Notes under the pieces: model-generated
The model's input: the letters and a program-made list of their open reading frames with translations, nothing else
Told to the model about the DNA's origin: nothing
The model's database searches: none
Source of the DNA: Astropecten irregularis
Taxonomy: Eukaryota; Echinodermata; Asteroidea; Paxillosida; Astropectinidae
NCBI GenBank assembly: GCA_963971285.1
Contig: OZ020250.1
Span: 8,416,499 to 8,480,498, forward strand
DNA: 64,000 nt
Direction: 5' to 3'
Shown: positions 1-64,000 of the stretch, piece by piece
Numbering within the stretch: position 1 is the stretch's first letter
Layout: each line of letters begins with the position of its first letter
Translations under genes and position numbers: made by a program

Positions 1-877
1 GAGATCACATTACAAGTTGCTCCTGAGTCTATCTGTAGTCGAACTGGCTTTCCCTCTACCAACATCTTGGCATGGATGCCCTTTGCATGTGACTTCTCCA
101 CTTTGTGGACTCGTTCCGGTATGAGGGCCATAGTCATTAGCTCCTCATAGTAAGACTCATCAGAACTACTGTCGTCTTGTACTGGATGGACTTTAGCACT
201 CTTTGTGCGGCACTGCTTTGCATAGTGATTCATTTTGTGGCATTTTCCACACTCTTTGCCGTAAGCTTGGCATTTTTCCTTTGCAAACTCGTGCTGCAGG
301 CCGCAAAACTTACATGTACCAGCTTGCTTCATTGTTTTCTTTTGTGGAGCTTGTCTCTTCTGCTCTTCTGCATGAACTTCTGTGGCGCCAGGCTGTTCAA
401 AGGTTTTTATTCTCTCCTTTGACAGCTCAGTGGCTCTGCTTATGGCTAGACATCTCTCCAGGTCGAGGTTCATCTCTCTCTCAACAGTCGTTCACGCAGA
501 CTGGAGTCTCAGGCCAAAATTGCAGCTCTCAGCAAATACTTTCAGCTCAGTTAAATACTTGTCAACTCTCCACTTTCCTGGTTTCTTGTGAAGAACCTGT
601 ACCGTTGTACTGTCTCATTCTTTTTAGGATCACAGTGAGCGTCCAAAGCTAGGAGAACGTCGTCCAGCTGTGATTCATTTGTTTGCCCAAGTGCCTTGTA
701 CACTTCTATTCCTTTGGTACCAATAAGATACTGGAACATCTTCACTTTGACTGATTCTTCTTTATTAGCCATCGCAAGTTCCGTGTATAGGTTCAATTCT
801 TCTTTCCATCTTTTCCATGTCTTTGGAAGATATCTCACTTCCATGTCAAGGTTAGCGGGTGGCTTTATTCTATCCAT
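1..877 (-). pseudogene. Gypsy gag with nucleocapsid and start of aspartic protease, frameshifted
   Basis: From ATG at 877 the protein starts as a retrotransposon Gag core (about 108 codons, with an LPKTWKRWKEELNLY segment near residue 20) and stops at 551. A neighbouring frame resumes at once with DKYLTELKVFAESCNFG, so a 1-2 base indel near 556-562 broke the gene. About 250 bases of degraded linker follow. Near 300-200 there are two closely spaced zinc knuckles (CKFCG...EKC, then CGKCHKMNHYAKQC). The fragment ends with RLQIDSGATCNVI, the DSG catalytic motif of a retropepsin-type protease, at bases 1-40. The family is recognised from motifs. The break and order are seen directly. Confidence 0.75.
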
Positions 878-1303
878 TTCTCTTGTCAGCGGGTAGATCT
901 ATTATTGCTTATGACAGAAATATTTATGCCCAAGGTCAGAAATTTCCAGGTACTTTCTCCCAAGACTTATACTAATCAGCTAAATCATGGAAGGGGTTTG
1001 ACCCATTCCCAAGATCATTCAGGCTCAAACAAAAACTACCTGTTCTTACAACAATTTCTTCAAAGTTGCAGTTCAGTAACAACATATAGCACAATATCTA
1101 CTGTCTATCGCCTCCGTCTTACTTAGCACAATTTCTAAAGTAAGCATTGAAATCGGTGTACTTTACCCAGCTGTTCACTTCTTACACTGTTGCAGTTAGA
1201 CGCACACAGAGGGTTTTCATTCCACAATCCACAGCCTCGGTTTTAACTTTCTTCTACCATTTGCTGTGCCTGATCAAGTACATGACACTCACTTCTGACA
1301 CCA

Positions 1304-1551
1304 TGTTATAGTTGTGGGTCTTAGCTTATACAAACTGAGACAATAGAGACAGGTTTCAAGTCAACTCAATCAATTGTCATGTTCAAGATCTTCAATATGT
1401 ATGTGCTCTAACTATTATCAGCCGTGCTGGTTAACTGCAATGACTCACTAAAAAGTATGCACTCTTATGATGGTCAACAGAGGGCGGCATTATACTTGAC
1501 CACATTAACTCTTGTTACATATGACATGTACTCAAGCATAGTAAATAAACA
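1304..1551 (-). repeat. Putative 5' LTR of the left-edge Gypsy element
   Basis: The inner end is defined by the primer-binding site beginning TGGTGTCAG at 1303. On the plus strand the LTR starts TGTTATAG. The outer end is placed at ...AATAAACA (1551) because it gives a TG...CA terminus, but no second copy is visible to test this. Confidence 0.4.
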
Positions 1552-2014
1552 TGTTCAACGTTGACATAATTAATGGTAGACAATATGTACGTACATACGG
1601 TGCAAGGTCTCATAAATCCCACTTTCATAAAATTGGGTTTAAGATGTCAAAATACCCCCTCACCCCCTTACTTAACAATCAAACAAAGTATTGTACTTAT
1701 TTCTGCTAAATAATTATTGTCCCATTAATAAGTACAAGACAAAAATGTACAGCAAAAATAAAACCTTTTTGAGTATGATGGCATTATTCATGTTGTGTAT
1801 GTTTCAGTGGACAATAATACAAACATGTTCAAACTAAACTTCCAAGGTAGATGTGCATTATATGTGCACAGAGCTGAAGGGTGTAATTATTCCCTGTGAT
1901 GAAACTCGGAAGTCCTGTAACATTTTCATTCAAAAACTTACATTAGTTTTAAACCGTACCATTTTATGTAGCTTCAAAATAATATGCACAAAAGCCATAC
2001 TTGTCAGTTGGCTG
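1552..2014. other. AT-rich spacer, nothing recognised
   Basis: This stretch has no open frame of note, no repeat shared with the rest of the window and no RNA motif that I can see. Confidence 0.5.
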
Positions 2015-2365
2015 TAAAACTCAATTCTGCAATCTGCCAATGAGTGATGGTGACATAACTTAAATTATAAAGGCATCATTTAAAGTTCCATATACTCAGT
2101 GAACTGAAATACAATATTTTTATGCACACATCACATAAATAAATGTTCAATTTTGATAAATCAGAAAAGCCTGATAAATCTGCAGCTTTTCAAAAACTTT
2201 GAAAGTACTTGTATTTATTTGAGTTTTTTACTAGCATCCCAATAACAACACTTTGAGACAGGCATGTTTTACATTTGCAGTATTAAAAACAATCCAATTC
2301 TGCAGACTGCTAAGAAGTGATGGGCTGCAACTAATTATGGAGGCATAGTTGAAAGTTTTATCTGG
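2015..2365. repeat. Diverged direct repeat pair, ~70-bp units
   Basis: Two units (about 2015-2085 and 2290-2360) share a core of AATTCTGCA, a variable stretch, GTGATGG, AACT-AATTAT, AGGCAT and GAAAGTT or AAAGTT, with scattered substitutions and small indels. They sit just left of the 2.5 kb foldback and may be internal repeats of the same old element. Confidence 0.45.
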
Positions 2366-2454
2366 AGAAGTATCACAAAAAAACTGCAGATACACAAACC
2401 CATTTAAGTACACATGTATATTGATGAAACATACATGTACATATATAAGACTTA

Positions 2455-2706
2455 AAGCTATGCATGGTGGAAGTACTAAAAGAAGGTAGGTTTGCGGTGA
2501 CACCATGTAATGTCTTCTGCGAGAGTGTATGTTTCTGAGAAGAACCGGTGGAAGTTATGTAGTGTGATCTGTTCGTCCTCAGGAGAGTGACTGAGGATGA
2601 ACAGAGCACCCAGTTCAGAAGGTCAAGATGACACCATCGGTTCTTCTCAGAACCACACACTCTCACAGAAAAGATTACATGTGTCACCCCAAACCTTCCT
2701 TCTTTC
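2455..2706. repeat. Foldback (inverted) repeat, ~75-bp arms
   Basis: The left arm (about 2482-2552) and right arm (about 2630-2706) are imperfect reverse complements. Both contain AGAAGGtaGGTTTG, GTGACAC, ATGTAAT, GAGAGTGT and TCTGAGAAGAACC on their own strands. The centre is near 2590. The left arm also resembles the unit repeated at 45.9-46.6 kb (GCATGG-GAAGTAC, GGTAACACCATGTGACACTC), so both loci carry the same family. There is no coding content. It fits a foldback or MITE-type element. Confidence 0.6.
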
Positions 2707-2904
2707 GAAACATACATGTTATGTAAACCCAAACCATTACTTGTTATTGAGCATGTTAAGGTACATGTACACTACAGTTTGTGAATACATGTACTTTCAT
2801 GCACATGGTGTGCGTAGTTTACGTAAATCACAGAAAATGAATGTCATTGCTGGTATATTACTTCATACAGGACAAAAATCTAATGCAACACAGCACGTCA
2901 AATT

Positions 2905-3006
2905 CTAAGCGTAATTTGTTCTTGTACTCCCACGATTCGTTGGTGGACTGTCCTCATCACTGCACGTGCCTCGTGTCATAATCAGCCACTGCATGATAAT
3001 TCGGTG
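2905..3006 (-). CDS. Candidate small terminal exon, unknown protein
   Basis: On the minus strand a long pyrimidine tract (complement of 3011-3040) ends in AG at 3008-3007. It is followed by 33 open codons and a TAG at 2907-2905, giving a polar tail (SDEDSPPTNRGSTRTNYA). It lies on the same strand as the SAM-like exons at 5-6 kb and downstream of them, so it could be their last exon. Nothing in the sequence proves this, and the tail matches no family I recognise. It could equally be chance. Confidence 0.2.
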   Translation of the reverse strand, partial: HRIIMQWLIMTRGTCSDEDSPPTNRGSTRTNYA

Positions 3007-3634
3007 CTAAGAGTGGAGAAAAAGAAAAGAAAAGAAAAATGAAAATTGAGTCTCGATAAGCTGTTAACATGGATTGCAAATATTGATGTAGATGGAGTTC
3101 GGAAGGACAAGCTTACAATATTCCAATTCAGGTAACAAATGGCATGACCATTTATCTCCATGAACATTAAAAATAAAATTATGTATTGGTCCTTCCAATT
3201 TGGTAACAACAATTTTACGAAGCTATGATTATCCACAACATGCCATGCTAATACAATTTGATGATAAACATGACGATCATGAATGATGATTTTTTTGTTA
3301 CCTGTTTACATGGTTTACATTGCAAATCTGTTTTAATAACAGATATGATGAACAATTCCATGTATGTAGTAGAAATCAAATGTTATAATATTGTGACATT
3401 GTGAGTACAATGTAACACCTGTTATTATACAACCAGTCATTGATGATAAAGTACCTGATGATCACCATACAAAACAAAGTATGGAGAAAACTTTGTGTGA
3501 TATGGCATGCATGGGGACAAAATTCAGGCATATTATGAACATCATGCATGTGTTTAAAGAAAACTTGACCCATAGCCAATAATGTTTGTATTTTGACATT
3601 CATATACATGCGAACCCAGCTTTTCATACAGGGC

Positions 3635-4762
3635 TAGTCTTGTCCAAGACGTTGATTATGCGCTAGTCCCTCCAAACAATTACCCGACCCAAATGAACAC
3701 AGTGGAGCATTCCACCACCCTACGAAAAAAACAACGTCTTGTTGATTTACGATGGTGTCACGTGACGAAGACTGAGCGTGACCTCTGTGGGTAAAATTGC
3801 ATATTCATTGAGGTCAACAACGGGGTGCAATGCGCTGTTTTGGTCAGCGCCCAATCCACGCACGTGGTATGGCGTGATATACCATGCCAGTGCATATCGC
3901 GTTATGACGGTACGTCGGTTGAAACTCGGCCGCAACCGTTATTGCCATGGAGCAATAACAACAGATAGCTCCATGGTCATTACCAAAGGCATGGCTTGAT
4001 TATACAGTGTACTTCGATCAACTGTCATGCGGCACAAAAAGATTTCGAGAAATTATAGGATATGAATAAGCCGTATTTTACAGCTTTTTGGGTTATCCTT
4101 GGCTTTTGTTATTCGTTATTTATTGTGTATTTTGTGTGTACAGTACTTTTGTATGTTGCCAAAATAAATGAATGAATGAAGGGACGAATGAAATAATTTC
4201 ACTGAATTATGATACCATGGAGTCTGTTACCGGGCTCCATGAAGACACGGAATGATTTCGAGGGGCACGGTTAGTAAATTTATTCCATTCCCAAGTTGTC
4301 TAAGAGCCTTGTTGTTCTCCGGAAAACTCTCGAATCCCCGACATTTGTGTTGCAAAATCCAAGGCTTCCAGATTCAATACGATCCGTCAGCAGCCATGGT
4401 ACGATATCAATGTAGGCCTACATGTACGGCACATGTAAAGTACTGTACAGTATAGGGCCTACATGTGTGTGTATGCGTACTGCATATAATGCTTGCGACG
4501 TCGTTGCGGTACTAGACTTCATCCCCATGCAAATTTTCAAAATATATTAATGCAAATAAGGCTACGTCATGATGCGCCGACTACGCGGGATGTTATTGCC
4601 CGGAATTTGCCGGGCAGTTTGGAGTAAATGGACAAGACGGTATTACAGGCTTGTGTTTGTGGCGTAGACGTTATTTCGGGTCGTTTGTTGTGTTGACACG
4701 TACACGTACGTGCGATCTGTTGGCCAGGTACAACTACGTAATACCGTCTTGAACAAGACTAA
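3635..4762. mobile_element. Non-autonomous DNA transposon with 8-bp target duplication
   Basis: Terminal inverted repeats TAGTCTTGTCCAAGACG (3635-3651) and its near-complement (4745-4762, one mismatch plus one extra terminal A) are flanked by the identical 8-mer TACAGGGC at 3627-3634 and 4763-4770. Eight-bp duplications are typical of hAT and P superfamilies. There is no long ORF. The TIR is itself palindromic (GTCTTG..CAAGAC), and the same motif marks the inner edges of the inverted repeat at 7.0 and 8.3 kb. Internal 4140-4185 carries an AATAAATGAATGAATGAA tail, perhaps an old LINE end. Confidence 0.65.
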
Positions 4763-5064
4763 TACAGGGCCTGAAATTGGAATTGAAATTAATAAGACAT
4801 AATGTAGTTAAGTTCTATTCCAAAATAAACATATTTTAGCAAGCATTTTACAAATGGTTGTCCATATCAGGAAACCTTGAACATGATGATATTAATAAAC
4901 CACCTGTATATGCCACACACTCAAACAACGCCCTCACTGAGGCAAAAACAAGCAGAACACTAAACCACAGCTGCCTGGTGTAAAAAAGTGAACATGACAT
5001 CAGCATACCAGCAGTGCTGCACATTATGGAAGAGTTATGCAAGGGGTCCTTGATGAAAACTCAC

Positions 5065-5934
5065 CTACAGCTTGGCACTGTTATAGCGATCACCAATTTT
5101 CGTTACTCCCAATGATTTCAACTCATCATCAGACATAGAGGGAAACATGGAGGAAGTCACCTTTAAGAAAAACAAAATATTTAGTAAACATGCTGAACAC
5201 AAGCCTCTGAAAAGGGGAATAGTAGTGAGAAGGGGATAGGAGGTAGAAAACTACATGTATACTTCACTTAGTGCATCATGGGAACTGTCACTTGAGTCCA
5301 GGACTCGGCCTCAAGTTGCAATTTTCTTGATTTGCACTCGACTTAAGTCTTGAGTTATGTTAGGCCAAAGACTCTGCCTTGACAAGTATGACTCGAACTC
5401 AACACTTAGTGACATTAAAAAATTTGCCTTTTAAACAACAATCTTAAAGTGATTTTACATCATTAAATTATAAAACCAGTAAACAACTGTAGGATTGCAA
5501 ATAATAATATTTCAGGATTGATACAAGTAAACTGCTTACAATGTACAAGATAGCAACAGCAGCATTGTAAACATAACTATGACTTACGAGTACTGTACCT
5601 AATTGCACTGATCAAAATGGAACAACCTAAAACATATTGATGGGTTAACGTAATTCAAGTCGGGGGCTGGGATGTCGTCCCCCTCTCACCCCAGCTGGTT
5701 TGAGGGTGAATTTGTAAGAGGCATATTTGTTGGGAGCAACTTTGTTGGGAGCAAGCTTGCTGGGGTGACATGACCAGCATTCTTTAAGACAACATGTGTG
5801 TAAAAACGTGGTTTTGGTAGTCCTAAAACTCATCATAATAACACACACACAACAAAACAACATTGACATACATTTTGCTCTTCAAACTCGTGTAGTATCT
5901 CCTCGAGACCCATTTGCAAAAGAATATCAGCAAT
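5065..5934 (-). CDS. Two exons encoding a SAM-like domain, partial host-type gene
   Basis: Exon 1 (5934-5872, 63 nt) follows an AG acceptor and ends at a GTATGT donor. It encodes 21 residues including ILLQMGLEEILHEFEEQN. Exon 2 (5160 to about 5065) follows a pyrimidine-rich AG acceptor and continues in the same phase (0) with MSDDELKSLGVTKIGDR. Together they give the hydrophobic spacing and the LGV-x2-GDR helix-5 signature of a sterile alpha motif (SAM) domain, a protein-interaction module. Exon 2 ends oddly. The best donor (TAG then GTGAGT at 5064) puts an in-frame TAG at the junction. A weaker donor three bases earlier (GTAGGT at 5068) would avoid it. The intron of about 710 bp lacks recognised repeats. 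The start codon and other exons were not found. It could be a host gene or the N-terminus of a transposon protein, since some transposases carry SAM domains. Confidence 0.45.
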
Positions 5935-5938
5935 CTAC

Positions 5939-6560
5939 GTATAAACAATAAAAAGAACATAGCTTAAAACAAGTTAGAAGCAACTCAAAGAAAAATCATA
6001 AGACAATTAGAATTTGATGAAACCAGCATTTAATTAATTTGTAGCAACTGAGTATTAAAAAAGTCCAGTTAGGTGAGGGGCTATTTTTACGAATAATTAT
6101 GATTATAATCGTCATTGTGCCTTTTGTCGAGGTATCAAGTTTTCGAGGATTGACCTCCTATCATTAGTAGCGACTTGCAGGCCTGTGTACGTATCACACA
6201 ATCAGTTGATTTGTTTCCTTCCTCCATGGTTTTATGTACGGTAAGTGCTCCCCGCAAGCCGAAACTACTGTACATGTCATCAACAGTTCACTGACTTCTG
6301 TATGTGACTTTTTGTCTTGCTTGGAATAAATGATAAGGGCCTACACCCTCGAAAACCGGTACATCGAGGAAATATTAGGGGGCCTAATTAGTAATATGAA
6401 TCCCCAGGAAGACAACCGCAAGTGGAAGAACTCATTTTGGGTCACTTTGATGACAAACATAAATAAAGTAATAAGAAATACAATTATATTTACCCGGTTT
6501 TCAGTCCCCAATTTTCGAGAGGCGGAGTGGCAGCATATGCGTACAGCATAGCATGCATAG
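5939..6560. other. Intergenic or intronic spacer
   Basis: I see no convincing exon, repeat or RNA here. Short open frames on the plus strand (for example 6330-6551) have no recognisable content. Confidence 0.5.
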
Positions 6561-7037
6561 AGTACGAAGCAGAAATCGGGTCAAAAAGATTGGAACACAT
6601 TAGGCCTACTTGGAATCGGATGAATTTTTGAGAAGCTAACATGTTGTGAAACCTAATGTTTTGAAAAATCGAACATATTTTTTAAGACTCGGATGCATTT
6701 TCAAAAACCTAATCAAATTTAACTACCGAACATATTCAAGTTTCGGATGTTTTTGCGAATCCGATCATTTTTCAAACATCGAACATGTTTCCGAATCGGA
6801 TGCAATTCCAAAAACCTAACATGTTTTTCGATTCGAATGCATTTTCAAATTCCGAATACCCACAAAACAGCCGTAGGCATAAAACAGCCGTAGAGGGTGT
6901 GTCAGGTTCACGTAATTTCATCCGAGTTTTCATTTCATCCGATTCTGAAAAGCATCAAAAACTTTTGACCCTGTTCGGGCCGGGTTTTGCCGAGTGCCCG
7001 AGCCCAGAACTGATAGTCTTGTAACAAGACGTCCGGG
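6561..7037 (+). repeat. Left arm of a long inverted repeat
   Basis: This segment is nearly the reverse complement of 8250-8724 over about 475 bp. The outer edge is GTACGAAGCAGAAATCGGG and the inner edge is TAGTCTTGTAACAAGACG. Both arms contain many short alternating motifs (AATCGGATG, CGAACAT, CCTAA) that give accidental open frames. Differences between the arms are scattered substitutions plus a few short indels. With its partner it bounds an element of about 2.2 kb. Confidence 0.8.
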
Positions 7038-7170
7038 GAAAACTCCACGCCCCACTGCAAGCCTATATACGGCCAGAGCCACAGACAGTGTTCGCAGTGT
7101 TTGGCGTGGCGTGCCACTATTATATACATGTACTAGACTTACTAGTACAATGAATTATAAGGCCTTGTGG

Positions 7171-7556
7171 AAAATGGAGAAAAGACCAAATGTGCACCCC
7201 TTAAACTATGGAGGTAGAAATAGAAATTATTACTGTAGTCACGCTCGTACTAGGCCCAGTGGCGTCACCAGACTTTGATTCTAGGGGGGCACAAGGGGGG
7301 CACTAGCAATTGTTGGGGGGGGGGCACTACAATAATGTATATTATATTTTTTTTCACCAACCCAAATCTCAAATGGGGGGGGCACGCGGGGGGGGCACGA
7401 GGTTTTCCAGGGGGGGCACGTGCCCCCCCCCCCCCCCCCCCCCCTTAGCGACGCCACTGACTAGGCCATGATCATGACACCTATCGAGTGACGGAGTCTG
7501 GGGTGGGGGGGTATTTATAATAAAATGGAGAAAAGACCAAATGTGCACCCCTTAAA
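7171..7556. repeat. 35-bp direct repeats flanking the G/C-rich insertion
   Basis: The same 35 bases (starting AAAATGGAGAAAAGACC, ending CCCCTTAAAC) occur at 7171-7205 and 7522-7556. Between them lies a hAT-type MITE plus about 60 bp on each side. The copies are identical, so this is a recent local duplication or the product of an aberrant insertion. Confidence 0.7.
7257..7459. mobile_element. hAT-type MITE, 203 bp
   Basis: The termini CAGTGGCGTC (7257) and GACGCCACTG (7459) are inverted repeats flanked by the identical 8-mer ACTAGGCC (7249-7256 and 7460-7467). A CAG-type terminus with an 8-bp duplication is the hAT signature. The interior is G-tracts alternating with GGGGCAC and GAGGTTTTCCAG blocks and has no coding capacity. 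A second full copy lies at 22433-22636. Confidence 0.9.
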
Positions 7557-7559
7557 CAA

Positions 7560-8249
7560 TCCCTTAATTTTCTTGTGGCTTTTTAAACCATTTTTTCACA
7601 CCGGTGATTTAATTGTAATGGCCAGGTTTTATACAATAAAAGAAAAATGTCGACCGTCTTCTACCTGTTTTGTAACTTACAAAGAAAATAACGGAGGCCA
7701 TGCCCATTTTCATATACAAGACATAAGCTTGTCCCTCGATAAGTTTTTCAAGCCCACACGGATTACGACTCAGTTTTTTTTTTTCATTTTCAATCAACTC
7801 AGCAATATCCTGATCGAGACTGTCGACCCAGCTTTCGGCGATAACTGTTGTAGTTCGACGAACTACACGTTCGATTGATCGTAATATTATCATCAGTGAA
7901 TGCTGGTCAACTCGTACGCCGACCAAATCGTACGGCGCCGACGCGACCTGACTCGTACGCCCCATCTCTACGACTTACGAGTTGGTCGGCGTACGAGTTG
8001 ACATAACAGCGCACGAGTTGATTGGCGTACGCGGGTTGATTAGCTTCGGTAATGATTTTAGTACAAAAGATGAGACAAACATGGCGACACTAGCTACTAG
8101 TGAACCCCTGGCGAGTCCGTTCTGAATCCCTTTTGGCAGCCTAACGTAACACTTATGCCTACTATAGTAAGCTCACTGGCTTTTGACAGTCCTCAATACG
8201 CTTAATATAGAATGCAGGAATATGACTGTGTTGTATGCACTGTAAGAAA
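7560..8249. other. Spacer inside the long inverted repeat
   Basis: Non-coding interior of the inverted-repeat element. Short complementary GTACG/CGTAC and ACTCGTACG blocks occur at 7900-8030. Open frames here lack any recognisable domain. Confidence 0.4.
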
Positions 8250-8724
8250 GACATGCCCGACGTCTTGTTGCAAGACTATCAGTCTGGGCTCGGGCACTCG
8301 GCAAAACCCGGCCCGAACAGGGTCAAAAGTTTCGGATGCTTTTCAGAATCGGATGAAATGAAAACTCGGATGAAATTACGTGAACCTAACACACACTCTA
8401 CGGCTGTTTTATGCCTACGGCTGTTTTGTGGGCATTCGGAACTTGAAAATGCATTCGAATCGAAAAACATGTTAGGTTTTTGGAATTGCATCCGATTCGG
8501 AAACATGTTCGATGTTTGAAAAATGATCCGATTCGCAAAAACATCCGAAACTTGAATATGTTCGGTCGTTAAATTTGATTAGGTTTTTGAAAATGCATCC
8601 GAGTCTTAAAAAATATGTTCGATTTTTCAAAACATTAGGTTTCAAAACATGTTAGCTTCTCAAAAATTCATCCGATTGCAAGTAATGTATTCCAATCTTT
8701 TTGACCCGATTTCTGCTTCGTACA
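8250..8724 (-). repeat. Right arm of the long inverted repeat
   Basis: Reverse-complement partner of 6561-7037, with the same inner (CGTCTTGTTGCAAGACTA) and outer motifs. The 75-79 codon frames on opposite strands of the two arms translate almost identically, which reflects the duplication and not a gene. Confidence 0.8.
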
Positions 8725-8847
8725 TAGAGCTGGTACAACACTGCAGTGAAAGCGCGCGAGCCAGACGGGTGCACCAGACTATTTGATTACCTACCGAGCT
8801 ACCTAGGTTGCTAAGAAAAACAAAAAAATAACGCCTGAGTGGGTTTA

Positions 8848-9105
8848 CGACTTGGGGCTCAAGTCGTGAATATTGACGTGAATATTTACGACTTCGGGCC
8901 CAAGTCGTGAATATTGGCGTAAATAATGGCGTCAATATTTACGACTTGGGGGTCATGTCGTGAATATTGGCGTAAATAATTGCGTCAATATTTACGACTT
9001 GGGGCCCAAGTCGTGAATATTGGCGTAAATATTTGCGTCAATATTTACGACTTGGGGCCCAAGTCGTGAATATTGGCGTGAATATTGGCGTATATCTCCC
9101 AGCGA
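8848..9105. repeat. Tandem repeat with palindromic core, ~42-54 bp period
   Basis: Five successive units carry a palindrome built on CGACTTGGGGCCCAAGTCG followed by TGAATATTGGCGTAAATA and GCGTCAATATTTA. Spacing is about 42 bp for the first step and 51-54 bp after that. Some units have compensating or partial changes in the palindrome (GGGGCTC, CGGGCCC, GGGGGTCATG). There is no coding content. Confidence 0.75.
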
Positions 9106-9124
9106 GGCACTGAATTCCAGAAAG

Positions 9125-9607
9125 GTGAAGTGCGAGCTACCTGAGTCCCAGTCTCCCATCAATGCGCAACATCATGACCTCATCATGCGACAACGGGATG
9201 CACTACATAAGTCGAAGATGAAGACGCACGCAGACACTTTTCTTCATGTCAAACCATCTAACATCCAGCCAGGAGACACAGTCATTGTGCGTCAACCAAA
9301 GAAGTCCAAGAACACTACACCATTCAACCCGAAGCCCTTCCAAGTCACATCGAGAAGAGGAAACATGGATGAAGCTACAAGAGGGGAAAATGTCAAATGT
9401 CAAAAGAACATCTCCCACTTCAAGAAAGTCCACGTCCCACCCCCTGACCCAACCACCTCGGACGACGAAGACAACGACGAGGAAACAGAATTGCCTGTAG
9501 TCACGGAAACGCTCCCTAGCCGAAGTGCCCCTCCCCTCTCTGAAGTTCTGTCTCCAGCTCCGTCGGTCCACTCGAATCCAAAGCGATTCAAGGACATTGT
9601 ACAGTGA
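9125..9607 (+). pseudogene. C-terminal fragment of a Ty3/Gypsy integrase
   Basis: The open frame contains the post-catalytic integrase tail: a charged helix (RQRDALHKSKMKTHAD), then GDTVIVRQPKKSKNTTPFNPKPF and QVTSRRGNM, the SH3-like region typical of K02A2.6-type Gypsy Pol, then an acidic, proline-rich tail. Upstream of 9120 is satellite DNA, so the catalytic core, RT and gag are missing. The fragment is 5'-truncated, probably by the satellite expansion or a deletion. It has no ATG of its own that would make sense. Confidence 0.8.
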
Positions 9608-9610
9608 ATC

Positions 9611-9998
9611 TTCAAAAACAACTGCATATTCAATCAAACACTCACTATATACACACACGAAAAACAAACACAGACGTGATATGTTTTGAACCTGTTTTGG
9701 GGGTTTTTTTAAGAAAGAAAGTGAGGAAAACAGATTCACCTCTTATCAGTCAAATTCAATAGTTCTATAAAACCGATTTTATTTTCAAACTTTTTCACTA
9801 AACCCATTTACCTAAAAGGAAATCTGCATTTTGTTAAAGAATACAAAAGCAACCCAAAACCAAAAAGCTGCACCATTTTACTTCAACAAACTCGTATTTC
9901 CAGTGTATCAATCTATTCTGGACACTTAAAGGTTTTTACTTTCCGTTCCAGTTAAAAGAGCTAGTAAAAAAAAGGTTTATTGTTGACAAGCTATCTAA
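9611..9998 (+). other. 3' flank of the integrase remnant, possible LTR remains
   Basis: AT-rich DNA with a purine run (AAGAAAGAAAGTGAGGAAAA near 9711-9730) that could be the polypurine tract of the truncated Gypsy element. No LTR partner is visible, so this is a guess. Confidence 0.25.
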
Positions 9999-10215
9999 GA
10001 GCCTTTACGAAACCAGGCTTGATGCTAGGGCTTGGGACTTATTACGCTAACGACATTTGAAGCCCACAAAATAAAATGAAGGGATTGGGCCACATGACGA
10101 AGCCGAAGAAAGGTTCCAGCTTCGGAATGTATCTCAATCCTTTCATTTCATTTTAGAACACTAAATGGCAGTGACAAAACAAATCCAAAGCCTAGCCTCA
10201 TTTCGTAAAGGCCCT
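9999..10215. mobile_element. Palindromic MITE, ~215 bp
   Basis: The ends are imperfect inverted repeats: GCCTTTACGAAA, GGCT and GGGCTT-GGA on the left, with the complement at 10170-10215. A second complementary pair lies inside (AAAATGAAGGGATTG against CAATCCTTTCATTTCATTTT around 10070-10160). The whole element could fold into one long hairpin. No clear target duplication was found. Confidence 0.55.
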
Positions 10216-10699
10216 ATGAAAGAGGGTGAATGTTGTTGAAAGCGCCCCCTCTGTTGTTTTATATTGAATATACCAAGATGGCCGAATAAACCACACGGTC
10301 AAATCAAAGTTCCTTGTATTCCTTGTGCGACTTTGCCACTCAGTCACCATAGTAGTATAAGTAGTAGTTGATGACAGCGTTCTCCTCTTATACGCGTGCG
10401 CACAATGTTTCAATTCCCAATAATTGGAAACTTTAAACCGATCCATTGGAATTATGCCCATCTGTTGAGATTATTATTCCACTTTCTACCCAACACTTCG
10501 TGGTTGGATCAAGTAATGCAATAAAACATATTAATTTGGCAATGTTTATCCAACTAATCTTACTAAAAAATCTTCCAACGTTGGTCAATACTTTGACTTG
10601 CCCAACCCTCAAATTTACTCAATCGTTGAACAAAAAAATCACCAGCTATTTGCAAATGAAGTTTACCCAGTGTTAATTTGCCCAGCATTTTTAACAGTA

Positions 10700-11090
10700 T
10701 AACTATGCAAATTAGGCTTGCCATTCACTCGACGTGGATGAGCTCTGTATATACTCAGTGCTTGTGAGTGCACGTGAAAAAATCACTTGCTGGCTCAGAT
10801 AGGATTCGAACCCACGACCTCCTTACTAGTGAAAGCTGGGTGAATCGAATCGAATATCCCTGCGGGTACTGCAGTAAATCTTGACTATTAAATCATTTTG
10901 GTCGGCAAATAGATACTATGCAAATTATTCTTGCCCTTCACCGACATGGATGAGCACTGTATTTACGTATTTTCTTTGTGAAGCGCCTTGAGCGGATTTA
11001 TCTGGAAGGGCGCTATATAAGAATTTATCATTATTATTATTATTATACTCTCCAGTGGGTTTCGAACCCACGACCTCCCTTTTTTCAAAT
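10700..11090 (-). repeat. Two SINE/LINE-type units with tRNA-like B boxes and a LINE-like tail
   Basis: Two related units share GCAAATTA, CTTGCC-TTCAC, CGAC-TGGATGAGC and CTGTAT. Each carries, on the minus strand, GGAGGTCGTGGGTTCGAA (near 10808-10838 and 11050-11085), which matches a tRNA T-arm or pol III B box. Between the units, 10974-11046 reads AGCGCCTTGAGCGGA, GGAAGGGCGCTATATAAG and then repeated ATT, which is the usual 3' tail of CR1/L2-like LINEs on the plus strand. The combination suggests overlapping SINE and LINE ends. Confidence 0.5.
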
Positions 11091-11589
11091 TTAACCATAA
11101 TTTATTACCCACAAACCATTTAAACACAAGCTCACCATTCAAAACGTGAAGAGCATCATTCAAGTTGTTATTACTATAGAAAATGTTCGTGTCAAAATGA
11201 TAAATGTCAAAAGTTTGGAAGAATTACAAATGTCGTTAATATTAATAAGATATAAGATGGGCCCGAGGATTGAGCCCCGAGGAACACCACAAGTAATTAA
11301 TTTGTTGCTAGACTTTCCATTTTGCCAGACAACAAAATGTTTCCTATTTTGTTTTTAATAATCATCAAACCAGTCAAGTGCTGTACCTTAACTTATTACA
11401 ATGTCATGATCTATTGTATCAAATGCCTTTGAAAAATGCCAATATGGTATGTTCAAGTTTGTCCAGACTAGATGTAACTTTGTCAACTAAATTAATCAGA
11501 GCAAACTGGATTGAATAATCGGCCCTGAAGCCATATTGGGAATGTGTCAATAGGTTAAACTTGGCGATATATTATTTTGTTAAAGCAGA

Positions 11590-12028
11590 TAGCAACCAGC
11601 CTTTCAAACAGCATTTGGAGAAATATGGCAAGACCGATGCGGAGCGAAAATTTGGGACATGGGAACGGCTTGACCTCTGTGACCTCGACTTCCGATCAAA
11701 CAGGAAGTAGATTCAAAAGCGGTAAGGGCTTGGACCATGACTCTTTCACCAAATGTCAATTGTTTTCTTTATGACACATTGCTTGACCTTTGCGACCTCT
11801 ACTTCCGGTCAAACCGGATTAATAGTGGTACTAACTATGATCGTGGCTCTCCTGTGAATTGTCCACATTAGCAATATGTCTTTATTTCTTCGTAACATTC
11901 TTTTGACCATTAGGTGTCACTCACGAACATGCTAAATTCAAATTTATTTTGCATTAAAAGCCTTAAACGTAATTAAAAAAAAACCAGAAATGCGGAAAAG
12001 CCCCATGTTCTGTTTCAGACAAATTTAG
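11590..12028 (+). mobile_element. Degraded HINE-like element, 3' part
   Basis: It contains two diverged units of the CTTGACCTCTGTGACCTC-ACTTCCGGTCAAAC tandem repeat seen at 55-58 kb. It then has the 3' arm GCGGAAAAGCC (11992-12002), a weak hairpin and a terminal TTTAGT in place of CTAGT. The next element starts 12 bases later. Confidence 0.5.
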
Positions 12029-12039
12029 TACCTCCAATT

Positions 12040-12671
12040 GGCTTTTCCACGTATAAGCGAAGTTTTTCTTCCTCTTCTTCTTGTCGTCACGGCCCATAGC
12101 CTTTGCTCACGTTTTGTTTGGATACCCACTTTGGTCGTTTTAAAGCAGTCAATCTTAACCAAACTTGCTCCATGTATCGTACCTATAGGGTACATGCGTG
12201 CCCAACATTTACGTCATCATGACATTATCGAGTGACAAATTATAAGCAATTTAGATTGAATAATTAAAATCTTTAAAAATCAACAAAAAATCAACCGTCT
12301 TTCGACAAATAAATGTCAATGTTAGGGGAGGTCTTTCTTTGTGACACATCACTTGACCTCTGTGACATCTACTTCCGGTCAAACAGTAGCTCCTCATTTA
12401 AAATTGGTAAGAGCTAGGATCATGATTTTTTTCACCAAACATCAGTGTAAGGCAAGGTCTTTTTGTGACATATTTGTTGACCTCTGTGACCTCTACTTCC
12501 GATCAAACAGGAAGTAGCGCCTAATTTAAAAGTGATAAGAGCTATGTTCATGATTCTTTCGCCAAATGTCAATGTTAGGGAAGGTCTTTCTTTGTGACAC
12601 AATTCTAATTGACAAGCAATTTATATCACATGCGGACAAAAACTTATGTTTACAACAGCCAAAAACTCTAG
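12040..12671 (+). mobile_element. HINE-like (non-autonomous Helentron) element, ~630 bp
   Basis: The 5' arm GGCTTTTCC (12040-12048) is followed by a pyrimidine tract (CTTCCTCTTCTTCTTGTCG) and a body shared with the 55 kb stack (ACTTTGGTC, AACCAAACTTG, TAGGGTACATG). Three ~120-bp tandem units with CTACTTCCGGTCAAACAG follow. The 3' end has a decayed complementary arm, a small hairpin (TGTTtacAACA) and CTAG at 12668-12671 followed by T. There is no coding content. Confidence 0.65.
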
Positions 12672-13920
12672 TTTGTTATTACAGCTCTTACTTAATTAGC
12701 AACTAATGGAAGCTTTATTTTTCCTATTTGATAATTGCTGTATCTTGCACTGGAAGTGGTGGATTGGCAATACAAAATAAGTTCTTAGATGAAGTTCACA
12801 AGATAATCTACAAACAAAACAGTAGTTTTTTTTTTTATTATCTACACTAACGTGTACCAACTGTACATTCTTAAAAATTATCTACAGCGTCAACAATTAT
12901 AGTATGACGTCACAAGAAAAGCATTTTAACCTTAACAACAGTGCTGTTGGTTCAACATAAAACAGCTGGAGCTAAGAGTAGGAGTTGAGATGGTTTCTTG
13001 AGTGAGTGAGGATTTGGTCGAATAACACCGGGAATAATACTGCTCAAATTTCAACCAGGTTATGAAATGGCCTTTAACGGACTAATAATATTATAAAGCC
13101 ATCTTATAATTAGTTGTCATAATGGGCCTCTGAAAATGTCAGGTTATACCCATAGACCGATCCGACGGCACGACATACCGTCCGCCATTGCTGCTGTGTC
13201 CCCGCCCGCGATTTTATTTGTCGTACCACACGTTGAATAGGGGACCCCAATAAAAGCATTCCAATTGGTCTGTTGCTAATGCATTATGCATGATACATCA
13301 TTTTTCCTCCATTTACCCACACTGTGCATTATGCACACACATGTGCATAATAAGCGCTGATCTCCAGACCCCACACTGTCTTATCTGTCAGCAATCACAT
13401 TGACCACAAGGTCATAAGTGGTCAGCCTTAGCCACTGGAGTCAATTATTATGTTTCAAAAGTTACGCAGTGGTTGAAGGTTTTGGCATACTCAACTTAAG
13501 AAGTGACTGAGTTTGATCCTGCAAATTTTAACGCTTCTTAAGTATGCAAATTAGTTGTTTCCTTCCCTTTCTCTCTTGTTTTGGGGGAAAACAAAAACAA
13601 AAAAAACTGTAAATTGAGCTCTGCCAAAAAAAAAAAGGTTTGCGAAAGAATTTTCTCTTTCTCTGTCTTTTTCCTTTTCTTTCTTTTTTTCTTGCCAACA
13701 AAGCTGATTAGACAATGCTTAGAAAAAAAAAGTTCAGCTGATTTGAGCTTTGGTGCAAAAAAGAAAAAAAAATGGGAACCCAAAAAAAAGAATTTCCTCT
13801 CTTCAGTTCCAGTTCAGTTTCTTCTCCTGTCCTTCAAATGTGGAGTGAACTAAGAAAAAAAGAAAATCATCTCCAAAAAAAAAGTGTCACAGCGAATGGA
13901 GGTTCACAGAGTTTCTAAGT
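12672..13920. other. Non-coding stretch with low-complexity tracts
   Basis: 13540-13920 is rich in poly-A, poly-T and CT runs, which explain the lysine-rich frames there. Some of the pyrimidine tracts could be the polypurine tract of the neighbouring minus-strand Gypsy element, but no 3' LTR could be identified. The rest (12672-13540) shows nothing recognisable. Confidence 0.4.
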
Positions 13921-16900
13921 TCACAGGTCAAGTCGTTTGGGTGGTTTGATGACACGTCCGCTCTTGGTCACATAGGGTGTTGGAGTTTCGCGAAGTGGCT
14001 CTGATGTGGGGTGAAGCTGCTTGCGTTGAGGTTCAGGCTTTGGCACCTCGGTTTGTGGACTCGCCTTTGAGCTGGCTTCAGGGACTGGTGAATGCTCAGA
14101 GTCTGCGGTGGAGGTGAGCTGGAACTTGTTGGCTTCATGGGTTGACAGACGAAGATGTTTCCTGTTCCGTCTGTACTTCTGCCTGTTGTGCTGAACAACA
14201 TAAGACCTTGGTGTTGAATGATGTTCGAGAACAGTTGCAGGTTGCCAGGTCTTCGTGCCGGGAAATGGAGCCATTCGGACAGGATCACCAGGATGTAGAG
14301 GGGGAAGATCTTTGCCAGCTTTCTGGTCGAAGTAGTGCTTCTGTTGAACCTGGCTTTTTCTCAGAAGATGTTTGACTTCTTGGGAGTTGTGGGACTTTGG
14401 CTGAAGTAGAGATCGGGCTACTGGAAGCATGTTACAGGGTCTACGTCCCATCAGAAGCTGTGCCGGGGATAGGTTGCAACTGGCAAGTGGAGTAGTGCGG
14501 TAATCTAGAAGTGCTAGATCTCTATCCGGGCTCTTCTTCCAAAGGCGTTTGACGATCTGGACTGCTCGTTCTGCCTCACCGTTGGATTGTGGGTGGTAAG
14601 GTGAGGATGTGATGTGCTGAATCTCAAATTCTCTGCAGAACTTGTGAAAGTCTGATGAAGAGAACTGCGGGCCGTTGTCTGTTCTCAGCTTTTCTGGAAT
14701 GCCATGGCGACTGAACTGAACTGAGTCTTGAGTGCATTGATGAGGGTTTGACTGGTGAGATCTGATAACTTCTCGACCTCATTGAACTTAGAGTAGTAGT
14801 CGATTATGACGATGTATTGCTCCCTGTGGTAGTCAAAGATATCACAGCCTAGTTCGGCCCAAGGCAAGTCTGGAAGCTTGGTTTGCTGCAGTGGTTCTGC
14901 TGCTTGGCGATTCTGGTGTGTATTGCAAATGTTGCAATCACTGATCAGGTCTTCTATCTGGTCACCCATACCTGGCCAGAACAGGGCTTCTCTTGCTCTT
15001 TGTTTGCACTTGACCATGCCAAGATGTGATGCATGAATCTGTGCCATCATGTCTGGTCTCATGGTTGGTGGCACGACGATACGCATTTCTTTGTAGACAA
15101 TGCCATCAGCTACTGACAATTCATCTCTGGAGCTCCAGTATCCACGGATGACATGTGGGACTTCATGCTTTGTGTCTGGCCATCCCTTCAGTATCATGGC
15201 ATGAAGCTCATTCAGCTCTTCGGCGGTTTTCGTCTGGAACTGGGTGTAGCTTACTGGTGACACAGCAATGAAGTCGGTCATGTTGACTGCTATGGGCTTT
15301 ATGTCTGGCTCGGTATCAGGCAAGTTTGCTCGACTGAGTACATCTCCAATGGGGTTTTCTGTACCTGGCTTGTATGTCACTGTTAGATCATACGGTTGGA
15401 GTCTCAGTAACATGGCTTGTAGCCTCATAGGTGCTGAGAGGAGAGGCTTGCTGTATATGGCCTGCAATGGCTTGTGGTCGCTTTCCACCATCACTGGTTT
15501 GCCAAATATATACTGGTGGAACTTCTTACAGCAATGAACGATGGCTATAAACATCTCCTTCTCAATTTGAGCGTAGCGCTTTTCGGTTTCGTTCAAGGCT
15601 CTGGATGTGTACGCAATAGGTCTGCCATCTTAAAGTAGCACACCTCCAAGGGCGAAGCTGCTGGCATCGCACTGTGTGGTGATGTCTTTCTGTACGTCAT
15701 AGTAGGCGAGGACTGGTGCGCTGCTGCACAGCTGTCGTAACTTAGCGAAGCTCTTCTGCTGTGGTTTATCCCAGTGGAACTCAACTTCTTTCTTTGTGAG
15801 CTCACGTAGTGGTGCATCAATTTCACTGAGGCTGGGGATAAACTTGGCTAAGTACTGGACCATTCCAAGGAAGCGTCTGACGTCTTCCTTGCTCTGTGGT
15901 GCTGGAAGCTCTTGAACTGCTCTGTCCTTTCCGGGGTCGGGAAGAAGACCTTTCTCTGTCAGGACATGCCCAACATACTTCACTTCCTTCTTCTTGATCT
16001 GACACTTCTCAAAGTTCAGTTTGAGGTTCCAGTCTGTAGCTCTCTTTACTACATCTTTCATGATCTTGTCATGATGAGCTTCGTCTCTGCCAGCGATGAG
16101 AATGTCATCCATCACGGCTCTGACTCCATCGATGCCTTCGAGCATGGTATCCATGATGCGCTGGAATACTTCGGGTGCGCTTTTTATGCCAAATGGTAGC
16201 CTCAACCATCTGTAACGCCCCACTGGTGTGTTGAACGTTGTCAGCAGGCTGGATTCATAGTCAAGCTTGATTTGCAGAAATCCTGACTTTGCGTCTATGA
16301 CGGAGAAAATCTTCGAGTTGGGAAGAGCTGCCACTACCTCTTCAACCGTGGGTATGGGGTAGTGCTCTCTTCTGATCGCTTTGTTCAGATCCTTGGGATC
16401 TGAGCATATTCGGATTTTGTCGTTTTTCAGAACAACCACCATCGAGCTTACCCAGTCTGTGGGCTCTGTAACTTTGGTGATGTGGCCGTCTCGTTCCATC
16501 TCTGCAAGCTTGTCAACGATTCTGGACTTCAGTGCCTGAGGTTGTCTTCTCGAGGCATGCACAACTGGCTTGACTGTCGGGTCAATCTTGAGGGAGTACG
16601 TCCCAGGGAGTGTGCCTGTTGTCGTCTTGAGTTCTGGATAGCAATCTATGTTGTATATTCGCTGTATGAGTCCCAGCTGTTGACAGACTGCTCCAGAAAG
16701 AAGTGGCGGCTTCTGACTGGCGTGGACAACATAGAACAGTACAGGAACTGACGTTTGCTTGTACTGAACCGTCAGGGTTGTGTAACCTTCTATCTGTAAG
16801 GGATGGTTTGAGTATGACTCAAAGTTCTGCTTCGTTGGTTGCAGCTCTTTGCTTTGACAGATGGCTCTGAACATGTTGTACGGCAAGATGCTCTGAACAG

Positions 16901-17390
16901 CTCCAGTGTCGATTTGCACACGCAGGGACTGGTCAGCTACTTTCACGTGCACGTACCATTCACCACTGCTGCTGTCACCCACTGAACTGATGAGGTGGGC
17001 AACATCATCATCAGATGAGGCACTATTTTCAGATGCATATGCCTCCTCGACTTGATTGGTCGAACGGCGCTGACGGCAAACAGCTGCAAAGTGATGTAAT
17101 TTGTGACAGTAACTACATTGCTGATCCCTTGCTGGGCACTTACTGTGAGTGACGCTATAACCACATTTGTGACATGTCCGTTGACTGGACTCGTCGACTT
17201 TCCCACTACTGGGCTTCTTTGGCTGTGCCTGCACCTTGTCGGATTGGGGTCGCCTTGTCTTACGTGGTTGAGCTCCTTTCTGGGCTCCTCTCTGTCTGAA
17301 CGGCTTGTTGAAATGACGTGGTTTGACTGCATGGACTCTGGTGTCCTCTTCTCTGCTGATGACTTTCAGGCTTTTTGTGCAGTCTCGTAG
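13921..17390 (-). pseudogene. Gypsy Pol polyprotein (protease, RT, RNase H, integrase), broken twice
   Basis: Pol is entered by a -1 shift relative to gag near 17380, at an A5G run. Domains in order: two zinc knuckles (CHKCG, CSYCHKLHHFAAVC) near 17180-17080; protease VQIDTGAVQSIL near 16920; RT 16600-16000 with a VMDD catalytic box in place of the usual YxDD, and the LPFGIKSAPEVFQ motif; RNase H from about 15680; integrase HHCC zinc region near 15020-14920; and a DDE core with catalytic D in CDIF, then TDNGPQFSS and an E in NGEAERA. Lesion 1 is an in-frame TAA at 15632-15630 in RNase H. Lesion 2 is a five-base tandem duplication (TTCAG) near 14715 that shifts frame in the integrase core. The tail ends in SGRVIKPPKRLDL, the usual Pol C-terminus of this group. 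Confidence 0.88.
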
Positions 17391-17911
17391 ATTTGTGCTA
17401 TGGACACAGCCTTTTCTAGGGTTAGGTCATCACCCTTGTCGAGACACTTCTCACGTACAACAGAATGCAAGGCATTGCATACTATTGCATCACGCAGCAT
17501 GCGGTTTTCTTCAGCGTAACCACAGTCCTTTACCAATAATCGCAGATCGGTCAGGAAAGCGTCGAACTTTTCACCTTTTCTCTGTTTGCGACGGAGAAAG
17601 TTAACTGTAGCACAGATCTGGTTCTTCCTTGGTGCTACATAGGCCTCATATTTAGCACAAACACCGGCTAGTGTGTCATTCTCGGCTGGGTCATTTCCAA
17701 CTGCGGGTGCCCATGTGAAGGTTTCATAGATTTCTCGCCCCTTGTCACCGATGTAGGTCATCAGGTAGTTCACCTTTTCTACTTCTGATTTAGAATTCAG
17801 TGGGCCTTTGAAGGTGAATTCACAGTGCTGCTTAAATCGTTTCCACTCTTTGTGCAAGTCTGCAGCAAGCCAGTTCATTTGGGGCTTATCATCTGTTTTT
17901 GAAATTGTCAA
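17366..17911 (-). CDS. Gypsy Gag (capsid region)
   Basis: A 181-codon open frame from ATG at 17911 to TGA at 17368-17366. It contains a retrotransposon Gag core: WKRFKQHCEFTF near residue 23, YLMTYIGDKGREIYETF near residue 49, and RRKQRKGEKFDAFLTDLRLL near residue 107. It forms the particle shell in intact elements. The stop overlaps the A-rich site where pol continues in the -1 frame, so a Gag-Pol fusion by frameshifting is likely in active relatives. The gag frame itself is intact in this copy. Confidence 0.85.
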   Translation of the reverse strand: MTISKTDDKPQMNWLAADLHKEWKRFKQHCEFTFKGPLNSKSEVEKVNYLMTYIGDKGREIYETFTWAPAVGNDPAENDTLAGVCAKYEAYVAPRKNQICATVNFLRRKQRKGEKFDAFLTDLRLLVKDCGYAEENRMLRDAIVCNALHSVVREKCLDKGDDLTLEKAVSIAQIYETAQKA

Positions 17912-18334
17912 ACTGATGTGTCTTGTACAGGCCTCCGTAGATATTGCAAAAAACGTAACTGTTTCTGTGGCACTGGTTGTCTATTTTTAACAAATGTTTT
18001 GCCACTGAAATCTACACAACTTTGAGACAGTATGCTGTACAGGCTATTCTTCAGTTAGTTGTACGGAAATCCGTTGTACTATGAGCGTATAACCGTGTGT
18101 TTTTCTGCCAGTCTTTACTGTGCGTTATGCACGTAAAATGAACATGCAACTTTGACGAGTCACACGTGACAAATTCTGCGTGAAAATTTCACTCAATTTT
18201 CTGGCTACTCACGAAGCTGTCTGTCCCAAGATCCTCCTGGATACTGTTTGTGTGTTCATGTGTTCTTTTCACTCCAAAGTTCGATTTAGAGGTCCACTTC
18301 TTACACCATGTTATGTCTGGTCACGAAGCAGAGT

Positions 18335-18581
18335 CATGGGCCTTTTTCAAACCTCGGCTCCGACTCAGGCTCCGACTTCGGCTGCATTTCGTGACTCCAT
18401 TTTTGAATAACGGGTATCAAAATAGAGGCTTTTGGTTACGGATTGGAAGTAGATACTCTATTTTGAACAAGAAAACAGAGATTCAGCTTCAATGAAAAGC
18501 AACAACCTACATTTTCAGCATATGGGTGACAGCCCCGGAGCCTGAGCCGGAGCCGGAGCCGAGGTTTGGAAAAGGGCCCTG
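18335..18581. mobile_element. Foldback MITE with GGCTCCGG-rich arms
   Basis: The left arm (CATGGGCCTTTTTCAAACC, CTCGGCTCCGACTC) and right arm (complement of CAGGGCCCTTTTCCAAACC, CTCGGCTCCGG) are imperfect inverted repeats of about 45 bp around about 150 bp of spacer. The arms contain a 6-bp minisatellite (GGCTCC/GGAGCC) that differs in copy number between the sides. It lies inside what looks like the Gypsy 5' LTR. No matching 8-bp duplication was found. Confidence 0.6.
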
Positions 18582-18640
18582 GACAAGTAATCAACGTGCG
18601 TCCATGTTTTATTCACATGAAGATAGTACGGTGCACCACA

Positions 18641-18905
18641 TGTGCCATCATATGTGACAGTCCCAAATCAGTGAAGATATAAAAGCTAATTAATGTTCTT
18701 GTGAATGGTAAGTTATTTATTGTTTTTATTTATTTCTTGTTTACCCTGGGGTTACCTCTCAGTGAAACACTGTTTTCCAGAGGTGCCCAGCAAATACAAT
18801 AATTATGAACAGTGCTGGATTGCGAAGGATGCGGCTACAACGTGATCGAGTTGACAGCGGCGCCTTTGGCTGCCATCGCAATTCAACCAATATATGATCA
18901 CGGAG
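18641..18905 (+). repeat. 265-bp direct repeat, copy 1
   Basis: It appears identical to 19291-19555. It starts TGTGCCATCATATGTGACAG and ends ATATATGATCACGGA. The inner sequence has CTGTTTTCCAGAGGTGCCCAG. It contains no open frame of interest. The pair flanks a LINE fragment. Confidence 0.85.
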
Positions 18906-19069
18906 ATGATGACGTCATCAAAAGGCCTAATTTATGATTGCAGCATATCTCGAGAATGAAAAATGCTATGGTAAATATTCTTTTCCCAAAAGATTTGTGA
19001 GATCCTATAGATATGCATGCTACTTTGGAAATGACCGTTGCGTCACGATTACGTCATCAAAAAGCTGTT

Positions 19070-19290
19070 TGTTTTGTTTTGTTTGACGTCCGTGTTCGGA
19101 ATTGTTTGCCCATAAGGGCACTAAATCTCCTTGTCAAATCGCTCATCCTAAATAAGATTATTGTGACCCATGGTGCAGTGCAGCCAAAACAAATATGCAA
19201 CGTCTTGATGTTTTGCTCAACCGGGCTGGACGGATTATTCTGAGGGTTCCACCAACAACATCTCGAACAATTATTTATAGCAAATTGGTA
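19070..19290 (+). pseudogene. LINE reverse transcriptase C-terminal fragment, frameshifted
   Basis: One frame gives CLPIRALNLLVKSLILNK. After a one-base shift another gives YCDPWCSAAKTNMQRLDVL and LLNRAGRIILRVPPTTSR, the typical end of a CR1/L2-like RT region. The fragment is cut at 19290 by the second 265-bp repeat. An almost identical copy, extending further, lies at 21655-22070. Confidence 0.65.
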
Positions 19291-19555
19291 TGTGCCATCA
19301 TATGTGACAGTCCCAAATCAGTGAAGATATAAAAGCTAATTAATGTTCTTGTGAATGGTAAGTTATTTATTGTTTTTATTTATTTCTTGTTTACCCTGGG
19401 GTTACCTCTCAGTGAAACACTGTTTTCCAGAGGTGCCCAGCAAATACAATAATTATGAACAGTGCTGGATTGCGAAGGATGCGGCTACAACGTGATCGAG
19501 TTGACAGCGGCGCCTTTGGCTGCCATCGCAATTCAACCAATATATGATCACGGAG
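19291..19555 (+). repeat. 265-bp direct repeat, copy 2
   Basis: Same sequence as 18641-18905, 650 bp downstream. The left junction cuts into the LINE frame that is continuous in the 21.8 kb copy. The repeat therefore arrived, or was duplicated, after that LINE piece. Confidence 0.85.
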
Positions 19556-19689
19556 CACAGCCTTAGATCGAAAGTGATTGATTTGTGTGGAGGGAGGAAA
19601 ACATTATAGGCCACACAACGCGTTTTTTATGTAATTGGCGCTTAATAACTGAAAAAAATCCAGTATTTTCAAGAATTTTTTTTTTTCAC

Positions 19690-19783
19690 TTGCATTTTTT
19701 TTGGAGGGCTAGACAAAATTTGGGGGGGGGGGCTACAGCCCCCCCGCCCCCCCTAGCCCCCCCGTAGAACCGCGCCTGCACAG
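19690..19783. mobile_element. Transposon end remnant with G/C tracts
   Basis: TTTGGAGGGCTAGAC is followed by G and C runs and ends CGTAGAACCGCGCCTGCACA. This has the look of a DNA-transposon terminus. The opposite terminus was not found, so it is an orphan end. Confidence 0.35.
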
Positions 19784-19785
19784 AT

Positions 19786-19791
19786 TTTATT
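19786..19791 (-). terminator. Candidate polyadenylation signal of the sulfotransferase gene
   Basis: AATAAA on the minus strand, about 95 bases after the sulfotransferase stop codon and before the transposon end remnant. Confidence 0.5.
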
Positions 19792-19884
19792 CGGAATAAA
19801 AATTAAAATGCAACATACAAATAAAATCTCGTAAAATAAGATATAGAATAAATACGTGTCAATATTGTATTCCTCAAGGTCCAA

Positions 19885-20859
19885 CTATTGGATAGATTTG
19901 GAATCGTTGCGCCCTCTCTCGTCGAGCAGTTCCCTTATGCTTTCCGGTATATCGAAACCAAATAGATTAAAATCCAGCAAGAAATGTTTCTGAAGTGATT
20001 CAATCTCTGCGGTATTTAGTGTAGAATAGTAGCGACGCAGCGTCTCTCCGTTGGAGCTGTCCGTTGGATTCGTGATAAAATTTGGAAATCTAATGTCCGG
20101 GTTGGCGCCGATGGCGGCAAGAATGATATTGGATTCTTTTTTTAAATGATCGTAGTGTCCGATCCAGTCGTACTGTACGGCACATGGATGGCACAGATTG
20201 TGCATTTGTGTCCAATGTTCATCCAAGTCTGATGGTGATTCAATGGCGGATAGAAATCTTACAAACTGTGAGAACGTCACATTTATGGTGCCGTCCTTTT
20301 CTGTTTGACTCTGTACGAGGCTCTGGAATTTGTCCGGTGATGATGAGCCGACAACGGATCGGAGGATTCGCTTGCTAAACCCCCTTTTGAAGAACTTGCC
20401 ATTCTGAAACTTGTCCTGGTAACCTGATAAGGCCCGCTCGAACGGGTTTCGAACGAACAAAAACTTGCGGTACGTCGCCAGTTTGTTTTTAGCCTGCTCC
20501 ACCGAGTAAGAAGACAGAGTACGGAAAGCGCGACCCGCTTTTATATGCGGCTGTGCTCCTTGTAACCCCTTGTCACTTGTAGAGTTGAAGTTCCCATTTA
20601 GAACCAAGAGCAGGCGCTTCCAGCTTGAACAGCTGACTTTGGGAATGAAACAGTAGATCAACTTGAGGGAGTCGATGACAAGAAGATGGCTAAACTTGGA
20701 GGCCATCTTACATGGGCGTTGGGTTGAGTTGATCTCATATGTCAAAGGTGGAAAGAAGCTGTCTGCCTGGCTGTGGAAGGCACTACACATATCCAACAGT
20801 ACAGCTTTCCTTGCTCGTTGCTCCTTCTCCCACAAACAAGTCTCGTTACTGCACAAGTC
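19885..20859 (-). CDS. Carbohydrate sulfotransferase, CHST11/14-like, terminal exon
   Basis: Golgi enzyme that moves sulfate from PAPS to a sugar on chondroitin, dermatan or related glycans (HNK-1/chondroitin 4-O-sulfotransferase family). The exon begins after an AG acceptor at 20861-20860, preceded by TTTTCCATTCTGT, in phase 0, and runs 324 codons to a stop at 19887-19885. The 5'-phosphosulfate loop is PKVSCSSWKR (residues about 72-81). The 3'-phosphate motif is RKFLFVRNPFERALSGYQDK (about 130-149). The family's LCHPC...YDWIGHYDHL segment is near 221-238. NST (91) and NVT (192) are possible N-glycosylation sites. There is no signal anchor in this exon and no sensible ATG upstream in it, so at least one 5' exon is missing. 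A same-strand signal-anchor exon exists at 62898-62994. The frame is intact and codon use is normal. It is the best host gene in the window. Confidence 0.88.
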   Translation of the reverse strand, partial: DLCSNETCLWEKEQRARKAVLLDMCSAFHSQADSFFPPLTYEINSTQRPCKMASKFSHLLVIDSLKLIYCFIPKVSCSSWKRLLLVLNGNFNSTSDKGLQGAQPHIKAGRAFRTLSSYSVEQAKNKLATYRKFLFVRNPFERALSGYQDKFQNGKFFKRGFSKRILRSVVGSSSPDKFQSLVQSQTEKDGTINVTFSQFVRFLSAIESPSDLDEHWTQMHNLCHPCAVQYDWIGHYDHLKKESNIILAAIGANPDIRFPNFITNPTDSSNGETLRRYYSTLNTAEIESLQKHFLLDFNLFGFDIPESIRELLDERGRNDSKSIQ

Positions 20860-20865
20860 CTACAG

Positions 20866-21175
20866 AATGGAAAACAAACAAACAATAGGGAATCATAGGG
20901 TGTTGGACAAATTAATTAGGGAAATACGTTTTCAGGTGTTTATTGTTTAAACATTTGATTTGTTAATCACCATAAAAAATGATAAAACTCGCCGTTCAGT
21001 GACTTTCGGCCATTTGCAATGTTATTCCTTAATTAAAGTAATCATGTAGTAATAAACTGCTTTCAAACTGCTCGTCAACCGGACATAATGACCAAATACT
21101 TTTAAAATAAGTCTGGTGTTTCGATCTGAGAAGGATCATTCTAAATGGCTTATAAATGAGGGGCACATTGACCAT
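20866..21175. other. Upstream intron of the sulfotransferase, nothing recognised
   Basis: AT-rich sequence immediately 5' (minus strand) of the terminal exon. No second exon is visible here. Confidence 0.5.
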
Positions 21176-21345
21176 GAACCTGGAGCCCATAAGTGGCAAG
21201 TGCGTTAGGCACTCGCCTCTCACCAATGTAGCCCAGGTTCGATCCCGGCTTGGGTCGTTCGTATTCTACGAGGATTTTTTTCGCCGGGTTCTCCGGTTTT
21301 CCTTCCTCCACAAAAATCAAACACTTTCGATTATTCCTTCGAACT
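21176..21345 (+). repeat. tRNA-derived SINE
   Basis: The tRNA-like head has an A-box-like AAGTGGCAAGTGCGTTAGGC and a B box GGTTCGATCCC (about 21236-21246). The tail CGCCGGGTTCTCCGGTTTTC then CTTCCTCCACAAAAATCAAA is characteristic of widespread invertebrate and deuterostome SINEs. The head is too diverged to be a working tRNA gene. Confidence 0.75.
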
Positions 21346-21394
21346 TTTTGCTCCCATAGCGTTTTTGCCGTAAGTTTGTTTATTAATTAACTCT

Positions 21395-21812
21395 GAACAG
21401 TATATCTCGAGAACGGTAAGTGATACGGTAATGATTCTTTTTGCAAAAGCTTTATAACATCAGGTAGATGTGCAGGCTGTCAAGAAATAAATATTTACCG
21501 TGACGTCATCATGTCGTCATCAAAAATGCTGATTTTATTATTAGCAGCATATCTCGAGAACGGTAAGTGCTACGGTAATTGTTCTTTTTTTGTAAAAGCT
21601 TTGTTAGATCTTGTGGATGTGAATGCTGCTGTGGAAATAACTGCGACGTCATTATGACGTCATCAAAAGGCCTAATTTATGATTGCAGCATATCTCCAGA
21701 ATGAAAAATGCTATGGTAAATATTCTTTTCCCAAAAGATTTGTGAGATCCTATAGATATGCATGCTACTTTGGAAATGACCATTGCGTCACGATTACGTC
21801 ATCAAAAAGCTG
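21395..21812 (+). repeat. Tandem ~137-bp units of HINE family 2
   Basis: Three units each read GCAGCATATCTCGAGAACGG, GCTACGGTAAT, CTTTTTG-AAAAGCTTT, GATGTG-ATGCTG and TGACGTCAT-ATGACGTCATC. The same units form the interiors of elements at 30.3, 33.4, 34.2 and 42.8 kb. No 3' hairpin end is present. The array runs straight into the duplicated LINE fragment. Confidence 0.75.
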
Positions 21813-22070
21813 TTTGTTTTGTTTTGTTTGACGTCCGTGTTCGGAATTGTTTGCCCATAAGGGCACTAAATCTCCTTGTCAAATCGCTCATCCTAAATAA
21901 GATTATTGTGACCCATGGTGCAGTGCAGCCAAAACAAATATGCAACGTCTTGATGTTTTGCTCAACCGGGCTGGACGGATTATTCTGAGGGTTCCACCAA
22001 CAACATCTCGAACAATTATTTATAGCAAATTGGTATGGGACAACCTACAAGTTAGACGTGAACACCATCT
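21813..22070 (+). pseudogene. LINE reverse transcriptase C-terminal fragment, second copy
   Basis: Nearly identical to 19070-19290 but extending further, through YSKLVWDNLQVRREHHL, before being cut by a TTAA-flanked MITE at 22074. The segment shared by the copies (18906-19290 and about 21655-22038) also includes one HINE family 2 unit, so LINE and repeat were duplicated together. Confidence 0.65.
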
Positions 22071-22073
22071 TAA

Positions 22074-22735
22074 AGGTAGTGTCATACTTTGGTAAGAAAC
22101 CAAAACAGAAATATTCACAGATTTACGTATAACTTACAGGTTATGAAGATGGTGCTGGTAGAAACATACTGGTGAAATGTTTCCGCCTGAAATGGTGTAT
22201 TTATCCAGAAATTAGTAAAACAACGACCGAAAATCTTTTTGATTTTTCAAAAGATCAAAAATAAAAGAGAAAAGTACGGAAGTGCATTAGGACATGCGTA
22301 AAATGCGTAAAAAAAAATTAGGGGTCTGCTATTCCGCCCGGGCGAATTACTATTCCGCCCGGGCGAATTAACAGCGGAATGGGGATATGTCTCGTGGTAT
22401 GTGTTATTCCGCGGCCCATAGGGCGCCCCTGCCAGTGGCGTCACCAGACTTTGGAGTCTGGGGGGGGGGGCACAAGGGGGGCACTAGCAATTGTTGGGGG
22501 GGGCAAACCTTTTATATATTATATATTTTTTTCGCCAACCCAAATTTCAAATGGGGGGCACGAGGGGGGGCACGAGGTTTTCCAGGGGGGGGGGGGGGGC
22601 ACGTGCCCCCCTGGTCCCCCCTTGGCGACGCCACTGGCCCCTGCCCGGCGAATATGGGAAAAATTTTGTCTCGGAGTTCTTGACCGTCACGAAGGTCTAG
22701 GGATTTTTGTATTTGAGGGTGGGGCCAGATTATGG
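22074..22735 (+). mobile_element. Composite TTAA-target element with CCCGGG palindromes
   Basis: It begins with a TTAA target (22070-22073) and the TIR AGGTAGTGTCATACTTTGG. It continues through a body shared with 43-48 kb MITEs, then tandem palindromes ATTCCGCCCGGGCGAATTA, then CGGCCCATAGGGCGCC and GACCGTCACGAAGGTCT. A reverse-orientation relative at 32230-32667 has the same order, which shows this is one element family. It carries the hAT-type MITE at 22433-22636. The right end was not defined. Confidence 0.6.
22433..22636. mobile_element. hAT-type MITE, 204 bp, second copy
   Basis: It has the same termini and interior as 7257-7459. The 8-mer GCCCCTGC flanks it on both sides (22425-22432, 22637-22644). 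The related element at 32.2-32.7 kb lacks the MITE at the matching position, giving a paralogous empty site. Confidence 0.92.
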
Positions 22736-22823
22736 TAATAACGCACAGCGCATATGACGTATGCTGATTGATTATGCAAAATGCCAGCTACAGGAATTAA
22801 TGAGACAATCTGAGCTGTATATG

Positions 22824-23351
22824 TGTTGAGGAATTAGCGGTACTGCGAGATGATAAAGGGCGCCACCACGCGACGCGCTGGGCAAGCGAGCGAGTAAAAA
22901 CGTCAGTGAAGCGTTTTGGTGACAGCACCGGATCGGCAATTCTATGGGGGGGGGGAGAAAAACCAGTTAACCGGCATTGGATGGTAAGGGTCTTTATTCC
23001 TCAATTATATTAAGTGATTATAATAATGTATGTGATGATCCTAATGATAAGATGTTTCTGATAATGCAAGATTATTTGGCATGTATGCCAAAGGAGTATA
23101 CTCCTTTATATCACAAAGTGTCGGAAATACACACCTTGCCCGAGTGTATCGTCATGACTCTTTACATTCCTCATTAACAACCGCATGTCCCACTTTATTC
23201 TTATTCTTATTTTCTGTTAACTTGTTTATTGTTCACCAGAACGGGTACCGTGTGAGAAATGATTAAAGATCTATCCCGGACATGCCTGAACTCAATCAAC
23301 CAAGTGTCTCCACCGGTTCATTTTCTGTCTCCTACCTGCCAATCCATAACA
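22824..23351 (+). repeat. BEL/Pao 5' LTR, 528 bp
   Basis: Matches 29772-30106 joined to 31353-31536 with scattered differences, including a 17-base deletion near the repeated GGAGTATACTCC and an 8-base insertion near position 33 of the 3' copy. Confidence 0.92.
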
Positions 23352-23430
23352 TTTGGTGACCCTGACGTGATGTCCCGAGCATACACCTAGCTTCACCACA
23401 GCGCTTGACAGCCATCAGACATCCGTTACT

Positions 23431-25795
23431 ATGGATACTGATCCAAATATCACTCGCCGAGTTCTGCGATCCTATGCAGCAGGACGAAATGCGGATATCC
23501 AATCTGATTTCCCCAACCCACTGCAAGATGATTCACGCAGTGTCCAGATGTCGACCAGGAGTAGACGCGGCAGCCATGTGTCGCAGCCTCCATCGCAGCC
23601 TCCATCGGAGCATTCATCGCAGGATCCATCGCAGCATCCATCGCAGCATCCATCGCAGCATTCATCACAGCATTCATCGCAGGATCCATCGCAGCATCCA
23701 TCGCAGCATCCATCGCAGCATTCATCGCAGCGTTCATCACAGCGTTCAGAGAACATTCACCTGCGACAACAGGAGCTTGCACATGCCAAGCTGCGCCTGG
23801 AGATGGAGATGAAGTCCAGAGCCGAGCGAGATGCAATTGACAGACAGCTACGGGAGGCCCAGCAAGCTCGTCTCTCAGCATTGAATGAGGAGCAACATCT
23901 TCTGAAGATGAAGGAAAACCTTTCAAGGCAAATCGAACTTGAACTGCAACTGCGGAACGCCGAGATCAATCTTGCACATGCCAGACTTGACTCAGACCTT
24001 GTTTTAGAAAACAGTTTGGGGGAACGTGACTCCTAACCATCTGCGGGGCCAAATGTAGGTCATAACATCCCTGAAAAACCAGGTTTGTCTGTAAATGTGA
24101 GTGATACGTTGCTTGAAAACCGCAGCATACCTTTGCCATTTCCTGTGCCTCAGCCAATTGCTGCGTTGCTGCAACCGAGCATTACGCCTCAACCGAGCGC
24201 CGCGATGCCTCAGCACAGTCCAACCTCACCCCTACATGGCAGTTCGTTTGTACCTTCCTTTCCATACCAGTGTGTGTCATCTGAACCTTACTTTCTTCCC
24301 CACTCATTTCTACAGCAGGTACCTGTGTGCTGTGTATCATCCACCTTGGCCACACCACCGACCATGTTTTCACATGGCGCTGGGGCGCCAACTGGGCACG
24401 TATCCGCCTTTCCGTCGGACATTTCCGGTCATCCGATTGCGACCTTGCAATCCTCTCGTCAATTGGGCACTAGACCCATACCGACGACCTTCCCGACCAC
24501 GCCCATTTTGAGTGCACCAGTGCCTGTGAAAACCCTGCCAACCTCTTTGGTTGGCCCTTCTAGTGGTAAATGGTTGAATTCTGCTCCGACCGAGAGAGCC
24601 ACAACTAGAACCTCCACTCCAACCGGGCCATGCATCTCTCCGTTGGAGTCTCCACATCCCCCAATCACTGTGGCTGAGCAAGTAGGGGTGGCCCCAGTGA
24701 CTGACGGTCCAGCCTTGATGAACCAGATGGTGCAAAGTTCTATGCTGGCTGCCTCTGCAGGGGGAATCAACATGGAAGTCCCTCAATTCGGCGGGGGCGA
24801 TCCATCCGAATGTCGATGCTTCGAAACCATGATCGATGGCTGTATAAAGCCCCTGATACACTTGAGCGAGTTGCAGAAGTACTTCATTGTGAAGTCAAAG
24901 CTCAGTGGCCACCCTAAGAAGGATATATTGGGGCTAGAACATGACCCAACTCCTTTCAGCAGGGCCATGGCAACGCTGAAGCGCCTCTATGGCGACATCG
25001 GTGTCCTCATCCGGGCCAAAATCGAACGTCTTTATACGGCTTGGCCGAGAGTGACAGCGAACGACTCCAAAGGACTGTTCGAATTTGCCTCAGCGGTTGC
25101 GGCTCTCATCACCCAATTGGAGAGTGCTCCCGAGAGAGAGGCTGAGCTTCGAGCCAACTCGACCACCTGCATTCTGTATGGCCGACTGTCACACTCGCAT
25201 CAAACAAACTGCCTTCCTAAAGCAGATGACCGCGAAGGGGATTCATGCCTTTTCCTTAGTCGATCTGAACCGTTGGTTGGGGGAAACTGCCTCCGTTGCC
25301 CGTAAAAAGATGCAGCTCGAAGACAGCCTTCATCTCCGAGCTGGCTCCCAAAACAACCACAACCCTCGTCGGCGTGGCGTTTCCACTTACCACACCGAGA
25401 GCAGAGACAAGAGCCAAACCCAGTCGGCCATAAGAAATGGAGAGAGTCGAAACACCGGTGTGGACAACTCTACAGGCAGTGGAAAGAAACCATTCAAGAA
25501 GTGGTGTCCTTACTGCAAGAGTGAGCACTGGTTATCCCGCTGTAACGAGTTTGGCAAGCTTACCATAGAAGAACGAATCAGATGGATCAAAGATGGCCGT
25601 CGTTGCTGGCAGTGTGCACGCCTGCACAAACAAGGGAAAAGCTGTGACTTTAAGAAAACCTGCCGGGATCAACTCCACCTCACCGTCCTTCACAATCTTA
25701 TCCCTCAGCCGGGATATGGAGTCTATTATTCTGGCTTCAACTCTAATCTCTCCGCCTTTTATGATGATGGAATCCAAGATGTCTTACTGAGGTAA
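23431..25795 (+). pseudogene. BEL/Pao Gag, with nonsense and frameshift
   Basis: ATG at 23431 opens a frame with a serine/glutamine/histidine repeat (SQHPSQ-type units, 23580-23745) followed by a charged coiled-coil (to about 24000). An in-frame TAA at 24034-24036 interrupts it. The same frame then runs on through a proline-rich linker and the capsid-like region (EVPQFGGGDPSECRCFETM near 24780). A one-base shift near 25190 moves the frame to one carrying two zinc knuckles: CPYCKSEHWLSRC, then CWQCARLHKQGKSCDFKKTC (25500-25665). These are hallmarks of BEL Gag. Confidence 0.85.
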
Positions 25796-25797
25796 GC

Positions 25798-28700
25798 ATG
25801 AAGATTGTTTCAGTAGTCCTTTACGGTAATGGAACCCAGCTGAAGACTCACTGTCTCTTAGATGACGCCGCCAACCTTTCCATGATGTTGCCAGATGCAG
25901 CCAGAGCTCTCCGTCTCAAAGGCAAAGGGACAGAGATACCCAGCGCCACTGCCAGAGAAGAGTGTACCCCCTGTAAGGGGACATTGCTCAATCTGCAGAT
26001 CGCTCCAGCAGACCATCCTGACAACAGGTTCCAGATGTCCCGGGTATTCTCCTCCCCCATGCCGCGGTTGTCTGAGCATTCGGTTCCTGCCAAAGATCTG
26101 CAGCAGCGATGGGCCCACCTGAAGGATCTCCCCCTTCATGATTGTAGGAACGTCCGTCCTCTGATACTCATCGGCAGTGACAGACCTGATCTTGTGGTCC
26201 CCATTGAGAGCCACTTCGGTCCAGATGGGGCACCCGTGGCTGTTCGAACCAAATTAGGTTGGGCAGTTCAGGGTCCCACACTTACCTACCGACGAGGAGG
26301 TGAGGTGAATCGCCTTCAGGGATTCACAAGTCGTGAAGCTGACGAGGTCCTCCATGAGAATGTTCGCCGGATGTGGCAAAATGATGCTCAAATGTATAAC
26401 GAGCGCAAGCATGCTACTCGCTACAAGCAGGACCAGAGAGCAGTCGAACTCCTGGAATCCAAGTCTACCTTTGTTGAGTTGGACGGTGTTAGAAGAGTAG
26501 CAACTCCACTCCTATGGAGACGTGACGAGGATACGTTCTCTAGTCCAGCATCTTCCGTTCTGCCTGCTCTCTGAAGAAATGAGCAACGCCTTCAGAGAGA
26601 CCCTGATCTTGCAGCTGTACACTGCAAGAAGATCCAAGAGCTGAAAGAGAGTCAACTCATTCACACTGTGACGGAAGACGGCAGAAAGAAACCCACACCT
26701 CGCCAGTGGTATATTCCACATCATGTCGACAAACAAAATGGTAAGCATAGGCTGTTGTTTAACTGTGCCTTTCAATATCAGGACGAGTCTCTAAATGATC
26801 ATCTCCTCCCGGGCCCCACACTTGGCTTCACTCTTGTGGGAGTTTTGTTGAGGTTCCGTCGACACCTTGTGGCTGTCTCGGGAGATATTAAGGCCATGTT
26901 TCTTTGTGTTCTTATGCTTGAAGAAGATCGGTCTGCCCTTCGCTTTCTCTGGAGGGAACTAGAATCCAACGCTGAGCCGGATGAGTTGGAGTGGAATGTC
27001 TTGTCCTTTGGGACGACCTGCAGCCCGTGCTGTGCCACCTTTGCTCTCCAGAAGCATGTGAAAGATATCATTCAGGTACCAGATGTGGTTAGGAGTGTGA
27101 CCGAATCCTTCTATGTTGATAATTGCCTGGACGGCAAACCAACAGCCGATGAAGCTAAGGAGTTGGTGGAGAAGTTGGTCCAATCACTAGGCTCAGGAGG
27201 GTTTCCGATCGTCAAGTGGGCCAGCAACATCCGTTCTGTTGTAAGCGAGCTCCCCCTCGAGGCTCGCTCTAACAATGCGTAGTGTTGGATCAACCTGAGT
27301 GGCAGTTCCCCGGAGGAGGCTGCCTTAGGGCCCAGGTGGAACTTCAAGGATGACGTCCTGACCTACCAGCTCAACCTCAAGGACTGGCCGGTTCCAACAA
27401 GGCGAACCATACTAAGTGATGTCATGCAATGCGCTGACAAAGACCCACTGGGTTACTTTATGCCTTACATTGTCAGAGGCAAGATGCTACTACAGGAACT
27501 ATGGAAACGCCCCCTAGGTTGGGACGATGAGATCCCTGATGAAGGAGACAAGGGGCTACGACCTCAACACCTCCAGTGGCGTGAAGAGCTTGCTGACCTA
27601 CCTAACATCCACCTTCCGAGATGTTACATCCCGTCTCACTTCAAGCCAGAGGACACTGGATATGAGCTTCATGTGTTCACCGATGCCTCTGAGAAGGCAT
27701 ATGTGCGGTTGCTTATTTGAGAGCCACAACCCCACCTATGGAGGTCAGTGTGAGATTTGTGATGTCTCGCTCAAGGTTGGCACCAAAGCGTGTCCAGACC
27801 ATCCCCTGACTTGAACTCCAAGCAGCTGTCAGCGGAGCTGAGCTAGCAGAGCTGTTGGAGGATGAAATGAAGATGAAACTGTCCCTCACATGTTGGAGTG
27901 ACAGCACAACTGTGTTGACATGGATCAAGTCCGAGTCCTGTCGCTACAGCCGATATATTGGTGCCCGAGTTGCCGAAATTCAACGACTTACTGACCCTGT
28001 GGTGTGGCGGTATGTCGACACGGCCAATAATCCAGCTGACGACCTTACCAGAGGGCTGAGGCTGGGCAAGTTGAATGACAGCAGCCGTTGGCATTCTCCA
28101 CCGTTCCTACTCCTCCCGAAAGAACGGTGGCCAATCTTGCCGGCACCAGTTAACAGTGAGGAAGCAGATGCTGAACTCACCCACCGGGGATTCATCGCAC
28201 TCACGACCGCCACAGCTGAGCCCGGTCCAGATGTAGACTTTACCGAGTTTACCTCCTGGGAGGACCTACTTGAGAGCTACTGTGCCATCCTCTGTGAGCA
28301 AACGGGGCGGCCAAAGCCTGACTTTCTGACAGCAGATGAACGTTCAACGACTGAACTTTACCTTTTCCAGCGGGCACAGGCCGACAGCTTTCCAGAAGAA
28401 GTTGCTGCTCTTCTAGCGGGAAAGAGTGTATCCTCGAAGAGTCGTTTGGCCAGTCTTGCCCCAGAGCTTGATGAGAACTGCCATCTCATCCGAGTTGGCG
28501 GAAGACTCCGTCGAGCCTAATCCCTTGATGAGTCGCTGAAACACCCCGTAGTGCTTGACCCGAAGCACCCCATCACTCTTCTCCTAATAAAGGAGGCTGA
28601 CACTCGCTTAGGACACTGCGGGACTGGGACAGTCCTTGCTGATCTGCGCCGCAGATTTTGGGTACTACGTGGGCGCCGAGCTATCCATAGCCTACAGAGC

Positions 28701-29575
28701 CGTTGCTCAAGCTGCTTGAGTCTCCGGGTTGGTAAACCCCCATTCTATTCAACCGGTGTGGACTGTTTTGGACCCTTTTCCGTCTGCATTGGAAGACGGT
28801 CCGACGGTCCGTGCCATTTACCTTGACCTGCTGGAGTCCCTAGATTCCAATGCATTCCTACTTGCCTTCAGTCGTTTTAGATCTAGACGCGGAACTCCCC
28901 ATGAGATCCTCTGTGACAATGGGATGAACTTCAAGGGAGGCCAGGCCGAGATGAGAAGGGCCTATGAAGCCATGACTCCCAGCCTTCAAGAGAAGCTAGC
29001 CAAGCACCAGGTGCGTTTCAAGTTTAACCCGCCTGCTGCACCTCATTTTCTATGCCATTCTTGGCAACCAGACCGTTTCTCCCGCCGTCTTATATACCAG
29101 TCTGACGGAGGTGGAGGCCTTGATTAATTCGAAGCCGCTGAGTTACGTCTCGTCTGCTGTTGCAGATCCAGACCCAATCACACCCTTTATGCTGCTCATG
29201 GGGCGGCTGGATCATGCACCTTCCCAGTTGGTTTATCCTGATCGGGACATACTTTATAGTCGCCGACGCTGGAAGCAGTGCCAGGTTTTGATGCAACGAT
29301 TCCGGAAGGAGTTCACACAGTCATACCTGCCTGCCATGCAGAGACATCAAAAATGGAGAGGGGATGCTGACAACCTCAAACCAGGTGACGTCGTCTTGGT
29401 GGTTGATCCGCAGCAAGTGCGTGCCTCCTGGCCACTGGCCAAGATTATAGAAACATCCCAGTGTTGATGGACGGGTCCGCTCTGTCAAACTGCAAGGTGG
29501 TGGTCGGGAATACCTACGCCATGTCTCCCGTCTCATCCACTTACCAGCAGAGCCAGAAGCACACCCTTCTAATGG
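25798..29575 (+). pseudogene. BEL/Pao Pol (protease, RT, RNase H, integrase), multiply disrupted
   Basis: The protease region shows LLDDAANLSMM where the family has LLDSGA-type residues. The RT region is HRLLFNCAFQ, then SLNDHLLPGP, GDIKAMF and SFYVDNCLDG (YVDN in place of YVDD), 26740-27140. RNase H shows HVFTDASEKAY near 27690. Integrase has a GHCGTGTVLADLRRRFW zinc region near 28610 and ILCDNGMNFKGG near 28905. The end is PGDVVLVVDP and a REYLRHVSRL tail near 29520. Lesions include in-frame stops at 26572, 27280 and 28518, frameshifts near 25795, 27715 and 29110, and an apparent deletion around 28740-28800 between the first integrase aspartate region and the next motif. Confidence 0.88.
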
Positions 29576-30239
29576 GTAGAGTCCTGAAGTGCAGGGATCC
29601 TAAGCAAGTAAAACTTGGATTCTGTCTTACCTTTATCCTGTTTTACATGCTACCAGATTTTTGTTTTTTTTGCCTTTTGCCTTTGCCATGCCTTTGGCGT
29701 TTCAATCTTTGCTTATCTTGTTGTAACCTGTATGGTTTTGTTAACTGCTACCCGCAGTTTAGGGGCGGCTATGTTGAGGAATTAGCGGTACTGCGAGATG
29801 ATGGATGATACAGGTCGCCACCACGCGACGCGCTGGGCAAGCGAGCGAGTAAAAACGTCAGTGAAGAGTTTTGGGGACAGCACCGGACCGGCAATTCTAT
29901 GGGGGGGGGGAGAAAAACCAGTTAACCGGCATTGGATGGTAAGGGTCTTTGTTCCTCAATTATATTAAGTGATTATAATAATGTATGTGATGATCCTAAT
30001 GATAAGATGTTTCTGATAATGCAAGATTATTTCGCATATTCCTTTATATCACGAAGTGTCGGAAATACACACTTTGCCCGAGTGTATCGTCATGACTTTT
30101 TACATTAATAATAATAATTACATTTATTGTGCGCACAATGCATAATAAATAATGTTCTAATGCGCATTACAAAAATGAATCTCACAATATATTTAAGAAA
30201 TACAAAATAAAACAATAATGCAGCGTAAAACAATTAGAA

Positions 30240-30977
30240 CTAGACATTTAAGTGTTCGTGGACGAACACGGAGCTGTTCCGACTTATTTAATCAGCTTTG
30301 TAAGCTCTGATGACGTCATGATGATGTCAGGGTCAATTTCATGGCAGCATACTCATGTACATGATGCAGCAAAGCTTTTATAAAAAGAATCATTACCATA
30401 GCATTTTTCATTCTTCAGATATGCTGCAAACAAAAAATCAGGCTTTTTTGATGACGTCATGATGTCATCATGTTCATTTTTCGAAGCAATGCACAACTAC
30501 ATGATATAACAAAGCTTTTGCCAAAAAAATCATTACTGTAGCACTTACCGTTCTCGAGATATACTGCTAATCAAAAATCAGCTTTTTTGATTACGTCATG
30601 ATGACGTCACACTAAATTTCGTGGCAGCATGCACAACCACATGATATGACAAAGCTTTTGAAAAAAAAAGAATCATTTCCATAGCATTTGCGGTTCTCGA
30701 GATATGCTGCGAACAAAATTGACTAATTAAATATTCAAATGACTGTCACATGACTAATTAATAAAGAATTTTAACAAACTCAGTCTTAGGATTAACTTCA
30801 GCTTATAAGCTTTCATAATATACCACACATAAGCTTACCAGAATAAGATTATAAAAGATTAGGAATAAACAAACTTATCACACAAAGCTATGGAAGCAAA
30901 AAGTGCGAAGGTATAATAATAATAAAAACCAGAACGAAAACTAAACCTGTTCCGACATCAGAAATGTCGGAACAGCT
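30240..30977 (-). mobile_element. HINE-like element, family 2, complete
   Basis: Read on the minus strand. The 5' end is AGCTGTTCCGACAT, loop, ATGTCGGAACAG (30976-30947), followed by GTTTAGTTTTCGTTC. The interior has about four ~137-bp tandem units with TGACGTCAT-ATGACGTCA. The 3' end has the complementary arm GTCGGAACAGC (30283-30273), a perfect 8-bp hairpin GTGTTCGT/ACGAACAC with a two-base loop (30269-30252), then TTAAATGT and CTAG (30243-30240) followed by T. The asymmetric arms, 3' hairpin and T-T insertion fit Helentron-derived HINEs. Confidence 0.75.
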
Positions 30978-31058
30978 AATAAAAACAAAAACACCACAAC
31001 AAGAGTAAAAACAACATTTCCAGAGTATACTGTTTCTTAATTTAAAAATGACAAAACA

Positions 31059-31295
31059 TTAGTTAAAAGCCTTATTGAATAAAAACGTCTCCAGGTCACG
31101 TTTAAACCCTATTATAGTAGCATTACTCCTAATATGGCCAGGTAGCTGGTTCCACAGTTGGGGACCAGCCAACATAAAAGCTCTCTCCCCAAATGTGTTC
31201 ATAGTCACACAACGTGGGACATGTAATTTTAAATGACAAGATGAACGAAGGGAATATGAAGAATCATGCAACTGTATAAGATTACAAATGTACAT
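31059..31295 (-). pseudogene. LINE ORF2 C-terminus
   Basis: A 78-codon end containing YSLRSSCHLKLHVPR, FGERAFMLAGPQLWNQLPGH and FKRDLETFLFNKAF. This is the conserved closing segment of CR1/Jockey-clade reverse transcriptase proteins. It is truncated upstream by the insertion edge. Confidence 0.88.
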
Positions 31296-31536
31296 GGGAG
31301 CAAGGTTGTGAAGTGATTTAAAAACAAACAGTAAGATTCAAACAGTAACATTCCTCATTAACAACCGCATGTGCCACTTTATTCTTATTCTTATTTCTTT
31401 GTTAACTTGTTTATTGTTCCCCAGAACGGGTACCGTGTGAGAAATGATTAAAGATCCATCCCGGACATGCCTGAACTCAATCAACCCAGTGTCTCCACCG
31501 GTTCATTTTCTGTCTCCTACCTGCCAATCCATAACA

Positions 31537-32229
31537 ATATGTATACAGTACAACAAAGCCATGGCGTGTATGTGGCCGTCTTGGTCAATTCGTTCCCTTG
31601 AAGGCATTGCCATAGGCGACAACATTATGATGATGTTGGAGGACATGGAGTGCGACTTTGGGGATGATTTTGCGAATACGAAATTAAATTAAGAAAATGA
31701 AATCACTCTAATAATACAACATGACGTAATCATTTCAACGATACAAAATTATTTAAATCACATGTTTTTTAATTGTTTCACTTGTGGGCGGCAGATGTTG
31801 CACAAGTACTGTTTCTACCTCTTGGGGTTGTAAATTTGTGATCATTGAAACCTCTTGGACTAATGATATTTTTTCCTGGAATTTAAATCTAAGTGAAATG
31901 AAGTTTTGCAAGAAATTAAGTGCTTTCCACAACGCATAACCGTGTTGAGGCCATCATGCCGACAGCGCGACTGACGGTCGCTACCGTAGCTCGTCGTCGA
32001 GCTAGACGGCATATGCATAGAAAATATACACTGCCAAGTTAAACGCCAGCTGAGCTCGATTGCGTAGTTACATACAGTACAGTCCTCAAAATCTTTCCCG
32101 AAAAATATACAACATGAATAATTCATGATGTGAGCTGAAACTCGCTCGCTGATTGGCTCCCTTGGAAATCCAAGAGAGATTCGACGAAAAGTAAAGAAAA
32201 AATTCAACATCGCTTTACAAAATTAATAT
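31537..32229. other. Right flank of the BEL insertion, unrecognised
   Basis: An open stretch just after the LTR (to 31692, plus strand) ends in an acidic tail (MMMLEDMECDFGDDFANTKLN). A minus-strand frame (32210-31860) is also open. Neither shows a domain I recognise. A plus-strand exon remnant is possible. Confidence 0.3.
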
Positions 32230-32667
32230 CCAAGACCTTCGTGACGGTCCAAAGTCTCCCCATATCCGCCGCGCGGGGCACCCTATGGGCCGCAGGAAAG
32301 CAACAACGAAGGTCTTTGAACCAAGACTAGTTATTTGGCTGTGCCCTTTACTGAAATGGACAGGGCTAGGAGTGCCTGCAGTAATCCGCCCGGGCGGAAT
32401 AGTAATCAGCCCGGGCGGAATAGTAATTCGCCCGGTCGGAATAGTAATCCGCCCGGGCGGAATAGCAGGCCCCTAATTTTGTTTTTACTCATGTCCTAAA
32501 TGCACTTCCGTAGAAAAGACATACTGTGGGTGTTTTTCACTGTTTTCTCAAAAAGTGGGCACCGTATGGGACTGACATTTTCACAGATGACTTTTACTGT
32601 ATATGTCTTGATATTTTTGCCCATGTATCTGTATTTCTTTGATAAAAACCAAAGTATGATATTACCT
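32230..32667 (-). mobile_element. Composite TTAA-target element, copy without MITE
   Basis: Reverse-orientation relative of 22074-22735. It ends in ACCT then TTAA at 32668-32671. It has four CCGCCCGGGCGGAATAG-type palindromic units at 32386-32465 and the GACCGTCACGAAGGTCT block at 32237-32251. It lacks the hAT-type MITE present in the other copy. Confidence 0.6.
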
Positions 32668-32893
32668 TTAATATCATGGTCTATACATGTTAAAGCGGTC
32701 TGGTTCCAGACTACCTTAGCGGTCTATTTTCTTACGTAAATGACCAACACTCCCATCAAACTGGACACCGTGTGGAGAGTAATCTCTGTCTCCCCCGACC
32801 TAGGACTGAATTTGGGAGGAGAACCTTCCAATTTCGAGGTGTGTAACCATGGAACAAACTGCTTGCATCCTTAAAACAGCCCATTATTATTTG

Positions 32894-33032
32894 AAAAGTG
32901 AACAAAGAAACATTGACTGGAGCGGGATTCGTACCGGCGACCTCCTGAACTCCGTACAGGCGCTCTGCCAACTGAGCCATCCAGTCCTACGTTGGTGGTG
33001 ACCCCAATAGTCAATTTTTCTTTGTTCACTTT
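32894..33032. repeat. Inverted repeat enclosing the tRNA-like sequence
   Basis: AAAGTGAACAAAGAAACATT (about 32895-32914) and its near-complement at 33009-33032 (AGTCAATTTTTCTTTGTTCA) flank the tRNA-like segment. The right arm is separated from it by about 22 bases. One or two mismatches are seen over 23 bases. Confidence 0.65.
32915..32986 (-). tRNA. tRNA-like sequence, probably pseudogene or SINE head
   Basis: Minus strand, 72 nt. The acceptor stem GACTGGA/TCCAGTC is a perfect 7 bp. The D arm is GCTC-AGTTGGCA-GAGC. The anticodon stem CCTGT/TCAGG has one mismatch, and the loop ACGGAGT lacks the usual U33 (GGA at the anticodon position). The T arm GCCGG-TACGAAT-CCCGC has one stem mismatch, and the loop reads TAC where TTC is expected. 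A and B box patterns are present. The faults argue against a working tRNA. It was not possible to assign an amino acid safely. Confidence 0.5.
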
Positions 33033-33412
33033 CCAATTACTTTAAATCAGTCAGTTTTCCTTGTGGTTATTTGATAATTATATTTATTTATTTATTTATT
33101 ATAAGTAACATAGCTTTTTGTGCTTATGCTTTAAATACTTTTTAGAATACTATCTTCGCTTTTGCTTTTCCTTTTCCCTTCGGAATGTTCTATTCTTTTT
33201 AATATCATATTTAATATTTGTCCCTTTTTGTCTTTTGTAATTTGTTGTCTATTTTCATATGCTTTTAATGTAAATTTTTTTAATTATGTCTTATAATGTT
33301 AATGTCTTTAACTTTCACCTTTCTAATGTTTTTAATTGTTCAATGGGACCCATGGGAGAGTAGTTTTGGTAACTGAATGCGTTCCCCAGTATAGCTAAGA
33401 AATAAATAAATT

Positions 33413-33596
33413 GCAGCATATCTCCAGAACGACAAATGCTTTAGTAATCATTCTTTGTGTAAAATCTTGCATCATGTACATAAGTATGCTGCCATAAAAC
33501 TGACCGTGATGTCATCATGATGTCATCAGAGCTTATAAAGTTGATCAAATAGGCCAAAACAGCTCCGTGTTTGTACACGAACACTTAAATGTCTGG
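33413..33596 (+). mobile_element. HINE family 2, 3' end
   Basis: One tandem unit (GCAGCATATCTCCAGAACG ... GATGTCATCATGATGTCATC) is followed by a decayed arm (CCAAAACAGC), the hairpin GTGTTTGT-ACACGAACAC (33567-33584), TTAAATGT and CTGG (33593-33596), then T. CTGG in place of CTAG still fits the CTRR pattern. Confidence 0.65.
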
Positions 33597-33611
33597 TTAG
33601 TTGTTGGGACA

Positions 33612-34362
33612 GTGCTGGTGTCGGAACAGATATTGTTTTCGCTCGGATTTTCCACTGTTATTAGCTGTTCCGACATTGCCGATGTCGGAACAATAATTGT
33701 ACGAAAGTGGACTTAATATCTACTATTTAAGGCCGGATTGTAAATCTTGTGCATAAGAATAGTAAGAATAAAACATTTCAGCTCTATAACTATTACCATT
33801 ATCACGTTATGGCCTTGAAAAAATGCACGATGACACGTTTTCGCGACTCGGCCGTGGGCGGAGCTAAAAAGGGGGGTTTTGAGCAAATTTCTGTATCTCA
33901 AAAACGCTAAGGCCCATGAAGGTTATTAGCTGTAGGTTTAGTTTTCGTGCTGGTTTTTAGCTGTTCCGACATTGCCGATGTCGGAACAGGTATTGTTTTC
34001 GTTCGAATTTTTCACTATTATTATTCTTTATCGTCCAGATTTTGTTTATTGTTTATCTCTTCTTAGCTTCTTCCGATCAGCTAAGATGAGGTATCTTCTG
34101 AAAGCTTTTTAGCTAAGGATCATTCTGACACAGAGTTGTAAACATTCTTAATTGATTAGCCAAGTTACAGTCATTTGAATAATTAATTAGTATTATAGTA
34201 AATTTTGTTCGCAGCGTATCTCGAGAACGACAAATGCTACGGACATGATTCTTTTTGCAAAAAGCTTGGTTATATCATGTGTTGTGCATGCTGCCACGAA
34301 AATGACCGTGACGTCACTATGAAGTCATGATGACGTCATCGAAGTCTAAATTTGTGATTCCT
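33612..34362 (+). mobile_element. HINE family 2, stacked 5' ends and body
   Basis: Three successive 5' ends are seen. The first is a half hairpin (GTCGGAACAGATATTGTTTTC, near 33620). The second is a full hairpin at 33666-33692 (TGTTCCGACAT, loop, ATGTCGGAACA). The third is at 33961-33989, followed by GTATTGTTTTCGTTCG. The body after 34000 includes one tandem unit (34210-34345). No 3' hairpin is present, so the last copy is truncated. Confidence 0.6.
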
Positions 34363-34711
34363 ATTTAAAGATAGGTAATTTGTTGATTTTTTCCACGGAT
34401 ATTTCTAAAATTTACTAAAAAATCATTTGTCGGAGAATGTTACATTGAGATTGGAGTTACTGATAGAATTGCTACGTGAAACATTAAAAACTGACTGATA
34501 CACCTTTTAGGCCTTATAAAAACTAGATGACGCACCCGTGTACAAACCAATGGGAGCTATATCCGCGCATGCAGGACGCAGCCATTGAAGGAAGGTAAAA
34601 ATTGAACCTAAACATCCAAGCGTCTTTCTAATGGAGATCAATGCTTATTACAACGATCGCGTACCCGCGCGGTACACAGTGCCGGCCGTTACGCGATGCA
34701 CCAGAAACATG

Positions 34712-34941
34712 ATGGAACGCCGTAGCTATAATCGGTGGCTTAGATTGTTTGTCGGTAAATTCCATCATTAAATTCGCAAATTTCATCATTTTAATTGCCG
34801 TTTTGTCATTCCGGTCGCCAATTCAATCATTCAGTTTGTCATTCTGTCATTCTGTTCGCAAATTCCATCATACAATTTGGCAAATTGCATGATGGAATTA
34901 CCGAAGCAAACAATCTAAAGAAGATAGGTACGGCGTTCCAT
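34712..34941. repeat. Foldback element, ~230 bp
   Basis: Inverted arms contain ATGGAACGCCGTA, TTAGATTGTTTG, CGGTAA and TTCCATCAT, with complements at 34875-34941. The centre is made of TCATTC and CAAATT-like short repeats. No coding content. Confidence 0.6.
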
Positions 34942-34998
34942 AAAAACGGATTCGAAAAATACCTTTTAAAAATGGCGCCTAAAGACGCGTCCCCGAGC

Positions 34999-35035
34999 CA
35001 CGGACGTATATAAAAAAACCTGGACCCTCAACGCA
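34999..35035 (+). repeat. Left TIR of the P-like transposon
   Basis: 37 bases, exact reverse complement of 41463-41499. It contains a TATAAA-like run that might also serve the transposase promoter. Confidence 0.95.
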
Positions 35036-35331
35036 GCCAATCAGCACGCGTCAAGCGGTGAAGTCGTCGCTAAAGAGCGGCGGCCATTTTAGCGTGCCAA
35101 ACAAGCGCGAAATTTAAAGGTCCAAAATATTGCATAATATTGATGTACGTACGTGTTCGTCACTCGTTGATCGCGTCAGCTATAGACAGAAATATTGTCA
35201 AGACAAGCTATTCTTAGGAATACTTAATATAATAATAATACAGCCAGGGTTATTTCCACGTCGTGAGTCATAAACGAGTTTCTCGTAATAAAAGGAAGTA
35301 AGGAAAAGAACAGGACTTAAGGAGGAAAATC

Positions 35332-38300
35332 ATGCCGCAGTGTTCAGCATTTGGATGCAACAACCGCTCCGGTAAAGGGCTGCCCTTTACGTTTCATCGG
35401 TGGGTTATCGCATTAATATTATAAAATCGTGATTCTCATAATTTTACGGTGAACTGTATAGTAGTACAGTGTCCTCTTTCAATGCGTAGACGAAAACAAA
35501 AATGGAAAATGGGCATAAAAATATGACTAAAGACAGGCTCAAAAGCGATAGGCCTAGGCCAAACTTAGGCAGTAAGGCTTAACTATTAATGTAACTAACT
35601 GTTAGGCCTAGGGCTAGGCCATGTACTTTTTTTGTAGACCTAGCCCTAGGCTAATTGGGTTGTCATGATCATAGAGCTCTGTCATGATTAAGCATTTCGA
35701 GATTTTTGGCCATGGTGTATGCATTTTGCAGTAAGACATGGATTTTGCAGGTTTTGATTTGTTCATTGTTTTTGACATTAGAGTAGACCTTGGCCAGTAT
35801 TTATTTGAGAAATCTGCTACCATAAAGTTTAACACAAATAGGGTTTTAGCCTTTGAGAAAGATCCTGCTAGGATCGAAACGCGTCAGGTCCTTCTAACTT
35901 TAAGCATTTGATATAATTTCAGGTCATTTTGGCTGATGAGCAGTTTGCAACAGTTTATTACTTGTATTGACAAATAGGGGTCATAAAAAGGCATCAGAGA
36001 AAATATTGCCGGAGGTTGAAAAATTTTGGAGGAAATTCTTTTTTTTTGCCTAAGCTAAGGCTAAGCCTTCATACAGCCCAGGTATACAGATCATATCATA
36101 ATAAAGAATTTTCCAGTCTTGTTCAAAAACACATGGTGACAAAAGGTATTTGTTAATGAGTAAGGAGAACTTTTCTTTTATTCTGTCACAAACTTAATTG
36201 TACAATTATTGCCTTGTATTTACAAATTAAGGCCAAAGTGATTTAAAAAACAACTAACTAGGCAACAAAACAATACAACTATACAAGTGAATGAAATAAT
36301 TATATTGCACTAATTCAATTTGACAAAAATGGAACATATTTGTTCCTAATTTAAGGGCTATTACATAAGCATATAGAGTGTAATGTGCCAAAATGTGTTT
36401 GTAACTTCCACAGTAGAAGAGTGAAATGGGGAGGGGAGAAGAGTGATCAGGACTTTGAAAAAAAAATTCAATTTACTTTATTGTAGATCAGGATAGACAA
36501 CAAAAAATTAGGAACATAATGAGGATCTTATCAAACAAACTGCAATGCTAATACAAACGTGTATGTACCTAGCAAATTAAAAACATTTTAAAAAGCTGCA
36601 TCCTCTTTGAGTGACCCCCAAAATAATGTTCACTTTTCAATCAATAACAAAAATAGGTTGTACCTTATAATTGATGCTCAAAATGAATCAAATACACGTA
36701 GGCCTACATTTGTTGGTGCTGCATACAGGTTTCCAAAGGACAAAGAGCTATGCTGCAAATGGACTGTAGCACTGCGAAGACTGTCATTCAAGCCAACGCC
36801 TGGTGTAACAGTAGTATGCAGTGTTCACTTTAATGAGAACGACTTTGACAGGACAGGTCAAACAGTGCGCCTCAGGCCTAATGCTGTGCCAAGTATCTTT
36901 CCAGGCTTTCCCGACCATCTACAGAAGGTTAGTATTAACGTTCCAATCTTAGTCAGGTTAAGAATGAAAAATATAACAATTTACATGTATACTCTGATTT
37001 GAGGTCATTAACATTTATATTCATGAAAATAAATGGACGGTTGTTAACTTGTTGCACTCATTTTATTCATCTTTTCCACTCAAGAGTTCTCATTTCCTTT
37101 CACATTTTTGCTTGTTTTCACTCTATTGTAGGAACCTAAGCCCCCGAGAAAACCACCAGCACCAAGACTGCCCCTAGCTGCTCTCAATTCAACAAAAAAA
37201 TGTGATGCTCAAAGCAACCCAAGATCTTCTACAGTCACACCCAGTACATCAAGTGATCATCCCTATGCTCTCACATCCAGCCCAATGACACTCAAAAGGA
37301 AAATTGACCATCTGAAGACAACTTTGGAGTCCTGTAAAAAAAAACTGAAATGCAGCCAACAACATAGCCGACGCCTGAAGAAAAAGGTTGAGTCACTGTC
37401 ATCGGTTGTTGAGGAGTTGAAAGACAAAGGGATGGTGTCTGAAAACTGTGGGCAAATTCTCGATGCCACATTGTCTTCTGAGGTACCAAAAGCTGTCATG
37501 AGTAGACTGTTAAAGTACAATTGCACTGGTACACATACCCGAGAGGAGTACCCTCCCATGCTGAAAGCATTTGCTTTGACCCTGCACTTTTATTCTGCAA
37601 AAGCATACGAGTATGTTCGAGCCACCTTTGATCTTGCCTTACCAAGTTCATCCACAATAAGAAAGTGGTACAGTGCAATTGATGGATCCCCTGGATTCAG
37701 TGAAGTTGTATTCAAGGCTCTAGAGGCCAGATTTCAGGCAGAAAAGGAGGAAGGCAAAGAAACCCTCTGCGCACTAAAGCTTGATGAGATGTCAATCATG
37801 AAGTCGGTTGAAATGTGTGGAGAAAAAATCATGGGGTATGTGGACACTGGCAATGGAGTAGAGGATGACAGTCTTCCTCTAGCGACTAATGCCTTGGTGT
37901 TCATGTTGGTGGCCATTAATGGAAGCTGGAAGGTTCCTGTTGCCCATTTCATGATTAAAAGTTTGACAGGCAAAGAGCAAGCAAATCTTGTAACTCAGTG
38001 CCTCTTGAAATTGCACGACATAGGAGTGCCTGTTATTTCCCTCACCTGTGATGGACCCTCGGCACATATTACCATGCTGAATGAGCTGGGTGCAAGCATA
38101 TGTCCAGGAAACATGAATTCATCATTCACCCACCCTGCAAATCCTGGCCAGAAAGTTTGGGCTATGCTGGATGCTTGCCATATGCTGAAATTGGCAAGGA
38201 ACTGCCTAGGGACCTTGAAAAAGCTGAAGGATGGAGATAATCGACCAATTGAATGGAAGTACATTCAGAGATTGCATGATATCCAGAACAGGGAGGGGTT

Positions 38301-39591
38301 GCGGTTAGGAAACAAACTCCGTCAAAAGCACATAGGATGGCAAAAAAACGTGATGAAGGTGGACACGGCGGCACAGACTTTGAGTGCAAGTGTAGCAGAT
38401 GCCATTAAGTACTGCCGTGAGAGTCTGAAATTGCCAGAGTTTCAAGGAAGTGAGGGAACATGTCACTTCATTGAGATATTGGACCATCTCTTTGATATCC
38501 TGAACTCCAGAAACCCACTAGCAAGGAATTACAAGGCACCACTCAAGTATGGTCGTGAAAGGTTGTTTCTGCCATTCTTAAATTCTGCATACAACTACCT
38601 TGCTACAATCACAGATAGTACTAATAAGAAGGTTATGACTTCGACGCGCCACAAGACATCATTCATAGGCTTTATGGCATGCATCATGAGTGTGAAAAAT
38701 ATCTACACAACGTATGTTCAGGCAGCAAATTCGCCACTGAAGTACCTGCTAACATACAAGCTAAGTCAGGATCACATTGAACTATTCTTTGGTGCAATTC
38801 GCTTGTCATGTGGCTCCAATAACAATCCGACTGTACGACAGTTTACATCTGCATACAAGCGTCTCCTGATGCGGCATGATGTGAAAACTAACAAGGGGAA
38901 CTGTTCACCTCAGGATGCCACAAGGATTCTTGCAGCAGCATCTTTCAAGAATATAGTGAAGCAGGCTGTTCCCGATGAAAGTCACGACATGCTGGTAGCA
39001 AGACGGTATAACTTGGAGCTGCAACCACCAGTGACTGATGATCATGACTATGCAGATATTCCCAATGTTCCTGCCCTGTCTGCTTTCGTCGAATCCTGTG
39101 TGGGATACATCGCTGGTTACGTTGTCAAGATGGTGAAGCGGACCCTGAAATGTACAGAATGTTTAGATGCATTAACCACTGGTAGCATCAGTGAGGATCC
39201 CTCACCCTCATACTCCCTCATCAAAACGAAAAACAGAGGTGGTCTCATCATCCCAGCATACAGTGTGGTGAAGGTATGTGAGGCAACTGAGCGCTACATA
39301 AAAAGGCTCTTGATCACCACAGACGGAAAAATGCCAACGCAATCTGGAGTAAAGAGTGCCATCTCTACTTCTGTCTTGTCTGAAGTGGGTGCTATCACAT
39401 TCAAGGATCTTAATGAACATATGCTAGACAATGAGCCAGATAACAACCACATCTTCAGCCTAATATGCTATATATCAAAATGCTATAGCAAAATAAGGCT
39501 TCATCATGCCACCAGGACACAGAATGAGAACCTGCAAAACAATCCAATAAGGAAGAAGCTGACCAAACTGATATTATTTTCAAATCAGTAA
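35332..39591 (+). CDS. P-element/THAP9-like transposase, three exons, 908 codons
   Basis: Exon 1 is 35332-35399, exon 2 is 36729-36927 and exon 3 is 37132-39591. Splice sites are GTGGGT/ACAG and GTTAGT/TGTAG, and phases join cleanly (68 + 199 nt = 89 codons). Residues 1-89 form a complete THAP zinc finger: C4, C9, C53, H56, with W34 and the AVPSIF box at 75-80. A lysine-rich coiled coil follows at about 141-190. The Tnp_P helix-turn-helix region ([16 protein letters not shown]) is near 229. The RNase-H-like catalytic core has acidic residues D307 (KLDEMS), D396 (LTCDG), a [11 protein letters not shown] segment at 436-446, and E639 in [13 protein letters not shown]. It is predicted to be a nuclear DNA-binding protein that excises and inserts this transposon through the flanking TIRs. 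No disabling change was seen. The start is chosen because THAP domains begin within a few residues of the N-terminus. Confidence 0.92.
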
Positions 39592-41400
39592 CCGTACCTC
39601 AACACTGATCAACAGAGATGACACTGGCTTGGTCCTTTTCCTGTAAGTAGCCGATTTGCTGGTATTCTTCCTTGCCTAAATATGATGATTGAAAAGAGCA
39701 AATGTTCAAAAAATTTCAAAATCAAGTTTAGAATATACAAAACAAAATGCACACAAAACAAAAATCTGCTGACAATTTCTTCACAATTTAATGGAATGGT
39801 CCGTCCAATTTGATATTGAAACAAGATGGTGACCAATCCCAATAAGGCAAGAAAAGTGTAGTTCAATTTAGTGGAAATACCGTAATGTAATGACTAATTA
39901 TGGGTTGTGTCAATTATCCCAATATCATGAATAATGATTTCTGAATGTTTATTGTTTAACCATGGTTTATGATTTTTTCAGATCCTATCCTGTACGAACA
40001 CTTCCATGAGTGGCTATCCCTATTCCCTGGCCTTGGCTTGCTTGAGTTAACGTTGAAATGAAAATGAAGGCTGTAACATGGGCATTCTCTGACTCACCCA
40101 TTTCACAAAAGAGGAGTTGGCCATCTTCGAATTTAGGTGAGTAAAATGTTTTTAAAGTGAATTGTAGGTACCAGACTAAACTAGACTAGCCAGACAAGAC
40201 AAAATGCCAGACGGACCGTTTTCAAGTTCGCAACAAGCGTGTAAGAAAATCATATTTTTACTCTGAAATGTTTGCACAAAAGTATCAGGGGTTTTAAGAA
40301 CTCAGGAACATTTGCTGAAAAAGTGAAAAACATCATTTTGGAACAGTAGAAACTATTAAGTTGTTTTTATTTCCTTTATAGCTCAGCCCAGAGTGATGTC
40401 ATTCCAACTCTCCGATATTGGAGCGATGAAAACAAAGCAGCAAGTTGTATGGTTTTAAGACAAAAAGCTGCCAGAATTGTTTAATCCTACTACTACCGTA
40501 CTTCAAAGTAGGATTACTGTCTGAGGAAAAACTAGGACTCGACAATTAAAGTCGTACAGAACACGATTTCTGCTTCTTGACAAAAATATTTCGGAAAACA
40601 ATTCTCGACGATGGACGGTTTGTGCGTGATTTGTCTGTAGCTTGCACCATCTACATGTTGGTTTTCATCGGTTGTCAAGTTCATGAGAATAAAACTTAAA
40701 AGTACCCAGATGTCCGAGCGGATCTAACTTTATAGCCTATAACGTTAGGTATCGTACCTGAGACTACAGCATTTCCGGCTTAATCATACTAGTATTAGTA
40801 GGCCCCCCTATTACGAGTAGGCCTATAGTTAATCATTAACAATCTTTCCCACCTCGTTTGACCTTGGACAGGCAGTCAATCAATGACAAATCAAATAATC
40901 TATTATATTAGGCCTAACTAACGTTAGTATTATTAAACTGTAAAGTCCTTTTTTATGCTTTTTCGTGACTTGTCACGAAGTGCTCTTTCGTTTATTTCCC
41001 TGAGAAAATGGCCAAAGTCCAAGCCTAATTCACTAACCTGGCCTGTGCTTGAAGTTGTAGTTGGTTGAAGGAAACCTCCATGGTTGAACAATGAGAAACC
41101 GTCGTAAAGTTCTGTAGTTTGGCCGTGTTCTATTCCCGTTTCACTGGAACTTCTCAGCGACCATTCATGTCATGCGTCCGTTTATTGGGCTGGCGTGGCC
41201 GTTGTCACCCGGGTGTGAAAAATTGTCCTCAAATTGGTATTTCTGTGGCTGACCAAAGAGAAACTGGCATCATATGCACGCATTTATTTTTGACCCAAAC
41301 TCTTCGGTATGTAGATTCCGAAATTATTGAGTTTACAGATAAAAAAAACGGAAAATGTGGCCGAACATCCACATTCTTCCATAGGGTTACGTGTGTTTGT
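39592..41400 (+). other. Non-coding right part of the P-like transposon
   Basis: AT-rich DNA between the transposase stop and the subterminal inverted block. An open frame at 41119-41406 has no recognisable domain. No further THAP9-type exon was identified. Confidence 0.5.
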
Positions 41401-41462
41401 TTTTAAATTTAGAGCACGCCAAGATGGCCGCCACGCTACTCCGGCGACTTCAGCCAATCAGA

Positions 41463-41499
41463 TGCGTTGAGGGTCCAGGTTTTTTTATATACGTCCGTG
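41463..41499 (-). repeat. Right TIR of the P-like transposon
   Basis: 37 bases, exact reverse complement of 34999-35035. Confidence 0.95.
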
Positions 41500-41616
41500 C
41501 CCCGAGCAGGCAATGCGACATCTAGTTTTTATTATATCTATGCTTAAATACCTCAAACAGACAGAGTATAAACTCCCGCTTTGTGTGACGTCTCGTGACC
41601 ATGGCTTGAGATACTA

Positions 41617-42715
41617 AGGGTGCATTCGTTTAGCTCCCCCGGGTCTAGACTGGTTCCCGTCCCAATACATAAAATATATAGGGACAGGTAGCTAGTAGTA
41701 AATGAAGGCTCCTGATTGGGTCAGCTCTGCGCATGCGCACAAAAGTGTTTCTATTTATAGATATGGTGTTTACAACTTTTGGTCACAAAATCAAAAATAG
41801 ATGGATCGAAGGTCAAGGTCATACCTAGTTATTTATGCTCAGTCACCGCTGGTCGTCTAGTAATTATTACAGTATTTATGCCTGGTCAAAAATCCCTCCA
41901 AAAATCGCAGGATCGAAGGCAATAGACTGGTTCCCATCTTAATAATCAATAAATTTTGTAAAAGTGACAGACACAGACGTCAGGAGACAAGGGAGACAAC
42001 GGACCACTCTATACTCGTAACTGTATGAATACAATGTTTTGGGTCTGGGAATCAGACTTAATGAACCCCGTTGCATTATGGGCTCATTAACATAGGAGTG
42101 GAGGAATACACGGGTTTACACTTCCAAAAGTGCGCATGCGTGATAGTGCCTCGTTTCGAAGTCGCGATAAAAACCGCAGAAGTGTAAACACGTGTATTGT
42201 CTTCGACAATGGACGGGCTTACACTTCGGAAAGTGCGCATGCGTAGAAGTGCCTCGTTTTGAAGTTGCGATAAAATCCAAGATGGCCTCCGAAGTGTAAA
42301 CCCGTGTATACACGGGTTTACACTTCCAAAAGTGCGCATGCGTGATAGTGCCTCGTTTCGAAGTCGCGATAAAAACCGCAGAAGTGTAAACACGTGTATT
42401 GTCTTCGACAATGGACGGGCTTACACTTCGAAAAGTGCGCATGCGTAGAAGTGCCTCGTTTTGAAGTTGCGATAAAATCCAAGATGGCCTCCGAAGTGTA
42501 AACCCGTGTATTCTGACACTATTCATTACCCGCTACCGGTCCCTACATTCGAGTGACGATAGACGTCAGGAGACTACTGTAGGGAACGGGAACCAGTCTA
42601 CCCCGGGTCAGCCTTTACTGGGAATGGTCGTGCTATACTGCACAAAACAATTCAAGCGAGAGAATGGGGACGAGGTTGACTGGTGTCGACCCGGGGGAAC
42701 TAAACGAATGCACCC
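41617..42715. mobile_element. Non-autonomous DNA transposon with GGGTGCATTCG ends
   Basis: AGGGTGCATTCGTTTAG then CTCCCCCGGGTC (41617-41645) pairs with 42688-42715 with one mismatch. A second inverted pair lies inside: TAGACTGGTTCCCGT near 41645 against ACGGGAACCAGTCTA near 42588. The interior holds a four-copy mini-hairpin array. No exact target duplication was found. Confidence 0.7.
42108..42510. repeat. Tandem duplication of paired mini-hairpin units
   Basis: Two ~202-bp copies (42108-42309, 42310-42510) differ at one or two bases. Each contains two related ~90-bp units bounded by inverted ACACGGGTTTACACTTC-type ends and sharing AAGTGCGCATGCGT and GTGCCTCGTTT-GAAGT-GCGATAAAA. The units are separated by ATTGTCTTCGACAATGG. 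Open frames on the minus strand follow from the repeat. Confidence 0.8.
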
Positions 42716-42789
42716 TATGATACACGTAGATCGACATCGGGGTCGATAGAAGCACGGCAATAGCGCCACCAAGTATTTTAACTTGACGT

Positions 42790-43412
42790 CATGAAATGGC
42801 TGAATTTTGTTTGCAGCATATCTCGAGAACGACAAATGCTATATGGTAATGATTCTTTTTGAAAAAGCTTTGTTAGATCCTGAAGATGTGCATGCGACTG
42901 TGAAAATAAGTGTGATGTCATAATGACGTCATAAAAAAGCTAAATTTTATTTCATATCGTAAAGAATGTCTGATCGTCATGAAACTTAGTAGGTGTTAAG
43001 TCTGTGCTACCCCAAGAATGTTTTAGAGATGACGTTGTTATGACGACGTTAGAATTAAATTCTTAATTAATTAAGCACGTGACAACTCATTTGAATTCCA
43101 TTTCATTAGTAAATTTTGTTTGCAGCATATCTCGAGAACAACAAATGCTATTGCAATGATTCTTTTTGTCAAAGCTTGGTTACATCTTGTAGTTGTACAT
43201 GCTGCTATGAAAATGAACATGACGTTATCATGTCATCAAAAGGCTGATTTTTGTTTGAAGCATATCTTGTGAACAACAAATGCTATGGAGATAATTCTTT
43301 TTGCAAAAGCTTTCTTAGATCCTCTAGGTAGCATGCTGTTTTCAAAATGAGCGTGACGTCATCGTGACGTCTTCCGAGCTTATAAAGCTGATCAAATAAA
43401 GTCGGAACAGCT
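42790..43412 (+). mobile_element. HINE family 2 body with 3' arm, end destroyed
   Basis: Four ~137-bp tandem units (GCAGCATATCTCGAGAACGA ... GACGTCATAATGACGTCAT) are followed by the 3' arm GTCGGAACAGC at 43401-43411. The expected hairpin is cut after GTGTT, where sequence of the TTAA-target MITE family (TATACGTAAATCTGTGA) takes over. Confidence 0.65.
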
Positions 43413-43479
43413 CCGTGTTATACGTAAATCTGTGAAAATTTCTGTTAAATTATTTCGTTAAATTTTCTTTATTAAATAT

Positions 43480-43900
43480 CACTGCAACCACCCTTTAAGT
43501 GACTATTAAACAATTCCTCCATGTATTAAAATACCGAAATGTAGAAATCTTCGCAGATTTACCTATAACTTTCATACAGAGTCTAAAGATAGTGAGGGTA
43601 GAAACATATCCTACCGTTAGCATTTGTTCGGCCTGAAATGCTGTTTTTATCCAGAAAAGAGTAAAACAAATGACCCAAAACAGTTTTGATCTTTTAAATA
43701 TCAAAAATAGTGGTGAAAAGATTTTGTAATACCGATCAAACGATCAAAAATAAAATAGAAAAGATTTAAGAACAGTGGCTGTTTTTCACTGTTTTCTCAA
43801 AAAGTGGGCACAGATGACTGTTACTGTATCTTCCTTGATTTGTTTGCCCCTGAATCTGCATTTTAAACATTAACCAAACTTACCTATAACTTGTGCATTG
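43480..43900 (-). mobile_element. Degraded TTAA-target MITE
   Basis: It shares with the complete copies CAGATTTAC-TATAACTT, GTAGAAACATA, GGCCTGAAATG and ACTGTTTTCTCAAAAAGTGG, in reverse order. The ends are decayed. Confidence 0.45.
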
Positions 43901-44073
43901 AAACAAGGTCCCAAAACAGTACAGTGCATAATGACGGCTAGCTACGGTAAGCTGGAATTGCGTTCATAGGTTCCATATTACTGATCAGAATTTATCTCGG
44001 AAACACAGAATGTTTTCATGGTAGCCTGGAATTCAACGATAGAATATCTAGAAAACTTTGAATTAAATGTTAA

Positions 44074-44413
44074 AGGTAATATCTTTAGAAGAAATACAGA
44101 TTCATGGGCAAAAAATAATATCAAGGAAAATACAGTCATCTGTGACAATTTCAGTTCCATACAGTGCCTACTTTTTTAGAAAACAGTGCAAAACGGCCAC
44201 AGTATTTCTTAAGTCTTAACACTTTTATTTTTTATCTTTAAAAGATCAAAAATAAATTTGGTCACTGGTTTTACTCTTTTCTGGTTAAAAACAGCATTTC
44301 AGGCAGAACATGTTTAACGGTTTGTCTTTACCATCACCATCTTTATACCCTGTAAGTTGTACGTAAATCTATGAAGATTTCTGTTTCGGTATGCTACCAA
44401 TGTATGATACTAC
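44074..44413 (+). mobile_element. TTAA-target MITE, right end damaged
   Basis: It starts after TTAA (44070-44073) with AGGTAATATCTTTAG. The interior is shared with the 45.2 and 47.8 kb copies. It ends in ATGTATGATACTAC without the final CT-TTAA. A partial reversed copy follows at about 44557-44765. Confidence 0.6.
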
Positions 44414-45246
44414 ATGTACTTATAATGCATCTCAGTAACACGGAATTATACTTATTCCTCAACGAGTTGTACTGTTGATTTCGGAAGGTAAATTTCTTGT
44501 TGGAAGATGTTTGAAATTGAGTCTGGGAGGTTAGAGGTACAGTACAGGATTTGTAACATACTAAAACAGAAATATTTACAGATTTACGTAAAACTTTCAG
44601 GATATAAAGATGGTGTTGGTAGAAACATATACCTTGAAAATATTTCCACCTGAAATTGTGTATTAACAAGGACTGAAAACAGTTTTGATCTCGGGGTCAG
44701 ATCAAAACCATTCTTTATGTTTTATAAGAAACAATGAGTAGGTTTTTCACTATATTCTCAGAGTCAGATGTCCAATTGAGCTCAAAGGTTTATTAGTTCG
44801 TGTACATGCTGGATTTGACAAAAAGTGTGAGCGTTGTTCTGTGACATTTGCCAATCATGTATTATACCTTTATCTAAAAGATTAGCTGGCCACCAAACTG
44901 AGGTCGAGAGTGGCATAAAATCACCGCGGTGTGGTAAGATATTAGCGACTATTCAAAGATCGCGAAGAGGATATTTCTGGAGAAGTATTTTCAGGCTGAA
45001 GACCAATAAATGAGAATTGACCAGTTTGCGGAGCTCATTGATATTGTGTCTATATGGTGTATAGTGTATACCCTTAGAGTTATGACTTTTAACTGTGAGA
45101 TGTTTTGATGAAATAAGGGCTGTCTCTAAAGTCTAATGTCACTTTATACGTTAGTCATGTAAGTGACGGGGTATTTGTGGGAGTTCTATGGGTACAAGTA
45201 GTTTTCTTTGCATTGTCTTTCACCTACAACTCATTGGAAGTATTAA

Positions 45247-45555
45247 AGGTAATATCATACTTTGGTTTTTATCAAAGAAATACAGTCATCTGTGAACATT
45301 TCATAGTCCCATACGGTGCCCACTTTTTGAGAAAACAGTGAAAACAGAGAAAGTCTTTTTTCTTTTATTTTTGATCTTTTAAAATATCAAAAAGATTTTC
45401 GGTCGTTGTTTTACTAATTTCTGGGTAAATACACCATTTCAGGCGGAAATATTTTAACGATAGGTTTCTACTAGCATCATCTTCATACACTGAAAGTTAT
45501 ACGTAAATCTGGGAATATTCCTGTGTGGGTCTCTTACCAAAGTATGATACTACCT
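45247..45555 (+). mobile_element. TTAA-target MITE, complete, 309 bp
   Basis: The TIR AGGTAATATCATACTTTGG pairs with CCAAAGTATGATACTACCT (one mismatch) and is flanked by TTAA on both sides (45243-45246, 45556-45559). A TTAA target is known for piggyBac and Kolobok superfamilies. The sequence does not decide between them. The interior includes an imperfect hairpin around TTTTAAAATATCAAAA. Confidence 0.8.
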
Positions 45556-45723
45556 TTAAACCTATGACCAAATTGAAAAGAAAACGAACATATTTAGGAC
45601 ACTTTACTTTGCTGTGTTGCTTGATCTCCTCGGTTTTGTATTGCCCATTTTGCCTGGTTGCCTATGGGAAAGTACTTACTGGTCTTCATCCTTTATGGTA
45701 TTAATTGTAACAAATGCTGTAAG

Positions 45724-47625
45724 CATGGGCGGAAATCCCTCCTCGATCATGGGGGGGACATCAATTTACACTTCATAAGAGAGTAACTTTCAGTATACAG
45801 TGCCATGCCTATGGCCTAGCATACGCTTGCATGTATGGTAGGTGTGCCGATCACGAGTGTTCTCCAACTTTGAAAAATAAAACTTAGATATGAGGCTATG
45901 CGTGGTAGAAGTACAGGTTTTTTTGTAACACCATGTGACACTCTTGTGTGAGTATGGGGTGGCTGACCCGTGGCTCTGAAAAGAGCCGATTAACTCGATG
46001 TTCCTACCAGTGTGCTTAAGTTGCCAGCAAACCCATAATTTTGGGTAAAGAAATAAAGTTACGGCGTGGGGTCCGGGGCCCGCTTAAGGGTCCGGGGCCC
46101 GCTTAAGGGCCCCATGAAAATTTTGATTCTAGATGCTCTGTAGTGCATTCTAAGGCAATTCCTGGCCACTTTCCTCATACTTTTTTTAGCGACAGATTAA
46201 AAGATTTTAATCAGACTTGCATGGCAGAAGTACATAATAGGCTTTTTGGTAACACCATGTGACACTCTTGTGTGAGTACGTTTTTGGTCTGAAAAGAGCA
46301 TGATAACTGGATGTTCCGACCAGTATGCTCTGGTCGCTCGCAAACATATGACTTTTTTAAGGCAAGTAAAGTTACGAAGTGGGGTCCGGGGCCCGCTTAA
46401 GGGCCCCGAGAAAATTTTGATTCTAAATGCTCTGTAGTGCATTCTAAGGCAATTCCTGGCCACTTTCCTCAGACTTTTTTTAGCGAAAGATTAAAAGATT
46501 TTAATCAGACTTGCATGGCAGAAGTACATAATAGGCTTTTTGGTAACACCATGTGACACCATAAGGGCCCCGAGAAAATTTTGATTCTAAATGCTCTGTA
46601 GTGCATTCTAAGGCAATTCCCGGCCACTTTCCTCAGATTTGTTTAGCAAATGTTCTGCGAAAGTTTAGCAATTGTTCTGCCTGAAATGGTGTACTTTATC
46701 AAGAAATGAGTAAAAACAACGACACAAAACATTTTCGATCTTAAAAAGATCCTGTGAGGTCGCAGATTTGAATTTAGAAATATGCCTATGGTAAAGCAAA
46801 AAATGTAAACCTCAAAATGAGAAACAGATTTTGAATGAAGAAAATGCAAATGTTTTGCTTCAGCTGAAAACAATACTTGGGTGAACCAGTTAAGTTTTTA
46901 ATTGAAGACACTGTATTTTATGGGCCTAGGTAGACTTCTATACTGTACTCTATTGTACTCAAATTCTGTAATTCCACAGAAAAATCATGAGAACTTTACA
47001 TTCATTACAAACGTAACGACAGATGACAAATAATAAATATAAATGTACCTTAATATTTCCAAATATGGCACCTTGTGTTTTGTTATGGATGTACGAGAAT
47101 TCTTCGGAAATATAGTTTGAATAAAGCAACCTCATTCAAAACGCAGTATCATGTGAAGAATAACTGAAGAAGTTTCGCGAAATTCCGACGACGAACGAGA
47201 TTAAATCCGTCATGAGTCAGTGCAAAATCGATGGATTTGAGAATGGTGCTATATGGAAAAAACGGTTTTAAATGGATCGATTCGAACGGGAGATGCCTAA
47301 CCAGATTTGTTGTATACACAAAATGTATACGTATGCAGACTGTATGCGGTTAAAGTCGATTGCAGTGCAGTAAACGTTACGTGTATGCATGCGGGCCGGC
47401 CATGCAGGGGCATCTCAACTGCACGTCGTCGATTTGAGTCGCATGGCAAACACGACAGTCCACAAAATTCGCCCATGGGAATGAGCAAGCCGTCAGTGCG
47501 CAATCGACAAAAAAGTTGCTCATGGTAAAGGGTTAAAACATGGAGGGGACAATCGACATTATGTCCCCCACTTCCAAAATCATGGGGGGACGTGTCCCCC
47601 CTGTCCCCCAGGATTTCCGCCCATG
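45724..47625. mobile_element. hAT-type non-autonomous transposon, 1902 bp
   Basis: The termini CATGGGCGGAAATCC (45724) and GGATTTCCGCCCATG (47625) are flanked by the 8-mer GCTGTAAG at 45716-45723 and 47626-47633. Subterminal G/C runs (GGGGGGGACA, TGTCCCCC) repeat inside the right end. It holds a tandem ~300-bp repeat and a fragment of the TTAA-target MITE. No transposase is encoded. Confidence 0.88.
45895..46640 (-). repeat. Tandem ~300-bp repeat with GGGGCCCGCTTAAGGGCCCC
   Basis: About two and a half units, each with GGTAACACCATGTGACACTC, a CTGAAAAGAGC segment, GTCCGGGGCCCGCTTAAGGG and ATTTTGATTCTA-ATGCTCTGT. The last unit lacks its middle. The palindromic GGGCCC-CTTAAG-GGGCCC core is doubled in the first unit. 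It is related to the 2.5 kb foldback. Confidence 0.75.
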
Positions 47626-47752
47626 GCTGTAAGGTCCGAGATGTCTGTCTGTAACATTGAAAGCAATTGGACTGCGCAGCGGAAGAGATAAGAAAGGGTG
47701 ACAAAAGAAGGACAAAACCCACAATGTCACATGAACCACGTAGTTAGTTTAA

Positions 47753-48102
47753 AGGTAATATCATACTTTGGTTTTTGTCCAAGAAATACAGATTCATGGA
47801 CAAAAATATCAAGGAAGATACAGTAACACTAATCTGTAAAAATTTCAGTCCCATACGGTTCCCACTTTTTGAGAAAAGAGTGAAAAATTGCCACAATATT
47901 TCTTAAGACTTTTCTGTTTTATTTTTTTTCTTTTAAAAGATCAAAAAGATTTCCGGTCGTTGTTTTAATAATTTCTGGATAAATACACCATTTCAGGCTG
48001 AGATATTTTAACGGTATGTTCCTACCACAAGCATCTTCATACCCTGTAAGTTATACGTAAATCTATAAACATTTCTGTTTTGGTTTCTTACCAGTACTAC
48101 CT
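47753..48102 (+). mobile_element. TTAA-target MITE, 350 bp
   Basis: AGGTAATATCATACTTTGG to AGTACTACCT, flanked by TTAA at 47749-47752 and 48103-48106. It has the same interior as 45247-45555 plus about 40 bp of extra internal sequence. The right TIR has lost the ATGAT step. Confidence 0.75.
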
Positions 48103-48106
48103 TTAA

Positions 48107-48920
48107 GTAAGTTCATTGTTATTGTATAATTGTTGTCCACATGCTTTTTAACTGAACTCTTCACCGTTATTTTATGCAGTGATTAATGAGTTGTATACGG
48201 TTTTCATGCAATTTAATACCGGGAAAGCTACTCACATTGCCAATTACTTGGTTTCCTCTCATTCCTAATCTTTTCTTGGGTTGTAATAGGACAACATCTG
48301 CAATTGAAAAGATATACAAAACCACAGTTCACGTAGAGTCTACCAAAGTTACAGTTACTAAAAACATAATAATCAAACTCGTCCAAAAGGCCACGTACAT
48401 GTATTCCATGTGCATCAATGTATGCATCAGCATACATCATACAATCTAAATTGAGATGTACCCTACTACATGATTGTACTCTGCAAAGGGGCAGCCACTG
48501 GTCGGAAATAATAGGTTAGCAATATGGGGGATGGCTGAAATCAATTCTGCCCTGCATTTGTTCAGGTGGTCAGTTGGGATGGGATCAAGCTCACATGTTG
48601 TACATTTGGATGCACAGATGGTAGATTCATCAACTTTTGTCTGTGTGACAAATCAAAAAAGTTTACCGTTTTTTAATTTCTCTGACTCATCTCAGTCATG
48701 TAATTAATAGTCGTGTGACTAAACAGTTGTACAAAAATAACCGGGGAAATGGTTTGCCGGTTGTTCATTTTGCATTTTCTTGGACGTTAATGTGGAGAAC
48801 AAAAAAAAAATATCAACGGAAACATCGTTTTGAAATTGGCGAGCAATGCTGAAGACATTGTAGTCTAGTCCCCGTCCCACTCAAGCATGTAAATGTATTG
48901 AATAACGTTGGGGACCAGGG
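48107..48920. other. Unrecognised spacer
   Basis: Open frames at 48186-48449 and 48474-48707 (plus) have no domain I can name. No splice-flanked exon stood out. Confidence 0.4.
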
Positions 48921-49399
48921 CCCTGTTGCATAAAGATTACTTAAGTTGAATTCTTAAGTACTCTACTTAAGTTCAGTTTTGATCAATTCTTCTTATATCA
49001 AGAAACATCTTATCTTATAACTCTACTTAGGATAAGAAGAGTTAATTAAATTTCAATATTCTTTAAAGAGGCTGGTCTGACCTTTGCTGCACAAACTATA
49101 TGGCTGTCATTTGCATTGTGCATTGTTCACACATGCACTGAATGAGAACATTTCACACCAATTCTTTTTAAATAGACGGTACTACAATGTCCATAGAATA
49201 CATGTCTGTGCCAGTTATCCACCAAAGACCATCAGTTGACAGTATTCACATGGTTTAAGTTGGAAAGAAAGAGTTTTGTCCCAACACAAAAATTCAACTT
49301 TGCCGGTATGTGGTACTTTCTAAGCCCCTATACTGCTTTATGGCACAGCAGCATTTTACATTGCAGTGTATTGCAATGCAACTTTGCAAGGGCCAGTAT

Positions 49400-49665
49400 T
49401 GTGGCGTCCGTGCCGGTCGGCCGCCAGAGGGCACCAGCGCGGTTCCACGGTGGAGCCGCGCAGTGGAGCCCCTGGTGGCCGGCCGGGGAGGCCCGTTCTT
49501 CCGGGCGGCGCATGCGCAGTGGTATTGTCGTGGCCTCGTTGCTGAAGTGTTTGTGGTGTATGTTTTTGTGGAAATAAACAGCCTGAAGCAGCAGAAACGA
49601 GTAAACCTGTGTTGAGAGTCCTTTCGTGGAGTGCGTGTGAGGAACCTCAAGTGTTCGACGCTACA
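49400..49665 (+). repeat. Gypsy 5' LTR, 266 bp
   Basis: TGTGGCGTCCGTGCC to GTGTTCGACGCTACA. It contains AATAAA at 49573-49578. It is followed by TTGTTGGCAGCGGCGG, a candidate primer-binding region. Confidence 0.93.
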
Positions 49666-49969
49666 TTGTTGGCAGCGGCGGCACGCAGAAGGCGGAAAAC
49701 AGGTGAATTTTTCGGAGATTTTCTGCAATGAATTCAGGAGATCACGGAAGTCTGGCACCTAACTCGCCACACGGCGAGGAGGCAGGCTGGAGTGCGGGCT
49801 CACGTAGTGGGGGCCCGTCTAGTGGATCAGCCAGCAGTACCTTCGTCACGGTGGACGAGTTGGAATCCTTTTTGCGGGATGGTCAAGTGGAATTTCGGGA
49901 CTTGGGCGGGGGGCTAAGTCATTGCAGTACGTCTACCCCTGCGGGGGGGTGGGCGTGCTCATGACCATA

Positions 49970-50425
49970 AATCATCAATGACTGGTACCCTGTCCCACGA
50001 GGGGCCGCCCCGTGCTGTAGACGGCGGCGCAGCAGACGGTTCGTTCCAATCGGAACGATCCCGAGTTGTGCTGATCGATGCAGCGGGGTGGAGCTTCGTC
50101 GGGATATACCCCAGATATTCTGTAACAACACAGTATATGCCAGGTCCCACGAGGGGCCGTCCCGTGCTGTAGACGATGGCGCAACATACGTTTCGTTCCA
50201 TTCGGAACGATCCCGGTTTGTGCTGTCCGATGCAGCGGGGGCGGGGCTTCGTCGGGACATGCCCCAGTTTGTTGGTAATAAAGCCGCATGTGTCGGGTCC
50301 CGCGAGGGGCCGCCCCGTACTGTAGACGCTAGCGCAGCACACGTTTCGTTCCATTCGGAACGATCCGGAGCTGTGCTGGTTGATGCAGCGGGGGCGGGGT
50401 TTCGTCCTGAGGCAACCCGCAATCC
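49970..50425 (+). repeat. Three ~155-bp tandem units within gag
   Basis: Each unit contains TCCC-CGAGGGGCCG-CCCGT, a CTGTAGACG, TTCGTTCCA-TCGGAACGAT and GATGCAGCGGGG-CGG, then GGGGCTTCGTC. They are in-frame multiples encoding SHEGPPRAVD, SFHSERS and DAAGAG-type blocks. Confidence 0.8.
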
Positions 50426-50654
50426 CTACGCTCATGAAAATAGTACTGAAGCGCCACTCGGTGCTTACATGGATACGACTTGTGTGGCCTCCCATTCGGG
50501 GCGCCCCCAGGCTGGATTTGCCCATATAGCGGGGGCGGGAGACCGTCCGAGCACGCATCAGGCGGCACAACTGGGCGCGGATCTCCCCCAGCAGTACTTT
50601 CGTCCCCACTATTGCAGTGCGGCGAGTCCTGACCTCCACTCGGAGCAGGCCCGC

Positions 50655-51115
50655 ACTGCACGACTCTATGGCGCGGAGCCGGCAAGGTTGCTCCGCGCGG
50701 GAGTCAATGGGGCAGAGCTGCTCCGCACACAAGTCAATGGGGCGGAGCCGACAGAGTTGCTCCGCACGGACGTCTATGGCGCGGAGCTGGTAAGGTTGCT
50801 CCGCACGGGAGTCAATGGGCCAGAGCTGCTCCGCACACAAGTCAATGGTGCGGAGCCGACGAGGTTGCTCCGCACGTGAGTTTATGGGGCGGAGCCGACG
50901 GAGTCGCTCCGCACACAAGTCAATGGGGCGGAGCCGACAGAGTTGCTCCGCACGGACGTCTATGGCACGGAGCCGGCAGCGTTGCTCCGCACGGACGTCT
51001 ATGGCGCGGAGCCGGCAAGGTTGCTCCGCACGGGAGTCAATGGGGCAGAGTTGCTCCACACACAAGCCAATGGGGTGGAGCCGGCACGGTTGTTCCACAC
51101 ACAAGCCAACGGAAC
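50655..51115 (+). repeat. Coding minisatellite (TGCTCCGCAC units) within gag
   Basis: About a dozen units of 30-42 bp, all multiples of 3, built on TGCTCCGCACG, GTCAATGG or GTCTATGG and GCGGAGCCG. One frame translates as LLRTxVNGAE(P) repeats. All three plus frames and one minus frame stay open, which produces a spurious 437-codon minus ORF. Confidence 0.85.
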
Positions 51116-51912
51116 GGAACCGACCCGGCTGCTCGGCCGTACTCCACTGCAGTTGGGAGATCCCCTGGGACGTCACCACCCGGTGCTCCCAGGGGGGGCC
51201 GACCCGGTTTCTGCCGATGTTTGGACGGCCCCTAAACAGGCGGGGGGGGCGCGCTCCCCAAGTGCCAGTCAAGCGGGGGACTACAACGCCTGATCACTTC
51301 GGGCCGGGGGGTCGGAGACCACTGATGCTCCCCAACAAGTTTGACGGGATCTCGTCATGGTCGGATTACTTGATCCATTTCGAGAGCGTTGCAGCAGTCA
51401 ATCAGTGGGGCGAGGCGGAGAAGGCGATGTTCCTTGCAGCTCACCTAAAGGGCGCGGCCCAGGAGGCATTGGCGGATATGGTACCGGAAAAGCGGAAGGA
51501 ATATTCCTCCATTTTGGAAAACTTCGAGCAGCGGTTCGGGGTGACAGCACAGATTCCACTACATCGGGCTCAGTTGTCTATGCGTACGAGGGGCCGAGAC
51601 GAGTCACTCAATAGCCTAGGACAATCCATCCGACGGTTGGTGTTGAGGAGCTACCCGAAGCTGCCCACACAGGCCCGTGAGGATTTGGCGGTCGAGGCTT
51701 TCCGCAATGCCCTGCGAGAGGAACAGCTGCAGCGTCACATCTTCTCCAGGAAAGAACGACTTTGACCGAAGCCGTCACTCTGGCGACCGAAATGGAAGCA
51801 TTTCTCGAGTCGCAAGCGCAAAACAGAAAAGTGAAACCGATGGCTAGAGACGTGAGGTCGGTAGCCCAGCCTCCTCCAACCCCTGCTGAGGAACCCAAAT
51901 CGGCGCGCCCAG

Positions 51913-53436
51913 GTGGAGTGCTATGGGGGCCACGAATTTGGACACATCAGGCGGTACTGCTCTCCGAAACGGCAGTCTGCCTCCTTCCAACCAGGGGAGG
52001 TGCAGGTGGGAGCCATTATGGGGGCTGGGCAGGAAGAAGCCACAACCACGGAAGGGCTCCTGGGAGCCTGGGACCAGGAAGAACTCAAACAGGAACAACG
52101 TAGTGACCCAGAGCTGGACAAGATCGTGCGGTGGCTGGAAGACGGGGTCCCCAAACCCAGCTGGCGGGACGTCTCGGCGCTGGGTGAAGGCCCAAAGTAC
52201 TGGTGGGCTAAGTGGGAGACGCTGCGGCTGTCCCAGGGCGTATTGCAGGTGAAGTGGGAGCAGCCCAATGGCGAACCGCCGGTATGGAAGGTTGTGGTAC
52301 CACGGGTGAAAGTCGACGACGTTTTGCGACTGGCGCATGACAATAGGACTTCAGGACATTTGGGGATTACCCGGACCGTCGCGCGGCTGAGACAGGCCCC
52401 GGTGTTCTGGAGGGAGATGCGACGCCAGGCAGAAGATTGGTGTCAAAAGTGCCACAAGTGCGGGTCAAAGAAGTCATCTCCTCGACCCCTCAAGGCCCCA
52501 CTTCAACAGTACCTGGTAGGGGCCCCGATGGAGCGCCTCGCGATCGACCTCACGGGTCGATTTCCGAGGACGAGGACAGGGAATTCTAGTATCATGGTGG
52601 TGGCCGACTACTTTACGAAGTGGGTGGAGGCGTTTCCGATTCCGGACCAGACTGCTCAGACTGTCGCCAGAGTCCTCGTCGAACAGGTCATCACCCGGTT
52701 TGGAGCTCCCCTCGAGATCCACACGGATCAAGGGAGGGAGTTCGAAGCCGAGCTCTTCCAGGGCACCTGTAAGCTGCTCGGCGTCCAAAAGACCCGTACC
52801 ACACCGTTCCACCCCCAGTCTGACGGGATGGTGGAGCGGTTCAACCGCACAGTCAAGACGATGCTGAGCCTGTTTGTTCATGAGAACCAGGACGATTGGG
52901 ATGAACACCTACCGTACGTGATGATGGCGTACCGCTCCTCCCAGCAAGATAGCACGAAATTCACGCCCAACATGCTGATGTTCGGCCGGGAAGTGCGACT
53001 CCCGTTGGACCTGGTGGTGGGCCAGCCGGAGAAACCAAAGGCAGGCGCAGCAGAGCACGAATATGTGGAGGGGTTGAGGACAAAGATAGAGTGCGCCCAC
53101 GAGTTTGCCCGTCATCTGCGGAAGAGCCAGACATATCAAAAGCGACATTACGATCGTCGAGCAGAAAGTGCCAGCTATAAGCCTGGCCACCCTGTGTGGT
53201 TGTATACCCCCTCCAAGAAAGTGGGTCGCACGCCCAAGTTGCAGTGCTGGTGGGACGGGCCCTTCGTGGTGACACAGAAGATCGATGATGTCACGTTCCG
53301 CGTGCAAAAATCCCCTCGAGCCAAAGCCAAGGTGGTTCATTCCAATCGGCTTAAGCCGTATCTGGGCGACGCCGAAGTGGACTGGTGGAGGCACGTAGCG
53401 CAGAACCTGCCAAAAGGGGGACCGCCACCAACTTAA
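51913..53436 (+). CDS. Gypsy zinc knuckle fused directly to integrase
   Basis: The frame starts with a damaged knuckle (CYGGHEFGHIRRYC, second Cys replaced by Gly). It goes at once to the integrase N-terminus: HHCC region H-SGHLG ... WCQKCHKCG (52340-52470). The catalytic core follows with AIDLTGRFP near 52543, HTDQGREFEAEL near 52720, and FHPQSDGMVERFNRTVKTM near 52810, so all three DDE acids are present. The C-terminal domain has GHPVWLYTP and LQCWWDGPFVV, then HSNRLKPYLGD. Protease, RT and RNase H (normally about 2 kb) are missing between knuckle and integrase. TAA at 53434-53436 ends the frame, and the same frame stays open beyond it. Confidence 0.9.
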   Translation: MECYGGHEFGHIRRYCSPKRQSASFQPGEVQVGAIMGAGQEEATTTEGLLGAWDQEELKQEQRSDPELDKIVRWLEDGVPKPSWRDVSALGEGPKYWWAKWETLRLSQGVLQVKWEQPNGEPPVWKVVVPRVKVDDVLRLAHDNRTSGHLGITRTVARLRQAPVFWREMRRQAEDWCQKCHKCGSKKSSPRPLKAPLQQYLVGAPMERLAIDLTGRFPRTRTGNSSIMVVADYFTKWVEAFPIPDQTAQTVARVLVEQVITRFGAPLEIHTDQGREFEAELFQGTCKLLGVQKTRTTPFHPQSDGMVERFNRTVKTMLSLFVHENQDDWDEHLPYVMMAYRSSQQDSTKFTPNMLMFGREVRLPLDLVVGQPEKPKAGAAEHEYVEGLRTKIECAHEFARHLRKSQTYQKRHYDRRAESASYKPGHPVWLYTPSKKVGRTPKLQCWWDGPFVVTQKIDDVTFRVQKSPRAKAKVVHSNRLKPYLGDAEVDWWRHVAQNLPKGGPPPT

Positions 53437-54897
53437 GACCAGGAGGTAACGCTACCACCGAGTCCGTCGACTGACACTACCCAGGAGGATCCGGCGGATG
53501 GGGTGGGTGGTCAGTTAGCCAAGGAGGGACCACTACCAGTTGAGACGGGGAAGGGGACACTGCCGGAGGCGACGGCGACTGCCGCCCCCGGAGGACTGCG
53601 CAGCGAGGATGACGGATCCGATGCGGAATTGGCCAAGCCCGAAGGCGGACAGCCCTCTTCACCACCAGCGGCGCTGGCTCCTGGGAGAGTCACCCGGGGT
53701 GGCCGGAAGATAATCCGACCAAGCCGTTATTGCCAACAAATAACCAAGTGCTCTTCTTTGTCTTCCCCCTGCAGGATGGACCCGGCCCCGATTCATTGCC
53801 CGCACTGTGACCAGACGTTCGGGAGGAGGAGGAACTTAAAGAGACACCTCAACACCGCGTGTGTGGCGCTCCACCCGGAGCGCCCATACCCCTGCCAGAG
53901 AGGGTGCGGAGTCCGTTTTTGTAGGGCCGATGTCCGCACCAGACACCACCGGTTCTGCCAAGGAGACAGCGTGGCCGTGGTGATGGCGGAGGCCGATACA
54001 CTGGAGCTGCACGCCAGTGACGACGACATGGGACAGGCCCCGTCCCCGCCTCATCTCTCCCGGCAGGGGACCCCAGACCCACCTCCATTCGGACGGTGTG
54101 GTCCGGCAGGACGGTCCCCGTCGCCGCCGCCACTAAGAAGACGGGTAAGTCCAGTGTCGTCAGGGGGGCCGGGGGGCCGAGACCACCCGGAGCGGTCCTC
54201 CCGGCCTTCCCGCCCTGAACAGGACAGGTCGCCTGGTCGGCGGAGCCTAGACCGGGCCGAGCGACCCTGCCAGCCACCACCCCGGCGGAGTCCCGACCGG
54301 CGGTTCTCCTGGAGCCGTGCCCAGGGCAGGCGTCCTCGCTTCAGCAGGGCAGAGGAAGCAAGCCCTGGTCGCCCCCAGCCGACACGGGTGGAGGGCGGAA
54401 CACAGACGGAACCCCCGATGTCCCCTGGGGTTCCGGTCCAACCGTGGAATGGCCAGCGGAGGGTTCTGCCGGCCGGGTCTCGGGTGAGCCTTCCGGACGG
54501 GACCTCGCTGCGACTGGAGACGGCCGGCGCCCTCCACCCGGACAACACCACCAGGGAGGCCGCCACGCACATGCTGGAACCCCTGTGCGAGCATGCGCGG
54601 GACGAATGGCGGCTCGAAAGGACATTCCATGGAGCGGACGAGGCCGGCCACCGGCTGATGCGGACACGGGTGGTCCGCACCTGTGAAGTGCCTGGGCGTC
54701 TCCTGCAGACGTACCAGGGACAGCAGTACGGCAAGCACTTCGTAGATCCCTCCGTGTCCGCCCAACCTTCACTGGGAGGAATGCTGCCCCCTGGAGCGCC
54801 TCCACCCCCACGCTACCCCGATGGTGTCCCCCAAGAGTTCTGGGAGCAGCTGTTCCGGCAGACGGAGTTCCAGCGCCGGCCGCCACCCACCAACTAA
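53437..54897 (+). CDS. Accessory ORF after integrase with two C2HC fingers
   Basis: In frame with integrase after its TAA, 53437-53745 looks like a Pol tail ending RGGRKIIRPSRY. A pyrimidine tract and AG (53773-53774) sit just before ATG at 53776, so the 373-codon protein could be made from a spliced mRNA, as env-type genes are. Residues near 6-31 form a C2HC finger (CPHC, 12 residues, H, 4, C). A second degenerate finger follows (CQRGC...HHRFC). Then comes an Arg/Ser/Pro-rich stretch and a non-repetitive C-terminal region (EHARDEWRLERTFHGADEA, TYQGQQYGKHFVDPS, FWEQLFRQTEFQRR). No transmembrane segment is seen, so it is not an envelope. The function is unknown. Nucleic-acid binding is plausible. 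Confidence 0.7.
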   Translation, partial: DQEVTLPPSPSTDTTQEDPADGVGGQLAKEGPLPVETGKGTLPEATATAAPGGLRSEDDGSDAELAKPEGGQPSSPPAALAPGRVTRGGRKIIRPSRYCQQITKCSSLSSPCRMDPAPIHCPHCDQTFGRRRNLKRHLNTACVALHPERPYPCQRGCGVRFCRADVRTRHHRFCQGDSVAVVMAEADTLELHASDDDMGQAPSPPHLSRQGTPDPPPFGRCGPAGRSPSPPPLRRRVSPVSSGGPGGRDHPERSSRPSRPEQDRSPGRRSLDRAERPCQPPPRRSPDRRFSWSRAQGRRPRFSRAEEASPGRPQPTRVEGGTQTEPPMSPGVPVQPWNGQRRVLPAGSRVSLPDGTSLRLETAGALHPDNTTREAATHMLEPLCEHARDEWRLERTFHGADEAGHRLMRTRVVRTCEVPGRLLQTYQGQQYGKHFVDPSVSAQPSLGGMLPPGAPPPPRYPDGVPQEFWEQLFRQTEFQRRPPPTN

Positions 54898-54930
54898 AAC
54901 TTTGATTTCTTGTTCTTTCCTTGCATTTTT

Positions 54931-55065
54931 AGGTGTTCGGGTTCAAGCCGAACACCTATTGTTATTGTTCGAGTTTTTTTTTTTTTTTTGGCTTTTCCGA
55001 TTTGAATCGGAAAAGGTATTGTTTTTGTTCTGTTTTTTTTGGCTTTTTCGCGGAAGCGAAAAGCC
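54931..55065 (+). repeat. Three stacked 5' terminal hairpins
   Basis: Hairpin A is AGGTGTTCGG, 7-base loop, CCGAACACCT (54931-54957). Hairpin B is CTTTTCCGAT, loop TTGA, ATCGGAAAAG (54992-55015). Hairpin C is GGCTTTTTCGC, loop GGAA, GCGAAAAGCC with one bulged T (55041-55065). Poly-T runs of 16 and 8 separate them. Confidence 0.88.
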
Positions 55066-55329
55066 TTTATTTTTGTTCTGTTTTTTTTTTTTCTTCTTCC
55101 TCTTCTTCTTGTCGCTTGAGTTACCATAGACTTTTTCTCTGCGGCACTTTGGCTACTTTTGAACTGCCGATTTTAACCAAACTTGGTGTGAAGGAAGTCC
55201 ATATAGGGTAGTTGTCTCCCGAAAATGTTCAACATCATGACGTCATCAGGTGTCATGTGACAAGTGATTTGAATTTAATAATCAAAATCTTCAAAAATCA
55301 ACAAAAAATCAACGGTTTGAGATATTAAC

Positions 55330-55745
55330 TTGATTCTTTCACCAAAAATGATTGTTAGGCAGGGTCTTTCTTTGCGACACATTGCTTGACCTCTGTGACC
55401 TCTACTTCCGGTCAAACAGGAAGTAGCTCCTCATTTAAAAGTGGTAAGAGCTAGGATCATGATTCTTTCACCAAATATCAATGTTAGGCAAGGTCTTCCT
55501 TTGTGACACATTGCTTGACCTCCGTGACCTCTACTTCCGGTCAAACCGGAAGTAGCTCCTCATTTAAAAGTGTTAAGAGCTAGGATCATGGTTCTTTCAC
55601 CAAAAGTAAATGTTATGCAAGGTCTTTCTTTGTGACACATTGGTTGACCCCTGTGACCTCTACTTCCGGTCAAACAGGAAGTAGCTCCTTGTTTAAAAGG
55701 GGTAAGAGCTAGGATCATAATTCTTTTACCAAAAGGCAATGTTAG
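55330..55745 (+). repeat. Tandem ~122-bp units, HINE family 1, array 1
   Basis: Three to four units with CTTTGTGACACATTGCTTGA, CCTCTGTGACCTCTACTTCC, GGTCAAACAGGAAGTAGCTC and AAAGTGGTAAGAGCTAGGAT. Differences between units are few. Confidence 0.85.
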
Positions 55746-55842
55746 GGAAGGTCGATCTTAGCGGCAAAATTCTTATTGAAAAGAAATTTATATCATATGC
55801 GGAAAAGCCTTATGTGCTGTTTTCAACAGCCATAAACTCTAG
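55743..55842 (+). repeat. HINE family 1 3' end, first of four in the stack
   Basis: Arm ATGCGGAAAAGCC, hairpin GCTGTT-ttc-AACAGC (55816-55830), CATAAACT and CTAG (55839-55842), followed immediately by T and the pyrimidine-rich head of the next body. Equivalent ends are at 57441-57444 (hairpin GCTGTT-tct-AACAGC), 58865-58868 (CTGT-tttc-ACAG) and 60743-60746 (GTGGT-tgtt-ACCAC). Confidence 0.82.
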
Positions 55843-56458
55843 TTTCTTCTTCTTCTTGTCGTTTGAGTTACCATAGACTTTTTCTATGTGGCACTTTGGC
55901 TACTTTTAAATTGCCGATTTTCATCAAACTTGGTCTGGAGGAAGTCCACATAGGGTAGTTGTCTCCCGAAACTTTTCATTGTCATGGCGTCATCAGGTGT
56001 CACGTGACAGTGTCTTAAAGGGGCAAACTTCAGACATCAATTATGAACGAACCCTAAGTCCGATTGAGTTGAAACTTGGTATGTATCTAAGTCGGGAAGT
56101 GTTATATCGAAAATTTGCAATGACGTCATGATGACGTCATTCACAGATTTTTTATGATTTATTGAAATTTTGGGTCATTAAAGTTCTTTTAACGATATCT
56201 AGTAAACGAAACAAGATATCTTTGAATTTCTTTTTGATAATTCTTCAGCATACACCATAGATGAACACTGCATAGACAAAAATTCTGTGACGTCATCATG
56301 ACGTCATAAAAAATGCGATTTTTATAACACATAGTAGGAACGGCCGATCGCCTCGAAAATTGGTAGGTGTGGGATTTGGCGGTTGGGGATCGTAATTATG
56401 AAGTTACGTCAAGACAGCGTGATCATTTGATTTTTTATGATTTTTTAAAATCTTTTTC

Positions 56459-56645
56459 ACGCTAGCCCATTGACTTGTACAGAGCTAGCTCTGTACGTTG
56501 CATGTGCAACAATTTACTTAGACCGCTTTCAATGCATGGCGCCCTCTTTGGACGCTAGCCCATTGACTTGTACAGAGCTAGCTCTGTACGTTGCATGTGC
56601 AACAATTCACTTAGACCGCTTTCAATGCATGGCGCCCTCTTTGGA
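56459..56645 (+). repeat. 93-bp tandem duplication with palindromes
   Basis: Two copies in tandem differ at one base (AATTTACTTAG / AATTCACTTAG). Each contains the perfect palindrome ACAGAGCTAGCTCTGT followed by ACGTTGCATGTGCAAC. A single diverged copy of the start is present at 58080. Confidence 0.85.
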
Positions 56646-56699
56646 TTAAAACAAGAAACTGCGGTGGTGTCAGTAAGTTATTTTAAAAATCAACAAAAA

Positions 56700-57300
56700 C
56701 GGTTTGAGATATTAAGTTGATTCTTTCACCAAACGTGATTATTATGCAGGGTGTTTCTGAGAGACACATTGCTTGACATCTATGACCTCTACTTCCGGTC
56801 AAACAGGAAGAAGCTCCTCATATAAAAGTGGTAAATCTCTTTTATGATTTTAATTCAATAATCAAAATCTTCAAAAATCAACACAAAATCAACGGTTTGA
56901 GATATTAAGTTGATTCTTTCACCAAAAGTGATTGTTAGGCAGGGTCTTTCTTTGTGACCCATTGCTTGACCTCTGTGACCTCTACTTCCGGTCAAACAGG
57001 GAGTAGCTCCTCATTTAAAAGTGGTAAGAGCTAGGTTCATGATTCTTTCACTAAATATCAATGTTAGGCAATGTCTTTCTTTGTGACACATTGCTTGACC
57101 TCTGTGACCTCTACTTCCGGTAAAACCGGAAGTAGCTCCTCATTTAAGAGTGGTAAGAGCCAGGATCATGATCCTTTCACCAAATGTCAATGTTAGGCAA
57201 AGTCTTTCTTTGTGACACATTGCTTGACCTCTGTGACCTCTTCTTCCGGTTAAACAGGAAGTAGTTTGCCATTTAAAAGTTGTAAGAGCTAGGATCATGA
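56700..57300 (+). repeat. Tandem ~122-bp units, HINE family 1, array 2
   Basis: Four to five units of the same family as 55330-55745, with an interrupted first unit near 56820 and an AT-rich insertion after 57300. Confidence 0.8.
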
Positions 57301-58359
57301 TTTTTTTTTTCATTTATTATGTACCATTGAGGGATCCCTTTCTTTAATATAATATTTAAAAGCATATTATATATCTATAAATCAATTTAAAATACCATAT
57401 GCGGAAAAGCCTTATGCGCTGTTTCTAACAGCCATAAACTCTAGTTTTTTCTTCTTCTTCTTCTTCTTCTCCTCAATTTGCATTGACTTTGTACACAAAT
57501 TTTGTCCGCGGCACTTGGGTCATTTTTAAACAGCTGATTATAACCGAACTTGGTCTGATGGAAGTCCATATAGGGTAGTTGTCTCCCGAAACTTTTCGTC
57601 ATCATGACGTCATCAGGTGTCACGTGACAGTGTCTTAAAGGGGCAAACTTCAGACATCAATTATGAACGAACCCTAAGTCCGATTGAGTTGAAACTTGGT
57701 AGGTATCTAAGTCGGGAAGTGTTATATCGAAAAATTGTAATGACGTCATCATGACGTCATTCCCTGATTTTTTATGATTTATTGAAATTTTGGGTCATTA
57801 AAGTTCTTTTAACGATATCTAGTAAACGAAACAAGATATCTTTGAATTTCTTTTTGATAATTCTTCAGCATGCACCATAAATGAACACTGCATAGACAAA
57901 AAATCGGTGACGTCATCATGACGTCATAAAAAATGCGATTTTTGTAACGCATAGCAGGAACGGCCAATCACCTTGAAAATTGGTAGGTTGGTAAAATGGA
58001 GGTTCGGGATCGTAATTATGAAGTTACGTCAAGACAGCGTCATTTGTTTATTTTTTATGATTTTTTAAAATATTTTTCACGCTAGCCAATTGATTTGTAC
58101 GTGAAAATATTGGTCATTAAATGCAAGGCGCGGTTGATTTGGTTGATTGCCTGTGTTATATATGCCGCATTTCTTTTCATTTCTTTATCATAGTTGCCAG
58201 CGTAAATACTGTTTTGACAAGACAACTACGCATGCGTAACAATCTACCTTTGAAGTAATGCATGAATCGAGCACACGGTTTTGAATGGCGCCCTCTTTTG
58301 ATTTAAACAAGAAACTGCGGTGGTGTCAGTATGTTATTTAAACATCAACAAAAAATCAA

Positions 58360-58725
58360 CGGTTTGAGATATTAAGTTGTTTCTTTCACCAAACGTGATT
58401 GTTAGGCAGGGTCTTTCTTTGTGACACATTGCTTGACCTCTGTGACCTCTACTTCCGGTCAAACAGGAAGTAGCTCCTCATTTAAAAGTGATAAGAGCTA
58501 TGATCATGATTCTTTCACCAATAGACAATGTTAGGGAAGGTCTTTCATTTGTGACACATTGCTTGACCTCTGTGACCTTTACTTCCGGTCAAACAGGAAG
58601 TAGCTCATCATTTAAAAGTGGTAAGAGCTGTGATCATGATTCTTTCACCAATAGACAATGTTAGGCAAGGTCTTTCATTTGTGACACATTGCTTGAAGTA
58701 GAAGTAGAGGTCACAGAGGTCAAGC
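58360..58725 (+). repeat. Tandem ~122-bp units, HINE family 1, array 3
   Basis: Three units. The last ends in a short inverted piece (ACATTGCTTGA, then complement to TCAAGCAATGT near 58686-58730), so it can form a local hairpin. Confidence 0.8.
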
Positions 58726-58868
58726 AATGTTTCATAAAGAACATTGAAATAATTGATACTTTTAAACCACATGTCTTAAACTGACAAAATAAGTTATACA
58801 ATTTGAGAAATGTTCTATATCATATGCGGAAAAGCCATGTGTTCTGTTTTCACAGACACAATTTCTAG

Positions 58869-60742
58869 TTTTTTTTTATTTGTCTTCTTCCCAAACTTGT
58901 CAGCAGGACTTCTATATGACAGTTACAACATTTTGACATGAAACTTGGTGGGAACTTTGGTCATGATGTCAAGTTGTACCTAGAACATTGACGTCATGAT
59001 GACGTCATCGGGTATCAAGTTACGAGCGTTTTTAGGAAAAACTTTGGTGCTCCATAACTTAAGAACAGCATGACCTACGATTTTGATATTGACATATGTT
59101 ACTCAACACGTAAATTTGAACAATTAATATATTCAGTCTTGTGTACAAATGACCTTCACTTCCGGTGTTACCGGAAGTTGAAGTTTGACTTAAAATAACT
59201 CGAAAACGGAAGGATTTGGGCAAATAAAGTATATCTGGCTAAAAGATAGAGAAGGTCTTGGGCTTTCAGAAAATATAAACGATGACGTCATGCGAGCTAT
59301 ATAGCGCCCTCTACGGTTGGTTAAAGATATACAGTGATTACGTAATCCAAAAGTAAACAATGGATTTCTGCCATATTCTGTAGGTGTGAAGCACAAATGC
59401 ACTTTGACATGTATGTGAAGTTTAAAATTTGTGACGTCATTCAACCGGAAGTTATGCTATTTTAAAGGGAAAATGACTTAATTATTCAAATACTGTTTAC
59501 TCAGTAATTACATGACGTACATCAGTGAAAACTGCAAAGTATTTACATTGCATGCATTCAATGACGTCTGTAAATGTTCAGTTACTTGTGATGAATTAAT
59601 TGGAAGTTATTGTCCAGACAATGTTATATATATTTAAAGGTGATGCCATGTATATACCTCCATGGTATATAACTTCTTATCAGATCTTTGAATCAATTTG
59701 TTTACTCAACCATTTAAGGTATCATTAACTAATTGCCTGCTTCAGTGTTGATGTGATTACAAGAGACTCTGATTAGTACCAGATGGCAGTCACTGCAAGG
59801 TGATTGGAATGTGCTTCATTTATGTTGTCTCAGTGGAAACACATGATAGCCTCCACACAGGAGTTTGATACACCTCATACACTTTTAAACAGTCAATAAA
59901 CCATACAAAGGCCCAGACAAAGTTCCCACATCGTAGATGTGAAGTGAACATTTACGGCATCTCTTGATTTTATATGAATTTTTAAATATTTCTCACATTA
60001 GCCTGTTAACTTTGTACACATACGTGTACATGTGTTACGTGAAAATATGGTATTTTACAAAAAAATATGTTGATCGATTGACTCTTTTTCCCATACACTA
60101 TATATACGCACATAATTCACTGTGTAGAACATACATGTACATGTACATGTACATGTAATTTTAAATATGATGTACATGTACATGTAATGTCCAATTGCGT
60201 GACTCAAAACTTTGTTTAGTTGTTTACATCTTGCCATAGATATTTGTACATAAAACTTTTTATATATCATTAAATACCAGCACCAAATCTTAATCGAAAT
60301 GCTATCGATGTAGGTTGCGGAGTATTGAACATCATTTTTTCAAATGACAGTGTGTTCCATAAACACTGCAACTAAATGTATGGGCTAAAATTACGGGGTT
60401 TTTTTACGTTGAGATATGGTCACTTTTAGACCATATGTCTTAATCAAACAAAATAAATCTGCAACATATTTACATCATATTTAAAATTATTGTCGATACA
60501 ATATTATATATATTTAAAGGTGACGCCATTTCCTATAATCAATCAGTCAATGTACAGTACAAATAAGCAATCAACGTGGTCAAAGTATTTGTACAGTCAC
60601 GCAGTTTATGTGTACATATGTTTCAATATGCCATCATATGAGGGATGATTGATCACATATATTCCAACATACGTTCATATAACAGTTCCACTACGAAATG
60701 AGACCCCCGAACACCTAGTGGTTGTTACCACAAACACAATGT
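58869..60742 (+). other. Body of the outermost HINE element, diverged
   Basis: Starts with the T-rich, CTTCTTCCC head typical of family bodies, then TGACGTCATGATGACGTCATC, GACCTTCACTTCCGG and related blocks. 59500-60700 is AT-rich with a TACATG microsatellite (60130-60185). No gene is seen. The 3' end at 60743-60746 belongs to hairpin A's family. Confidence 0.5.
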
Positions 60743-60879
60743 CTAGTTTCTTTTGTTGTTGTTTTGAATGCTGTAGTAATTTTGTTGTGTCATGCGCCTC
60801 CGGGCCGGGTCTTCCTGGTTGTCCGGTTGCGGATGCCGGCGCCCTGTTAAGGGACAAACAAGGTCCTCGAGGGGGGCGG

Positions 60880-61145
60880 TGTGGCGTCCGTGCCGGTCGG
60901 CCGCCAGAGGGCACCAGCGCGGTTCCACGGTGGAGCCGCGCAGTGGAGCCCCTGGTGGCCGGCCGGGGAGGCCCGTTCTTCCGGGCGGCGCATGCGCAGT
61001 GGTATTGTCGTGGCCTCGTTGCTGAAGTGTTTGTGGTGTATGTTTTTGTGGAAATAAACAGCCTGAAGCAGCAGAAACGAGTAAACCTGTGTTGAGAGTC
61101 CTTTCTTGGAGTGCGTGTGAGGAACCCCAAGTGTTCGACGCTACA
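60880..61145 (+). repeat. Gypsy 3' LTR, 266 bp
   Basis: Identical to the 5' LTR except for two visible substitutions (CTTTCTTGG for CTTTCGTGG, ACCCCAAG for ACCTCAAG). Preceded by polypurine GAGGGGGGCGG and followed by GTAT. Confidence 0.93.
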
Positions 61146-61445
61146 GTATTATTCTTGAACATGCCGGTCCACATGCCATGGTTTTGCAAATTGTTTATTT
61201 TGAAAATAAAATAAACAAATTATTACACAAATTAATAGGTGCTTTGTGATACTTACGCATTGTGTTGGAGTAGAGTTAAAGTTAAGAAAAGTTGATCTAC
61301 AACATAAGAAGACTAGACTTCTTATGTTGTTTTATGCAACAGAAGATAAGAAGAATCTCAAGTTTATTTAAGATAAGAAGAGTGTTGGGAGTTACGCAAG
61401 GTTGAATTCAACTTAAGTACTTCTTCAAGTTTTATGCAACAGGGT

Positions 61446-62715
61446 GTGATTGCGCACTCCAAAATGGCTCCATACATGTCGTCACACGATGATGAGATAA
61501 GCTGACATCGATATCGGCAAATCCGTTTCTGGCAAGTTGATAATAATTAAAATATGCCTATCCTTTGCACAACTGTCTGAAAAGATGGATTCAATGCGAA
61601 GGTCAGTAACTTGTCCTTAGTGGGAGTGACACCGAACCTGATGAATCAGATACAGTTCCAGTCAAACATTGCGATGTGTAGACCGAGAACAGCATTGGTA
61701 CACCAGACGCATCAAAGAGGCCATTCACACCAGCCTCCACCAGAACAACATCAACCGGGACAGTGGGATTGACATCTCCGGATTCTGGCTTCCCACCATC
61801 CGGCAATATGACTGCTGCTAAGCGCACTCTATGAGTCACGCCGGTATGGTGAGCACAAGGGACGTGGACCAGCAGGATATAATGGGAGCCATAGCATCCA
61901 ATATCAGTTGTCTGATGAAGGCAAGCAGTTACATCAGCCGAAATTTTGCAAAATTAGCAACACAATATTGCGTGACATCGATCACCTTCTACCTTAATAC
62001 CTGTTCCTGATAACTTTGAGATTGTCGTCTTTTTGTTGTTACTGAGTTTCAAACTGTATACATGTACTTACAATACAGACTCAGCCTGGTACGTGCTCAC
62101 TTCCTCAGTCATTTAAAATTTCCTTCTTTTTTTTTGATAGTATAAATTCACCAGTCTTTATTCGAGTTTCATTTTTGTCAGTTAAATTAGTTTGAAATTT
62201 ATCGGGTACATTTCAAGAGTCATTTTGGAATTCTCAGATTTCATGCATATGTAATATTGCATTCGTGTTCCAGTCATCAAATGTTTGCAATGGGAAAGTG
62301 AGTTCATGTGTATTATGTACATAAAGCTACACTTAACATGTGCAATTTAAAATGTGTCCACGATGTATATAGGCCTACTGGTGAATTAAATAATTTTATT
62401 CAACTATCATTGAACATTATTTAATAGTCATTTAAACAACTGAATCAGTAGAATTCGATGCATAATTCATTGATGGGATCTAAATACATGTACTGTACAT
62501 GTGGATTGTAGAACCATTACATAGTATGCTTTAGCTTATATGAATGGTTTCAATTAAGTACTTACACACTCTCATAAATTGTCCAAATTAAAACGGATGA
62601 ATTGATCATTTCAATTGCGGATGAATGCACTTCCATCTAGATTGATTAGATTTAGGTACTTAAATTGACGTTGTAAGAATGGACGAAAATGATGCTCCAA
62701 AAATGTCCAGTAGTA
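61446..62715. other. Spacer with an unidentified minus-strand ORF
   Basis: A minus-strand frame from about 61950 to 61603 (roughly 115 codons) reads like protein (VRLAAVILPDGG, VDVVLVEAGVNGLFDASG) but has no ATG, no clear splice acceptor and no family I recognise. The rest is AT-rich with no repeat shared elsewhere in the window. Confidence 0.3.
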
Positions 62716-62897
62716 TCAGGAGAACATCCCAAACTGGCTGTTATATTGTTCAGACAGCAAATCAGACTGTGTACAATGAATATGGTGATAGATCATAAAG
62801 AGAACACTACACAACCAACCTGGAGTACATAAGTAACAGATTTGTGGTTGACATAATAGAGCAGTATATTTTTGTATATTATTGTATAGGCACTTAC

Positions 62898-62994
62898 CGT
62901 TAACGAAGTTTCCAGACAAACGGTAAATGGCGACAAACTCCACCAAGGCCAGTATGACCACGCTGAAGAAAATGAAATTATGTCGCAGGGCCAT
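62898..62994 (-). CDS. Signal-anchor first exon, possibly of the sulfotransferase gene
   Basis: ATG at 62994 in good context (A at -3, G at +4) opens 32 codons: a short basic start (MALRHN), then a hydrophobic run (FIFFSVVILALVEFVAIY, residues 7-24) and a polar tail. A consensus donor (ACG then GTAAGT, 62897) follows in phase 1. This is what the first exon of a type II Golgi enzyme looks like. It is on the same strand as the sulfotransferase terminal exon 42 kb away. Phase 1 does not fit that exon's phase 0 directly, so at least one exon between them would be needed, and I did not find it. It may belong to another gene. Confidence 0.45.
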
Positions 62995-63212
62995 TATTAG
63001 AGTGCTTTAGATTGGTGGCTAAGCAGATAGACCCAGCTCCTTCGCGGCGTCGACCACAAAAGCGAGTGAAGTTCAAAACCGTAAGGAAAAAATGTGATCA
63101 AAGTCACGCGATGTCGTTTTGCTGGTAGCGACGTTTCAGCATGCTAGCTTTCATCAGGCAACTGAATTAGAACTGGATGCTGCAGTGTCTGTTATCACCC
63201 ATCCCAGTGGTG
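62995..63212 (-). other. Upstream region of the signal-anchor exon
   Basis: Would hold the 5' UTR or promoter. No TATA box is evident. It contains a hammerhead-like motif on the minus strand (63133-63157). Confidence 0.3.
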
Positions 63213-63361
63213 CAGGGCCGACTTCATAACACTAACGACGCGTCGCAGAGTTAAGACTCATCCTTACACTATGGATTCATCGCATCTATCCGACGCGTCG
63301 CAACCACGACGCGTCGCAAATCGAGTTGCGACGCGTTGCAGAGCTTCATGAAATCGGCCCC
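63213..63361. mobile_element. Short MITE with four GACGCGTC-type palindromes
   Basis: The ends CAGGGCCGACTTCATAA and TTCATGAAATCGGCCCCG are imperfect inverted repeats. Inside are three CGACGCGTCGC palindromes and one GCGACGCGTTGC in about 110 bp. No target duplication was seen. Confidence 0.55.
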
Positions 63362-63445
63362 GGGATTCGCTTTCACAAAGCCGTGATCAGCGAACTGTGC
63401 ACGTCGTACGGTAAGCTCACGTGAGAAACATGATAGCTCCTTGTT

Positions 63446-64000
63446 GGCTTTTTCGCGGAAACGAAAAGCATTTTTTCTGGTTTTTTTTTTTTTTTTTTTT
63501 TTTTGCTTTTTCGCGCAAGCGAAAAGCCTTTATTTCTGTTCTGTTTTTGTTTTCCTTCCTCTTCTTCCTCTTCCTCTTCTTGTCACCAAAATCCCCATAG
63601 AAAAAGCACAGGGGCATTCTAGACCTCACTTTGGTCACTTTTAAACAGCCGATTTTAACCAAACTTGGTCTGAAGGAAGTCCATAATAGGGTAGTTGTCT
63701 CCCGAAACTTTTCGACATCATGACGTCATGACTTGATTTTATATGAATTTTTTAATATTTCTCACACTAGCCCGTTAACTTTGTACACAGATTACGTGAC
63801 AATAATGGTCATGTACAAAACATTCATTTCGTGATTTTATGTTCTCGATATAATTTTGTATAAATATTCTATTCCGCAGGCCTATTTATATGCAAAATAC
63901 AGTCACCATCGGTCCCCCATCGGCCCGACCTCGGCTGGACGACCATTGTTAGTACACACGGTGGTCCGTTTTACACGGCCGTTTCATAGTGGCACCACCA
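63446..64000 (+). mobile_element. HINE family 1, two stacked 5' ends, runs off the window
   Basis: Hairpin GGCTTTTTCGC, loop GGAA, ACGAAAAGC (63446-63469), then a ~24-base T-run. A second hairpin GCTTTTTCGC, loop GCAA, GCGAAAAGC (63505-63527) follows, then CTTTATTTCTGTTCTG and a pyrimidine tract. The body (CCGATTTTAACCAAACTTGG, AAGTCCATAATAGGGTAG) matches the 55 kb stack. The 3' end is outside the window. Confidence 0.75.

Follow-up and report, generated by a model that had tools for sequence, protein, structure and literature searches.

A stack of three 5' hairpins and four 3' ends was found in the 64,000-nucleotide stretch of Astropecten irregularis DNA analysed here (the window), and it very probably consists of nested insertions of non-autonomous Helitron2/Helentron-type (HINE-like) rolling-circle elements in the T-rich tract behind a resident hairpin. 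The three 5' hairpins together occupy a 135-bp segment (54931-55065), with HP1 at 54931-54957, HP2 at 54990-55017 and HP3 at 55041-55065, and behind each of them there is a T-run (T16 at 54974, T8 at 55033 and T12 at 55081, respectively). Downstream follow four 3' ends, each formed by a hairpin and CTAG followed by T, at 55842 (E1), 57444 (E2), 58868 (E3) and 60746 (E4). Letters and positions of all seven termini agreed with a first-pass annotation of this DNA. However, that annotation had called the hairpins unrelated, whereas HP2 and HP3 are relatives that match at 40 of 48 aligned positions (83%) and were recognized in tandem-repeat analysis as a 48-bp tandem repeat with 81% matches. The parts of the stack are as follows, z values being from single-strand DNA folding.

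54931-54989, plus strand: HP1 module of the outer element A, with hairpin AGGTGTTCGG/CCGAACACCT, linker and T16 (z = -6.9)
54990-55040, plus strand: HP2 module, with hairpin, linker ATTGTTTTTGTTCTG and T8 (z = -7.3)
55041-55092, plus strand: HP3 module, with hairpin, linker and T12 (z = -3.7)
55093-55842, plus strand: body 1, with 129-bp tandem repeats, 3' subTIR CGGAAAAGCC at 55800, 3' hairpin and CTAG
55843-57444, plus strand: body 2, without a 5' hairpin of its own in front; 3' end of the same type as in body 1
57445-58868, plus strand: body 3, with a subTIR as in bodies 1 and 2; in the simplest reading the rest of the HP2 element B
58869-60746, plus strand: body 4, the rest of outer element A, with 3' subTIR CCGAACACCT at 60707, 3' hairpin and CTAG

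Open reading frames of at least 150 amino acids lying wholly inside the stack were not found, and the protein-family scan covered seven open reading frames elsewhere. Body 4 has no full-length relative within the 64-kb window, and a 28-nt repeat consensus gave no match in the viral contigs scanned. A de novo scan for a hairpin plus CTAGTT, with an upstream arm that recurs inverted in a self-paired 5' hairpin, returned seven overlapping k-mer matches per strand, those on the plus strand being the stack and those on the minus strand one element of a family termed C; 30 order-2 Markov sequences gave 0 matches. Two further elements of the window served for comparison.

30240-30977, minus strand: complete solo element of family C with the same architecture, 738 bp from hairpin to CTAG
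12040-12671, plus strand: decayed related element, head-to-tail behind another decayed 3' end (~12031) and not nested

At 12.03-12.04 kb one element thus adjoins another rather than nesting, which counts against the nested-insertion reading.

The outer element A is set apart from the inner group by the pairing of its ends. The arm of HP1 matches E4 at 11 of 12 nt, 30 nt from the terminus, and E1-E3 at only 6 of 12, and at the expected distance it pairs with E4 alone. In contrast, the arms of HP2 and HP3 each match E1-E3 at 10 of 12 positions and E4 at 6 of 12. The proposal that the first hairpin belongs to the last 3' arm was therefore borne out by the HP1-E4 match, while the proposal that the inner hairpins match the inner ends holds for them as a group and not individually, since HP2 and HP3 match E1-E3 equally well and a one-to-one assignment is impossible. 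The HP1 arm also matches the 3' hairpin of family C (10/12 and 9/12), although its distance is wrong there; at the right distance, HP2 agrees with the 3' end of the solo element of family C at 9 of 12 positions. For the decayed 12671 end, the best agreement with any hairpin compared is poor, at most 8/12.

The structural features tested support an assignment of the stack elements to the non-autonomous Helitron2/Helentron elements (HINEs), as the first-pass annotation had suggested. In HP1-HP3 a 5' terminal inverted repeat folds with its neighbour. An inverted copy of the 5' arm, expected 20-60 bp from the 3' end, is located 30-33 nt from E1-E4 (10-11/12) and 32 nt from the end of the solo element (12/12), and is lacking at the decayed 12671 end. 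Downstream of the subTIR all four ends of the stack carry a 3' hairpin, which is statistically weak (z = -1.6 to -2.4, single-strand DNA folding). Insertion occurs at T-rich TT sites without target duplication, for which the empty-site support comes solely from related 5' ends in the window. Elements of this group are mobilised by a Rep-helicase, which in Helentrons comes with an endonuclease. Helitron1 elements would show a 5' TC, insertion between A and T and a hairpin-less 5' end, whereas the elements here begin with AGG, GGC or AGC within a hairpin and are flanked by T. The CTRR that follows a short 3' hairpin in Helitron1 is present, as CTAG in E1-E4, the 12671 end and the solo element and as CTGG in one of seven cases.

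The stack is located between the last long open reading frame and the 3' LTR of a Ty3/gypsy-like retrotransposon.

49400-49665, plus strand: 5' LTR of the host retrotransposon, with GTAT in front; 264/266 identical to the 3' LTR
51865-53436, plus strand: integrase open reading frame (Pfam rve, Integrase_H2C2, Integrase_p58_C)
60880-61145, plus strand: 3' LTR of the host retrotransposon, followed by GTAT; 264/266 identical to the 5' LTR

The best match to the integrase among 120 of 980 matches listed is Patiria miniata LOC119731418 (80% identical, 73% query coverage). With LTRs that differ at 2 of 266 positions (0.75%), the retrotransposon is young. An assembly artefact that fused copies of an abundant repeat is extremely improbable: long T-runs and repeats are error-prone, but near-identical LTRs with GTAT on both sides bracket the locus, the nesting of outer and inner end types is consistent, and junctions of the same type recur elsewhere in the window.

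Bodies 1-3 are about 9% apart from each other. Bodies 1 and 2 differ at 55 of 629 columns in two ungapped BLAST segments (Fisher test versus the LTRs, 6e-7) and bodies 2 and 3 at 50 of 591 columns in one segment (1.3e-6); these counts are based on three segments only, and the bodies also share shorter or gapped segments, such as one of 66 columns at 86% and one of 360 at 91%, whose identity is in the same range or lower. Global alignment of the bodies gave larger divergences of 13.5% for bodies 1 and 2 and of 18.8-18.9% for the other pairs among bodies 1-3, in part because tandem repeats misalign. Compared to LTRs that differ at 2 of 266 positions, bodies about 9% apart indicate separate source copies, and a tandem duplication in situ after the retrotransposon had inserted is rejected accordingly. 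The earlier suggestion that tandem duplication produced the fourth body was consequently rejected relative to the age of the LTRs, unless the composite formed at another site or homogenisation has affected the LTRs. We also consider it very improbable that the repeated bodies and hairpins all arose from one element, by tandem duplication on the spot or as a rolling-circle concatemer. Helitron tandem arrays are known (PMC12628747, PMC4067079; available portions), and the tandem repeat formed by HP2 and HP3 would suit such an origin. However, a concatemer predicts a 5' hairpin before every body, and none was encountered after the three inner 3' ends: within 120 nt the hairpin scan detected no 5'-type terminal hairpin after E2 or E3 and, after E1, one 7-pair hairpin that starts 48 nt behind the end and is not of the 5' terminal type, and the first 58 nt after E1, E2 and E3 fold weakly (z = -2.3, -1.5 and -1.0). 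Moreover, HP1 and E4 are of a different arm type and HP2 and HP3 are 17% apart, as compared to 0.75% for the LTRs. Hairpin order and divergence versus the LTRs led us to reject a head-to-tail concatemer.

In the nested-insertion scheme, each element has a 5' terminal hairpin, behind which come a linker (approximately ATTGTTTTTGTTCTG), a T-rich tract and the body; the hairpin arm recurs subterminally, ahead of a short 3' hairpin and CTAG, and insertion takes place between T's. Element A (HP1 to E4) would have entered the retrotransposon first, a second, related family would have followed into the T-tract directly behind the hairpin of A, and further elements would have inserted at the same position of that second one. 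Successive insertions at the same position make hairpins pile up on the left and 3' ends on the right, in the order of nested brackets. For the inner elements we infer the order of insertion events, and presumably either a hairpin has been lost or one of the inner elements moved together with two 3' ends. Three hairpins stand beside four 3' ends in the stack, a mismatch that counts against simple nesting.

One possible, if somewhat doubtful, course of events is that HP3, body 1, E1, body 2 and E2 moved as one unit, the transposase having begun at an inner hairpin and continued through E1 to E2, which would yield four 3' ends and three hairpins without any loss. Body 2 has no assignable hairpin, as this would require, and termination bypass that yields Helitron tandem arrays has been described (PMC4067079, available portion); on the other side, simple loss of a hairpin does occur in the window, where the remnant at 33928 retains only linker and T5, although a bare linker is absent from the first stack.

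The joins of HP2 with the sequence after E1 and with the sequence after E2 recreate the layout of the uninterrupted HP3-body 1 and 63505 elements, and such related uninterrupted 5' ends act as empty sites for comparison; the insertion position is homologous. T precedes all 11 hand-listed 5' modules and TT follows all seven listed 3' ends (six CTAG, one CTGG), a list that excludes the decayed or truncated ends at ~12031 and 43419. By hand count, back-to-back 5' modules recur at three more loci (63446, 33599 and 33928), mostly with one weak or decayed partner.

63446-63504, plus strand: stack 2, first 5' module, with T24 and a weak hairpin (z = -0.6)
63505-63557, plus strand: stack 2, second 5' hairpin module (z = -2.0), followed by a body related to body 1 that reaches the window end
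33599-33662, plus strand: stack 3, degenerate 5' module (alpha), interrupted at CACTGTTATT
33663-33692, plus strand: stack 3, second 5' hairpin (beta); the downstream sequence is not a family C body
33928-33958, plus strand: stack 4, 5' module remnant with a 23 nt hairpin deletion, linker and T5 being retained
33959-34328, plus strand: stack 4, intact 5' hairpin (gamma) with partial body, sitting in the T5 of the remnant

Alpha breaks off where gamma and delta continue, and the 33928 remnant breaks off where delta continues. At 33.6 kb a 3' end with CTGG terminates at 33596; the end-pairing comparison placed it at 33594, which makes the distances given for it 2 nt too small. No 3' ends were found for stacks 3 and 4, and those of stack 2 are beyond reach, as the window ends first. 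Taken together, end pairing, uninterrupted 5' ends and the three further loci uphold the first-pass proposal of nested insertion into the T-run behind a resident 5' hairpin. Within the window, the single-hairpin solo element and the different pair at 63446, two HP3-like hairpins, leave the idea that the three hairpins form one fixed unit without support.

That the nest was built elsewhere and arrived as one 5.8-kb composite A (HP1 to E4), or as multi-hairpin composites of the kind proposed in Fusarium, is unlikely; nesting would then have taken place all the same, only at another site. In its favour, the retrotransposon is young and yet the stack needs at least three arrivals, FoHelis with repeated 5' termini at different places have apparently moved as such (PMC5148889, available portion), and the body at 63446 also has two hairpins ahead. 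However, according to the Fusarium model in that portion of the source, a composite started at HP1 would end at E1, without E2-E4, and the hairpin pairs of the window differ in type (HP2 plus HP3 versus two HP3-like hairpins at 63446) and hence cannot simply be copies of a single double unit.

The stacking counts come from the hand-made list of 11 modules, of which three are degenerate (33599, 33928 and 12040) and one, at 63446, has a weak hairpin. A hairpin scan of the window listed 72 hairpins on one strand and 73 on the other. T-rich sequence lies behind 12 of them, of which six are 5' modules, four belong to the stack as 3' hairpins or as palindromes in its bodies, and two, on the minus strand, look unrelated. 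The five modules outside the scan hits rest on similarity and reading. A co-oriented module follows directly behind five of the 11; among the six 5' hairpins that passed the scan, four have another 5' module, strong or decayed, immediately in front, and two (HP1 and HP2) are directly followed by another. Against site nulls, stacking at 5 of 11 gave P values of 6e-7 (TT), 6e-6 (T3), 1e-4 (T4) and 1.8e-3 (T5), and of 0.002 against a null mixed by flank type, all of them after-the-fact counts on hand-listed modules that include the three degenerate ones. If the elements select T-runs of at least 8, the excess is gone (P = 0.42), which leaves special hairpin targeting unsupported; a preference for long T-runs alone could account for stacking without hairpin recognition. 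The "new targeting habit" of the first-pass annotation is only partly new, as T-run preference alone predicts stacking and self-insertion at the 5' end has been proposed in fungi.

The T-tract may well be the attractant, in which case each element would bring along the site where the next one lands, and the common orientation would follow from the T strand. More tentatively, and with belief and doubt nearly in balance, we propose that the T-tract behind a 5' hairpin draws later copies, those with other arm types included, to one and the same position and in a single orientation. Such autocatalytic mutual burial would proceed genome-wide and leave arrays with multiple origins and terminators, a source of chimeric elements with varied start hairpins and ends.

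Target choice of Helentron-type elements and the origin of Helitrons with multiple 5' ends have so far been largely inferred. The intermediate required by the Fusarium self-insertion model, nested copies with their ends in place, is directly readable here in an animal; arm types distinguish the outer element from the inner ones, and the young host retrotransposon provides a time ceiling for the stack. Stacking is predicted to be governed by the length of the T-tract behind the hairpin.

Going by the available portions of the papers cited, the stack elements resemble the Helitron2 group (Bao and Jurka 2013, PMC3627910) in that the 5' ATIR pairs with its own downstream copy in the 5' hairpin, the 3' ATIR lies just upstream of the 3' hairpin, ~20-30 bp from the end, one family inserts after TTTT, and hairpin and ATIR show compensatory changes between families. 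They differ in having no visible Rep-helicase gene, a 3' CTAG, and a linker with a long T-tract behind the 5' hairpin where nesting is repeated. With HINE/DINE-1 elements (Thomas et al. 2014, PMC4067079; oyster Cg_HINE, PMC7492417; Drosophila DINE-1, PMC2374699) they share the non-coding nature, subTIRs, a 5' inverted repeat, a 3' palindrome, central tandem repeats and a T-rich TT target without duplication. Many oyster HINEs have a microsatellite such as GTCY at the left flank (PMC7492417), whereas the stack elements have a T-run and CTT; nested self-stacks that keep all 3' ends were not found described in those portions of the three HINE/DINE-1 sources. Fusarium FoHeli elements share the multiple consecutive 5' ends, which were explained via self-insertion, and a three-copy case in Metarhizium possibly reflects two insertions into a 5' end (PMC5148889). 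Re-insertion at the 5' end has therefore already been proposed for fungal Helitron2, and the present case is only partly new; FoHeli has several 5' ends and a single 3' end, whereas the stack retains its 3' ends and has different arm types nested in one another, and it is this arrangement that is new.

Reading of the sequence bore out the layout proposed in the first-pass annotation, a Russian-doll stack of HINE-like elements at 54931-60746, with three 5' hairpin modules (HP1, HP2 and HP3, at 54931, 54990 and 55041) followed by four 3' ends reading CTAG|T (E1 to E4, at 55842, 57444, 58868 and 60746). Each 5' module of the stack consists of a hairpin, a similar linker (~ATTGTTTTTGTTCTG) and a T-run (lengths of 16, 8 and 12 behind HP1, HP2 and HP3, respectively), and each 3' end combines a subterminal copy of the arm with a short hairpin and CTAG. 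When the window was searched de novo for this architecture, the stack and one other complete element, located on the minus strand, were recovered, against no match in 30 order-2 Markov sequences. Folding support was good for the 5' hairpins and modest for the 3' hairpins.

For the pairing of ends, the reverse complement of the first 12 nt of each hairpin was compared with the terminal 65 nt at seven 3' ends. HP1 matched E4 (11/12, 30 nt from the end); it did not fit E1-E3 (6/12). HP2 and HP3 matched E1, E2 and E3 equally well (10/12, 32-33 nt from the end) and did not fit E4 (6/12). Three hairpins of family C, the third arm type, matched the end of the solo family C element at 12/12. The picture is blurred in that HP1 also reaches 10/12 and 9/12 against the 3' hairpin of family C, although the distance is wrong, and HP2 reaches 9/12 against the solo family C end at the right distance; a decayed 3' end at 12671 gave no good fit to any hairpin. 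Therefore, the outer pair HP1/E4 encloses an inner group, within which one-to-one pairing cannot be claimed. The three hairpins had been called unrelated, which does not hold for HP2 and HP3, relatives that are alike at 40 of 48 positions. No 5'-type hairpin was found behind the three inner 3' ends (E1-E3); the missing fourth hairpin can be explained by a loss like that at 33928 or by mobilisation of an inner unit with two 3' ends.

Similar arrangements recur in the window:

63446 and 63505 (+), stack 2: two hairpin modules with T24 between them, then a body related to body 1 of the main stack
33599 and 33663 (+), stack 3: decayed family C module at 33599, interrupted at CACTGTTATT, where a second hairpin (33663) intervenes
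33928 and 33959 (+), stack 4: module at 33928 without 23 nt of its hairpin, linker and T5 kept, then an intact hairpin at 33959

The first hairpin of stack 2 is weak (z -0.6), and this stack runs to the window end before any 3' end. At the stack 3 breakpoint two relatives (33959 and the minus-strand element) are uninterrupted, and the minus-strand relative also continues through the breakpoint of the stack 4 remnant. Likewise, joining HP2 to the sequence after E1 or E2 gives the layout of the uninterrupted HP3-body 1 and 63505 elements. By hand count, 5 of 11 5' modules have a co-oriented module directly behind them; in a corrected scan with six passing hairpins, two are directly followed by another and four come immediately after another module, whether strong or decayed. 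Against this pattern, an element at 12.03-12.04 kb sits head-to-tail behind the 3' end of another. Family C is a third HINE-like family with the arm TGTTCCGAC, present in full and partial copies at 30240-30977 (-), 18903-19079, 21330-21824, 33411-33596, 42784-42948 and 43057-43419; its repeats of ~140 bp contain TGACGTCATCATGACGTCA-type palindromes. Other features of the window are an open frame of 819 codons with P-element/THAP9-type transposase domains (37132-39591) and a stretch that looks tRNA-like by eye (GGGATTCGTACCGGCGACCTCCTGA, 32909-32990), a candidate tRNA-derived repeat.

T-rich sequence is the insertion target of Helitron2 and Helentron elements (PMC3627910, PMC4067079). The T-tract directly behind a hairpin is thus the most likely landing site for the next element, and each arriving copy would supply a landing site of its own. 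All copies would share one orientation because the target would be the T strand, and hairpins would collect on the left and 3' ends on the right because the T-tract sits between hairpin and body. Judged after the fact on few hand-listed modules, stacking in 5 of 11 is very unlikely under random insertion at TT sites (P = 6e-7), has P = 1.8e-3 over T5 sites and P = 0.002 when the null is mixed according to the flank types observed, and is as expected over T-runs of at least 8 (P = 0.42). A preference for T-runs may therefore be sufficient to explain the stacking.

The stack lies inside a Ty3/gypsy-like element, after its last long ORF (end 54897) and before its 3' LTR; the two LTRs are 264/266 identical, with GTAT on the flanks:

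49400-49665: host 5' LTR
60880-61145: host 3' LTR

The integrase ORF of this host has rve, H2C2 and p58_C domains, and the best among the matches listed is a Patiria miniata protein (80% identity over 73% of the query). In another part of the window, a sulfotransferase gene resembles proteins of Patiria (59% identity) and Acanthaster (58%). The DNA therefore comes most probably from a sea star or some other echinoderm. Of the host's frames within 49400-61145, three were scanned and none showed a reverse transcriptase domain, and therefore the host copy may be incomplete. GC-rich tandem repeats of 39 and 108 bp (50658-51083) lie near its start, partly within an open frame that has no Pfam match. 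In BLAST alignments, 55 of 629 columns differ between bodies 1 and 2 (two segments) and 50 of 591 between bodies 2 and 3 (one segment), far above the LTR divergence (Fisher, 6e-7 and 1.3e-6, respectively). Because of this excess, either the bodies differed as copies before meeting here, or the nest was assembled elsewhere and then moved; gene conversion between the LTRs would weaken the argument. Within body 2, a 93-bp direct duplication (56459-56645, copies ~98-99% identical) looks much younger than the between-body divergence, and an inverted 41-bp piece of a 129-bp repeat lies near the end of body 3 (58701-58741).

Among known systems, Fusarium and Metarhizium have been proposed to show both multiple 5' termini and self-insertion at 5' ends (PMC5148889). 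Published work also reports Helitrons adjoining other Helitrons in maize and bat (PMC4067079, PMC12477314) and shuffled Helitron/Helentron loci in oyster (PMC12628747). Our literature search found no described case of nested, type-matched ends with every 3' end retained. In the structural features tested here the stack elements agree with Helitron2/HINE elements, and with canonical Helitrons they share only the 3' CTAG end.
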